Shown in pieces: positions 1 to 64,000 of a stretch of DNA of 64,000 nucleotides. The stretch comes from Protoeuglena noctilucae (lineage: Eukaryota; Chlorophyta; Pedinophyceae; Marsupiomonadales; Marsupiomonadaceae): the NCBI GenBank assembly GCA_958009085.1, contig OY253672.1, positions 868,001-932,000 of the forward strand, written 5' to 3'. Below the pieces are notes generated by a model. It did not search any database. It saw nothing but the letters and a program-made list of their open reading frames with translations, and was not told the DNA's origin. The translations under genes were made by a program, and so were the position numbers. Position 1 is the stretch's first letter; every line of letters begins with the position of its first letter.

Positions 1-465
1 GCGCGGGCTGAGCCAGCGCGTGCCCCACTGTCGCCGCGTCTTATCACTCTGCTGGCCTTTTACAGAGGCCGTGACCACAGGAGCGCATCGTGGAGCCGGG
101 TGTTTCCCCTGCCCTTGCTCCCGCCCTGTACAGTATCGCAAGACCCCGTTCCCATCCTCGTTAGCTCTTTCCTCCCCGCCCGGCTGTCTCTTGTCGCCTC
201 CCTGGCGCCGGCAGTCGCTGCAGCTGTGAGTCGCCCCTTAGGTCGCCCGCAGCTCCCCATGCACTCATGCAAATCGCTTGCGCAGTTCTTTGGTCCCAGC
301 CACGGTCCCCGCGTCAGCCGCCGCCACTGTCATGCACGCCCAGACCTCGTGCTGCAGTTTGCGGAGATCCTTAGCCTTTGCCGCAAGCGTCGTCGAGACT
401 CATGCGCCAGTTCAATTGGGGACCTTCCCCCTAAGCTACGCCTGTCATTGAAGAGTCGCCCCACG
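1..465. other. Left edge, no gene recognised
   Basis: This is the stretch downstream of the canopy-like gene, which ends at 466 on the minus strand. Open frames occur on both strands but none shows a recognisable domain or a splice chain, and the region is GC-rich throughout. Confidence 0.4.
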
Positions 466-1486
466 TCACAGCTCTCCCGAAACCTCGTTGTCGCCTTCGC
501 CATCCTCCCCGGTCTCTGCTGCCTGCTCCCTTTCCTCCTCGGCTCGCCGGCGCTCCTCCTGCAGCACACGGGGCGCCGCACAACACGGCTTAGCAACCCT
601 GGTCGGCTCCCGCCCGCCGCGTGCCCCAGCGCAGTTGCGAGTGTCACCTCTTCCTCGCGCTCCTGGCGCTCCCTGTCAGCCACCGCCTTCCAGTCCATGT
701 CGGGCACCTCCTCGGCCGTGCAGAGGCCCGCCGCCTCGACGCAGAGCGCCTCCCGCACGGCAGCCTGGCTCGGGGGCTCCCCATTCACAGGCGTGAGCTT
801 GCCGTCCCGCACGGGCGCGTAGAAGGCCTCCTCGACGTCGTCGGTGAACTCGTAGCACCACTTGCGCAGCCGCGGGGACGTCGTGCCCACGTCTTGGGGC
901 GTGGAGCCGCCCGCGTCGCCCCACACGGACGACGCGACCCACTGCCGCCCCTCGGAGCCCTCCTTCCCAGATAGGTGGAAGAGGTGCATGCGGTTGCACA
1001 CGTGCGTGTACCGGTCGCTGCCGTGGATGAGGTCGTGCACGCGCATCTCGGATTCGTAGTACTGGGAGCGCAGGTGGGAGGGCGTGGGATGACGCTGGGC
1101 CGATGTGGGGGACAGCGGGCCAGCGGTGCGTGTCGTTTGTGACACTCACTGAAACGACTCGGCCCGTCCGGCTGCCGGTGCTGTCGATGCGCGATCGCAT
1201 GTCGACGGCGCCCCTCACGCCCTCGTCCTTAATCTTGACATGGATCTCGTCCTACAGCGCAGAGAGTGGATGCAGACTCATATCTGGGGCCATCCAGACA
1301 AGTTTCCCAGCGATGCGAGCTTGCGGTGGATGCATTTTCATTCCGTGACCTCCCACTCACCGCCACCGCCTTGCACGCGCTGCACTCGTGCTCGAGCTTG
1401 ACCGCCCACACGCCAGCGCCCGTCCCCCACGCCCAGCCGCAAAGAGCAAGCGCACAGAGGCGCACGATATCACGTGCTTTCATCAT
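466..1486 (-). CDS. Canopy-family (DUF3456) ER-lumenal protein
   Basis: Four exons with matching phases: 1486-1361, 1251-1150, 1061-648 and 558-466, giving about 244 residues. The N-terminus is a signal peptide (two adjacent Met, Arg-rich start, hydrophobic run ending near GAGVWA). It is followed by the saposin-like start HECSACKAVA and, in exon 3, the YYESEMRVHDL segment that matches the canopy motif with a conserved Ser-Glu. A Cys-containing C-terminal part (EALCVEAAGLC) precedes a charged Glu/Arg-rich tail. Canopy proteins are ER-resident cofactors that help fold or traffic membrane receptors. Known members often end in an ER-retrieval signal; this one ends VSGEL, which is not a standard KDEL/HDEL. 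The start lies about 470 bp from the divergent PIG-K start, so the two may share a promoter. The family assignment rests on motif spacing seen by eye. Confidence 0.72.
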
Positions 1487-1953
1487 ATACCCGCACTTGC
1501 GGTTGAAAGAGCGAACGCTCGGCACAGCGGCGAGTTGGGGCGTGCTTCTGGAACCACGCGGGTTGTGGCGGCCGAATCAAAGTCGTCGATCCTTCCTGCC
1601 GCCGATGCGGCCGCTGCGGAACGCAGGAAGCCGAATATAATGAATGGATGTGGATTAAGACGGCAATAGCGCGGGGGTAGCGAGGTTTCCTGCCCCATCA
1701 TGCATGTCTGTGAAACGGTGCAGCAGAAAGAGGATCGCACATGCAACAGCGGGCGTGAAATGCAGTTTGGAGAACGACCTGTGAACCGCAGAACTATTCG
1801 GAGAGTTGTGAGCCCTGCCGTGGAGAGCGAATCCACTGGGGCCCACACTGCGCCTCCTTTCCTGGCGAGCCCGATGCAAATCAGAGGACTTCGAATCATG
1901 GATGGGACTGCGAGCTGATCGCAGCGCGAGGGAGTCTCGGAAGAGGCATAGGG
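1487..1953. promoter_or_regulatory. Divergent intergenic region (canopy-like / PIG-K)
   Basis: This 467-bp space separates the outward-facing starts of the canopy-like gene and PIG-K and presumably holds both promoters. No clear TATA box or other named element could be identified. Confidence 0.4.
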
Positions 1954-3794
1954 ATGAAGAGCCTGGCTCGCGCACAGCGTGTTTTGCGCGCAGCGTGTCT
2001 CCTGGTCCTGGCGGCTTGTGGGACCGCGTTGCTCAGGCCTGACTTGTTTCGAGGTGTTCCTCTTTTTGGTGAGCAGCGCGGGGACCTGCACGGTCGTTGC
2101 GCCTTTTGTGCTGGCATGGCAAAGACGCGGCCTTGGGCCCCTTTGCAGAGCACCTGCACCCCGCGATCACGGGGCAGATCGCGGACTTCGACCGATGGCC
2201 TCACCTGCAAAGCTCGTCGCGATGGGAAGGGCCGGACGCGGGTCCCCCGGGCGACACGTGGGCCGTCATCGTGCAGAGCTCCCGCTACTGGTTCAATTAC
2301 CGCCACGCGTCCAACGCGCTGATCGTCTACCGTGAGCTGAAAGCCAGGTGAATGCGGCTGCCCCCTCCGCGCACGCGTGTGTGTGTCTGAGGCCCGAGAT
2401 GGGGCCCGCCGTGCCCAACCCCGGGTTCCCTTTCGCGCAGGGGCGTGCCAGACTCGCACATCATCCTCATGATGAGCCACGACCACGCCTGCGATCCGCG
2501 GAACAGAGTCCCCTGCACGCTGTTCGAGCGCACCTTGGGCGACCCCGGCGCGCGCAACCTGTGGGAGGATGTCGAGGTCGATTTCTACGGCCCAGAGGTC
2601 TCGCCTGAGACCTTCCTGCACGTTATGCAGGGCCGAGGTGGCCCCGAGTGGCCTGCAGGTGCGGGTCTTGGCCAGGACGCCATGCATGGGGCGCTGTGGT
2701 GCTGTCGCCTGCGCTCCCACCCACCGCATCGCACGTGGTGTGGCTGCAGGCAAGGTGCTGGCGTCCGGGCCCCGCAGCAATGTGATCGTGTACTTGACCG
2801 GCCACTCGCACGCCGACATCATGAAGTTCCAGGCGAGGCTAGCAAAGGGCTGCCGGCCTCATAACGTGCTGCTGTGAGGCGCATGATGCCCTGCCCCTCA
2901 CGTTGTGTGTCCCAGGACAAGAGCGTCATCACGAGTTTAGACGTCGAAAGCATGGTTGAGACGATGGAGTTGCAGGTGGGAATGGCACGTGCCCATTCGT
3001 GGAAGGGCGCTGGTGGCACCTGCGCCCAAGCCCTGCCTGTCAACCGTAGCTGCGCTGCGAGCAATGACTGTCTATGAGACGCGCCCGCGCTTTGGAGGGA
3101 CTCTCTAATGTGGTAACCCAGGAGAAAGGGTGACGAATGGCCCTTGTTTGACCCTGTGGCCATTGTCACTCGCAGGGCCGCTACCGTGAGCTGCTGTTCG
3201 TGGTGGACACGTGCCAAGCATCGACCCTTTCGCGCCTCGTGGCGAGCCCCGGCTTCACGGACGTTTCCAGTTCGATCCGCGGCGAGAGCTCCTATTCTTT
3301 CGTCAACGGTGACGGCGCTGGGCACATGGCATGCTGCCGTGGGTCTCGGTGTGCCCTTGGGGTTATGAATATAAACCCTCCCGGGCCTGAGTCGGCAAAA
3401 CGGAACCGGCTCTTCCACCTGCATTGCGCAGACTACTTCCTCGGCCAAAGCGTGGTGGACCAGATGACCTACGTGCTGGGGAACGTGCTGCGGGCACCCG
3501 CGTTCATGGCGGGAGGTGGGGCGACGATGGCGGACCTGGTCAGGGCGCTGAAAGCCGAAGAGCGGCGCGTCATACACTCCACGGTGAGCGAGTGACGAAC
3601 GGGCAGTGCCGCGGGCTGGCCCATGGAATGAGGCTGGCACTCGGTGTCTGCGCCACCTTGTGCATTGCGACAAGGGCAGCATCGCACCCTCGCAGGTGAT
3701 CGTTCGGCAGACGACTGATGCCACGCGCCTGGACAGAGTCCCAGTGGACCACTTCTTTGGATGGCCGAGCAGCGCGGGGTACGTGGCAGCTTGA
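1954..3794 (+). CDS. PIGK: GPI-anchor transamidase catalytic subunit (PIG-K/GPI8)
   Basis: Cysteine protease of family C13 that cleaves the C-terminal GPI signal of precursor proteins in the ER lumen and transfers them to the GPI lipid. Eight exons with consistent phase: 1954-2053, 2125-2347, 2441-2637, 2750-2832, 2916-2975, 3176-3308, 3432-3583 and 3696-3794, giving 348 residues. A signal peptide covers about residues 1-26. The conserved blocks WAVIVQSSRYWFNYRH, GVPDSHIILM, YLTGH (catalytic His192), ELLFVVDTC (catalytic Cys234) and VDHFFG near the C-terminus all match the family in order. The residue after the catalytic His is Ser where Gly is usual. There is no C-terminal transmembrane helix, unlike animal and yeast PIG-K and like the short soluble forms known from trypanosomatids. 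Intron 4 (2833-2915) has a GC donor. The first intron is inferred from phase alone. Confidence 0.92.
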
Positions 3795-4722
3795 CCTCTG
3801 CTGACGGTGCTTGTGGCATTGCCGCCATGCGTCCCTGCTCCATGGGACGGCACCTTTGCCGCAAGGCGTGTGTCTGAGAAACGTAGCAGCCCTTGTCCGT
3901 TGATTCTCTCATCATCGTCACGTGTCCCTGCTTGTTCAAGCGCGCGAGCCGAGCACGCTGCTGGTCGGCTGCTACGACCTCGCGCACGGGTCAGCGTGTC
4001 TCGCAAAGCTGCGTACGCTCCCCGCGCGCCCGCGTATCGCTCAACGCATCCTCGCACTGTGCTGCCAGCCCTCGCCCCGCAAACCCCGCCTGCGCAAAGC
4101 GCCCAGCTCTGCTGCAACCGCTCACGACGTCCCTGAACTCCTGGCCCCGGAGCCGGCCGCAGACCCAGAGGTCGCCGATGCTGTGGATGGCTCCCTGCGT
4201 GGTGGCTCCACCGCCTTCCCACCGCCCTGCCCCCACGGCCTGGCCCCGTGCAGCAACCGGCCCACTGCAGCCGCCCGGCCCGCCACCTGCGCCCACGCCG
4301 CGCGAACTGCGGGCCGCGGAGGCGAGAGGGTCGTCAGTGCCAATGCACCCACGCCTCCTCTGTGCACTGGCGCAGAGACGTCAAGTGGCGTGGGTGAAAC
4401 GACATGTGACCCTCGCAAGCTTGCATGAGCCAGGCGCCTGCTGGTCACCCGCACTCGCCGCGCGGCCGCTGACGCCGTCCTCTGGGGCCGGCGGGACCTC
4501 GGGTGTGCCCTGGTCCGACCTCGCCCCTTCGGACGAGCTCGCCTGCGCTGTGCCAGACACCCACACACGGCCGGGCGCCTCGGGCGTCGGCAGCCCACCC
4601 AGCCGAGTCGTCGTCGTCGCGATGGACTTCTCCGAGACGACCTTTTGAGACTTCTGCAGGGGGAGACACCCAGATGACACTCAGGTGGTGCGCCATGCAG
4701 TGGCCTGGAGCAAGCATAGACG
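3795..4722. other. Convergent intergenic region, no gene recognised
   Basis: This lies between the 3' ends of PIG-K (+) and the CSLA-type gene (-). Long open frames occur on both strands (for example 3922-4428 plus), but they are Pro/Ala/Arg-rich, show no domain and give no splice chain, so they look like chance frames in GC-rich DNA. It should hold both 3' UTRs. Confidence 0.45.
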
Positions 4723-7623
4723 CTAGGGACTGATGCATGGATGTGTGCCCGTCGCTTCCCATGTCACCTTGATGCTCTGGATCTCTCCCGTGTCCGGCGT
4801 GGGTGCCTCCAAGGACGGCGTGCCTGACTCAGGGTCCGACTCGGGTACGCCCTTGGGGCGGCCCAGGCACCGGCAGCTGGCGTACCCGGATGCCTTGGCA
4901 CCCAGCAGACCGGCGGCGTCCGTCCAGCCGAGCCCGAAGGCGAGGAAGGCGGCGCCCTGGAGGGAGAGGAACACGCAAAAGAGCAGGGCACCCGCGACCA
5001 GGACGCCGTAGACGGCCGCACAGATGTTGAAGCACGCGAGGGTCAGCTCTCCGCTGTGGATCTTGGTAATGCCGAGGTTCCTGCGGAGATTCAGCACGAG
5101 AGCGGAGGGGCTTCCTGACTACGAGCAGCGAGGGGTGGTCTCATGGTGACATGCAAGACCGCCGAGCCGGTTGGGCTGCCGGCTGTGCTGGTTTCGATCA
5201 TACCTGGCCACAGCGCCCAGTGGTCCTGCGATGGCGTCCCTCCTCGGCATGGCCTTGGGCTTCTTGCCTCCCTTGGTCATGCCCGCGCCCATCTTCATCG
5301 TGACGACCCACTCCTTGGCCCTCTGCAGGCACAAACGACGGCGCTCTCGGGGTTTGAGCCGCACTTGTTGTCGCAGCCTTTGTTAGCACCAAATTGCCAG
5401 CGCACTGTACTCGCTCACCTTCATGTCGAAGATGCCCTGCACGACGGCCCAGATCTTGACGACACCCATGGCATTCTCAAAGAGCACGTAGAGGGCTCCG
5501 TAGACAAAGTGGAGCGGGAACTGCCACCAGGGGCGTGGCGTGAAGAAGGACGTGCACACGGTCACCGTGATGGGGACTTGCACGAGGACGAAGAGCGGGA
5601 TGGCGGCAATCGATTCTGGGGCGAACATGGCCAGGGGCACGAGTACGCAGAAGAAGCCCAGGGAGACGAGGTGGGTGAGGAACTTGCTGCGATGAGGACG
5701 AAGCCGGAGGGAAGCGAGTGGCTCAGGCGATGGGAGTGAGGGGACGAGAGCGGCAGCGCTGCAGCGAGACCAGGGCACGTGACAGGCTGCCCCGGGCGCC
5801 CCGCCCCCGGTCTCACCGGAGGCCAAAGTAGATCAGGCAAAGGTAGAGTTTCTTGAGAGGTCCGATCTTGCGCGACGCCCAGATCTGCCCGAAGGACTGG
5901 ATGGTCAGCTGCACGGGTCCGCACGTCCACCGGTGCTGCTGCTTCCGGTAGGCCTCGAGGTTGCTGGGCAGCTCGTTGAGCACCTCGACCTGCGCACGTG
6001 GATGGACAAGGTATGAGGCCGTGCGCGCGCAGGCAGCCAGTCGCGCGGATGTGACCTGACACGCCACGACAGGCGCCAGCGTCACCTGGTCGAGAAACAG
6101 CATCTTCCAGCCCTTGAGAAAGGCCCGGAGGGAGAGGTCCATGTCCTCCACTGTCGTCTTGCCGCTCCAGCCCCCCGCGTCGTAGATGCACGCCCTCCGC
6201 CAGATGCCAGCCGTGCCGTTGAAGTTGAAGAAGGAACGGCAGCTGCTGTGCACCCACTGCTCTCCCTGCCGGTAGAAGCGAGCCGAGGAGGCTTAGCAGT
6301 GGGGCGCGCACAGGCAGGGGGCGCCGCGGACGAAAGCGGGGCGCGCGTCGCGACGCCTCCGCCACCGCCTCTCACCTTCATGTGGTAGTTGGGGCTGATC
6401 TCTTGCGTGCGGGTGAGCAGGGTCTCCGTCGGGTTGGTGAAGGTCCAGCGCGCCTGGACGTACCCCAGCTCGTCGTTCGCCATCAGGTACGGAACGAGCT
6501 TGTGCAGGAAGAGAGGGTCGGGCTTGAAGTCGGCGTCGAAGACCGCGACGAAGCTGCTGCGACGGGAGCAGACCGGCAAGGGACGCGGTTCTGCATGGGC
6601 CGCCCATGGTCACCCATGCTCACTCATGCTGACCCGGCGCCACCGCGCATCGACGGTCCATGATGTGGCACCTCATGAGCCACGATGCTGACACGCCGGT
6701 TACGTCGCATCGAGCCTCACCAGTGCTCCAGCTCGTCCAGTGCCTCCTTGAGCGCCCCTGCCTTGTACCCCTGCCGGTTCTCCCTCCTCCGCACCGTGAT
6801 GTTGACCCCGTGGTTGAGGCGCCAGTAGGCCACGCGCTCGTCCACGCGCTCCCGAGCCTCCGTGTCAGTCGAGTCGTCCAAAACCTGCAGACCAGGCTCA
6901 GGATAAGGTCGTCAGGTGGGGTTGGCGCCAGGCCGCAGCAGCGCATTGGCTCAGCATATACACAGACCAGCGACACGGCGTCAGAAGAGGAAGAGGAAGG
7001 ATTGCACGGTCGTCGGTTCACGCACCCCCACCCACGCCGCGCTCACTTGGATCCATAGGCGGTCGCGGGGCCACTCCATCCGGGAGCAGCAGTCGATGAC
7101 CTGCTGGCACACCCAGGTCTCATTGAACATGGGGAGCTGGATGGCCACATCGGGGTAGTGGTAGGGGAAGAGGTCCTGGTTGGGCAGCACGGCGAACGTG
7201 TACCGGTCCTCCGGGTTGCGCTGCGGCACAAACGCGAGGGTGCGGTCGGCGCACCTGCGGCAAGGCGCCTGCACGGCCATCGACCGCGCGCCGCCTCGCC
7301 TTCAGCACGAACGCCGCTGCCTTGAAGTAGACGTACTGGCACATGTGTACGAGCTTGTCGAGAGCGACGAGGAAGGCCAGGGCTGAGACTGCGGCACACG
7401 GCAGATGCGAGCGCGTGGGTCGCCGCGGGACGGGGCCGCGCGGCTGGTGTGGTGAGAGATGAAGGTTTGGCTGCTGGTATGGATACGTGGACAGCAACGG
7501 GCGTCCCCCGCGGCGTTCCCTCCGCGCCCCGCGCGCGGCCGCAGGCGCGGACGACTCACAGGCCCACAGGACCCCCCGGAGGACGACCAGGAAGCCCCCG
7601 TAGACGGTGCCATCGGCGAACAT
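4723..7623 (-). CDS. CSLA-type family GT2 glycan synthase (probable glucomannan 4-beta-mannosyltransferase)
   Basis: Membrane-embedded processive glycosyltransferase that polymerises beta-linked mannan or glucomannan in the Golgi in plants. Ten exons, phases consistent: 7623-7560, 7388-7295, 7254-7047, 6884-6721, 6556-6376, 6265-6086, 5989-5817, 5686-5419, 5322-5204 and 5080-4723, giving 602 residues. In order: an N-terminal membrane segment, VAIQLPMFNE and VLDDSTDT of the nucleotide-binding half, NRQGYKAGAL, the D-x-D in VFDADFKPD, FFNFNGTAG, the acceptor-site VEDMD, and QQHRW (the QxxRW motif). Several membrane helices follow, with KEWVVTMKMG after them as in CSLA/CSLC proteins. CSLC (xyloglucan backbone) cannot be excluded without a tree. 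The second intron would be a GC-AG intron of only 40 bases, which is doubtful. The gene is divergent from the CPBP protease gene. Confidence 0.85.
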
Positions 7624-8417
7624 GGTAGATGAGGCGTGGGGATTCCCTCCCGTGCGGGTCTCGCACCCCTGGACCCCGGGGGAGTGCTGGGACCTGCGGG
7701 TTGCGGCCGATTCTGCGCCGACACTCGACCGCCCGTCAAAAGACGGCCGTGCCAGAGTGAATTTGTGCATTATAGCTTGATGAGACCCCTCTCCCGCCTC
7801 GTCACCCGTTCCCCGGTCGGCGGCTCGGCCTTGAGCTTGGCCTGATTCCCGAACCCGAGGGTCCCTCCCCCGACGATGGCGCGCGTCGAGCTTACTCCCT
7901 CCGTTCCCAGTAAGAGCTCGAAAATCGACTCAAACGGGTTTCGCCCTCGGCAGAGGCCTGCTTGCGCGACGCAGCTGCCTGGCAGGTCGAATCGTTCCGA
8001 GGCCCGGGCGAGCAACCACGCTGAGGAACACGAGAGGAAATGAGCCCAATGCGACACGCGATCGCCTCTCGTCCGGCGGGCACGCTTCAGCGCCGCCATA
8101 CGCCGCAAGTCGGGCCGCTGTGCCGCTGGGCGCCCGCCACGACATGCATGTCGCCCGAGCATCCGTCGCCGCCGGGCCAGGTCCATTTCATCCTTTTCCA
8201 TCGTGCATTATCGCGCCCACGGCACCGCCGGAATGGCTTTCCCGGACCCGGGTGCCAACCCTCGCAGGCAGCTGTCAGATGACTCGCGCTGGGATGAGCT
8301 GACTGCGTTGAAGCACCCGTCGAATCATCAGCCGCTCGGTTTCCGCCAGCCGCGTGGGTCGGGTTCCGCAGAGGTGCAGCACGCGTGCTCGCAGAGTGCT
8401 CGCAGAAGCGACCCGTC
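7624..8417. promoter_or_regulatory. Divergent intergenic region (CSLA-type / CPBP protease)
   Basis: About 800 bp between two outward-facing starts, presumably holding the 5' UTRs and promoters of both genes. Short open frames are present but none is recognisable. Confidence 0.35.
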
Positions 8418-10318
8418 ATGCGGCCGCCCCTGGAGCTCGTGCCGACCTCGGTTGGGTGTTCCTCGTGTCAGGCTCAGCTTGCGTTAGGCAGGAGGCCGCT
8501 TCCAGGGCAACGTCTGGCAGGAGTCGTCGCGCCCCCCTTTCCCTCCCTGCGCCAAGCGCCGCGATGCCGGGCGCTGCCCAAACAGGCTGATAAGACTGCA
8601 GTCGCACCGAAGGCAGCTGGTGGTAAGTTGGCCGCCGGGTCGCGTCCGCTGACGGCGCGGCTGGGCTAACACTCGGTCAATGCGTGGCAATTTCCGCCTT
8701 CCCGCCGCTTTCTCAGGGTCCCCGAAGGACTTACAACTTCCAGAAGATAAATGGGGTTTTTTGGACCGGTCGAGGTACGAGGAGCCCTTCCCCGTGACGT
8801 GGGTGAGCTTTGGGCGTGCTCACAACGAGAAAGCGGTGCCGTTTGCCGCGGGGAGAGGACGGTGCTCGCTGACGAAACGTAGATAGTCAAGAACGCTCAC
8901 AAAGAAGTGATCGCGACCTTTGCAGGACGCAAAGACCACTGCGCTCGGGATGGGGGCATGGATTGCGTCGTTCTCGGCGCTGGGACTGGCCGTCGTCCCC
9001 CAGGCCGGGGCGCTGCTGGGCATGAAGCCGTTTGGGGAGATGAACTCGATGGACAAGGCTTTCTACGGTGCGTAAGCCCGGACTGGGGCGAGCGAGCGGC
9101 GCAACATGCGTTCGCATCCCGAATGCCTGCCAACTCGGCATTGGTTCGCAGCGCTGGGGAACCAGGGAGTGGAGACGATCGTCGGCATCCTGCTCATCAA
9201 CTGGATTGTGAGGGGACACGTGACGGGGAAGGGCAGCGAGCTCCTTAACCTGAGGTGACGGCATGGCTGCTTCGTTTCGCCGGTCGCAAGCTTCACGCTC
9301 TTCCCAAGCGGGGCCGTGCGTATCAGTCGTCGCGTTCTCAGCACTCGCGGCGCATCAGCCGCTGCTGGCCACCGAGTGCAGTCTGCACCACTGGTGGACG
9401 GTGCTTCAGTGGATGACGTTGCACCTTCCTCCGCCCCCAATCGCGCGATGCTGGTCCCTCCGCAGCCTGGACGCTCCCTTCCAGAAGCCCCGGGGGTGGC
9501 TGGCGTGGGCCCTGTTCGGCCTCAGCCTGGCCCCGTTCGCGGTGCTGACGGCGGCCCTCCTGTCCTCCGCGACGCACTGGGACGACGTCGGCGGCCGGGG
9601 GACTGTGGACGCCGTGGCGGGCATCGTGCAGCTCGACCTGCCCACCTACGCGAGCCTCTTCACCGTCACCGCCATTCTGGCGCCCGCCCTCGAGGAGTAC
9701 GTGTTCCGAGGCTTCCTGCTCGCCAGCCTGACGCGCTTCATGCCCACGTGGGCCGCAGTCATCGCCTCCTCCGCCGCCTTCGGGCTCTGCCACCTCTCCC
9801 CGAGGGACCTGCCCCAGCTGGTGCGTGTGCGTGTGCGTGGTGCCAACCGTACTTGCCGCGCTCTCTTGCCAAGTCACAAGGGGGCTGTGGGCTTCCGTTT
9901 GGACTCAGCTTGCGCTCCGATGTTGTGACTCTGCTGTATCTGTTTTCTCTGTTGCTATGTGGCTTTTATGCGCTGTCTGTATGGCAGTGCAGGGCGCATG
10001 CCAATGCAGTCTACCCCGCCCCATCTTGCATGGACACCCCGCCTGTCATGCGCAGACGTCCCTGGGCATCGTCCTCGGCCTCACGTACATCCGGTCTCGC
10101 AACCTGCTGACCCCTATGCTCATCCACGGTGCATGGTGAGGGAGCGAATGGCCTGGTTGCGTCATGTCACAGCGCTCGCCGTGGCAAGCCAGGCAAAGCA
10201 AGCCCAGCGCATCACCATTTCCTCCCTCGTACCACCCAGGAATGGGACAGTCCTCACGCTGCTCTTTGCGCTCGTCGACAGTGGCGAGGACCTCAGCAGC
10301 CTGCTCTCCCAACGGTAG
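8418..10318 (+). CDS. CPBP-family (CAAX protease-like) intramembrane metalloprotease, probably plastid
   Basis: Seven exons in phase: 8418-8622, 8717-8802, 8926-9067, 9152-9254, 9466-9820, 10056-10135 and 10240-10318, giving 349 residues. The first about 70 residues are Ser/Ala/Arg/Pro-rich and poor in acids, as in a chloroplast transit peptide. Several membrane segments follow. The catalytic signature EEYVFRG (Glu255, Glu256, Arg) sits in the CPBP/ABI domain; metal-binding His residues are in GLCHL (about 288) and LIHGAWN (about 321). Plant relatives sit in plastid membranes, for example the SCO4-type proteins, while the Rce1 branch cleaves prenylated proteins in the ER. Plastid placement is inferred from the N-terminus. 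The start is the first ATG in the frame of the opening exon; longer non-ATG reading is ignored. Confidence 0.82.
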
Positions 10319-10735
10319 GTAACAATGCTGGACACTCACCAGGACCCAGGACAGCGAAGCCGACTCCAGGCAGTGTGGAGAGTCGAGAATACAGCCGTCA
10401 ACGCGGTGGAGAGTTGATTGGAAAGATGGATAGCCCTTGCGCCTTGACGATTGAAGGGGGATCCCCTTGATTTGATGGAAGGATAGGACACGTGGTGTTT
10501 TCAAGCCGGCGCTGGCGGATGCAAGCAGTGCGGCGCCGTATGGAGCTGTACTAGAAGTCGCAATCATGGTGTGGGCAAAGGGAGCACGGCAAGGGTCACG
10601 CTGTGGCGGGAAAGGTCAGCAAGGCCATGGACATCACATCGGATCCACCCGCGACCCCAGCGCGTCTCCTGCACAGATGCTAACAGGTGACGACCCCTGG
10701 GTCGCTCCATCCGGGTCCTCGGGCCCAAACGGCCC
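10319..10735. other. Convergent 3' region (CPBP protease / DRP5B)
   Basis: About 420 bp between two converging stop codons. It should contain both 3' UTRs. No gene or repeat is visible. Confidence 0.4.
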
Positions 10736-13700
10736 TCACCGCATGCCAGCAAGCGGCGGCCGCCCCGCTGCCAGAGCGGCCCTGGCTCCCTCGGGGCCGT
10801 CCGAGCTGCCCTGCTTGGACACGGCCCTCTTGGCCATCGACTCCCGCATGCTGCCCAGGTGCGCGTTGCCCCCGCTCTCCCCCAGGATCCTCTGCCCCGC
10901 CGCTCTGCGGGCGTTGCGGGAAGAGCAAGGTGTGCTAGCAGAAGCGCTTTGTTACAAACGTGCTGCATCGAGATGCATAACCGTTTTGGTTGGCATTGGT
11001 ATCCAGCTCACCACAGCCGGGGGGAGAACAGAGCTGAGGAAGCACTGCAATGCCAGCCCTCACAGCCATCTACCCCTGCCCCGCATCGCGCCCTCACCCT
11101 TCCGACAGCGCCGCGGGCGCGCGGCTCGCGTCGCCACCCTCCGATGCCTCGCGACCCTGGCCTCCCCCGGACTTGACCGGGTGCGCGAGCGTGGTGTGGA
11201 TGGACGCGAACTTGCGCTGCAGCCGCTCCACCTGGGCCAGCTCTGCCTGGGTCGACTTCTCCTTGCCCTCCAGGTTGGCCCTGGGGTTACAGCAAACACA
11301 GGGGAGGTCTCGTCGCCAGCCACGACACCGCACGCACCCATGGGTGTGCACAACTGGCACGCGTGCGCGCCGCGCATCAGCCAGCAACGGACGACTCATC
11401 ATGGCGGCTCAGGCCCCATCCCGTCTCGGGGAGGTGCCTCGGGTCTCTCTGCCTCAGCCCCCACGCTGCAATGCCCCATCAGCCGCGTGCTCGCCTGACC
11501 GCCGCCACATCGAACACCGAGTCGAGGTCCTCCTCATACGCCGACTCCAGCTCCTCGCGCAGCTTGGACGGGAAGGCGTCCACGACGGGCATGAGAAAGA
11601 AGCAGTTGAACTTGAGCTCCGTGGTCGTCACGATGTGGTCGCGGATGCCCTCGAAGATCTGGCACACCAGCGCCGCCACCACCTCCTCCGACAACGCGCC
11701 TGTGCCGGAACGACAGTTGCTCGTGCTACAGAACATGCGATGTGTAAATCAGCAATAGTCGGTTAGACGTAACAGCGAGTGCTTGTGCCCGTGCGCAGCA
11801 GCCTGGACCGCTGCGCGCCGCCCACGCTCACCGAGCTTGCGCGACCAGAGGGTGTTCTCCAGCACGTCCATCATGGTCATCCCGGAGCTCCCCGTGCTGA
11901 CGGAAGACGACGAGCCCTTGGCCCCCTCCTCCTTCTTCTTGTCGCCCGTCCCCGCCACGCGCCCCAGCATGGCCTTGAGGCCCGCCCGCGACTGCGTGGC
12001 ACAAAGCACGACGCCTGTCATGGAGCGACCCCTCGCCGCAGCGGGTGCCGGGCTCCGGAGCAGCAGATATCGAATGGGTATGGGACCATTTTGGTGTGCA
12101 GGGAGCCCTGCCGACACCGCGCCGCCCCTCGCCTTGGTGTGAAGCGACCACGTGACATAGCGCGTCACGGACGTGAGGTCCTCGAGGCACTTGGCGCGCA
12201 CGTCTCCCTCGATCTCGTCGATGAAAGCGTGGTACGAGGCGCCGACGCGCTTGAGGAAGAGGTCGTGGCCGGCGAGGAAGGCGTTGTCCTTCTGCATCAA
12301 GTGCATGGCGATGGGGAGCATGCGGCGGAGCACGTGCGCCAGCCTGCGGTGCGAAGCAGACGGAGGAATCATCGTGGTCATGTCTTTGACTCACAGCATG
12401 CGGGACGAAGCTGCGAGATGCATTCCGCTGGCAGGTGCTGGTACGGCAAGTCATGCCGCCACAGCCGCATTGCTGCCAGCGTCGACGCGCGGCGCTCACC
12501 TGTACCCCAGCTGGTGCAGGAAGGGCTCGAACGCCTCGCGGGCCTTGGTGACCGCGATGACGCACGCGGTGCGCGTGTAGTTGACGCCGTCGTGGATGTC
12601 GTCGACACCGCACGCATTTACAATCTCCTCCCGGGAGATGTCCGGGCACGTCATGCCGCCCACCGCCATGCGGAACTGCGCAGGCGCGAACAGCGGCACG
12701 CGACTGAGGCTTCTACCACCCTCGAAGCGCCCAGCGTCCCCTGGGACCCTGTGCCCCCAGTGCCGCTCACCTCCGCCATGGCCCGGTGGTACTGCGCCCC
12801 GCCGAAGAGGCGCATGTGGGCGTTGGGAAGCCCCTCCGCGACCACGAGGGGCTTGCCGTTGGGCCCCACGAACGTGCCGCCGCGCACGTGCTCGTCCGCC
12901 AGGGTCTCCCCGAACCTCTCGGGAGGCGCTGACACCGTCCCCTTGATGAGCAGCTGCAGCTTGTCCAGGAAGGCCTCCCGGAACTTTCGGCCCTTCTCCC
13001 GCAGCCGGTCGGGGTGCAGGTTGGACAGCTCGTCCCGCACCGCCGTCAGCCGCGCCGACGCATTGCGGTGCTCCTTCTCCAGCACCGGCACGATCGTCGG
13101 GACGTTCTCCAGGTACCTGCGTGGCAACGCGGACGCGCTTTGAGCGAACCCAGAGTGCGATGGGTCAAGGCTGCGTTCCCATGCCCCAGGGGCTGTGCCA
13201 CACACGCAGAGCGAGAGTCGCCCTGACGCACACGGACCGGCCCCAGGTGAGGCCCCACCTCCGCTGAAAGGGGAATTCGCTCCCCATTACAATATCGCAA
13301 GAGCTCACCTCCGCTGCAGCAGGTGTTCGAGGAACCTCCGGAGCTGCGACACGCCGATGCGGCGGCGCTCGTGGGGCTCGAGGTGGCGCCCCAGCCGCCG
13401 CTCGACCTCGGCGACGTCCTGCTCCTCCCGGTCGAGCACGCTGGTGCGAAACTGGTCGTTGGACCGGAAGACGGCGTCGCGGGAGTTGCCCACGCGGCCC
13501 GAGGGCACCGAGGTGAAGAACGGGGCGCCGCCCAGCATCCGGCCCTCGAGGACATGCTTCGTGGGGTTGATGTAGGTCTCCACGTCCGACCCGCGGGCGA
13601 ACTGCGGGATCCGGGTGTCGAACTTGGTCGACACGATGACGGTGCGGTCCAGGTTGGGGTCCACTTGCATCACCAGCTTGCGGGTCGTGGCGTTGGTCCA

Positions 13701-14816
13701 GTCCGATGCGTCCTCTAGGCACAGGATGATGTACTCCTGCTGCTCCATCTTGCCACGCACCATGGCCTCCACCTGCGGAGACGACCAGGCGCCGCTCGCC
13801 GGGCCGGCCGCGCTCCCGGCACAGACCAGCAGGGCGTCGGTACCCATGCCTCGGCCCCGCTACAGCTGCTGCCGCTTGCGGGAGTGGCAAGGCTACGACG
13901 CGGACTGCGTGAAAAGTGGATCCACACCGACCACGACTGACCTGCTTGGAGGCGTGGGCGAGGGAGGAGGACGACTTGCGCTGCGAGGGCGCGGCCGAGA
14001 TGAGGCCGGGGGTGTCGATGATGGTCAGGTTGGGGCAGTACTTGTACTCCATCTTGACGACGATCTCCTTGGCCCAGAACTGGTTGTTCTCCGCCTCCAG
14101 CCTGCGATTCTCTGCCTCGATGTACTCCTGGAGCTCCTCCAGCGTGACCTCGACGTCGCCCTGGTCGTCCGTGACGATCGAGCACTTGGGCTCGACGCAG
14201 GCCGAGTTGTAGATCATGTGCAGCGTGATGGGGCGGCGCGTCTTGGTGCCGCCACCCACGTGGTTGAACTGGAAACCCATCAGCGCCTCGACCAGCGCTG
14301 CGGACGGGCACGCAAGGGCGACATCAAGACCCTGGTAGGCCTCGCTGGGACCCAGGCAAGGCGCGCCTGCATGCAGGAGGGCACTTACCGGACTTGCCGT
14401 CGGTCTGGTGGCCGACGACGAGGATGGCTGGGGCATCGAATGGCTTCTGGAAGTCCTGGGCCAAGGCGTGCAAGTCATTGTAAGCCTCATACAGGCGCTC
14501 GTTGCCGGTGCGGAACTGGTCATCGCTGGCGTTAATCGCGGGGCTGCGACGCTGAGAGGCGTTCCGGGGCGGCTGGTGCTCCTGGCGGACACAGCGGACG
14601 GGGGCGCAGGTCGGGGGGGCGCGATGTTGCACGGGGCCGCCCCCGCAGCGGGGCGCGGGTCGAGGAAGGCGGACAGAAGCGCAGGGGAGGCCATGAGGGA
14701 TGGACAATCGAGAGCGGGGGAGAGAGCGCGGGGCGCGGCGAAGCAACAAGCGCCCACGTTTGACGACAATGGCGCCGCAGCTGGGGGCGCAAGCACGGCT
14801 CAGCGGGCTGCGTCAT
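10736..14816 (-). CDS. DRP5B: Plastid-division dynamin-related protein DRP5B/ARC5
   Basis: Large GTPase that assembles on the cytosolic face of the plastid envelope and constricts the division site. Exons: 14816-14758 (tentative), 14543-14389, 14297-13942, 13772-13309, 13116-12771, 12675-12500, 12343-12118, 11991-11832, 11699-11495, 11280-11098 and 10904-10736, about 832 residues. The GTPase domain shows VVGHQTDGKS (P-loop), TKTRRPITLHM (switch), LTIIDTPGLI (G3) and VIVSTKFDT (G4). The ARC5-specific middle region is clear: LIKGTVSAPPERFGE, GGAQYHRAMAE, REEIVNACGVDDIHDG and FLHQLGYRL. A helical GED-like end follows. The first coding exon, with the ATG at 14816, is inferred only from phase, since the strongly conserved reading begins at 14543. 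The intron at 11494-11281 uses a GC donor. DRP5B marks a plastid-bearing lineage. Confidence 0.93.
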
Positions 14817-15702
14817 GCACAGGGCATATTGCTGTTATGCGCAAGAGGCACTACATGGGCATAATGGGTCTTGCAATTGCGTGGATGGGGCTGGAGGACA
14901 ACCAAAAATCGGGCAGGCACCGCGCGTCGCGACAGGGCCCAACCGCGGCCTGCCAGCCATCCATACGCGTTATTTGTAATGTAAACATGTCATCGTATGC
15001 GCGGCAACCGCACCGAACCTCGCGTCGAGTCGCCCGGGGCCCTCAAATGCGGTTGTCAGCTGCGGGGTGTCGCTGCCCCTCCCGCTCACCGGAGATCCTG
15101 CCACGCCGTCCCCCTCTTGCCCCCTCTGTCTTGAGGCCCTTGTCGACTGGGACTGCGACACCAGCCACCGCGACGCACTCGTAGCGACGCTGGCCATCTT
15201 GGCCATCCCCGACGCGAGCAGCGCGGCGGGTCCCGAGGTAGTCCAGCGATCAAGTTAACGATGGTTAGAGTTCGGGTACGACGCTGATCGGCTGAGACGC
15301 GAGAGGAACGACGAGGGGCGGAGTTTGAGTGCTTTTGACCGGATTGCAGGGATTCGTCCCCTCCAAGCTACGGAAGCAGAACAAATATTCTCGTTCTTCC
15401 GTGCAGGGAGGGCGTCGCGGAGAGATGGCCTCGCATCGCGTCGGAACAAGGGCGAACTGGCAAAGGTCAAGCCCAAGTCCCAGGAGGCAAAGCTACAGCG
15501 TCCTCCCGCGTCACCTGTGGCATGCTGGGACATATGTGCATGCGAGGAGAGCTTCAGACCGTCATCTCGCCGCTGATTTGGCCCCTGCTCTCCCGAGCGT
15601 GCAACTGTCGCTGCGTCCACCTCGCGAAGGCGGCATAGGTAGTCAGCGTGTCCACCTCTGGAACGCTGTTCGCGATTGCGACTCTCGGGCTCGCGCGCGA
15701 GG
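14817..15702. promoter_or_regulatory. Divergent intergenic region (DRP5B / unknown gene)
   Basis: About 890 bp between outward-facing starts. A short plus frame at 15067-15258 contains SCPLCLEALVDWDC, which resembles half of a RING or zinc-knuckle sequence, but I could not extend it by splicing. Otherwise nothing is recognised. Confidence 0.3.
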
Positions 15703-18106
15703 ATGGGGGGCCCTTGGGCGTGCGCTAACAGTGGTCGAGAGGCTGCGCGGGCAAGCCCCGGCAGCCCCAGCGCAAGCGAGGGGAGCGACGACCGCAGTGG
15801 AGTGGCGGACGTCGACAGCTCGGATCGTGAGGCCGTGTCGGAAGCTGGCCCGGCCCCGGGAGGCCCGCGCACGACCGCCAGGGGCTTCCCGCGCAAACGT
15901 GATGGGTCGCCCCGGCGCGCGCCCCCTCGCGCGGGCGGCGGGGTCATCACCGATGACTCGAGCGAGTCGGACGGAAGCACCAGCAGCGCCCCGGAGCACG
16001 CCCGGCGCGGCCGCTCGCGGCAGGCCTCGCAGGGCCTTTTCAGCAGTGGGACCGAGGACCGCGAGGACCGCCCCTGCGGCCCTGGGTCGTCCTCGGGGGC
16101 CAAGTACGTTTTAGTGACAAAGATTAAGCAGCGAGACAGCGGCACGGACGCGGACATCGTCGGCATCCTGCACCACGACGCGGAGGACGGGCGAGACCCC
16201 GCCCGCTCCGGCAGGCGCGTCCATGCGTCCATCAGAACGGCGTGCTTGGTTTGCGTCGCTTTGATTGTATCTCGAGCGAGGATTGATCGCCTTTAGGCTG
16301 TCGCAGGAACGTGAGTGAGGCACCAGGCGACCCCTCGACGGTGTGCGGGGAGGGTGCGGCCTCTGGGGCCCTCCGCAAGGTGCCCAGCCGGCAGCGGAGC
16401 AACAAGCGCGTCACGTTCGGCGGGGACGCCGCAGAGAAGGACGAGCGACAGCTGCGGCAGGTCAGCGTGAAGCGGGCCAGGAGTCCCAGGGTCTCTGACA
16501 ACGGTGCAGCGTCGGCAGGTGCATGTGGCATGGGGCAGGTGCATGTGGCCTGGTGCATGGGGCATGGTCAGGTGCATGAGACACGGTCATGGGACGCGGG
16601 TAGGTGCATCGTTAGCATGCCGTGGGCGTGGGGCAGGCGTCATGGCGCAAGTGATAGCCACGGTCTCTTGGCGCAGCATCCGCATCGCCCGCCAACACCT
16701 GACTCACTTGGCGATATCCGCGTCGCGCAGACGGGAGCAGTTGGTCGGACTGGTCCACGGGCGGCGTGGGCTCTGCCCCAGAGGAGGACGCAGGGGGCGT
16801 GCCATCCGACATCCACGTCTCCTGCGGCCTCCTCAAACGCCACGGCATCTGCTGCATCGGTGACACCAGCCGCGACGTTGTTACCGATGTGCCGCTCACT
16901 GCCGCTTTCTCTGCTGTTCGCTGCCATCTTCACGCCTTCATGCAATGGTATGGCATGCAATCGTGGTCCATGCTCCGCCTGTCATCTGGTTGCATGCACC
17001 AGCGACGGCACCTCGGCCCCTCCCGACCTCTGCGCAGATGCCTTGGAGCTCGTGGAGGTGTCGGCCGCGCAGGTGCAGCGCGTGGGCGTTCGTGTCATCG
17101 ACGCTTGCCCTGAGCTCACCACGCACGTGGAGCGGAGGCCCGCCGATGCCGTCGTCAAGCACCCACGGCTGGCGGAGCTCAGCGTGGAGGTGACGGAGGG
17201 GTCAAAGACCGGGTTGGTTTCTATGACAAAGATAAAAGTTTTGTTGGGTTTCAATCCGCCATCGCCACGCACGTGTCTTGCCACTTCCGCCCCACGCAGG
17301 GAAAGGCGAAGGAGGGACCTCTGGGCCGCTCCCGACCGCGACTGGATGCCCGGGCGGCTGGCAGTTTGCCCGTCGCGGCGGGTGACTGGAGCGGGTGCGC
17401 GCAGGAGTCATCTAGCCCCCGTGACGGTCGCATTCACTCCGGGGCACGAGATGCGGCGGAGGGCGGGGCGGAGGTGCCGGGAGTGCCTACGAAGGGCGAC
17501 GGGGCACATCCCGCGGCGGGGGTGACGAGGGGGGACTGGTCGCATGGTGCGGGTCTTGCAGGGAAGGGCGACGAGTTGGGCGGTGCAGGAGGGGTCTGCG
17601 AGGGGCGGGGAGAGGTTGGGGACGGTGCGGGTGTTGCGGCGGGCGTGGATCTTGGCGGAGATCGGTACTTTGTGGTGGCGCGACTGGCGACGAGCACAGT
17701 GGGACCTTTCATGTGAGTGGAGGGGTGGGGTGGGGTGCCAACGTGGATTGCGGACTGGAGTTGATGGTTCATGGATGCATGGTTTGCTGCAGCCAGGCGC
17801 ATGTGGGTGGGTGTCTCACAAGTGCGGGGATGTGGGATGCATACATCCCCGCGGCAGGGAAGGCGGATGTCGTGCTGGTCACGTGTGTGCCTGCACATGA
17901 AAGCCGTCGCGTGGCGTGCGTGCAGGTACACGTTGGCGGTGACTATTCCCGGGGACCCGGAGGACCCCGGCCCAGGCACGACGATTCGGGTCCACTTGGC
18001 GGGGTCAGTGATGGGGGAGGGCAAAGGCACGCCACAGCTGCGGGGCAACGTGCGGCTGGTGGGGCACAGCCAGCAGTGCGACTCTGATTCCACGATGGTC
18101 GAGTGA
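15703..18106 (+). CDS. Unknown protein, six exons, with an RVxF-like motif
   Basis: I do not recognise this gene. Exons in phase: 15703-16103, 16307-16518, 16731-16859, 17038-17216, 17300-17712 and 17926-18106, about 504 residues if the ATG at 15703 is right; an upstream exon is possible. The first exon is low-complexity and Ser/Gly/Arg/Glu-rich. The second holds NKRVTFGG, which fits the RVxF docking motif for protein phosphatase 1. Exons 3-4 look folded (SCGLLKRHGICC, VQRVGVRVIDACPELTTHVE). Exon 5 is Gly/Ala-rich and ends with GGDRYFVVARL. The last exon (YTLAVTIPGDPEDP through LVGHSQQCDSD) looks like beta strands. All five junctions keep phase with good GT-AG sites, which supports a real gene. 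The PP1 link is only a motif match. Confidence 0.55.
16516..16610. repeat. Degenerate tandem repeat in an intron
   Basis: About four imperfect copies of a unit related to CAGGTGCATGTGGCATGGGG lie at the start of intron 2 of the unknown gene. Each copy contains a GTGCAT that resembles the donor used at 16519. Confidence 0.6.
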
Positions 18107-18174
18107 ACCACGGTCGATGGAGTCATGGATGATTGAGTCATGGCAGAGTGAACCATGGTCAATGGAGCGACGAT
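18101..18174. repeat. Two-copy direct repeat in 3' region
   Basis: The unit beginning GAGTGAACCACGGTCGATGG at 18101 recurs at 18146 as GAGTGAACCATGGTCAATGG, 45 bp apart. The first copy overlaps the stop codon of the unknown gene. Confidence 0.6.
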
Positions 18175-18529
18175 AGGATCGATATGGCGGACTGACCATT
18201 GGCCGAGTGACGGCGAGCATTGTCGACGATGCGTTTGCGACGTTCAAACGGCTGCGCCGGCGTTTCAAGCCCATCAATGGCATTCATTTTAGGTGCTAAA
18301 AGCGGCGTCCAGACAGTGGACGGTGCGCAAGGCGGCAAAGCCCGCAGTTGCTGAGTCAATCCCATGCATCCGTGCAAATACTATGTGACTTACAAGCACT
18401 AGCTCGAAGCTTGAGGGGTGGAAGCAATCCAGGGCACAGGGACGGAAATGGAATGCAAATGCTAGCAGCAAGGCATCTTGCTGAGCGATTTATATTATAA
18501 AAATTCCGCCAAACGTGTCATCGGGTGCG
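18107..18529. other. Convergent 3' region (unknown gene / Dicer)
   Basis: About 420 bp between converging stop codons, including a relatively AT-rich patch near 18490-18510 that may act in 3' end formation. No gene is seen. Confidence 0.4.
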
Positions 18530-21500
18530 TCACTTCTCGATTGCCACCAAGCGCTCCCACACCCGCCTCACAGCCTCCATGTGCCAGCCAGAGTCGAGCA
18601 GCACAGCGCCCAAGAGAGCCTCCACCACGTCTGCCAGAGCCTTGGGCGCCCCAGGCACACTCGGGGGCACCTCAAACGGCACCCCCTCGCCAGCCTCACC
18701 GCCCCTGCCCGCCCCTGCCCCACCCTTGACTGCGCGCGCACTGCCCTTGCATGTCCCTCCACCACCCTTGCCTGCGCCCGCACCACCTGCACCCACGTCC
18801 CCCCCGCTGCCTTCCTTGGCCCCTTGGCTGACCTCCTTTTCTCCCCCTCGCTCGTCACCCCCTGCCCCACTTGCCCCACTCGCACCAGCCCCGTCATTGC
18901 CCACCGATGCGACCGCATCCTCTGCAGAGCCCGACCCTGTGCCGCCTGCCCCGTTCCGCTTCTCTCGCAGCTGCGCCCTCAGGTCCTCCACTTGCACGAT
19001 GCAGTCTCCGATGGCGGCCACCAGAGGGGGGCTGGCGTGGATGAGGTGGCGGTGCAGCCCCGCGACCACGGCGCGGTACGCGAGGTGGTTGTTGTTGACC
19101 TGTGGGACGAGACGCACTTTTCATGTCAAATCGAATGCTTGATCGGCAACTGGTGCACCCAGAAGCAGGTTCTAGTTGCAGCTGCGCTCACCCATGCCAT
19201 GCGCCCCTCCGTCAGCACGCCCTCCCTGGCGTCGGGCATGTCGTCGAGGAGCTTTAAGGTGACGACCCAGTCAAGGGCAGCGTCGCCCTGCGATCGCAGC
19301 AAAGGCTCTTGCTTTGCTCACTCACTGTGGCGCACACCCCAGTGTACACAGCAGCACCCACACAGCAACACCCCCACACCAATGCCCAGCACAGTCCCAG
19401 CAACAGCAAAGTACAGACAGCCCGCAGCACATCCCTTCCACTCCTCACCAGGAACTCCAGTCGCTGGTTGCTGGCCAGCATGGGGTGCGAGCAGTGGGTA
19501 AAGGCGCGGAGGGCGAGGCTGGGGTCCTGGAATCGATACCCAAACCTCTCGCATACCCACTCCACCAGGTCCGCAGCCACCTTGTCCCGCACGGCACTCG
19601 CCGCCATCGCATCGAACTCCGCCTGGTGCTTGAGGACCTCGGGGAAGCCCGGTGGGAACACCAAGCCGCCCTCACCACCCTCGATGCCCTCACTGCCATC
19701 TTCGCCCCCCCCACCCTCCCCGCTCTCACCAACCCCGCCACCCTCGCCACCCTCGCCACCCCGTTGACCCTCGCTCGCCCCCGCCGGCGGCGCGTCCCGC
19801 CGGGTCTCTGCGCCAGCCTCGCCCTGCGCTTCCCACCCCCGTACCAGCGCCACCAGCGTCGCCGTCTCTCCCTCCCGCCCCACCGGCGTCGCACCGTTCT
19901 CCCGCTCCCCCTCAGCCCCAGCCCCCGAGGAGCCGTCTGCCCGCACCTGATCCGCACCTGCCGGCCCCTGCTGTGACGCCCTCTCGAGCGACCACAGGAG
20001 GTGGCGCAGCTGGCCCCCCGCCTCGTTCCCCGCCCCAATCACCTCTCCATCCACCTGTCCACCCACCGCCCCACCCACCGCCGCCGCCGGAGTCTCGCCC
20101 CGTAGAGTCGCCTCGCCCCGGACGAGCGGAGAGGCGAGGACGTCCGCGGCCACCAGGAACGCGAACGCCGCCAGGAGGCCTCCCTGGGTGTAGAACGCCC
20201 CCAGCACCGCCTCAAAGGTGTCCGCGAGCGACTTCAGACGGACCTGGGTGTGCAGGCGCGCCACGCCCGTCTCGGTCGGGTAAAACAACTCCTCCAATTC
20301 CCCAGACCCCACCTCCGGTGGCCCCGGCTCTGGTGCTTTCTCCGCACCCACGCGGGCCCGCTTGGCCGCACCCTCTGCCTCGGGCTGGCCGTCGGAGGCC
20401 GCGCAAGGAGGGTTGCCCTCAGCAGGGCCGCACGGGGCCGGGGTGATGTGGTCTGCCCCGCGTTTCTCGCCACAGCGGGGGCCCTCCGAAGCCCCAGCGG
20501 GCTCCACCCCACCCTCACCGCCCTCACCGCCCTCGCCGCCCATCTCCACATCGACAGCCACGGGAGCGGCATCGCTCGCCTGGGGGCGCAGCTTGCGGCG
20601 CGCAGAGGATGGCTCGGCAGCGCTTGTCTCCTCAGTGCAGGCCTTGGCGCCACCACCACCACCGCCACTGCCAGCGTCGCCGCCACCGCCACCGCCACCA
20701 CCAGCGCCGGCAGCGCTCGTCTTACCCTCGCCGGCGCTGGTGCTAGGGCCGACATCAACGCTGGCAGTACCACCAGCAGCATCAGCAGTGCCCCCGGCAA
20801 AGGCGTCGGCCTTTGCTGGGCCCGGGCCCATCCCTGGCCCTCGCCACGCGTAGCTGTTGTCGTGCTTGAGGGGCTTGACCCACATGAAGTCCTCCAGGCC
20901 CAGGTCCCGGCACCGCCCGGCCAGTGCGTCGTTGCTCACGATGCCGCTCTGCGAGAGACACCGGGAAGTGTGCTGTGAAGCGAGCACGCCAGAAAGCCCG
21001 CATGATGCCCTAGCAGTGCAGTGGTGGGATCAGATGGGCAATCCCCACCACTATAATGCATGAAGCACCGAGCAGACACCCCACGCCACCACAATCCCGG
21101 TCCCGCATTCGCCCCCCATGCAGCGCCCCGCCCCTCTCCTTGGCAGCCGAGAGGATGGCCTCAGACTTGTTCGGCAGGGTGCAGTAGAGCATGCAGGAGA
21201 TCACGAGCTTCAGCAAAGCATCGCCGAGGAACTCCAGGCGCTCCTGGCTGACGTGGGTGTTGGCGTGGCTGAGCGTCAACGCCTCGCGCATCAACGCAGG
21301 GCTGGGCACGACGCCCCCGGGCCGCAGCACCGAGGCGGCGTCCCTGGCGGCGCCGCCGCGAACGAGGAGGTCCGCGAGGGCCCGGCGCGCCTCGCAGGCA
21401 AGGAGGAGGCCCTCGGTGTTGAAGAGCGCACTTGGCAGCGTGCGTGGGAACGAAGGCACGTCCCCCGAGCACAGATCGTCCATCAGCGCAGCGGGCGTCT

Positions 21501-24500
21501 CCATGCCCATCCCGTGCACGCCCCCGCCCCCTCGCGACCGCTGCTGGTTGGCTGGCGGCTGCAGGAGGCTCCGACCGCACTCGCGCACCAGCACCAACGG
21601 GACCCTCGCCGCTTCCTCTGCCGTCAGCTCGTCCAGCTCGCCCGCGCCGTCCTCGAATTTGGAGCGGAAATTATCGAGGAACGTCGGCGGCGGCTCGTCT
21701 GCTGCCTCCCCACCCTCCCCACCCTCTGGCTCAGGGCCGCCAGTGGCCCCCCTCTCTCTGTCGCTCTCGCTGTCACTCTCACCCTCACTGCCCCCTTTCC
21801 TCCGCCTCCTCCCGCGCTTGTGACTCGCTTTCTTGCCGCTCGGATCGTCCCCCGAACTCCCGTCCTTCTCTGCACCCTCCATGGCCTCAGCCACACTGGC
21901 CACGCCGGCGTCACCACCACCTGCCTCCCCAGCCCCTGCCTTGCCAGCACCTGCCTTGCCAGCCCCTGCCTCGCCACCACCTGCCTTGCCGGCAGCCCCC
22001 TCAGCGCCCCCCTCACCGCCCAGCACCGCCTTGGCTTCACCCGCCTTCCCCCGTCCCTTCTTCCTGTCTTCCCCAGCCTCAGCCTTGGCCTTCACCTTCC
22101 ACGTCACATGCGACGCGAGCGTGTGCTGTGAAAGCCCCAGAACTACCGCGATCTTGGCCGGCATGAAGGACACGTAAGCGACGCGGCCCACCAGCGCCTG
22201 AGGTGCGGTTGGGGAGCCCCGCAGCCGCCCGCAGCGGAGGGGCGCCGTGACGACCTCCGCGCCGTCCCGGTGGCTCAGGGCGTGCGCCCGCAGCCGCAGC
22301 GCCCCGGCCGCGAGCTCCGCCGCGCGCGGCCAGTCCGCCGCAGTGTCGAGGGTCAGGGCCGGCGCCGGGCTGCCCGCCGCACGGGCTTGTGTGCCGTCCG
22401 ACCCCACCGCCCACGCCTTCGGGCGCAGCGGGCACAGGCAGTACCACTTGCGCCCCGCGTGGAATAACCGACTCAGGGCTGCAGTGCGTTCCGCGCTCAG
22501 GGGCTCCCCCCCCACCCGCCCCCAATCCTGCCTATCCCCAAACGCCAGCGTTGCCACCCGCTCTGCGTACTCCCGGTTGCGTGCGCCGTCCCTCTCCTGC
22601 CCCGGGGCGCCCAGCGGCGTGAGCAACGCCGCGTGCATGCCCATGCAGGCCGCCAGGCGGGGGTCCCCCGGCGCCAAGGGCCCCGATGTGACGTACTCCA
22701 CACGCACTGCCTCCCGATTGACGTGGAGGAGCGGGACATCGAGGCCGAGCGCCTCCAGGTCCTCGGGAGGCAGGCGTACGGGTAAGAGGAGCCCGGTGGA
22801 CAGCACCGTGCGCCGGTCGATGCCCAGTTGCAGCCGCAGGGCCTCGGTTAGCCTCGCTGAGCCCGGGGCGCCCTTTGCAAAGGGGTCGTCTGCCTGCACC
22901 GGGGCCAGCCGGTACAGGTGCACCTCCCTCGGCAGCTCTGCAGCTACGCCGTCGACCGCCGGGAGCGAACCCTTGGCGACACATGCACCGTCAGCTGCAC
23001 CCGTACCGTCCGCCACGCACTGGCTCCCATCCACCGGGGCAGGGACTCCAGGTATCTGCAGCTGCGGCGCACACGCGTTTTCTTCTGGCCCTATGGGTCG
23101 CAGCACCACACACTCGGGACCGGCGCGGGACACGACCGTGCCAATGATGGGCTTGCCGTCCTTAGTGGCGACGACCACGGGCTTCGGTGCGCGGTAGGAA
23201 GGGATCAGGGCCTGGGGCGAGAGGCTCTTGAGGGAGAGGCCGCCCGTGGCCACGGGGAGGAGCGATTCGTTGAGCTCGCCGGCGTTGTAGAGAGTCTCAA
23301 TGATCTGAAGGACTGCGGGGGTGAAACAGTGTCAGGTGAGGATCTGGCTACAAAAGGGAGGTGCGGATGACATGAGGATGTGGCTGGTACTGCTGGCAGT
23401 GACCAACAAGGCTAAGCTTATCAACAAGGCGAAATGCAACCTCACCGATTGCTGCCTTGGCCTTCCGTTTCGATCGGGTCACGACGGGGCCCTTGACGCA
23501 TCGCGCGAGGGGGTGTGTGCCTGGCGGCATGAGGCAGCTGACGCGCCAGCTCGGCACGTCCTTGTCGCTCTGCCTGACGGCTGCCGGGTCCGTCACGGCC
23601 TCCCCCGTGTCTTTGTCGATCATCTCAATGGCCACGACGGGACGCGGCGAGTGGTGGCTGCGGTAGGGGGCGCGGGGCGCAGGGTCAGATGGTGGGGCGG
23701 ACTCCGGCAGGGCAAGCGGGCACAACGTGGGGTGAGGAAAGCAGGATGGGGCAAACGAGGCGCGTTGCAACACAAAGTGGGGCGAGGGCACAGTCTTGCC
23801 AACTCGCCCACCTCCCCTCCGCACCCCATCACGACCCCCATCGCGCACCTGTCCCGCGGCAGGCTCTCGCAGTACATCCTCAGCCGCATGCCGGCGTCCA
23901 AAGCATCCACCAGACACCCGGTGCGACTGACGAACACCAGCTCCCTCCCATCCACTCCCCTCTCCTCGTCTCCCTCGCTGGTCTCGCTGTCCAACCCCTC
24001 TAAGGGATCCTGCAGCTCCAGCAGCCCCGCCCCGGCACCCAACAGCTCCCTGGCGACCTCCATCATGTCTTCCTCGCTGGTCTGGTAGCCCTGTAGCAGC
24101 TCCCGGAGCTCCGCCCCGGCCGGGCCGGCGGGGACCATCAGCAGCATCTCGCTGTCCCGGGCGCGGGCGCGGCCACGGCGCTGCGGGGAGCGAGGGTGAG
24201 GGTGGGGGTGAGGGTGAGGGTGAGGGTGAGGGTGGGTTTGAGGGTGAAATTAAGATGGAAGGCAAGGTGTGCAGTAACGCATTTGTACGGAAGCATGGCG
24301 AAATGGGATGCATGGGCCTTGTTGTCACCTGCAGGTAGCTTTTGGGCTGCTGCGGGGGGCAGAAGTTGATGACCACGGCGCAGGCGCGGATGTCCAGGCC
24401 CTCCTCTGCCACAGAGGTCGCCACGAGGTGCTTGAGGCGGCCGCTCCAAAAGTCCCGCAAGACCTGCTCCTGCACTTAGCGGGACGAGCGCGTGCCGTGG

Positions 24501-27500
24501 GACACACGCATGCCACCGTGCGGCGCTTCAGAAACACCTCGCCATGCACGCCGGCCGCCAGCTGCAAGCCATCCACTCCCCGCATCGCACAGCCATCCAG
24601 CAGTGCACATACACCGCCAATCATGCAGCACCGCAAAGCAGTGGCAGTGCACAGCCACCGACAGTCATGCACCCGTCGCGTCCCACCACCCCGGCTGCGC
24701 TTCCCCACCTGCTCGACTGCGGTCATCGTGGTGACCTTGTTCTGGGGCAGGCTGAACAGGCGGCCCGTGGGGAGGAAGTCCAGGGAGGGGCAGAGGGAGA
24801 GCAGCCGAGCGAGGGACACGGCCAGAAGTCTGAGCGATACAAACGTGATGCCGGCCCACGAGTTGACACCCAACTCGGAACCCTCGATCCGGGGCTTGTA
24901 GGCCAGCAGCTCGGCGATCAGACTCGCCACCTGCGAGGACGCGGCCGGGAGACTCTCAAACTGCAGTCCAGTGCCGGCTCACTAAGCGCCAGCTGATGAT
25001 AAACCATGCGACCGTGTAACAAGTGCCACCCCAGCCCCCCGCTTGCCTTGCTGGTGACGAGCTCCTTTAACGCATCCTCGCGCGCCACCGCGGCCCGGTC
25101 GAACATCCCCTGCTCCCGCGCAACCTCAATGACCCTGGCCAGGGCCGCGCTCAACGCCATGCGCGCGCGGTTGATCGACCGGACCTCCGTTCGCTCGCCG
25201 TCCGCGGCGTTGGGCTCCGGCCCGGGCTTGCCCTCGCCCGGGATGGGCCTGTCGACGGTCCGTGCCAGGTTCCAAATGTCCCTGGGGTTGACCGCGCCGC
25301 GCTGGAGCGTCGCTGCGAGGCGGGCGAGTGCCGGTGTGGTGTCGGAGCCCGAGAGGGCGGTGAGGTGGGTGAGGAAGTCGGGCGGGAAGTGCGCCAGGAT
25401 CGCCAGGGCCATGAGGACGAGGCTGGTGCGGACGAGACGGTGGGACGGGACGGCCAGGTGGCGTAGGGGGATGGGGAAGGTCTTGAGGAGCGCGCAGTGG
25501 CTGCCGACCACACGGGAGAGGTCGAGGATGACTGCGGGGGAGAGTGGGTGGGTGCTGTGAGTATACAAGTCTGTCTGGGGGCTGCAGTTGCGACGGCGGC
25601 CTGCGACCATGTGATGACTGGGTGCGAGAGGGAGAGACGCGCTGCAAAGGGCTTGCGTGGTGTACAAAGCACCAGGCTTGCAGCGCATGCCTGTCTGTTG
25701 GACGCACGCGTGGCTCACCCCCGCTGCCCTTGAGCCCCGCGAAATTGGACGACAGCAGAGCGTTGGCCTCCGTCATGCCAATCCCGTCTCTGTCAGATAT
25801 CAGGTCGTCAAGCATGGACCGGTCCGCGGTGCCCTCCATCACCTCGTGCATCGCCAGGAGGGCTGGGAGGGGGCCTGCGTGGAGGCTCCACCGAGCGATG
25901 ATGTGGCGGGCAAACGGCGACACTCCACTCACACCCTCTCAGCACAAGCCTCAGAACGCACGCCGTGCCGGTGGCCAGTGCGCATGGGTATTACCGATGC
26001 ACCACCAACGCACCAGTGGGTTCACCAGCACTCCGCCGATGCCTGCGCGCATCGCAGCGGCACGCGCTCACCCGCCTGCTTTAACACCTCGTGCACCTGC
26101 CGCAGCGCCTCCTCGAAAAGCGCCACCGGCGCCGTCGGGGGCTCCAAACTCTCCGCGCTGGGCAGGCCGAGGTGCTCCGGGGGCGCCGCCTCGAGCCCCG
26201 TCACATCGGCAGCGTCGAGCGTGGCATGGGTATCAATGGCCCTCTCCAAGAAGGACTCCAGGCCCTCCCTGCACGCCGCCGTGTACCGCGCGACGGCGTG
26301 CAGGGCCCCCGCCCACCGGCAGAGGCCGAAGGAGAGGGCTGCGAGGTGCCTCCGGACCACCGTGAGCTTCAGAGAGGGCGAGGCGGCCCCTTGGCCCACG
26401 GGGACGCAGCCCATCGCCTTGACCAGCGGCCCCGCGAGTCCCTGCGAAAGGCCAGGAGACGAAGAAGACTCATGGCACGGCACGGTGCAAAGGGCGCGGG
26501 TGTCCTTTGGCTTCTGGGATCTGTAGAGGCGGCACGCGTGCCCGGCGCGGGTTCCAAGCACCGCGAACCACGTGCCTCGAGCTCATTCGTCCAGGAGAGG
26601 ATGGCGCCGCCATCGTAGTTGACGATGCCTGGGGTGGCCATGTGGCTGTGCGCATGCAGGGAGTCGGTGGCGCGGTAGACGGTCGTCAGAGTGCAGCCCA
26701 TCACGGCCTGGAGCTGCAGGAGCGTCTTGTGGCCCTGGGCGGCCGAGCGTGCGGCTTTCTGCGGAGCACAGCGCAGAGGCAGGCGGTGTCCCTCGCGTGC
26801 AGAGAGGCGCGTGCTGCCCTCCGCCCAGGTCGCAAGGGCCGGTGCTCACCATGCCGGGGGACGCCGTCATGCCGAAAATGCGCTTGACGCCCTTCCTGCG
26901 GGCCGCCTCGCACAGCCGCGCGGATGGGTCGTTGCCCATGCAGTGATGCGCCTCGTCGACGATGAGCAGCAGCACGTCCTCCCCGCGAATGAAGTTGGAA
27001 TCGAGCGCGTTCAGCGCCACCTGAGGCGTCATGAACACCGCACCGTGCTGCCTCAGGACCTTGTCCCACTCCTGGGGCGACCAGCGGTCTGCGGGTGCGG
27101 CGGGCGTGGGTTGTTATTCAAGTACAAGGGGGCCACGCGCGACGAGTCCGCAGACCGCCGCGGCCTCACCGATGTGCAGCCCCTCGTGGTTGTCGTTCAG
27201 CCCCAGGCTGGAGGCATAGGACTCCCCGGTCAGGGCCAGCACGGGGACGGGGCACTGCCTCCGCGCGTATAAGGCTTGCTGTCTCACGAGGAACTTGGTA
27301 GGGGCTGCGGGGGGTGACGACGCGGCGAATGAGGCAGCGGCGCCGGCGGGATCGGGCAGAAAGCGCGCTTCGGGACTTGCTCAGGACTTACCGGTGAACA
27401 ACACGACCTGGCGCGGGTCCCGGGCGCTGTGTAGGGCGTCCCGCATGAGCATGAAGGAGATGCACGTCTTCCCGCTGCCTGCATCGTGGGCGCGGGGGGC

Positions 27501-27777
27501 GGGAAATCGGATGCTGCTCCGGTGTGCCCTCCACGCTCGCGCGCTGCGGCCAGGCGTCCGCTTGCATGCACGGATTGCTCTTGACGACCGCAGAAATGGG
27601 CACGGATGTCGAGATCAACGAAGGACCCAGATCGCAGCGCAGGACGGCTGGTCGTGCACGCGCAAGCCCCAACTCACCCGTGGGCAGGAACGCCACGATG
27701 TTTCCATGGCGCGCCCTCTCGAATATTTCCAACTGGTACTCGCGGGGCACTTCATAGGCGTCATCTCGCCCCGTCAT
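18530..27777 (-). CDS. Dicer-like ribonuclease III (helicase, DUF283, two RNase III domains)
   Basis: Cuts long double-stranded RNA into small RNAs for silencing. Sixteen exons: 27777-27678, 27478-27392, 27304-27170, 27088-26850, 26734-26576, 26441-26072, 25937-25719, 25531-25047, 24960-24709, 24469-24329, 24180-23849, 23657-23446, 23312-about 21130, 20948-19449, 19287-19192 and 19099-18530; about 2,360 residues. In order: helicase with PTGSGKT (Walker A), VDEAHH (about residue 151), MTASPG, VATSVAEEGLDI and RRGRARARD; a DUF283 dimerisation segment (GPVVTRSKRKAKAAIG); a long middle part without a recognisable PAZ; RNase IIIa (ERLEFLGDALL, then SLADTFEAVLGA); a Gly/Ala/Glu-rich insert; RNase IIIb (QRLEFL|GDAALDW, ALADVVEALLGA). 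It stops soon after IIIb with no double-stranded RNA-binding domain. The metal-binding Glu and Asp are present in both RNase III domains. The exon 13 end near 21130 is unresolved, and two introns appear to use GC donors. Confidence 0.92.
24191..24247. repeat. (TGAGGG)n-type repeat in a Dicer intron
   Basis: A run of about nine imperfect 6-bp units (GAGGGT, with some GGGGGT) on the plus strand, inside the intron between the last two helicase exons of the Dicer gene. Read along the gene it is a CCCTCA pyrimidine-rich tract just after the donor side of exon 10. Confidence 0.8.
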
Positions 27778-27872
27778 GCTTGCTGCAGGCCATGGAAGCC
27801 ACAAAACATTGCAGAGCCGTGCTGGCGGGGCCCGGGGACGAGGAAACTCACAATCCACCCCAGATGCAATAG

Positions 27873-30800
27873 TTTTTTTTTTTTTTTGCCAATGAGGATT
27901 CAAAGAGATGACGGCTAGGGTACCCTCAAAACCCTACCCGCTAGAAAACCCGAGTAGAGAGAAGGAGAAGGGGAGGAGAAGGAGAAGAGAGGTGATGGCA
28001 CAAAGGTCAGTAGTAGCCGCCAAGCTAGCATACTCGGAGAACAGACACCCCCCCCCCCCTAGCCCCCCTATCCCGGCTCCAATGGAACACGGCGATTCGG
28101 TGGCGGCTGCGGGGGAGGCAGAGGTGGGAAAGAAGAGAAGAGGTTTTGAGTGACAGAAATGGCCTTGAAGAAGACCCCATGGGGGAGGGAGGGATCGTGG
28201 AGGAGTTGGAGCATAGAGGCCGCAGCTGGAGAGGAGAGGCGGTGGTGGCAGGCCATGGCAGACGAGATCCTGTGGCTGGCGTAGGAGACGATGCGAGCGG
28301 CCCTTGTCCACGCTGGAGCATCGGGAAGGTCAAGGAGTAGCATGGGGGGTGCACCTGGGAGTGGATGGCCCGTGCGCCAGTAGCGGCGCGCGGTGATGAT
28401 GGCGTGGAGAGTCTCAGACCACAGGAGACGCCAAGCGGGGGACCTGAGAAGGTCGGAGCTGGCATGGGTAGCGCCAAACCGGAAGAGGAGCGCGGTGGGA
28501 GTGCCACGGTCAGGGCAGAGGCCGGACGGCCCCACGGGGGGATGAGCAAGGCAGCGGTTGAGGTACTGCCAGGAAAGAGGAGGCAGGGATTGGAAGACGG
28601 AGTGCCACACGACCTGGGCCGTGCGACAGGACTCAGCCAGGTCGTGGAGGGACGTGCCGTGGCGTTCGAGGCAGAGGGGGCAGGGCTTGCCCTGGAGGTC
28701 AGAATAGGTAGGCAACCGGTCGGTGACAGCGAGCCAGGCCATGGAGGCGGTGGCCAGGTGAGCGGGGTTAGCCTGAGGGCGTGCCAGAGCGGCAGTCGCA
28801 GCATGTGCCAGGTGGGGAGAGCTGTCCTCCAACAAACGCTGGCAGGGTTTGTCCGTCGAGTATTTCGCGACCACGAAGGCCCTGTGATGGGCCTGGGGAG
28901 TGATGGATGCCAGGGGATGGTATGTGGGGCCAAGGGAGTGGCCATGCATGGAGAAGTATTGGGACCAACCCTGGGCCCTAAAACCAGAGATGCGGTGGAT
29001 GAAGTCGTGAGGGAAGACAGACAGGACTGTGGGTCCACGGACGTCATTCCAGGCGTTGGCGGGGAGCCCAGGGTGGCCAGGGCTGTTGATGCTGAGGTGG
29101 GCGGAGAGGGCAGAAACGAAGTCAAGACGGATCTGCCTAGCCATATAGGAGCCCAGGGCAGGGACCATGAGGGTCGTCAGTACATCGTCAGGGTCTTTGA
29201 GGCCCAGACGGCCGTTGTGGGCACGAGGGATGATGAGCGACGAGACCAGCGGGAAGGCCCGCTGGAGGGGTTCGAGGATAGGGATGATGGCGGCCCAGAT
29301 TTGTCTGGCCGTGGCATCAAGGAGCAGCCTTTGGTGGGAGGGGTCAGTGGAGCGGCTGTGCACGAAGTTGGCGGGGAAGGAGAGAGGGTTGTGTGGGTTG
29401 AAGAGAAGTGGGGCACGGAGCATTGGAGTCAGGTGGACCCACAGGTCATTCAGGGTGGGTGGGCTGGCGTATGGCTGTGGTGGAGGGAGCAGCTGAGTGG
29501 CGGGGAACATCGAGGTGGCACTGAAAAGGTCACGAATGAGGGGGGTGGGCGTGAGCTCCGCCCAGTCTTTGGCTGTCAGAGCACAAATGTGGGGCCCCAC
29601 CGGGATGGACAGCGTCGTCTCATAGCGCTGTCCGTCACATTTGACCGTCGCTTTGTACTTGAGGGACCTGACGAGGTGTTGGTGGATGGCATTGGAGAAG
29701 AGGGGGTCTGCGCCCGACGCATGGAGCTGGATCATCTTGAAGCGGAGGGCCGCTTGGTGAAAGGGCACGTGCTGGGCCTGAAGGCCGCCCCGGCTGACGG
29801 GGTGGTACAGCTCGTTCCTGTCAATCTCAGGCGGAATCCGTTGTGTCTTGGGGGATTCCGTGAGCACGTAGCGCTGGATGTAGCGTAGGAGCAAGGCACC
29901 CGGCTTCCCTGGCGAGAAGTCCATGGGGCAGTGCGTGGTCGCATAGATGAGGCGTGACAGCACGAACGTTTTGACAATCTTCCACCGATGGAGCAGTGGG
30001 ATATTGTGTGGTCTGAGGCGAAGGAGCTGTGTATAGATGCTTGCCACGAAGGAGGAGTAGTCGGTTGGGACGATCCCAGTGGGTCCCATGAGCGTGCCCA
30101 GGTATTTCACTGGCGCTGCAGGTTCTCCCCCAGGCGGGGTAATCCAGTAGCCATCGAGCATCCAGCGCTGCTGGGCATGGTCATAGACTAGCGAGTCGAG
30201 GCCGTGGGCCTGGGCAGCAGTGAGGTGCTGGTGGAGCGCTGCTGGGTCCGTGTTCCACTTTCCAGCAGGAATGATGCCCGTCTTGGCGGGATTAGAGCGC
30301 AAACCAGTGGCCTGGTGGAAAGTATCCAAGGCCTGGAATAAGTTGTGCATGGATTGCACCGTGGCCTGCACGAACTCGGTGTCGTCTGCAAATTGGCTGA
30401 TGAGGCTCTCCTGGGCGAGCCGCTTATCGGTGCGGAAAGCGTAGAGGGGGGGCTTGTTCGGTCCCGGTACCGGGAGGCCCTTGATGTCGGGGTTGGAGGC
30501 GACCAACTCATGGAGCGCGAGCGCCACAAGGATGAAGAGGGAGGGGGCGAGCGGGCAGCCCTGGCGGACGCCTGTGGAGACATTGTAACCACGGCTGAGG
30601 CCGCGACCCAGCTTGAGCTGGTAGGTGGCTGAGGGGGTGTGCATGATGTCGAACCAGGTGCAGAACGTTTCCCCAAAACGCAGGGTCTCGAGGATGCGTC
30701 TGAGGAAGGGCCGGTCGACCGTGTCAAAGGCCTTGGCGAAGTCATTGAAGATGATGAAGCAGCCCTCGTCTGACTGGTCGAGGAGTTCCAGGGTGGCGCA

Positions 30801-32870
30801 GGTAAGGTACACGCATCGTGAGATGCATCGGCCCTTGATGAAGGCCTGCTGGCTGAGGGGGATGATGCGTTGGAGGACGGGGCGTAGCCGGGAGTTGAGG
30901 ACCTTAGCGAGGACGCGGTAGACCACGTCATTGACTGAGATGGGCCGGAAGTCCGAGGGCTTGCAGTCCGTGGCTTTGGGGAGCTTAGGAATGAGGGTAA
31001 CGGTGCTGTTGAGGAAGCAGGCAGGCATGAAACCCGTCTGATGGATGGTGTTGAGGAGGAGAGTGAGGAGAGGAGCGTAGAGGTGGGCGTAGCGTTGGTA
31101 CAGGCCAGGCGGCAGGCCCATGGGCACCGTGGCGCTGTCAGGCTTGAAAGAGTGGATGGCCGCGAGGACCTCTTCTGTAGTGATGGTGGCATCAATGCTC
31201 TGCTGCTCCTGGTCAGTGAGCGTGCGCCCAGAGTTCTGGAGGACCTCCAGCACGTGGTGCTGAGCAGCTGGATTGCGGGGTCCGGGGCGCCCCACTGTCT
31301 CAAAGTGGTCCACAAGGGTATCCTCGACCAGGGCCGGTTCGGAGAGGAGCTGGCCGTCAGCGTCTCTGACGCTGGTGACTGGCGGGGAGGGCTTATCTCT
31401 GTCAGGCTGGAGGGCATGGGGGAGGGCCGAGGCTGGCACATCAAAGGACCGGGTTTTGTTCTGCCGGTCGAGGTTTGCGAGGGCATGTTGGTAGTAGTCG
31501 AGGATTTGGGACCAGAACGAAGTGGCGTCTTCGCCGTCACGCACTGCTGCAAAGTACTGCTCCCGCAGAAGCCGCAGCTGCTGCTTCCGCTGGTTGATGT
31601 ACTGGGACTGGTGTGCGTACCAGTGTCGGGCAATCTCCTGGATGGCATTGGCTGTCTGCTGAACCCAGCGCTTGGCGGTGCCGGGGGGAGCGGTGGGCCC
31701 GGGGTGGGCCAGGATGGCAGTGGACACAGCAGCCTCCTGCAGAGGCTCGACCTGCTGGCGGATCTCGTCCACAAGGAAGGACGCGTGCGGGTGGATGTTG
31801 GCGGGGTGCCGACGAGAGGTCCGGGGAGTGTCACGCAGGAAAATGTACACGGGCGCATGGTCAGAGAGGGCGATGTTGGCAGGGTGGACGCGAGCGGTGG
31901 CATCAGAGCATTCCGTGCGGAGGGCAACGGGCTGGTCCCGAGGGACGTAGAAACGGTCAAGTCGGTTCTTCCATGACTTGTCATGGGCCATGTCCCGGCG
32001 CGTGGGGACTGCAAATGGCTTGTTGTGGTCCTGCTCCCCGGCATCAATGAGGCCCAGGACGTCGATTTGGGCTTGCAGCTTCTTTCGCAGGGTGGTCTGC
32101 ACCTCAGAGGTGGACTGGTGGTTCGAGGATGAGGCTGCCATGTCGGCTGCGAGGACCATGTTCCAGTCCCCACCCATGAGGACCAGGCCGAGTTCGTGGG
32201 ATGCGAGGCAGTCAGGGAGGAGGGTGGAAAGGACGTAGTCTTTGTCAGCGGCGTCTTGGGGCATGTACACGTTGACGAGGGTGTAGTGACGGCTGGCCAC
32301 TTCGACATCAAGCCGGGCCACGAAGCCAGTGAGGCGGGCAGTGTCAGGTTCGGTCCAGGTGTGGAGGAGGTGGGAGCCAGGCTGGTTGCAAACGAGGATG
32401 GCCACCCCAGCCCGATGGGCTGAGGGCCCCTTGCGCCACACGTGGTGGCTGAGGCGCGCGAGGGACGCAAATGCGGCAGGGGGCTGATCCAGCTCAGTCT
32501 TGAGCTCTTGAAGGAAGACAAAGGCAGCGGGGGGAGCCAGCCATGTGTGGGGGTGTGCCTGGATGAGGCCAAGCAGCGCCTCCTGTTTCATGAGAAAGTT
32601 ACCATTGAGGTTGAGAGTGAGGGCAGTGAGGTTGGCCAGGCCTGGAGAGTGAGGCGGAATCGCCGGAGCCGGCCTTGCGGCCTGAGGTCGTGAGACGTTG
32701 GCCAGCGGTCGTTTAGACCGATTGGGGGCAGGTGCTACGAGCTGCGGCTGAGCTGGAGAGAACCCGGCCTGGAAGGGTTGGCCCTGGTCGCAAGCCCCCA
32801 CGGGTGCGGATGTATCGGAGGAAGGGGCCTGAATACGCAGGCGCTTTGCTGTGCTACGTGTTGTCGCCAT
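27873..32870 (-). mobile_element. Full-length APE-type non-LTR retrotransposon (LINE)
   Basis: Minus-strand element with one intact long ORF, a 3' UTR of about 180 bp and a 3' poly(A) tail, seen as 15 T at 27873-27887 on the plus strand. The minimum span is given; the 5' end lies somewhere beyond 32870 and could not be fixed, since no target-site duplication of the bases at 27850-27872 is visible near 33000-33500. It is inserted in the space between the Dicer start (27777, same strand) and the small heat-shock gene (33885, opposite strand). Only one copy is in this window. The tail and undamaged ORF suggest recent insertion. Confidence 0.88.
28068..32870 (-). CDS. LINE polyprotein: AP endonuclease, reverse transcriptase and zinc knuckle
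   Basis: Uninterrupted 1,600-codon ORF starting at the ATG at 32870. The N-terminal 75 residues are basic and Pro-rich. An APE-like endonuclease spans about residues 80-350: LTLNLNG, FLQELK, GVAILV, VNVYMP, GGDWNM and LSDHAPVYIF are its family blocks, including the catalytic Glu, Asp and Asp-His. The reverse transcriptase covers about 630-920: FRPISVND, FNDFAKAFDTVD, GVRQGCPLAP and QFADDTEFV, whose Asp pair is the catalytic core. A C-terminal CPLC...H...C zinc knuckle near residue 1390 (zf-RVT type) resembles plant and algal L1-like elements. No separate ORF1 or gag is seen. I saw no frameshift or stop, so the enzyme may be functional. The clade (L1-like versus Tx1 or others) needs a tree. 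Confidence 0.93.
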   Translation of the reverse strand: MATTRSTAKRLRIQAPSSDTSAPVGACDQGQPFQAGFSPAQPQLVAPAPNRSKRPLANVSRPQAARPAPAIPPHSPGLANLTALTLNLNGNFLMKQEALLGLIQAHPHTWLAPPAAFVFLQELKTELDQPPAAFASLARLSHHVWRKGPSAHRAGVAILVCNQPGSHLLHTWTEPDTARLTGFVARLDVEVASRHYTLVNVYMPQDAADKDYVLSTLLPDCLASHELGLVLMGGDWNMVLAADMAASSSNHQSTSEVQTTLRKKLQAQIDVLGLIDAGEQDHNKPFAVPTRRDMAHDKSWKNRLDRFYVPRDQPVALRTECSDATARVHPANIALSDHAPVYIFLRDTPRTSRRHPANIHPHASFLVDEIRQQVEPLQEAAVSTAILAHPGPTAPPGTAKRWVQQTANAIQEIARHWYAHQSQYINQRKQQLRLLREQYFAAVRDGEDATSFWSQILDYYQHALANLDRQNKTRSFDVPASALPHALQPDRDKPSPPVTSVRDADGQLLSEPALVEDTLVDHFETVGRPGPRNPAAQHHVLEVLQNSGRTLTDQEQQSIDATITTEEVLAAIHSFKPDSATVPMGLPPGLYQRYAHLYAPLLTLLLNTIHQTGFMPACFLNSTVTLIPKLPKATDCKPSDFRPISVNDVVYRVLAKVLNSRLRPVLQRIIPLSQQAFIKGRCISRCVYLTCATLELLDQSDEGCFIIFNDFAKAFDTVDRPFLRRILETLRFGETFCTWFDIMHTPSATYQLKLGRGLSRGYNVSTGVRQGCPLAPSLFILVALALHELVASNPDIKGLPVPGPNKPPLYAFRTDKRLAQESLISQFADDTEFVQATVQSMHNLFQALDTFHQATGLRSNPAKTGIIPAGKWNTDPAALHQHLTAAQAHGLDSLVYDHAQQRWMLDGYWITPPGGEPAAPVKYLGTLMGPTGIVPTDYSSFVASIYTQLLRLRPHNIPLLHRWKIVKTFVLSRLIYATTHCPMDFSPGKPGALLLRYIQRYVLTESPKTQRIPPEIDRNELYHPVSRGGLQAQHVPFHQAALRFKMIQLHASGADPLFSNAIHQHLVRSLKYKATVKCDGQRYETTLSIPVGPHICALTAKDWAELTPTPLIRDLFSATSMFPATQLLPPPQPYASPPTLNDLWVHLTPMLRAPLLFNPHNPLSFPANFVHSRSTDPSHQRLLLDATARQIWAAIIPILEPLQRAFPLVSSLIIPRAHNGRLGLKDPDDVLTTLMVPALGSYMARQIRLDFVSALSAHLSINSPGHPGLPANAWNDVRGPTVLSVFPHDFIHRISGFRAQGWSQYFSMHGHSLGPTYHPLASITPQAHHRAFVVAKYSTDKPCQRLLEDSSPHLAHAATAALARPQANPAHLATASMAWLAVTDRLPTYSDLQGKPCPLCLERHGTSLHDLAESCRTAQVVWHSVFQSLPPLSWQYLNRCLAHPPVGPSGLCPDRGTPTALLFRFGATHASSDLLRSPAWRLLWSETLHAIITARRYWRTGHPLPGAPPMLLLDLPDAPAWTRAARIVSYASHRISSAMACHHRLSSPAAASMLQLLHDPSLPHGVFFKAISVTQNLFSSFPPLPPPQPPPNRRVPLEPG

Positions 32871-33884
32871 TTTTGTACTGCAAGAGGACTGATTCGGCGA
32901 AAGATAGCGGCGCCGTCCGGAGAGAGATAAGGAGAAGAGGCGTTTGTTGTTCGGAAAGCCAGCAGGAGAGCCGAGATAGAGTAGCTAACAACGGAGAGTC
33001 GACGGCAAGAGTTGGAGGTCACAACGAGCAAAGCACTTGCTACCGCGGTGATGTCGTTAGGAGAGGAGCACATCGCTTGAAAAAGACGGGTTGGATTTGC
33101 TGCCGCGGGGAGCAGAGGGGGCGATGACGGCAGAGCGTTGTGGTTGGCCTCAGACGCCGGAGTAGAGGGCCAGACAGGCCAGGAGAGGGGCCCAGAGGCC
33201 AAATTGTATTCGAAAAGCGCAACGAGGCGCGGTGTAGTCAAAAGGCGGGTCCCCGGGGGGTCCCCGGGGGTGGGGAGGGGTACGCGCACGCGAGCCCTCC
33301 CCCCCGCCGCCAGGCCGGACGGCACTACCACGCTCTTAAAGAGCATGGTTGTGGCCCGCCGGCCTGGTTGGAAGGCCGCGGCTTGCTCACCTGCCGCACT
33401 CGCCACCGCGCATGCACGTAGCTATGCGGCCAGCGTTCCCAAATTCGCCTTCTCCTCTACCTGCAGGACTCGAGACCAATCTCGACATCAACTGTGTTCT
33501 TACTGTGTTCTTCGTCAAGTCAATGCTCTCCGCACCGTGACACGCGATGGCAACTCTTCAGCTCGGTAGGTCAAGAGCACCGAGTGCCAGCGGCACGCAG
33601 ATTTCTGTTGCCTGTAGACCATTGATGTTTCTCCGCGCATCCATCCTGGGCATTTCCACATCTTCAGGCCTCGGATAGTGGCAGGTAAGGCCTTGGCGTG
33701 GTGTCCGTGGCAGGTGCAGCTGGGGCCTCCCTCGGCAGGTGGGTCCCTGCCCCCGATAATGGCCGCGACAACCCCGGCGGCCTGCGAATGTGCATCCACC
33801 CGTCCATCCAAGGTCACAAACCATGTCAGGCACGCCTCCCTGTGACGCATCCGCAGGGCAGCAAGGACATCACCAACCGCCACC
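32871..33884. other. LINE 5' flank and small heat-shock gene upstream region
   Basis: This holds the undetermined 5' end of the LINE and the promoter side of the small heat-shock gene. A minus frame at 32735-33406 continues across the LINE start but has no domain. No heat-shock element (nGAAn array) was convincingly found by eye. Confidence 0.35.
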
Positions 33885-34784
33885 ATGCGGTCGCTCGCGC
33901 GCCTCAGCCCGATGGCCGTTCGGGCCCCCTGCCAGTCAGCGCAGCAGCGTTTCGGCTCCTCCCTCTCGGTGGCGACGCGGGCGGCGAGTCCGGGCCACGG
34001 TGAGACGACGGGCACTGCAGCACAAAATCATTTCTCACATGGCGCGGCGTCGAAACCCAGCACGCGTTCCCCATGGCGCAGGCGACGGGGGCTCCTCGGA
34101 GAGCGGCTCATTGGAGAGCAGCCAGGAGGGCAAGGCGATGCGCCGCCAGGAGCGCAGCACGCCCCGTCGCCTCGGCCTGCAGAGCCCCGAGGACCTCTTT
34201 CAGCGCGAGCTGGACACAATCCGGTCGGTGCTGGACCTGTGGTCGCGGGGCCCGAGCCCCACGGGTCTGCTGCGGCCATTCGACATCGTCCGCGACCTGG
34301 CGGGCGAGACGGAGCCGTTTGGCGACCTTGGCTCGCTGGCCATGAACATCGCGGAGGACGAGGAGGCGTTCACGGTCACCGCGGATGTGCCCGGGCTCGA
34401 GCGCAAGGACGTCCACGTCCAGCTCCACCCGGACGGCACGCTCGAGCTGTGGGGGGAGCGGCGCACCGAGACCAAGAGAGAGAGTGCCCGCATGCACGTG
34501 CAGGAGAGGCACTTTGGCCGATTCAGGCGAGCCGCGTGGAGGGTATTGCCGCCAGCTGGGCCTGGCACGCGTGGTTTTACCGTGACGTGCTGCGGGGTGA
34601 GTTGATGGGCCTCGTCACCCGCCGTCTCCGCAGCCGGGAAGTGATGCTGCCCAAGGACCGCATCCAGGGCGACAAGATCAAGGCGTTTATGCGCAACGGC
34701 GTACTCACGTTGACGGTGCCCAAGGTCCCTGGGGAGGCGCACCAAGCGCAGGCGAAGGACATCCCCATTGAGGTCGGGGAGTGA
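33885..34784 (+). CDS. Small heat-shock protein (Hsp20 / alpha-crystallin), organelle-targeted
   Basis: ATP-independent chaperone that holds unfolding proteins during stress. Three exons: 33885-33999, 34082-34526 and 34634-34784, giving 236 residues. The start sits in CCACCATGC. The first 40 residues (MRSLARLSPMAVRAPCQSAQ) are Arg/Ser/Ala-rich with no acids, as in a mitochondrial or plastid presequence. The alpha-crystallin domain runs from about residue 110: FTVTADVPGLERKDVHVQL, ELWGERR, GRFSREVMLP across the splice site, and FMRNGVLTLTVPK, the conserved GVL motif. The second intron (34527-34633) has a GC donor, proven by the GRF|SREVMLP join. Mitochondrion and plastid cannot be told apart here. 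The gene is divergent from Dicer, with the LINE between them. Confidence 0.9.
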   Translation: MRSLARLSPMAVRAPCQSAQQRFGSSLSVATRAASPGHGETTGTAAQNHFSHGAASKPSTRSPWRRRRGLLGERLIGEQPGGQGDAPPGAQHAPSPRPAEPRGPLSARAGHNPVGAGPVVAGPEPHGSAAAIRHRPRPGGRDGAVWRPWLAGHEHRGGRGGVHGHRGCARARAQGRPRPAPPGRHARAVGGAAHRDQERECPHARAGEALWPIQASRVEGIAASWAWHAWFYRDVLRGELMGLVTRRLRSREVMLPKDRIQGDKIKAFMRNGVLTLTVPKVPGEAHQAQAKDIPIEVGE

Positions 34785-34820
34785 GCAAGACCTGGCAGGT
34801 CTGATGAGCATGTATCGATA

Positions 34821-34902
34821 GACATAGAGATGAATTGAATCGTATGTCGCGCCAATCATCGATGAGACATAGAGATGAATTGAATTGTATGCTGTGCCAA
34901 TC
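34821..34902. repeat. Two-copy 44-bp-spaced direct repeat
   Basis: The 38-bp unit starting GACATAGAGATGAATTGAAT at 34821 recurs at 34865 with about five differences, all in the second half. It is AT-rich against a GC-rich background and lies in the 150-bp space between two converging stop codons. Confidence 0.75.
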
Positions 34903-34936
34903 ACAAGTCACGGAAGAATCTGTACGGTGTCGCAAA

Positions 34937-35889
34937 TCACGGTGCGTGCGGCCCCCGTGCCATGATAGCACCGGCAGTGGCGGCACAAAGCTGGGCAACC
35001 CAAATGGCTACCCGGCGGGGTAACTTCTCGTCGTCGCGTTCGGGGATTCCATAGGCATCTTGGTCTCGCTCCACCCTTGCCTTGTAGCTCACCCGCGCCG
35101 CCTCCATGGTCGCAGGCCACACGGCAAAAGAGCTCCGCAGCTCGACTGGCACGCCGCGACCGAAGACGAACGACGACGCCATCCTGAAGAAGCTCTCACG
35201 TGCGTCGGTAAAGCTGGCGTGCAAGGTCTCCAGGTCCTGCATCACATGGACAGGGGGGCAACACCACATCGCCGATGTCCGCAAAATGACTGCGAATATG
35301 ACGCCCAACCTTTTGGGCGCAATTGGCGCCTTCGGATGGCGCCCCGCTTTCCGCACCTGGGCACCCACATAAGCCCGCAGCCACTGCCCGGCCAGCCACA
35401 GCCCGAGGCTGCTCAGGGCCACCGAGGCTTCCTTGTTGTGCTCCTCGCTGCCGAGCAGATTTCGGTGCGGAAGCAGCTTCTCCAGGGCGAGGAGGAGGCA
35501 GGTGCGGGCGTGGGGGTGGTCGTGGAACACCTCCCAGAGCAGGTCCATATCCAGCCCCCTCAGATAAAGCATGAAGCAAAAGAATATGTCGCCCTCGTTT
35601 ACATGGATGCGCTGGTGGTCGCCTGCGGGACGGGGGGGAGCGGCTTCGGGTCCGTCCCTGGGGTACACCGGAGGACCGGCCCCGACGAGGCCGACCGGCG
35701 CGCGGACGCCCCCCGCTCTGCGCTCTTTCCACTTATCGCGGTATGTCGTGCCCGGGATGCCAAGCAGCCTGCCCGGCGCTGCGGGCCCGCGAGCCCGGCG
35801 CCCAAGTTTGCGGGCTCTGAAGGTGTTGCGGGCTCCTCACCGGGCTGATGGCCCTCGCCCTGCCCAATCATCTCCGCGTGATCCTTCAT
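34937..35889 (-). CDS. Unknown, mostly helical protein
   Basis: I do not recognise this gene. A short first exon with ATG at 35889 (35889-35841) joins in phase to a long reading from 35622 to the stop at 34937. The product of about 245 residues starts MKDHAEMIGQGEGHQP. It looks folded and helical: GDIFFCFMLYLRGLDMDLLW, LLLALEKLLPHRNLLG, LGLWLAGQWLRAYVG, then a Phe/Arg-rich part and a hydrophobic end (VAIWVAQLCAATAGAIM) that could be a membrane segment. The middle part around 35230-35330 (MWCCPPVHVMQ) may hide a further small intron ending at the CAG near 35240. No family motif was identified. Confidence 0.5.
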
Positions 35890-37619
35890 GATTCGTCCAT
35901 GCAGCGAGAGACTGCGACAGAAGGCGAATCACGGGGGTCGTGCCGAGGCGGGGACCGAATGCCCTGTCCGCAGAGATGCACTCCCCGCAGCCGGCGTTTT
36001 GGACTATGACACGGCGGCGGTCGCGACGGGCGCACAGGGCGCGCGAGGACGCGGGGAGCCAAGGCCAGGGCAAAACTGACCCGTAAGTTGCAGAGCTCGG
36101 CACGGCTTGGAAATATGCGGCAATCAATGAGAAGCGCGCACGGTCTGGCCTCCGAAAGCGTCGCGTTGCAACGCCTGAAACTCAATCCGCCTGGCATCTG
36201 CTGGCCTGCGGGTGCGAGCAACGAGCTACGGCGTCGCGTCTCTGCTGCCGAGCTACACGCGCACGCAGCTCCGGTCCGTCGGAAGCGAGCCCTCACGGCT
36301 CGCCTGAGCATTACGGCCGCGGCGCATGCCGGCAGGGTCCAGCGGGCCTGCTTCGCGCCGGCACAGCTGCTGGACGCGCCGTGCGATTGTATGTTTCAGA
36401 ACGCTCCCCGGGGAGAGGTGGCGACGCCTCCCCGCGGCTCAATACGCTCGGTGCGGCCGCGACAGCGGCGTAGGGCTGGGGCGCCATGATGTGGAGGCTA
36501 TGGCTTTCGCTTCTCAGCGATCTCGCGCACTGGCGACGTGATGGTCGACAGGAACCGGCTGGCAGGCTTTGATGTGGAAAAGCTGTGCCAAGGGTGGGGC
36601 CGTGCCTGGGTCACGAACCAGGGGTTTAGGGACCACGATCGCTGGAAAGCTGCAGGGCTTCGCTGGGTGTGCGCGACGCTAGTGGCGTTCTAGACTAGCA
36701 GGCAAATCGCAAGAATCGAATCCGGAGCGCATGTGCCGTGCGCTGAGCATGGGTCAGCACGTCTGACATAATCAGAAACTGGGCGGACCAGCGGTCCGTC
36801 CGTGTTGGGGGGTGCAACTCCTCCCGCCGAGGCATCTTCAGCGGCCGTTCTCCGCGTCCATGTAGCGCTTCGAGTGTGCTGGACCGCTCGTGCTCTGCGG
36901 CACCTGTGCGTGGCCTGGCAGCCCGAGCAGTCGGGGACCGCGGACTGCGCAAGTGCGAGCTGGCGCAGGCGGACGGTTTGCACGTGCCAGGGCGTCGTGT
37001 GGGCGGGGAGAGAGGCGCCGCCGTCCGTGCTTCGCAGGTGGTGGTTTGAAGTACCTCCGGGTTGGGCGGGGTCTGTGAGCTGTCGTCGGGGCTGCAGGGG
37101 TGAGATGTTCATCGTGTCATTTGCGCTTCGGCGCCGCAAACGCGCGCGAGGGCGCGGTCGGAGGCCATTGTGCTATCGGAGCACGGTGGGGTCGCACCGG
37201 CTGCCCGCGCGCGCCGGTCCTGAGCGCCTAGTTGCGCGACGATGTTGCAAGGGGTGCCCCGGAGCGCCCGTGGGGCGGCCCTCCGACGAGGGCCACCTCG
37301 TCCCTGCGTCTCCGCGCGCCCCCCGGGCCCCTTGCGGTTGCATCGTCCCATTGCCGAGATTTCTACGTCGTTCGTGGCCCCTAGAGTGCGCCGCAGCTGT
37401 CGCCCCGCAAGCACGGGGGACGTGCCGCGTGATGTATCTCCGAGCACGCCCTCGCCACTCCGCCGCGCACCCGGCGCCCGCAAGAGCGGCGTTTGGGAGC
37501 TGCTTGGGTCCCGCGCGGCCGGGGCGGCAGCGCCCGGGGCCGCCACGTCGAGCGAGATTCCTTGCGCTCTCCGCAGGCGCCCCGTGCTGGCCAGCGGCCC
37601 GCGCTGGAGTCACTCGTGC
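35890..37619. other. Long divergent intergenic region, no gene recognised
   Basis: About 1.7 kb between outward-facing starts. Open frames exist on both strands (for example 36802-37659 plus) but are Arg/Ala/Cys-rich with no domain and look like chance frames. I looked for tRNA-like GGTTCGA boxes and saw none. Confidence 0.4.
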
Positions 37620-40600
37620 ATGCGGTCGGGAGAGAGAGAGGAGGATCGCGACGGCCTGAACGTCCTGGCCGACGCTGCGGCCGTCGGCAATGACTCGGCC
37701 GGGGCCTCGAGGGCCGCTGCGGGAGAGGATGCGGTGAGCGAGGAGGGGTCTCTGTCCGGTGCAGCCGGGGCGCGGGCCCGCCGGAGCGGCACCCGGGGAG
37801 CCCGGCGGGGCGCCATCGTGCCGCCAGACTGAGATGAGCCCGCACGGCCGGTTCGGCCGCCCGGCTTCGCGCGGCAGCGACGGGTGCCGTCGGGTCCTCT
37901 CCGCAGGCGTTCCCAGCGCCGAGCCTGACGGACCTCGTGGAGTACAAGGTCCTCCAGACGGGCGCGGATGTGCTGGAGCTCAAGTACACGAGCCAGGACA
38001 AGCAGGTGCGAGGGACTTGCGGGAGCGCGGCGCTGCTGGGACGCGCGGGTGCGAGTCGGACCGGCGGAGATTACCGGCGCTTGCAGATCAACATTAACGA
38101 GGTGGCGTCCCTGGAGTGGGGCGGGCTCTCGGGGCTAGGGGGCGAGGCGACCATCGTGTGGCGGGGGCAGCGGTTCGTGGACCCCAACCGTTTCGCGAGG
38201 TTCGTGTACCAGGTCAAGCTGAGGGAGCTGAAGCAGCAGATGGCCGGGCGCGAGAGCGGGGGCGACCCGGGCGGGGTGACCGAGGTCAGCCGTGTCAAGG
38301 GCTGGCAGACGGTCAAGGACGCGGTGTCCAAGCAGTCACTGGAGGCGAGTGGTTTGCCGGGGCGAGGGGCGCGCCCATCTCACGATCATCCCCGCCGACG
38401 TGCTACGTGCTCCCGCCCGTCCGTGCTCTGCAGAAGCTGCGGGGAGACCTGAAGCACAAGCTCGCGAGGGAGCTGGCGACCCCCGCCAAGTCGACCGGGG
38501 GCGCCAAGTCCCGCGGCCGGTCTCCGGCTACGCGGGCCCAGGACGAGGAGGAGGAAGCACCCACGTGGACACTGACGGGTGCGGGCGGGGCGGTCAACCC
38601 GCCTGCGCATCCACGGCCCGCTGGGGCTGGGGTTTCTGATCGCCCTTGGTTTACGTGCGGACGCAGGGACCGACGTGAGAGAGGACCCCATCCTGAGGCG
38701 GCTGCTATGCGCACATGACGGGTGCACGAGCGTGGCCAAGTTTGGCGCAGATGGGGGGCCCCCACGGCACTGCGCGGCGCACCGGGGCGACGGGAACGTC
38801 TTGTCGGACTCGCAGCTGTGCAGCGAGGGCGACTGCCTGGCCGTGGCGCTGTGGGGAGCGCCGGGAGGGCCGGCGACGTGCTGCAGGGCGCACCGGCGAG
38901 AGGACATGGTCCTAGCGTCGGACCGGCTCTGCGCGCGGGACGGCTGCAAGCGGCCCGCCACGCACGGGGACGCCGGCGACGTGCCGCAGCACTGCGCGGA
39001 GCACGGGTGGATGGCGGGCGGGGTGGAGGTGACGCTGCCCCTGGCCGAGGCTTCGGGGGAGAGCAAGGCGTGCGGCTGCGACGGCTGCGATAACCTGGCG
39101 ACAGTGGGAAGGCCGGGAGTGGGCCGGGAGCGCTGCGAGCTCCACATGGAAGAGGGCATGCTGAGTTGGTGCTCGTACGCGGCCTGCCCGCGGATGGCGG
39201 AGGGCATGCCGCCCATTTGCCGTCTGCACTGGGTCCAGCAGGAGCGCTGGTTCCCCGAGGACGGCTCGGATGGGGAGGAGAAGGCGGGAGGTGAGACCGC
39301 AGAGGGGTTCATAACGGACGACGCAATGTGCGTCTGGAAAGCGAGATTCGCCGCCCCGTGGGACCGAAAGCGGGCATGTGATTGCTATCACGCTTACTCA
39401 TAGACCACTAGAAATGAATGGATAGATGCCGGGGCCCGTCCGTCGCAAGCTGTGTGTGGTGCTGTGCGCCATTACTGTGCTTCGGGCTCCCGCGCGCACT
39501 CGCTCGCTCGCTGGCATCTAGCGGCCCCGCGGTTCCCGCAGATGCTGGCGATGGTCAGGAGGAGGAGGTTACCGGCGGGGCGGAGGCCGCGGAGGAGGCG
39601 CGGCCGGGGGAGGCGGCGGAGTCGCAAGGAGCGTGGCTGGGACCCATCGCGGTTTCGCGCAACAGCATCCGGAACCCGAATCTTAAGATGAAGTACACGA
39701 TGCCAGCGCGGGGAGAGCAGTTTATGGCGATCCAGGCCGCGGTGCGGAAGGCCCTGCACAAGCCGGCCAGCTACCGCGTGACGAGTCCGTCGTTCACGGT
39801 CGGCCACAGCCTCCGCTGGAGCCCCGCGGAGCTCAAGAAGCACGCCACGGAGGTGCTGTCGAGCAGCCCGGACGTCAAAGCCGCGTTCGAGACACTTTAC
39901 GCGGCCTGCAAAGGAGGCATCGAGGACGCCATCAAGGCGGCCCTGGGCGGGTGAGTGGCAGCCGTGCAGGGACACAAGTGGGTCGCAGCGACGACGTTGG
40001 TGGGGACCCGTCCCTCACCAGGCGCTGGAGATGCGCCACAGCGCTCTTTTGTGATTTGTGTGTTGATGTGTCTGGACTCCCTCTCGCAGATGGGAGGCTG
40101 CGGTGAAGAGGTCGCTGGTGGAGGCGGCGCAGACGCACAAGCCCGTCCTGGTGGGCGCGCGGTGTGATGAGGGGAACTGCACGCGCCCTCCGAGGTATGG
40201 GGCCGAGGGCCAGCTGCCGACGCGATGCGTGCTGCACAAGCAGCCGGGGCAGGTGGAGCTGAGGGGCAGGTGCGCAGAGCCGGGGACCTGGCCCACCTGC
40301 GGGGAGTCCCCCTGCACGAGACGGGCCACGTTCAACAAGCCTGGGGTGCTGCCGCCCGTCGCCTGCGCGCTGCACAAGACAGCCGGCATGGAGCTCGTGG
40401 TCCGGCTGAGCAAGGCCCCGAGGTGCGGATACGGCGACTGGCGAGCAATCTGCGCGCCGGGCGGGAGCTGGGCAGACGGGCATGCACATGCCTGGCAAGA
40501 GACACGATTGCACCAGACAGTACACAGCAGCTTCCTCTCTGTCTTGCCCGCAGCTCTGCGCCGCGCGCGGGGGCGTCTGCTGCGCACGCAGGCGCGAAGG

Positions 40601-43236
40601 GACCGAAGGTGGAGGTGCGGGGTGGCTTGGCTGCGGTGGGCCAGCCCGCGCCCCAGGCCCTGGCGCCTGCCGTCGCTGACGTGGCGATGGCGGAGGGGGA
40701 CGCCGTAGACCGCGCGGGCGCAGCCGCGGCTGGGGTTGCAGGCGGCGATGGTCAGGCGGTGGCGGTGGCGCCATTCCCGGTCGCACCGGGGGCGGCTCTG
40801 GGGCCGGCGCTGGGCAAACGGCCGGCGGAGGGCAACGCGGCGGACGAGGCGGAGAGGAAGAGAGCGCGGAGCGCGACACAGTTCGACCTGCCGGACACCG
40901 CGCTGGCGGCCGGCGCGCCCGGGCCGGACGCGCCCGCGCAGGAGGAGCGGGCGGAGCTGGGGGCGGCTCCCAAGCTGCCCGCGCCCACGCGTATGCAGAC
41001 GCGGGGCCGCCACGTGGTCATCCCCGGGGTGAAGCGGGTCGAGAAGGTGGACACGGAGGCGGGGGTGGGCCCGCTGCAGAGAGGGCCGCTGCCAGGCGGG
41101 GCTGGCCAGGGCGCCACGCCTGGGGTGGACCCGGGGGTGCCTGTGCCCATCGCGCCCCTCGCCCCCAACGCGCGGCCCGTGCTGCCGATCGGCGGGGAAG
41201 GTGAGGCCGCGCGTACAGGCTTCGCGGCTTTGGCATAGTTCTGTTGTCCTGAGCCACGCCGACCACGCCTTAGGTCACTGTCGAGAACGCATGAAGCTGC
41301 ACCTCAAGACCTGGTGCTCGTTCGCCCTTTGCCTGCAGGGTTCGTGGTGGGGATGGAAGCGGACGACGACGAGGACTTTGGTGACGGCAGGGCCGTGCCG
41401 GTGGTCCCTCGCCCTCCGGCCTACACGCTCAGTGAGTGTCATTGCCAGGCTGGGACGCGTCTTCGCATCGGCGATGCCTGGGCCGTGTTGCGATCGCGTA
41501 ATTCTGATTCTTTCGTGGCTAGTGGCGCTGGCCATGTCGCCGACGAAGGGTGAAAGGGAGGGAGGGCTTGCACACGTGCCGAGGGAAGGGACCTTACAAC
41601 CTGATGCGCTCTCACCACCTCATAACTCGTCGACCCCTCGCCACCCCCGCAGTGCGCAACGACGAGACGGGCAAGCCCATCGAGAACATCAACGAGATCA
41701 TCAAGCTCGTCACCATGCAGATGCCCCACCGCAACGTCCTCGGGAACGACGAGGAGCGGCAGGCCGCAGATCGTGCTCTGGACAAGGCCATTGCATTCCT
41801 CGTGTCGCTCCTCGTCGGATACGTCCTCAACTCGGTGGTGAGCGCTCGGGCCGCCCCGCAGCTGATTTGAAGCACACCTGTGCGCGTCATGTGTCTCGCA
41901 CCCTTGTCAAATGCCTTGTGGCCCACACCGCCTGCATGGCAGTGGCCCACACCACCTGCATGGCAATGGCCCCGGACACGGCAAGGTGGCTGGGAGTAGT
42001 ACCTTTGCCGCAGTAAAGCACTTTCTGACTCTTTGTTCTCGCCTGTCGCCCCCCGCAGTACCCCAGCGGGCTCGTGTGGAAGAGCCTCCCGACCGTGCTG
42101 CGGCGGCGGGTGTCGACGTTCCTGCAGGGCCTGCCCGAGGTGCTCACGCGCGAGGCCAAGTCCACCCGCAAGATCGAGCAGTCGAAGCCGGAGATGTTCG
42201 ACGCCGCCATGGACATGCTGGGTCTGCCGTCCTGGGAGCGCATGGTGGACATCCTGACCGACACGCAGCAGCGGGGGCGCGCGCGGCGCAACCTTCTCTC
42301 CATCTTCAACGGCTGGAAGGACGAGCTGGAGCGGCAGGGGCAGATGCGGGGGGTGTTCGAGTCGAGGGTGAGGGAGGTCGTGCACCGACTGGTCACCACC
42401 ATCGCCGAGCAGGCCAAGAGGTCCTACGCCAACTCCCCGGGGCACTACGCCGCCACCATGAGGCTCCTGGCCTCCACGGCCGCCTCGCAGGCGCCCCCGC
42501 CCAAGGCCAGCCGGGCGGGTGAGTCGAGGGCTGTGAGGATGAGGACGTCCCACAACACAGGCAGGCTGGTTGTGATGCGGGGTTCGTTTCAATTCGATCG
42601 TTGCGCAAACTAAGCAGTGGGGCAGGCGCACCTCCTCGCGACAGCACGTGTGCTAACAGTATGTTGGCGCTTTTATGCTCTCCTGCCGCAGGGGGCCGAG
42701 CGCCCAGGGAGGCCCGCAGCAACCGCGCCGCGCGCTCGACCACCCCGACGGCCGCCCGCGGAGGCGCCAACGGATCCCGGCGCCGCGCCTCGTCCCCGGC
42801 CAAGGACCCAGCCCCAGCCGAGCCGCACGAGGGCCCCCCCGCGGCCGGGTTCAGCGACGCCTGGCAGCCGCAGTTCCTCGACGCCATCGCCACCATGCCC
42901 ATGCCGGGCTTCCCGGGTGCCCCGCGCATCGACGCCACCTTCCCGCCCTTCCCGCTGACCTTCCCCCGCCAGCCGCCGCCCGGGCTCGGCATGCCGCCCC
43001 GGCCCTGGGGCCCGCCGCCCCACTGGCCTGGTGCCCCTTGGATGCCTTTCGGCATAGGCCCTTTCGTGTCCACTGAGCCCATCGGCCTGCGCCGCAATAC
43101 CCTAGACGACCTCGCCCACGTGGCCAGCCAGGACGTGTCAGAGTCTCCCATGGAGGCGAAGAAGGCGCTGCGGAACGCGCCGGCCTCCGCGCCCGTCGGG
43201 ATGGGCCACGGCATGGCAGTGGTGAGTGCGGTGTGA
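37620..43236 (+). CDS. EsV-1-7 repeat protein (seven Cys/His repeats)
   Basis: Exons in phase: 37620-37733, 37907-38005, 38087-38344, 38434-38578, 38667-39290, 39542-39950, 40090-40422, 40554-41200, 41339-41431, 41653-41837, 42059-42518 and 42692-43221 or to the stop at 43236; about 1,300 residues. Exon 5 carries five Cys/His repeats (LCAHDGCTSVAKFG, then C-x2-H; LCSEGDC; LCARDGC; CGCDGC; a shortened CSYAAC copy) and exon 7 two more (RCDEGNC, CGESPC). Spacing is C-x4-C-x15/16-C-x2-H, with x12 to the next Leu-Cys in the best copies. This matches the EsV-1-7 motif first seen in Ectocarpus virus EsV-1 and in the brown-algal regulator IMMEDIATE UPRIGHT. The linker carries a QININEV-type folded segment before the repeats. 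After them come a Pro/Ala/Gly-rich region, a helical block (exons 10-11) and a Pro-rich tail. The role is unknown; metal binding is likely. The intron at 38345-38433 has a GC donor. Confidence 0.75.
41918..41965. repeat. 24-bp tandem duplication in an intron
   Basis: GTGGCCCACACCGCCTGCAT... (24 bp) is followed directly by a second copy with one difference, within the intron between exons 10 and 11 of the EsV-1-7 gene. Confidence 0.8.
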
Positions 43237-43538
43237 GAGAAGGGTCGTAGACGTGGGGGGTCTGTCAAGGGTTCTGGATGCTCGGGCAGGCACTGCAGGG
43301 GTTCTGTTTATGTCGAGGCATGCGCTGGTGCGGAGATGGTGCTGCAGGGGCGGTGCAGCAGGGGCCTGTTAAGGTGCCGGGCTTGGTTTCTGAGCTGTTG
43401 ATTCGACGGTGGTCCATTGATGGTTCATTACGCCTTAACGACTTTTAGTCACCTCTCTGCGTCTCGCTCACCACGTCAGCCACCTCTGTGCGCGTTGCTT
43501 ACCACGACTGAACACAGAAATCTCCGCCGTCCCCACAG

Positions 43539-46500
43539 GGTGTCGGGCCGAGGGACGTATGGGCAGGGACGGACGACATGACCCCATGGCGCATCGGGGA
43601 GCCCCCAGAGCTGGTGACGGCCCTCGCCGTGTCCTCGGCGGTCCTCGGTTCCGGCAGCCAGAAGGGATCGGTGTGGCTGTGGGACCTGCACGGGCACGGG
43701 GCTCCCGAGGAGTTGACTGGGCACGCGGGGCCCGTGTCTGTCGTCGCCTTTGCGGCCAACGGGGCGCTGGTGCTCTCCGGCAGCGCGGACGGGTCCCTGC
43801 GCGTCTGGACCGTGGCTTCCAAGCGGCCTGTGCTCACGGTGTCGGCCCAGGTGGGGCCCATCACCTGCATGGCGGTGCGGGAGGCGGCCGACGGGGGCAG
43901 GGCGATCGTCGCAATCGGGGGCACGTCCGGCAAGGTGGAGGGGCGGCGGCTGTTCTACAAGCCGGGTCAGGTCGAGAACGCCACGATTGAGCTGGCCTTC
44001 GCGGCGTGGGAGGCGCACGCGGGGCGGGTGGTGGCTGTGACGTGGCACGGGGACTCGACGCTGGTGACGGCGGGCGCGGACACGGCGATCCGCGCGTGGC
44101 GGCACCCGACGAAGCGATCGGACTGCGTCACGGTGCACGGCTCGGGGACCGCCGTGACGGCCTTGGCGGGCAGCACGGCCCCGGGGTTCGGAGTGCTGGT
44201 GGGCGATGCGTCGGGGGCCATTTACGCCATCGAGGGGCTGCCGGACGCGCCGCGCCTCAAGGCCCTCGACCTGACCTGCCGCAAGGGCGTGGCTGCGCTG
44301 GCCGTGGACTCCCAGGGCCGGTCTGTCCTGGCGGGGGCGCGCGGGCGGGTGGCGGCGTGCGTGTACGAATGGACGGGCGCGGACGCGGCGGGCTCGGCGA
44401 GCCTGGAGCTCACGGCGGGCCCCGCGCAGGGTGCGGTGTCGCTGGACGAAACGCTGTGCGTGGCGATCAGCGCGGACGGGCAGTGGGTGGCGCTGAGCAG
44501 CAAGCTCGAGCCGGGGCAGGTGTTCGTGCAGGAATTACACAGCGGGGAGCGGCGGACGCTTAGCTTGAGTCCCGCGATGGGCGCCCGGGCCCAGGGGGCG
44601 TGGGGCGCGGGCGTGGCGCATGCGCCTGGGGGCGACTTCGTGCTGTCGCTGAATCTGGAGGACCGGGAGAGTCGGGAGCAGCTCGCGCGGGCCAGCGGCG
44701 CAGCGGCGCAGCGTTTCCAAGTGAGCCAGTGTGTCGCAGGGTGTTGTCAGGGTGTTGCCAGGCTGGCATGGGGAACGCCGTGCGATGCCCAGGCAGGGCG
44801 ACCGGGTGCCCAGAGCGGGGCCCGCCATCGCATATAATACATGGATGCTCGTTCTCGTTAGGCCAATTTCTTGTGTAGTATCAGATGGAGTGCCTTTAAC
44901 GCTACGTACATCATGGCGTGGCCGCACGGTCCAACGGCAGTCCACGCACGCACCCCCGCAGGACTTAGCGTTTTCAGATGACGTGGCTGATTTCCGTATC
45001 ACTGGCAAGAGTCTCTCCAGGATCGCCGAGGCGGTGTCCGTCCTCTGCAAGAGCATGGTGCGATGCTGCTAAGCTTTACCTCGCACATCCATGCCTGCAC
45101 CGCGCATGGCTCGCCCACACTCCCCCACTCCTGCCGCTCTCCCCGCAGTCATTCTCACGCGTCAGCGGGCAGCTGGTCGTGCCCAGCAGCCGCGGGGCTT
45201 GCCTCTTCAGGGACGTGAACAGAACGACAGTGAGTGCGCCTTGCATCTCACGTCACTGCGATGACCCGGACCCCTCCTTTGCCCATCCGTGCCCTCTAGC
45301 ATGCCTTCTCTCATCTGCCACCATCGCATGACTGCACCTGTCTGCGCCCCAAGTGACACTTCGCCTGCCTACCGCCGCAGCTACCCTCGCTGGTGCGGCT
45401 GCAAGTCAACGCAGCGGATGCAGAGACTTCCGTCCACTTCGGCATCTCCACGCGCAACGACGCGAGCGCCACCGCGAGCGCCCCGCAGCAGCTGGGGAGC
45501 CTGATGGCCGCCTTTGCGCAGCGCATGTCCGCGGTAGTCACGGCGAGGGCCGCACGCCGCGCTACGTGCTTTGACCGTGTCGTCACGTTTCTCTTGCACT
45601 GACCATACCATCACGTCCATCTAGCATACATGAGCATCCATGAGCCATCTTACTGGATCGTTGTTGATCTATGGCCCATGCGCGTACGCTTGGCGGGGTG
45701 GCCGCCATGTCTCATTGCAGGCAGCATGACGCACAACCCTGCCCGCTTCCGTGCGCAGGAAGAGGTGCGGACGCAGACGTACAGGGTGGACGGCGCGGGG
45801 GACAGCATGTGGACGTTGGAAGGGTCCGGGTCGGGGTGGGGAACAAAGCCGGCGCCCACGCTGCCAGCCAACCAAAAGGTAAAGGACACAGAGAAAATGA
45901 CGAAAGGGATGAGCGAGGGAGACGGAACGGGGGCGCGGGGGGGCTCAGAGCCGGTGATTATGCGGGAGGGTGGTGCGGGTGCCGGTGCGGGTGGCATTGT
46001 TGGTGGCGGTGCAGGGATCCCCCTCACAGAGGGCGAGCGGTGCTTGTTGACATTCCGCCTCGAGGAAGGCCCCGTGGTGACGGAGTTGGTGCGTGTGATG
46101 ACCTTGCTTGACGACCCGACGGGAGAGCTTGTGGTTTTGGAAAGAGAGGCGCCATCAACAGATGTAGGAGACCTGGTGGTGTCGGTGAGCGGCAGCCTGC
46201 GTTTCAAGACGGGTGGCAGGGCCGCCTGGGTGTGGGGAGGGAGGTAGTTTTGCTATGGACGAGCCCGGAGGGTTGCTGGGCGGATGGGCATGTGGCGCAG
46301 GTGGCGGTTGCTGGGGTGTGGCTGCAGGTCCCCATGCCTCGCTGCCTCCTCCACGCTTGCAGGTCTTGCGGGCAGACATAACGAAAGTAAAAAACAAGGA
46401 CAACTTTGTGGCGGAGGCAAGGGAGAAAGCGGCCGAGCCACCTATCCCGCAGCAGGCCACCGTTGTGGCATTCAAAGATTCAAACGTGCTCCTCAAGCTG

Positions 46501-47088
46501 GGCCAGGGGCGGGGCAAAGTCGTATCAGTGAGTCTGCGTGGCCGTTGCCCATGCTTTTTCCCCATGCTGGCTCACGGGTGGGGCGTACGGGCAGGGGGTA
46601 GTACAGGCGGGGCGTCGGGCCAAGGCTGCAGCAGAGGCGTCAAATGAGTCCCTGTGTTCCCTCCCTCGCAGGTGCCGCTGGAGTGGATTCGGGTGGTGAC
46701 GGACCCCTCTCATCCCGAACTGGAGAGCGTTATGATGCCGCTGTTGCAGAGATTCCGGGACATGCACAAGCGAGACCCCGAATGGCAAGAGAAGTTTGAG
46801 CGGTGGGACCTGGGGGCGTGGTGGTACAACCGCAAGCTGCACTTGGGCGAGAATCCCGCGGCGCCCCCGAGCAAGGAGGCACTGGCGCGGCGATCCCAGC
46901 GAAATGACACCATGCTGACGGCGCCGGTGGGGGCGATGGGGCTGCGCGACGGAGAGACGCGGACGGTACTTGTCGAAGAGCACACCGTGGAGGGCGCGCA
47001 TGCCTGTCCAGGCCGAGGTGACGAGATGATGGGGGGAGGGCGTGGGAGTGCAAGGTTTTATACGCGCTCCGGTCCAGTTTCGGAATGA
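43539..47088 (+). CDS. WD40-repeat protein, possibly the C-terminal half of the EsV-1-7 gene
   Basis: Exons in phase: 43539-44720, 44962-45057, 45149-45229, 45381-45533, 45759-46229, 46363-46527 and 46672-47088, about 855 residues. The large first exon is a beta-propeller: SQKGSVWLWDL, HAGPVSVVAF, LVLSGSADGSLRVW, HAGRVVAVTW and LVTAGADTAIRAW are WD-type blades, and weaker blades follow. Downstream are short unrecognised exons, a beta-rich domain (GERCLLTFRLEEGPVV, VLEREAPSTDVGDLVVSV), and a C-terminal block with VVAFKDSNVLLKLG and WDLGAWWYNRKLHLG. If this is a separate gene, its ATG is 43578. However, exon 12 of the upstream locus ends at 43221 with a good GTGAGT donor, and the 43539 acceptor joins it in phase with no stop, so a single 2,150-residue protein is equally possible. 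The function is unknown; WD40 propellers are protein-interaction platforms. Confidence 0.7.
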
Positions 47089-47416
47089 CGAGAATGCAGA
47101 CACCACCAATTCGCATGTGCGTTGCTCATTAGAGCGGATTGAAGCCAGCAACGAGTACACTGACAGTACGGCCAATGCATGGAGAGAGTCGAGAGTTCAA
47201 TGCCGTTCATGCGCATGGGGCTCTGGCAGCCAATGCCGAGCGTCTAGACAAAGCTTCAGGCATGGGGTGATGGGGAGAGGGACACGCTGGCAGGCGCAGG
47301 GAGCAGGGAGCATGCACTACGTCGCCACAAGCAGCACGGCAGCGACACGCGTGGGTAAGCCCCCACGACACCCCGTGAATTGAGGCATCGCATTCGATGG
47401 TGCCGCTGCTCACTGC
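47089..47416. other. Convergent 3' region (WD40 gene / TROL-like)
   Basis: Three hundred and thirty bases between converging stop codons. No gene or clear polyadenylation signal was identified. Confidence 0.35.
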
Positions 47417-49917
47417 TCACACCGTCACTAACGCCTTCTCCTTCCACAGCTGCACCAGGCGCTGTGCCGCCTCCTTGCGCTCGCTCAGGCTCTGCAGATG
47501 CCACGCACACAGCACCTGACATCACTGCTTCTCTCTCGCCACGGTCAGCGCCTGGCATCACTGCCCATCTCATCACTGCCCCGCCATCGCCACAATCAGC
47601 GTCTAACCTCCACAGCCCCGCTCTCTCACGCTGCCAGCTGCATGGCGCGTTGTCTGCACAAACACAACTCATTACCCTCACCTTGCTGTTCTCCGTGAAC
47701 GACTCGGAAGTCTCCTCGAAGCTCGCGACGACGGGGGCAGAGGGCTGCACCGCCTCCTTCTCCTCCACCTCCTCAGCCACCACCTTGTCCTCCGTCTTGC
47801 TCTCAGCCTTGTCCTCCATCTTGCTCTCAGCCTTGCTCTCAGCCTTGCTCTCAACCTTGCTCTCCACCTTGTTCTCCACCTTGCTCTCGGGCTTGTTCTC
47901 AGCCTTGCTCGGCACCTGCGCCCATCACATGACCATCATCACCAACGCCTTCCCGTGTCGCCCGGCCCGCTGCACCCTTGCACAGACGCTCCGGTGGCAC
48001 GCATTCCGAAGCCACGTCGGATGCACAGCCAGGGCGCTCGTCTCATGCACAGCCGACGCAGCCCACACGCCACATGCGCCTCTCGCCTCGCTCGCCGTCG
48101 ACTTGCTCCCCTCGTCCAGCAGCGCCTTGGCCACCTTCTTCAAATCCTGGCCCGCCTCGTCCAAAGCCAACTCCTGCCCCACCTTCTGCGCCAACAACCA
48201 CCGAACACAACACCCATCAACCGTGCCCGGCATTGCCGGGCGCTTTAGAGCTCAACGCTGGTCGCTGCAAGCGTTCCTCTTCCCCTGAAAAATGCTCAGT
48301 GCGCTTCCCAACATGGCTACGGCCCTGTGGTTCCGTCCTACCTGCACGAACCGCCCTCGCCACCCCTCTTCACTCGCCTGGATGGCCCCGACCGTCTCCC
48401 GGCGCGTGTCGGCGAAGAGCAGGCGCGTGAAGGCAAGGCGCGCGATGGCGATGGAGCCGATGAGCTCCATGACCGTCTCCATCTCATTGAAGAGAACGAA
48501 CCCCGCGCCCGCCAGCGCCCCCAGGGCCAGGCCACCCTTGGTGAGCGTCGGGGAAGCCTTAAAGTCCTCCGCCAGGTTGTCCATGCCAGACTTGATGTTC
48601 TTCAGGTCCACGCTCGGAAGGCTGCGGCCGAAAACCCAACGGAGGTGAGACGCGGCGACCCATGGGACGTCGCGAGCACAGAGCGCCACCCTTGGCCCAC
48701 ATGGGGTCGCCTCGCAGGCATCCATTAGCGAGCGATGTTCATCAGCAGGCACCTGAAGGTGAAAGGCTCCTTCCACGGCACTCCGGCGCTCTTCCACGCC
48801 TCGGCGCCACCGGAGACGCAGACGACCTGGGTCACGCCCGCCTCCTTGACGGCAGCCTCCGCAGCCTGGCGCGCCAGCTTGCCGTCGTTGTCGAGGATGA
48901 CAACCACCGTATCGGGCTTGACGCGGCGCTTCAGACTGGTGACGAACTGCGGGCGGCGGGTTGAGGGAGCGGCTCAATTCCCGCCCACCTCACCAAGCCG
49001 TGCGTGCTCGGTTGCCGGAGAACGAAATCAGGCGTCAGCTGGTCACCTGCTCGGCGGGGACGACCTTGCCCTTGACCAACTTCGTGAACGGGATGGCCTC
49101 GGGGCTCTTGCGGAGCTGGCGGAGGTCGGGCGAGCCCGTCTTCTTGGCCTGCAAAACACGCCGTGCACGGCGCCGTCGATGCATCCGCCGCTCCGACATG
49201 GCGATCCCGAACGCGCTGAGGACGAATTTGGAGGCTGACGGCGCCGGAAGCGCTCACCTCGGCTAACGAGCGCACATCGACGAGCACGGCCTCAGGCTTT
49301 GCTTTCAGAAGCTCGAAGGCCTTCGAGGAATCGAGGGTCTTTACGGCCGACCCCTTGCTCCGGAAGGCCAAGAAAGCGGCGCCCCCCGCCACGAAGGCCG
49401 CGCCGGCGCCTCCCGCGGCAAGAACCAGCGGGTCCTCCGGCAGCGCGAAGTCGACGGGAGGGAGCTCGGGCTGGGGCTCGGGGACGTCCAGGGACGGCGC
49501 CTCGGAGACCTCGACCGCTACAGGAGATGAGGCAGGCGTCTTGGCTTCGACGGCGACCTCCAGGCGCACGGGTTCCCTGCACCGGCAGACGAGCGCACCA
49601 GAGGTCACCATCATCCGAAACAAACCAGGCGTCCGCGGGCTTTCCGGGGCCCGCGCGAGACAAGGAGGGAGCTTGAACTAGACGAGGCACGATCGGCGAT
49701 CGGCCGCCGCCCCCGTCCGCCGCGACGCTTTTCCCCCAGACCTGCGATAGCCCTTCGCGAGCGCATCGTAGGCGGAGGCGTCGATCGCCAAGGCGGGGCT
49801 GGCCGACAGAAGCACGACTGCCAGGGCGACATCACGGCTCGCGGGGTGCGCGCGCGCGGCGACGCTCGGCCGACTCGCGCGCCCCGGGAGGGACATGCCC
49901 TTCGCCGACAACGCCAT
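47417..49917 (-). CDS. TROL-like thylakoid rhodanese-domain membrane protein
   Basis: Exons: 49917-49742, 49576-49258, 49148-49047, 48946-48753, 48621-48342, 48185-about 48069, 47915-47682 and 47491-47417; about 430 residues. The N-terminus MALSAKGMSLPGRASR looks like a transit peptide. A hydrophobic stretch follows, ending ASPALAID, with an ALA lumen-type cleavage site. Next come a membrane helix (LVLAAGGAGAAFVAGGAAF), then a rhodanese domain: VLVDVRSLAE, TVVVILDNDGKLARQAAE, VVCVSGGAEAWKSAGVPW. Two more hydrophobic segments end LAFTRLLFADTR. This order matches plant TROL, which anchors ferredoxin-NADP reductase at the thylakoid through a C-terminal motif. Here the tail is instead a run of (ESKAESK)-like Lys/Glu/Ser repeats and a helix ending KALVTV. 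The rhodanese loop lacks an obvious active Cys, as expected for TROL-type inactive domains. CAS-like proteins are the alternative. The exon 6 donor is ambiguous. Confidence 0.78.
47718..47912 (-). repeat. Lys/Glu/Ser coding repeat in the TROL-like gene
   Basis: About nine units encoding variants of KVESKAES / KAESKMED, with the nucleotide unit close to AAGGCTGAGAGCAAG on the minus strand. The region is highly charged and probably disordered or a single helix, and is likely to vary in copy number. Confidence 0.8.
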
Positions 49918-50195
49918 CTCTCCGTGCGCACTACGAAGTTCAATCGGAATTTCTAGGCCACGGGGCAGGCGATGCACAGATCCTTCATTAAACCGGAGTT
50001 CTGACGGGAGGGTAAACCCAGTGACCAACAAAGAGCACCCCCGTGGGAATTCATCATCAAGGCTAGGTTGACCGCGCCCACAATGGTCCCGGCGCAAGGG
50101 ATCACGGTCTCGTGGAAACGTGCTGATGGCCCAGCGGCGCACGGCGGCGTCCCCGCGGGAAGCGTGCCGACTCATGTGAAGCAGAAGAGCCTTTT
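49918..50195. promoter_or_regulatory. Short divergent promoter region
   Basis: Two hundred and seventy-eight bases separate the TROL-like ATG from the ATG of the unknown mitochondrial-type protein. The interval must hold both 5' UTRs and is a candidate bidirectional promoter. Confidence 0.4.
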
Positions 50196-51386
50196 ATGCT
50201 GCGGAACTCGGCGCGGCGGGCGTTGGACCTTGCCTGGCGCGCGGGCACGCGTTGCTTGGAGCCCGCGTGGCGGCCCCTCGGGCTCGACCACGCCGTGGGT
50301 CGCGGTGGTGCCAAAGCGTTTTCTGAGGAAGCTCAGAAACACCGTCGCGCGAAAAGGGGGCGGAAATGGGTCAGAACCCCCCCCGTTCGGCCCCCGCTGC
50401 TGAACGAGTGGCCCATCGTCAGCGGCGTGCCACTGGGGAGCTCGGTCGAGGTGAGGAGCGGATGCTCGGACATGGGTGGGCCGCAGGTATCGAGCACGGC
50501 CCGCCGAGGGACCCGAGCGGGCCCCACACCCCCACGCGCAGGACGTGTTGGACTGGCTTGAGGACCATGGGGTCGCCCTGAGCGAGAAACGCGTGTTCCA
50601 CCACTACATGCGCGCATATGGAGGGGACACCATCACATCGTGCTCCACAGGGCAGTGGCTGGTGCTGCCGGCGACGAAAGGTGAGGGAGCCCACCCCTCA
50701 GTGCCTGCAGCCCGCCCCCTTGCCGACGCGCGCGATCTGCTGATCGTCGTATGGCTTTCTCTCGCAGAGCAGTGGACTAAGGTACTGAGCCTGGACGGCA
50801 CCGCGTTCGGTTCGGCCCGGGTGCGCGTGCAGCTCGTTTCCAACACGGACGTCGGCCGCACGCTCTTTGGCAAGGCGAGCGCTTGCGCGGCTCCTTTCCC
50901 GGTCGCTGCTTCGTGGTCACCATGCGCGGCGCGTCACTTGGCTCGCCCCGCGGCCTCGCAGGGAGCTCCGTTCAACATCCACAGCAAGGGTCGCCACATT
51001 GAACTCTTGGACGTGGGTCAGGAGCTCCACAGCGAGGAGGTGGCGACCATGTTCTCCGACTACGGCCTCGACTACCTCGAGGTGAGCGACGGGGATGGTC
51101 TGTGGCTCAGTGACAGTGGCTGGCGCGGTGGGGAAGGCGGGGCGTGCGCGGTGGCGTGACCAGAGAGGCTGGCCAACGTCACCCCGCTCTGCTCCTCCAG
51201 GTGCGGGACGTGTACCATCCACTCAAGGGCGTCCTCCCAGACGAGCACCTGAAGATGGGCATCGTGCACCACGAGCGGTCCAACTTCGTGTGTTTCCGGT
51301 CCCGGGAGGAGGCACACCGCGCGTACCGTGACCGCCTCGTGACCGGCATCGTCGCGCGTTTGCTGCAGATCCGAGTGGTGCAGTGA
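50196..51386 (+). CDS. Unknown protein with a mitochondrial-type presequence
   Basis: Five exons in phase: 50196-50450, 50542-50680, 50768-50874, 50962-51081 and 51201-51386, giving 268 residues. The start MLRNSARRALDLAWRAGTR forms an amphipathic Arg-rich helix typical of mitochondrial import. The body contains DVLDWLEDHGVALSEKRVFH, TGQWLVLPATK, ARVRVQLVSNTDVGRTLFG, then APFNIHSKGRHIELLDVGQE and YGLDYLEVRDVYHP. A C-terminal NFVCFRSREEAHRAYRDRL recalls the end of an RRM-like fold, but I cannot assign a family. Intron 3 (50875-50961) has a GC donor. The gene converges with MAF1, with 190 bp between stop codons. Confidence 0.65.
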
Positions 51387-51577
51387 AGGGTTCAAGCGCT
51401 GCGGCTGGGTCGGTCAACGGGGTCCGGCAAGCAGGACAGGGGATCAAGGAAGCGCATGGGCGCCTGGCGACTACTGGAAATGGTTTTGCCGCAGGCTGCT
51501 GGATAGTGTGAGTGGGACTGAAACCTAAGGAACGCAAGCGGGGCAGGCTGCGTCGCCGCCATCGCCGTGGCGGCTAT

Positions 51578-52593
51578 TCAGATATCGATGGTTCCTGCGA
51601 CGTAGTCGGGCTCCCCAAACTCGCTGGTGGAGTCGGACTCGGCCGCATGCCTCGGAATGCCCTGCGGGCGGGTGACTCGCCTCGTCACTTTGCGCCAACC
51701 TAGCTCCCTGCCCCGTGCGGGCTCGTGGCTCGTGGCCCCGCGGAACGCACCTGGCAGCAGAGGTAGAGGAGCCGCTTGAGTTTGCGGTTGTAGAAAAAGT
51801 AGTTGAAGCTCCACACGCTGCCGTCCTCCCCGAACGGGTCGCTCTCCAAGTCCGTCTTGTACGAATAGACGTCGCAGTCCTTCAGGTCCACGGCCTCGTC
51901 CACCGCAGACCAGAGCGCTTGGCTGCGGAGCGGGGACGCGACGGCCTGCCTTTGCTGCTTGCGCGCCGCTACAGCGGGGAGCCTCAGCCAGCCACCGCAC
52001 CTGAGCGGCTGCTCTCCGAACCCGGGCGTGTCGTCCCAGACCTTGGACGCCTCAAGCAGGCGCTCCTCGATCAACTCCTCGGCTGCGCTCAGGTTGACCT
52101 CCTTGCGGAAGTGGTGGGCCCGGAGGAGCGAGAAGTCGTAGTCCGGGTACACGTGGTTCAGCGCGAGGATGAGGTGGGCGAGCGTCCGGCGGCTCGAGGG
52201 CTCCGTCATCGGGCCCACGGGCGAGGCCCCGTACAGCGACCCCACGCGCGGCGACGCGGCCAGATCGAGTTGGAAGGCGTCGTCGAGGGACTTGGAGAGC
52301 TTCTTGTCCAGGCCGGCCAGCTTGCACGAGAAGACCTGCGCAGCGCCCTTGACGACGAACTCCCCCACGTTGACTTGCTCCAGGAAGGAGTGTATCCGCT
52401 GGAGATTCGAGAAATCCAGTAGCTTCTGCGTCACGAACGCCGGGAAGTCGCGTCCGCGGCGTCGGCGGGGCCACCATTCCGCGCGATGACGCCGCATCGG
52501 GGCAAGGACCGTGGCGGGGCGGGCTATCGCCCTCCACGCGGCCGTGCCGCCCTATCCGCCGCCCGCGCTGACCACATCGCACCGCCTCACCAT
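51578..52593 (-). CDS. MAF1: MAF1, repressor of RNA polymerase III
   Basis: Nuclear regulator that binds Pol III and shuts off tRNA and 5S rRNA synthesis under stress or nutrient limitation. Exons: 52593-52591 (ATG alone), 52425-52001, 51922-51751 and 51661-51578, giving 227 residues. After the initiator Met comes KLLDFSNLQRIHSFLEQVNV, then FSCKLAGLDKKLSKSLDD, matching the plant N-terminal block. The conserved core follows: GPMTEPSSRRTLAHLILALN, YPDYDFSLLRAHHF, LWSAVDEAVDLKDCDVYSY and SVWSFNYFFYNRKLKRLLYL. An acidic Ser-rich tail (AAESDSTSEFGEPD) ends the protein, as in other MAF1 proteins. The first exon is inferred: ATG followed at once by GTGAGG, joining in phase to an acceptor before AAGCTACTG. 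Phosphorylation by TOR/PKA-type kinases controls MAF1 in other organisms; sites were not mapped here. Confidence 0.93.
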
Positions 52594-53689
52594 GTTGCCG
52601 TCACCGCCGTATCAACATCCGCGCGGGCCTCGCGGGAACGACCGGACGACCAAGCACCGCTGCAGACCAGGTATTTCGCGCAAGGTCTCCCTTTGGCTAC
52701 TCGTCTGGCTGGCCACAGAACGCTTCCGAGTTCCACGAGGGATCGGGCGCTTGCCTCTGGGCCGCGACCGCAGCGATGCGGGGCGAAGACCTTGACCCTC
52801 CTAACTCGAACGCCGAGGCCTCCGGGACGGCCCTCGCGTCGCTCCTGCGCGCGAAATCCATCATGTACACGGTGGGTGCCGGAGAGGAAGCGCGGGACGG
52901 CGACTCGAGACCGGCTCAGACGCGAGAGAGTCCGTGGGCCCCGCACGCGCGCGCGCGCGGGCCGGAGGGCGCGCCGAGAAGACGACACGAGCGATTGGGG
53001 CACGTATCGCCCGCGACACGTCCCAGCGCGGGTCGCGTCGTGACAACCCAATCGCGCTCAAAAATATGCGGGCTCAGGAGCCGTCTGCATGCACCCCGAC
53101 CTCGGCACTGCCACGGTGGAGGCCGCGGTGAGGTGGTGGCCGCGCAAGTGCCCGGGTCCGCTGAGGACGGGCGAGATGCCACCCACCTTGGCTAGGGCGT
53201 AGGTGGACCGCGCACGTGACCGTGGCAAGCTCCAGCGGCTCTCGCGCGCTTCCCCAAGTTGGTGGCGAGTGATGTGGTCCTCGGACGGGGTCCGTCAACG
53301 GTCATCAGCGGCCTCTGGCAGGGCGAGGTTCTTGCGACCGAAACTGCGGTCTGGTCTGACCGAGGTAGCGCTTAGGGGCGGGCCTGGGAGCGCCCCTCGC
53401 GCACATATCCCGCCGCACGACCTCTGTCGCACGCGGGGCCGACCTGTGGTGGTCTCGGTCAAACGGAGCTGTTGTTTGTTGCCAGCTCCTGAGCTCTGGG
53501 GGCCGCCCTTGCTGTCTTGCGAGCGTTCTTAGGCGAGGATCTGGTGACGGGCTTGTCCCATCGGGCGAACGGCTCTCCGCTGCGCGGGCACAAGGCCGGG
53601 CGCGTGGGATCGCTGTGGCCACTTGCTGACGCGACTGAGCAACGTGACCCTTGGCGCGAGCCCCGCGGGATCGGCTCAGCGTCGCAGGG
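52594..53689. other. Divergent region MAF1 / RPN2, with a possible small gene
   Basis: About 1.1 kb. An ATG at 52776 on the plus strand opens a short frame reading MRGEDLDPPNSNAEASGTAL, LLRAKSIMYT, then a GTGGGT donor-like site, which looks more like coding sequence than chance. I could not find a following exon that keeps phase, so it stays unproven. The rest (53050-53689) shows no gene. Confidence 0.35.
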
Positions 53690-56600
53690 ATGGCGGCAGC
53701 CACCGCGTCGGGGCTGATCGCCCTCCTCGAGGAGCCCAGTCTCGAGCTCCGGGCCCATGCGCTACGCTCCCTCAACCAGGTGACGCCGGGGTCCTGCCAT
53801 GTGCGAGCCTTGACGTCTCTCTTCAGCCCCTTCGCGGCGGAGGCGCTGCCCCGCACGCTTCAAGGGTTTGGGGGGAAACCATGAGCCCCGCGACGTGCTC
53901 CGACTGAATAGTCCGAGATCTCGCGGCCCACGCGCTGTGTTTCATGCCCGCACACGCGTGCGATGCGCGGCACCCCTCGGGAGGCCCTGTCGAGCCGTCT
54001 TTTTGTACCGGTCGCTCGGTTCTCGCTTGTATCATCACATCCACGACGCGCGGGGCTTCCTACGCGCTTGTGTCGACGAATTAAGGGACGGGGTCGCATA
54101 ATTTGATCACGACTCGCGCTCCCCTTGGCCCTGCACATCTCCCCCACCTGTGCGAAGCGAGGGCTGGGCGAGGAGCGCAGCGGGCAACGCAGATGTCGTG
54201 TCTTCGATGGGACTGCCTGCTTGCGCCCGCAGGTGGTGGACCACTTCTGGTTCCAGGTCTCGTCGTCGATCAGCACCATCGAGGGTCTCTTCGAAGATGC
54301 GTCCTTTCCAGGTGAGCCCCTCGACCAGGCGACGCTGCCATGGACGGTATCCCCGTCCTCACTGCGCCTCCCGCTAGGCGTGGGGCGGCCCCCCTCGAGC
54401 GGAGCCCCTGGGCCGTGCGCGCAGACCGTGAGCTGGCGGCCCTGGTGGCCGCCAAGGTGTTCTACCACCTCGGCGAGCTGGACGACGCGCTGTCGTACGC
54501 GCTCGGCGCCGGGCTGCACTTCGACGTGAGCAGCCCGAACGAGTTCGAGCAGACGCTGCTGTCCAAGTGCATGGACCAGTACATCCGCCTGCGCGTGCAA
54601 CAGGAGGACGGCGCGGGCGAGGAGCCCGTCGAGATCGACCCGCGCCTCGTCAGCATCGTCGAGCGCATGCTCGACCGGTGCATCGAGGACGGGCAGTTCG
54701 AGCACGCGGTCGGGGTGGCCCTCGAGGCCCGGCGCCTCGACGTCCTGCGGGACGCCGTCTCGCGCTCCCCCGAGGGCCCCCGGCTCCTCGAGTACACGAC
54801 GCAGGCCGCGCAGAACACCGTCGCGCACCGCGGCTTCCGCCTCAAGATCCTGGAGCTCGTCGAGAGCCTGCACCGCGCCCAGCCGGACCCCGACTGGGTG
54901 GCGCTCTGCAGGCGAGGGCCGCCCACGGCCGCGACAGAGCCTGCATCTCGCGGGCCCGCGTGTCGCGTGATCCCCGGTCCGCCCCCGCCGCAGGTGCCAC
55001 GTGCTCCTCAACAAGCCCGAAGCGACTGCCGCCGTCTGCACCGACCTGCTGCGGAGGGGCGACGCCGAGGCCCTGGTGGCGTACCAGGTGGCCCTCAACC
55101 TCTTCGATGCACAGGTCCCGGCGTTCTCGAACCGCGTGGCGTCGGAGGTGGCCAAGTGGGCCGAGTCGGGCGGCAGCGGGGGCGGGGATGGTGCGTGCAT
55201 GTCCTGGATGGGGTGCGCGAGCAGCGTCTGGTGGTAGGGCGCGATCCGCAGTCGCGCGTGGTCCCCGCAGTGGCCATGGAGGGCGAGGGGCTGGACGCGG
55301 GTGTGCAGGAGCGTGTGGCCAAGCTGCAGCTCCTGCTGTCGGGGACGCGCCCTGTGCAGCTGCGCCTGGACTTCCTGTTCATGCGCAACCAGGCGGACCT
55401 GCAGATCCTGCGCAACATCAAGACGTCCCTGGAGCAGCGCAACTCGGTGTGCCACTCGGCGACCGTCGTGGCCAACGCCTTCATGCACGCCGGCACGTCC
55501 GTGGACACGTTCCTGCGGGAGAACATCGACTGGCTCGAGCGGGCCACCAACTGGGCCCGCTTCAGCGCCACGGCGTCCCTGGGCGTCATCTACCAGGGCA
55601 TGCTCGACTCCGCCAAGCGCAAGCTCTCGCCCTACCTCCCGAGCAGCCTGGGGGGCAACGCGCGCACGCCCCTGTCGCCCTACACCGAGGGGGGCGCCTA
55701 CTTCGCCATGGGCCTCCTCCACGCCTTCCAGGGCTCCGGGGCCCGCGAGTCCCTCAAGCAAGCGCTTCGCAACAGCTCGGGGAACGAGACGCTGCAGCAC
55801 GGGGCGTGCCTGGGGCTGGGGCTGGCGTGCCTGGGGACGGACGACGAGGAGGTTGGGGAGGACATCAAACAGGTGCGGGGCGGCGGTGGGGTTGGGGAAG
55901 GCAGTGTGCAATAATGGGGGTGAGCGGCGAGGGTGAACGATGCTGTTCTTTTTGTGCTGCAGGTGCTGTACAACGACAGCGCGGTGGCGGGGGAGGCGGC
56001 GGGCGTGGCCCTGGGCCTGCTGGCGGTGGGGACGGGGTCCGAGAAGGCCGCGGAGATGCTGGCGTACGCCCACGACACGCAGCACGAGAAGATCGTGCGG
56101 GGGCTGGGGCTGGGCCTGGCGCTCATCATGTTCGGTCGGGAGGACTTCGCGGACGTCATGATCGAGCAGATGACGGGGGACCAGGACCCGATCGTGCGGT
56201 ACGCGGGGATGCAGACCATCGGGCTGGCGTACGTGGGGACCGCCAACCCCCGGGCCATCCAGAAGCTCCTGCACTTCGGGTGCGAGACGCTTGATGCGCC
56301 ACGCACATGCCCCCACACATGTCATCTCGGCGGCGTCCCGCGAGCCGCCCGGTCTAACATGTCCCCCGCTTTGTCTGCAGGGTGTCGGACGTGTCCCACG
56401 ACGTGCGCCGTGCTGCCCTCATGCACCTGGGGTTCGTGCTTTGCGGTCAGCCCGAGCGCTGCCCCCAGGTGGTGGCCCTGCTTTCCGAGTCGTACAACCC
56501 GCACGCGCGCTACGGGGCCGCGATGGCCGTCGGCGTCGCCTGCGCTGGGACGGGCAGCCGCGAGGCACAGAGGCTGTTGGAGCCGCTCCTCAAGGACCCA

Positions 56601-58020
56601 ACGGACTTCGTGCGCCAGGGGGCCCGCATCGCCACGGCCCTCGTCATGATCCAGCAGCCCGAGGCCCGGGTCAAGGAGTTCCGCGAGCAGACCATGACCA
56701 GCATCGGGTGAGGGTGGGGCCTGGGGCGGGGGGCGCGCCTCACCTGGCACAGCACAGTGCGACGATGTGGATGAGTGCGCGTGGAGCAAATCCTGCATGA
56801 AGTTCTGGCAACCTCGACGTCCGCTCTCGCTTCCACAGGAGCCGGCACGAGGAGGTCATGGCCAAGATGGGCTCCATCATGGCGCTGGGCATCCTGGACG
56901 CGGGTGGCCGCAATGCCACGGTCCAACTGCGGTCCCCGCAAGGCCACCTCCGCCTCCTCAGCCTCGTCGGTATGGCATGCTTCCTGCAGTACTGGTGAGC
57001 CACCAGCCAGGCCATCGCGGCACCCTCTGGGGCGGCAGGGCATGGCGGCGCGCACCGCCCTGCGGCGGGGCTGGCTGTGTACTCATGCCATGTTCGTCCT
57101 CGAAACCCCCGCAGGTACTGGTATCCCATGTCCCACTTCCTGTCCCTGTGCCTCACGCCCACGGGCCTGGTGGGCCTGGACGCGTCCCTGCGCTGCCCAG
57201 CGTTTGATGCCGACTGCGCATGCAAGCCCTCGGCGTTCGCGTACCCGCCGCCCGTCTCGGACTCGAAGACGACGGACCGGCAGAAGGTCCCCACGGCGAC
57301 GCTGTCGGTCACCGCCAAGGCCAAGCGGCGGCAGGCGAAGAAAGAGGAGGAGCGCAAGGCGGACGAGGCAGGACCCAGGTGTGCGGTGTGATCACGACCT
57401 GGGCTGTGCCGACGTGGACCTCGTGCCGCTTAGAATGCAGTTTTTGAGCCGCATGGGCGCTGGGCGCGTCAGGATGGGGGTGGATGGTGGCAACGCTTGG
57501 TGACGCGTGCTGGCTGCAGTGCGATGGAGGTCGACGAGGCGCCCAAGGCGGACGGGGAGCAGAAGAAGGATGAGGCGCCGGAGCCGTCGAGCTTCGCGTT
57601 GCCCAACATGAGCCGAGTCGTGCCGCAGCAGGTCAAGCACGTGTCCCTGCCAGACGGGAGCCGGTGGCAGCCGGTGCGGCCCGGCCTTCTCAGCGGAATG
57701 CTGATGCTCAAGGACACGCGGCCGGGGGAGACCTACACGTGCGTGGACCGCGAGCCGCCGAAGCCGCCGGCGCCTGCCCAGGCCTCGACGCCCGCGGCCG
57801 CTGCCACGACGCCTGCTCCAGCCACGAGCCAGGTGCGTGGGTGGGCGATGCCGGCCACGCTCTGGAATGGGGCTGCGGACTCCTTCACATCTGTGCCGTT
57901 TCGTGGACGCAGGCGGCAGCGACGCCCGCGCAGGGTGCGGCGGGGGGTGGCGCAGCAGGGGGCGCCGCGGGGGAGGAGCCCCCGCCCCCCGCCGCTTTCG
58001 ATTACGACCCCGATGCGTAG
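53690..58020 (+). CDS. RPN2: 26S proteasome regulatory subunit RPN2 (PSMD1)
   Basis: Largest non-ATPase scaffold of the 19S base, holding the ubiquitin receptor RPN13 and contacting the ATPase ring. Eleven exons in phase: 53690-53779, 54233-54311, 54425-54911, 54994-55190, 55271-55872, 55963-56279, 56381-56707, 56839-56994, 57115-57378, 57520-57832 and 57913-58020, giving 979 residues, normal for the family. The N-terminus [16 protein letters not shown] and [20 protein letters not shown] are typical. The PC-repeat toroid is clear: [82 protein letters not shown] and [31 protein letters not shown] charged stretch follows, then a Pro/Ala/Gly-rich C-terminal tail ending [11 protein letters not shown], where RPN13 binds in other species. 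Intron 3 (54912-54993) has a GC donor, proven by the [12 protein letters not shown] join. Confidence 0.96.
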
Positions 58021-58309
58021 GCCCTGCTGCGACGCGAATCTCGGCGCCCATCCATGCACGCCTCGCGCATCGCGAGCGGATCTGGCGCCTGGCAGACTGG
58101 CTGTTTTTGGGTTGAAGTCCCGAGAGCCGGCCTCGCGTGCAAGATAACGCGCAGTTGCTATCGTTTTGAAGAGTTCTGCTAGCGCGGCGTGGCGAGATTG
58201 TCCTCAACGTCGTCGAAGCGCGAGGTTGCGGTCAGCTCGGAATCGTCCGCGTCAGCGTTGCCGCGGCCCATCGCGTGGCCGCTAGACCCTGCTCCGCATA
58301 CCTCGTTGC

Positions 58310-61764
<3,455 letters not shown>

Positions 61765-62236
61765 AACTCTTGTAACCAGGGCAAGGGCCACCCTATGGCG
61801 GTGCTCTTGAACCCAGGGCAGGGATCCTGTGGTGGTGCTATCTGTGCTTGACGTAGGGCAGGGTTCCTGTGGCCAGGCATGATGCATACATGCCGGACTG
61901 GCTCCCAGATGAGAGCTCCTGTGGCCATGCTGTGTGCTAGACCTAAGGGAGGGCTCCTGTGGCCATGTTGTGTGCTTGACGTAAGAAATGGCTTTTACAT
62001 GGATGCTTGACCCATGCCAGGCTAAACGTGCTTGGTTTGCCCTCTACCACCCTAGGTGGCGCTCTGGTTTGCCCAACTGCGTCCGTTCCGCTTTCCTCTG
62101 CCCACCTGCCGAGTCACCCTGTAGCGGGCAGGTTCTCAGCCCCGGGACAGACGGCATGGACCATTCAAAGTACAAAAGACTGGCAACTTGCGTTTTGTGC
62201 CCTGGCACTGGGGCACTGGGGCAGTCCCCAGGCAGG
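61765..62236. repeat. Degenerate ~45-bp tandem repeats in a convergent 3' region
   Basis: At least four imperfect copies of a unit of the type GGCAGGGTTCCTGTGGCCAT followed by GCTGTGTGCTTGACGTA lie at about 61815-61985, between the stop codons of the nucleotidase and torsin-like genes. The remainder to 62236 shows nothing else. Confidence 0.7.
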
Positions 62237-64000
62237 CTAGGCAGACTTCACGACGGCCACCAGCCGCCCCTCCCGCACCGCCAGGCGCACCACGCGATGC
62301 TCCGCGGTGCCCCTCGCGCCGTCGCCCCAGCCAATCTCCTTCTCCAATGCCTGCCCCGCCATCCTATTCACCACGTTGCGCACACCGACCGCCCCCTCCA
62401 AGGCAAGGCTCGGACCCGAGTCGCTCTCGTCCGCCGACGTGTACTCGATGTGATCCGCCTGCGTCACAGATGCAATGCAAACGCCCTTGCAAGCGCGGTG
62501 GCCCCTCATCACCCACCGCACACCACATCCATCCTCTCCCCTGCCGCCCTCCGTCGCCGCATCACGCCCCATCGCGCGCCTCACCAGGAAGTCCACCACG
62601 TCGTCGTCCCACTGCAGCTCGTAGCCCGACTTGGACCGCAGCACTGGCGCGTACGTCCGCGCCAGAAACGTGCCGGTGACCTCGCGGATGTGGCTCCGGT
62701 GGAGAGGGAAGAAGGGCACGTAGAAATCCACCAGCGAAATGGCCCGGGAGTTGGTCAGGCTGGAACTGGCCTCGTCCTGCGGTGACGAAGCGACGGAGCG
62801 ATGGCTGAACATCTTCATCAGAGGAGGTCCACTGTGCCCATCGTGGCTGAAACAGGGCCAGGAAGGGCCCTGACCCCTCCACCCTGCACTGCCACACGCA
62901 GCTACCCCACCGTCCTGCCTCGCAGCCACCCAGCTACCCCACCGCCCTGCCTCGCAGCCCACGCCCCTCACCTCGCACGCCTCGTCCCGCGACCACTGCT
63001 CGTACAAAGTGTTCTTGAGGGACGCCTGCAGCTGCGGCGTGGACACGGCCCCGCCCCCCGATGCGTAGGCCTTCCTCGCCTCGTCCACCACCTCTGCCAT
63101 GCCAGCATTGGACTCGAGAACCATCACCGCACGCCGGGCATCCACGCCCTCCGCGTGCAGCACGCCGTGGTCCATGAGCTGCCGCAGGAAACCCCGGGCT
63201 TTGCAGTCGAGCCTGGAGCGCAGAGCGGCGCGGGGTCGCTTGCAGCGTGGACATGTACACGTCCAGAAACAGACGCCAAAGAATCGAATACCGAGGCACA
63301 CACGCACGCGTCTGCGCAGAGCACGAGCCCTCTGTCCCCGCCCACCTGTCGTATTCCTCGATCACCACCAACGCGTCCTTGTGTTTCTTCAGATGCCGGA
63401 CCATCTCCTCCCGTATCTTTGCCCACTGCTCCTCCCGGTCCCTGAATGCAGGGAGCAAGCGAGAACATCGAGCGTTTTCCCAATACATCGGGCACATCCT
63501 CAACACGCCATGACTTGATGAGAACGCCCAGGCTTGTAGTCAACACGTATAGCACCTTCCCAACACATGAGGCGCCTTGCACACGCTGTGTGCCTGCCTC
63601 CACCCAATGCGGCCCTGGTTGCCCAGCTCACCGTGCATAGTAGTTGACGCCGAAGAGAGTCAGGTAGCCGGGACATGCGGGGCCCTGGCACGACCCGCGC
63701 CGCTCGGGAGGGACGTCCCAGAGGCTCAAAGCGAGGACGCGGTGGGTAAGGGACTTGCCGACCCCAGGCGGGCCATGCAGGGAGAAGACGAGGGGCCCCT
63801 GGGGGTCCGTGGATGCCAGGTGCGCACACGTCGCGGACACGATGGTGGCGACGGCGTCCGACTGCCCCTGCACCTCCGCCGGCAGCGCCTGGCGCAGCGC
63901 CTCGCATGCGCGAGGGGAGAAGGGCTGCGACTGGGCGCTGTCGAGGAAGCGCGACGCGGATCCTAGCAGCGTGGAGAGGGTCTGACCCGAATGGCCGAGG
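62237..64000 (-). CDS. Torsin-like AAA+ ATPase (5' end outside window)
   Basis: ER/nuclear-envelope type AAA+ ATPase. Exons seen, reading leftward from the window edge: beyond 64000-63632, 63441-63346, 63212-62972, 62776-62585 and 62458-62237 (stop), all in phase. Walker A is SLHGPPGVGKS; Walker B reads ALVVIEEYDR, with Glu where the first acidic residue is usually Asp. Further blocks are AVMVLESNAGMAEV (sensor-1 region, Ser-Asn), EQWSRDEACE, and SLVDFYVPF|FPLHRSHIREV, which is the torsin-specific segment. The last exon ends LAVREGRLVAVVKSA. Known torsins are weak ATPases needing LAP1/LULL1-type activators; no partner is in the window. The N-terminus, including any signal peptide, is missing, so location is unproven. 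A ClpB-related protein is the alternative, but the FPL motif favours torsin. Confidence 0.82.

Follow-up and report, generated by a model that had tools for sequence, protein, structure and literature searches.

A gene with two EsV-1-7 repeat arrays and a probable WD40 part in the alga Protoeuglena noctilucae

Gene model and repeat arrays

The window, the whole 64,000-nucleotide stretch of DNA analysed here, corresponds to C5:868001-932000 of a 1.62 Mb contig (C5) in the assembly of Protoeuglena noctilucae, which consists of 26.3 Mb in 26 contigs. Manual splicing of the multi-exon gene on its forward strand gave a best model of 19 exons at 37620-47088 (+), encoding 2138 aa. Exons 1-12 (37620..43221) contain an unnamed N-terminal part, the EsV-1-7 arrays with a linker, and Ala/Pro-rich and other parts. 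A WD40 exon follows in the model, and the C-terminal exons 14-19 (44962..47088) have no Pfam match at E≤0.1. The features are listed below in window coordinates.

37620-37733, 37907-38005, 38087-38344, 38434-38578, + strand: exons 1-4 (in-frame borders, codon score)
38667-39290, 39542-39950, 40090-40422, 40554-41200, + strand: exons 5-8 (in-frame borders, codon score)
38708..38782, + strand: EsV-1-7 repeat 1 (motif; 30.5 bits, custom profile)
38819..38893, + strand: EsV-1-7 repeat 2 (motif; 18.4 bits, custom profile)
38930..39004, + strand: EsV-1-7 repeat 3 (motif; 17.5 bits, custom profile)
39071..39145, + strand: EsV-1-7 repeat 4 (motif; 18.8 bits, custom profile)
39170..39229, + strand: short relic repeat 5, C-x4-C-x10-C-x2-H (pattern only, no profile domain)
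39542..39950, + strand: exon 6, linker between both arrays (coding score 63.6)
40163..40237, + strand: EsV-1-7 repeat 6 (motif; 26.4 bits, custom profile)
40298..40375, + strand: EsV-1-7 repeat 7 (motif; 27.4 bits, custom profile)
41339-41431, 41653-41837, 42059-42518, 42692-43221, + strand: exons 9-12 (in-frame borders, codon score)
43222..43538, + strand: proposed phase 0 intron, GTG/GTGAGT ... CCCCACAG/GGT (donor and acceptor; codon score)
43539..44720, + strand: WD40 exon 13 (PF00400; coding score 149.7)
44962-45057, 45149-45229, 45381-45533, + strand: exons 14-16 (in-frame GT-AG, phase 0)
45759-46184, 46363-46527, 46672-47088, + strand: exons 17-19 (in-frame GT-AG, phase 0)

The frame was tested with a leave-one-out codon score against an intron background in the three forward frames. 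The chosen frame scored highest in 19 of 19 exons, which include the Cys-rich exons in the frame given by the first-pass annotation and the linker exon 6, coding by the same statistics. Scores were positive in 18 of the 19 exons and weaker in exons 14-19, two of these six being near zero (exon 14 at 0.3 and exon 15 at -0.2). The borders of all 18 introns are GT-AG, with GC-AG in one case, and the frame is preserved across each. Fifteen introns are negative in all three forward frames, and those at 37734, 38006, and 38345 reach 0.10, 0.08, and 0.01 per codon, respectively, in a single frame. The codon tests are supportive rather than proof, as the model was picked for openness and the introns also trained the background. 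Codon scores do not indicate coding in the in-frame stretch 5' of ATG 37620 (-0.17 per codon), which supports this ATG as the start.

EsV-1-7 repeats are known chiefly from brown algae and giant viruses. The two Cys/His-rich stretches of the window gene are EsV-1-7 repeats in the frame first proposed, and their placement as two blocks in two exons was borne out by Pfam. The family PF19114 (EsV_1_7_cys) matches 38576-39400 (+) with 78.2 bits (E 4e-22) and 40067-40708 (+) with 58.9 bits (E 4e-16), so that its gathering cut-off of 25 bits is exceeded in both exons. A custom profile, for which 117 other EsV-1-7 proteins supplied 757 repeats, scored 132.7 bits over six domains of the window protein, compared with a top score of 8.6 bits among 2000 shuffled segments. 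Across all six reading frames of the window, the bare C-x4-C-x15/16-C-x2-H motif is found six times, always within exons 5 and 7, while 30 Markov-shuffled windows contained 0-2 occurrences each.

Seven repeats had been claimed, of which six fit the motif, starting at 38708, 38819, 38930, 39071, 40163, and 40298. The fifth copy has x10 in place of x15/16 and gives no domain under the custom profile. Exon 5 thus holds four intact repeats and this short copy, and exon 7 holds two repeats. A structure model of exon 5 is confident across the four intact repeats and falls to a pLDDT of ~45 from residue 171 on, within the fifth copy (residues 168-187). This copy is termed a relic based on its shortened spacing, the missing profile domain, and the loss of model confidence. 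A match of the relic region to Mdm2 (E 0.16) was too weak and was set aside.

The spacer between EsV-1-7 repeats is published as a regular 12 residues. In the window gene the first block has gaps of 12, 12, 22, and 8 residues and the second a single gap of 20, with two of these five being 12 residues, compared with seven of seven in a second EsV-1-7 gene on contig C19. Mean identity among the six intact window repeats is 39%, against 81% among the eight repeats of the C19 gene. The lower identity and irregular gaps suggest that the window array is older or less homogenised. Exon 5 lies between two phase 1 introns and exon 7 between two phase 2 introns; with such symmetric borders, gain or loss of either exon would leave the reading frame intact.

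Genome setting and related genes

PF19114 scores above its cut-off in at least three places in the assembly, namely the window gene, C19:21800-22678, and C10:26445-26531. The other two EsV-1-7 genes (C19:21800-22678 and C10:25844-26531) lie near contig ends, at distances of ~22 and ~26 kb. They belong to the same repeat family as the window gene and have a common C-terminal part with 166 of 359 aligned columns identical, which in the C19 protein has no Pfam match. The alignment score for this part is 729 between the two genes but only 49 against the window protein. The C19 array also differs in having eight similar repeats at constant spacing, while that of the window is diverged and irregular. 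Elsewhere in the genome the window linker has no match at E≤1, and the N-terminal part has none apart from the repeats, whereas the WD40 part matches many other WD40 genes. On the 5' side of the C19 array, GC is 0.43-0.50 in six of eight 500-base bins.

The neighbours of the window gene were scanned over 29000-37701 on both strands, 44400-49501 on the plus strand and in two of three minus-strand frames, 47400-50101 on the minus strand, and 50100-57301 on the plus strand. These surroundings look like ordinary chromosome rather than a viral insert. The gene had been described as lying next to green-lineage plastid genes, which the scan did not bear out, as three minus-strand frames of 47400-50101 gave no Pfam match at E≤1e-4. 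Other parts of the assembly support a green-type genome. They hold two genes for the RuBisCO small subunit (C14, C17), both matched as two fragments, and 21 chlorophyll-binding matches, which show that the organism is photosynthetic. The presence of a small-subunit gene on large contigs with introns indicates a plastid of the green type.

Upstream of the gene, one minus-strand frame at ~30267-32621, read with its stops as X, combines matches to Reverse transcriptase (PF00078, 84 bits) and to Exo_endo_phos (PF03372), a pairing seen in LINE-type retroelements. Also upstream, an HSP20/alpha-crystallin match at ~34348-34769 (+) extends over two frames, probably two exons. Downstream, at ~53702-57298 (+), the 26S proteasome subunit RPN2 is matched over three frames in several exons.

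The gene end and the origin of the repeats

The gene was originally read as ending at a stop codon at 43236, which is probably wrong. This stop falls 15 bases into a stretch that opens with the strong donor GTGAGT at 43222, and this donor joins in frame to the WD40 exon at 43539. The stretch 43222..43538 has an intron-like GC of 0.59 and negative codon scores in the three forward frames. It closes with a good acceptor at 43538, after which an open frame containing WD40 repeats continues in phase 0. The frame in question, ORF 43512-44837, matches Pfam WD40 PF00400 in two stretches with 54.3 bits (cut-off 27). Membership of the WD40 family thus applies to the joined exon and, for the gene, would depend on the fusion. 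The architecture had been called unusual on account of the repeats being embedded in so large a protein with helical and Pro-rich domains; that reading is supported, and the protein is probably larger than claimed.

Judged from splice signals and coding statistics, the EsV-1-7 and WD40 parts probably form one gene, as in the 19-exon model. The less likely arrangement is two adjacent genes, one for a 1303-aa EsV-1-7 protein ending at 43236 and a WD40 gene from ATG 43578. Both the open frame to the stop and the downstream ATG are present. In addition, codon and GC3 values drop after exon 13, with GC3 in exons 14-19 at 0.67-0.86, below most upstream exons. The seven introns from the WD40 junction onward are all phase 0, while the eleven upstream are mixed. 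These differences could reflect two origins. However, the strong donor opens the final 15 bases of the 1303-aa frame, a good acceptor of the same phase stands at the opening of the WD40 frame, and the sequence between is intron-like in both GC and codon score, which favours a single gene. Within this gene the phase 0 run and lower downstream GC3 may be the trace of two genes that were joined long ago. A different alternative concerns the source of the gene, which would be a viral EsV-1-7 gene that the host gained recently and that does not yet function there. Giant viruses, including Tetraselmis virus 1, do carry EsV-1-7-type proteins. This origin is nonetheless very improbable given that the gene has many introns, the GC of the rest of the window, and repeats diverged well beyond those of the C19 gene, and that it lies inside a 1.62 Mb contig among ordinary neighbours where these were scanned. 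Two NCLDV capsid families also had no match, which carries little weight as the positive controls were also silent. The window gene does not resemble a recent viral insertion, and its introns, local GC, and diverged repeats suggest that any transfer from a virus or another alga, as first raised, would be old.

The repeats, of ~33 residues, do not settle their own origin. The 20 best matches for each of the six intact repeats (120 in total) comprised 66 nuclease-type, 43 other, seven C19, and four brown/euk-labelled repeats, all four groups of the pool (447, 292, 8, and 18, respectively) being present. The brown/euk label covers two proteins, one named Sphacelaria and one EukProt protein. The C19 gene is over-represented among these best matches, though its eight copies are alike.

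Searches for orthologues returned none at E≤1 for residues 1-1303 or for residues 205-720 of a 1353-aa query. In each, only the ~8000 candidates sharing the most words were scored, so that a distant or split orthologue would escape. This is weak evidence of absence, as the EsV-1-7 proteins found from C19 also failed to appear. Viral contigs scanned with the C19 protein, exon 5, the EsV-1-7 and nuclease protein P0003, and alignment A1 gave no relative, which is no evidence of absence given that BFVD holds such viral proteins. Contig RGPS01000284.1, from a prokaryote collection and labelled as a Terriglobia MAG, encodes a relative of P0003 with 40% identity and is perhaps mis-binned.

Known relatives and a possible function

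The Vsr/PD-(D/E)XK-like nuclease profile is matched by 103 of 120 EsV-1-7 proteins examined. Giant-virus EsV-1-7-type endonucleases (for example those of Faunusvirus, cedratvirus, and pithovirus in BFVD) resemble the window protein in their arrays of repeats, but have a C-terminal domain of this type, while the 2138-aa window model has no nuclease signature and no match to the profile at E up to 10. Members of the EsV-1-7 family (IMMEDIATE UPRIGHT, or IMM, of Ectocarpus, EsV-1-7 of virus EsV-1, and PF19114) have the Cys/His repeat in common with the window gene, which scores above the cut-off. The window gene differs from these in having six intact repeats in two separated blocks, irregular spacing (12, 12, 22, 8, 20), a product 1300-2100 aa long, and, probably, a WD40 propeller. 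The TcMar-2_Ec32 transposase of Ectocarpus (PMC12477816) likewise joins an EsV-1-7 domain to another functional part. There the partner is a transposase in a mobile element, while in the window it is probably a WD40 part and the linker occurs once in the genome.

These relatives suggest a nucleic-acid-binding zinc array on a WD40 scaffold, mainly as the repeats are paired with a Vsr-like nuclease and a transposase elsewhere. This chromosomal gene of a small, GC-rich, intron-rich alga would produce, from a single transcript, one ~2100-residue protein. In this protein two EsV-1-7 blocks, each in a single phase-symmetric exon, would be followed by Ala/Pro-rich stretches and then a WD40 propeller. 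Each repeat would most likely fold around one zinc ion through three Cys and one His, and the arrays would contact nucleic acid, by analogy with the fusion to a Vsr/EDxHD-like nuclease in many other proteins and the transposase fusion in Ectocarpus. WD40 propellers recruit partner proteins, and by comparison with WD40 proteins in general this one would do so as well. The product would then act as a scaffold associated with nucleic acid and not as an enzyme. Binding of zinc and of nucleic acid, recruitment, cellular location, and the single transcript are all inferred, and the whole proposal of zinc arrays contacting nucleic acid with WD40 recruiting partners has roughly an even chance of being correct. 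A bipartite NLS-like stretch at aa 749-766 was set aside, being also present in 308 of 1000 shuffled proteins.

It may be instead that the repeats are a protein-protein interaction module, making the product an ordinary WD40-type adaptor that does not contact nucleic acid. This is rather doubtful, although a purely protein-binding adaptor has a standing similar to that of the nucleic-acid function. The high share of EsV-1-7 proteins matching the nuclease profile fits DNA targeting better, as does the transposase carrying an EsV-1-7 domain (PMC12477816). If the nucleic-acid reading is extended, EsV-1-7 could tentatively be viewed as a modular recognition array for nucleic acid, aiming a Vsr/homing-type nuclease in giant viruses, joined to a transposase in Ectocarpus, and serving here in a nuclease-free WD40 scaffold as a directed adaptor of chromatin or RNA. 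On this view, brown-algal IMM would belong to the same kind, also lacking a nuclease.

The repeat itself is known and the zinc-finger idea is already in print in PMC12477816 and PMC12629598. The former describes a transposase with an N-terminal EsV-1-7 domain as perhaps an uncharacterised zinc finger class, and the latter counts 90 EsV-1-7 proteins in Ectocarpus and puts forward the hypothesis that they are zinc-finger transcription factors. A gene outside the brown algae that probably carries the repeats on a WD40 scaffold, and the frequent pairing with a Vsr-like nuclease in other proteins, lend this proposal (PMC12629598) further support. The combination of EsV-1-7 with WD40 may be new. It was not found elsewhere in limited searches, and the original 2017 paper or others may describe one. 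The term WD40 is absent from the main text of PMC12477816, PMC12629598, and PMC6368402, and zero occurrences were counted for PMC7457493 and PMC12993054.

IMM is described as an EsV-1-7 protein controlling Ectocarpus development with unknown function (PMC7457493), and sporophyte-biased genes as enriched in EsV-1-7 genes (PMC6368402). EsV-1-7 forms large brown-algal families and is rare in other stramenopiles, with possible viral co-option (PMC12993054). The window gene adds one case to this patchy distribution.
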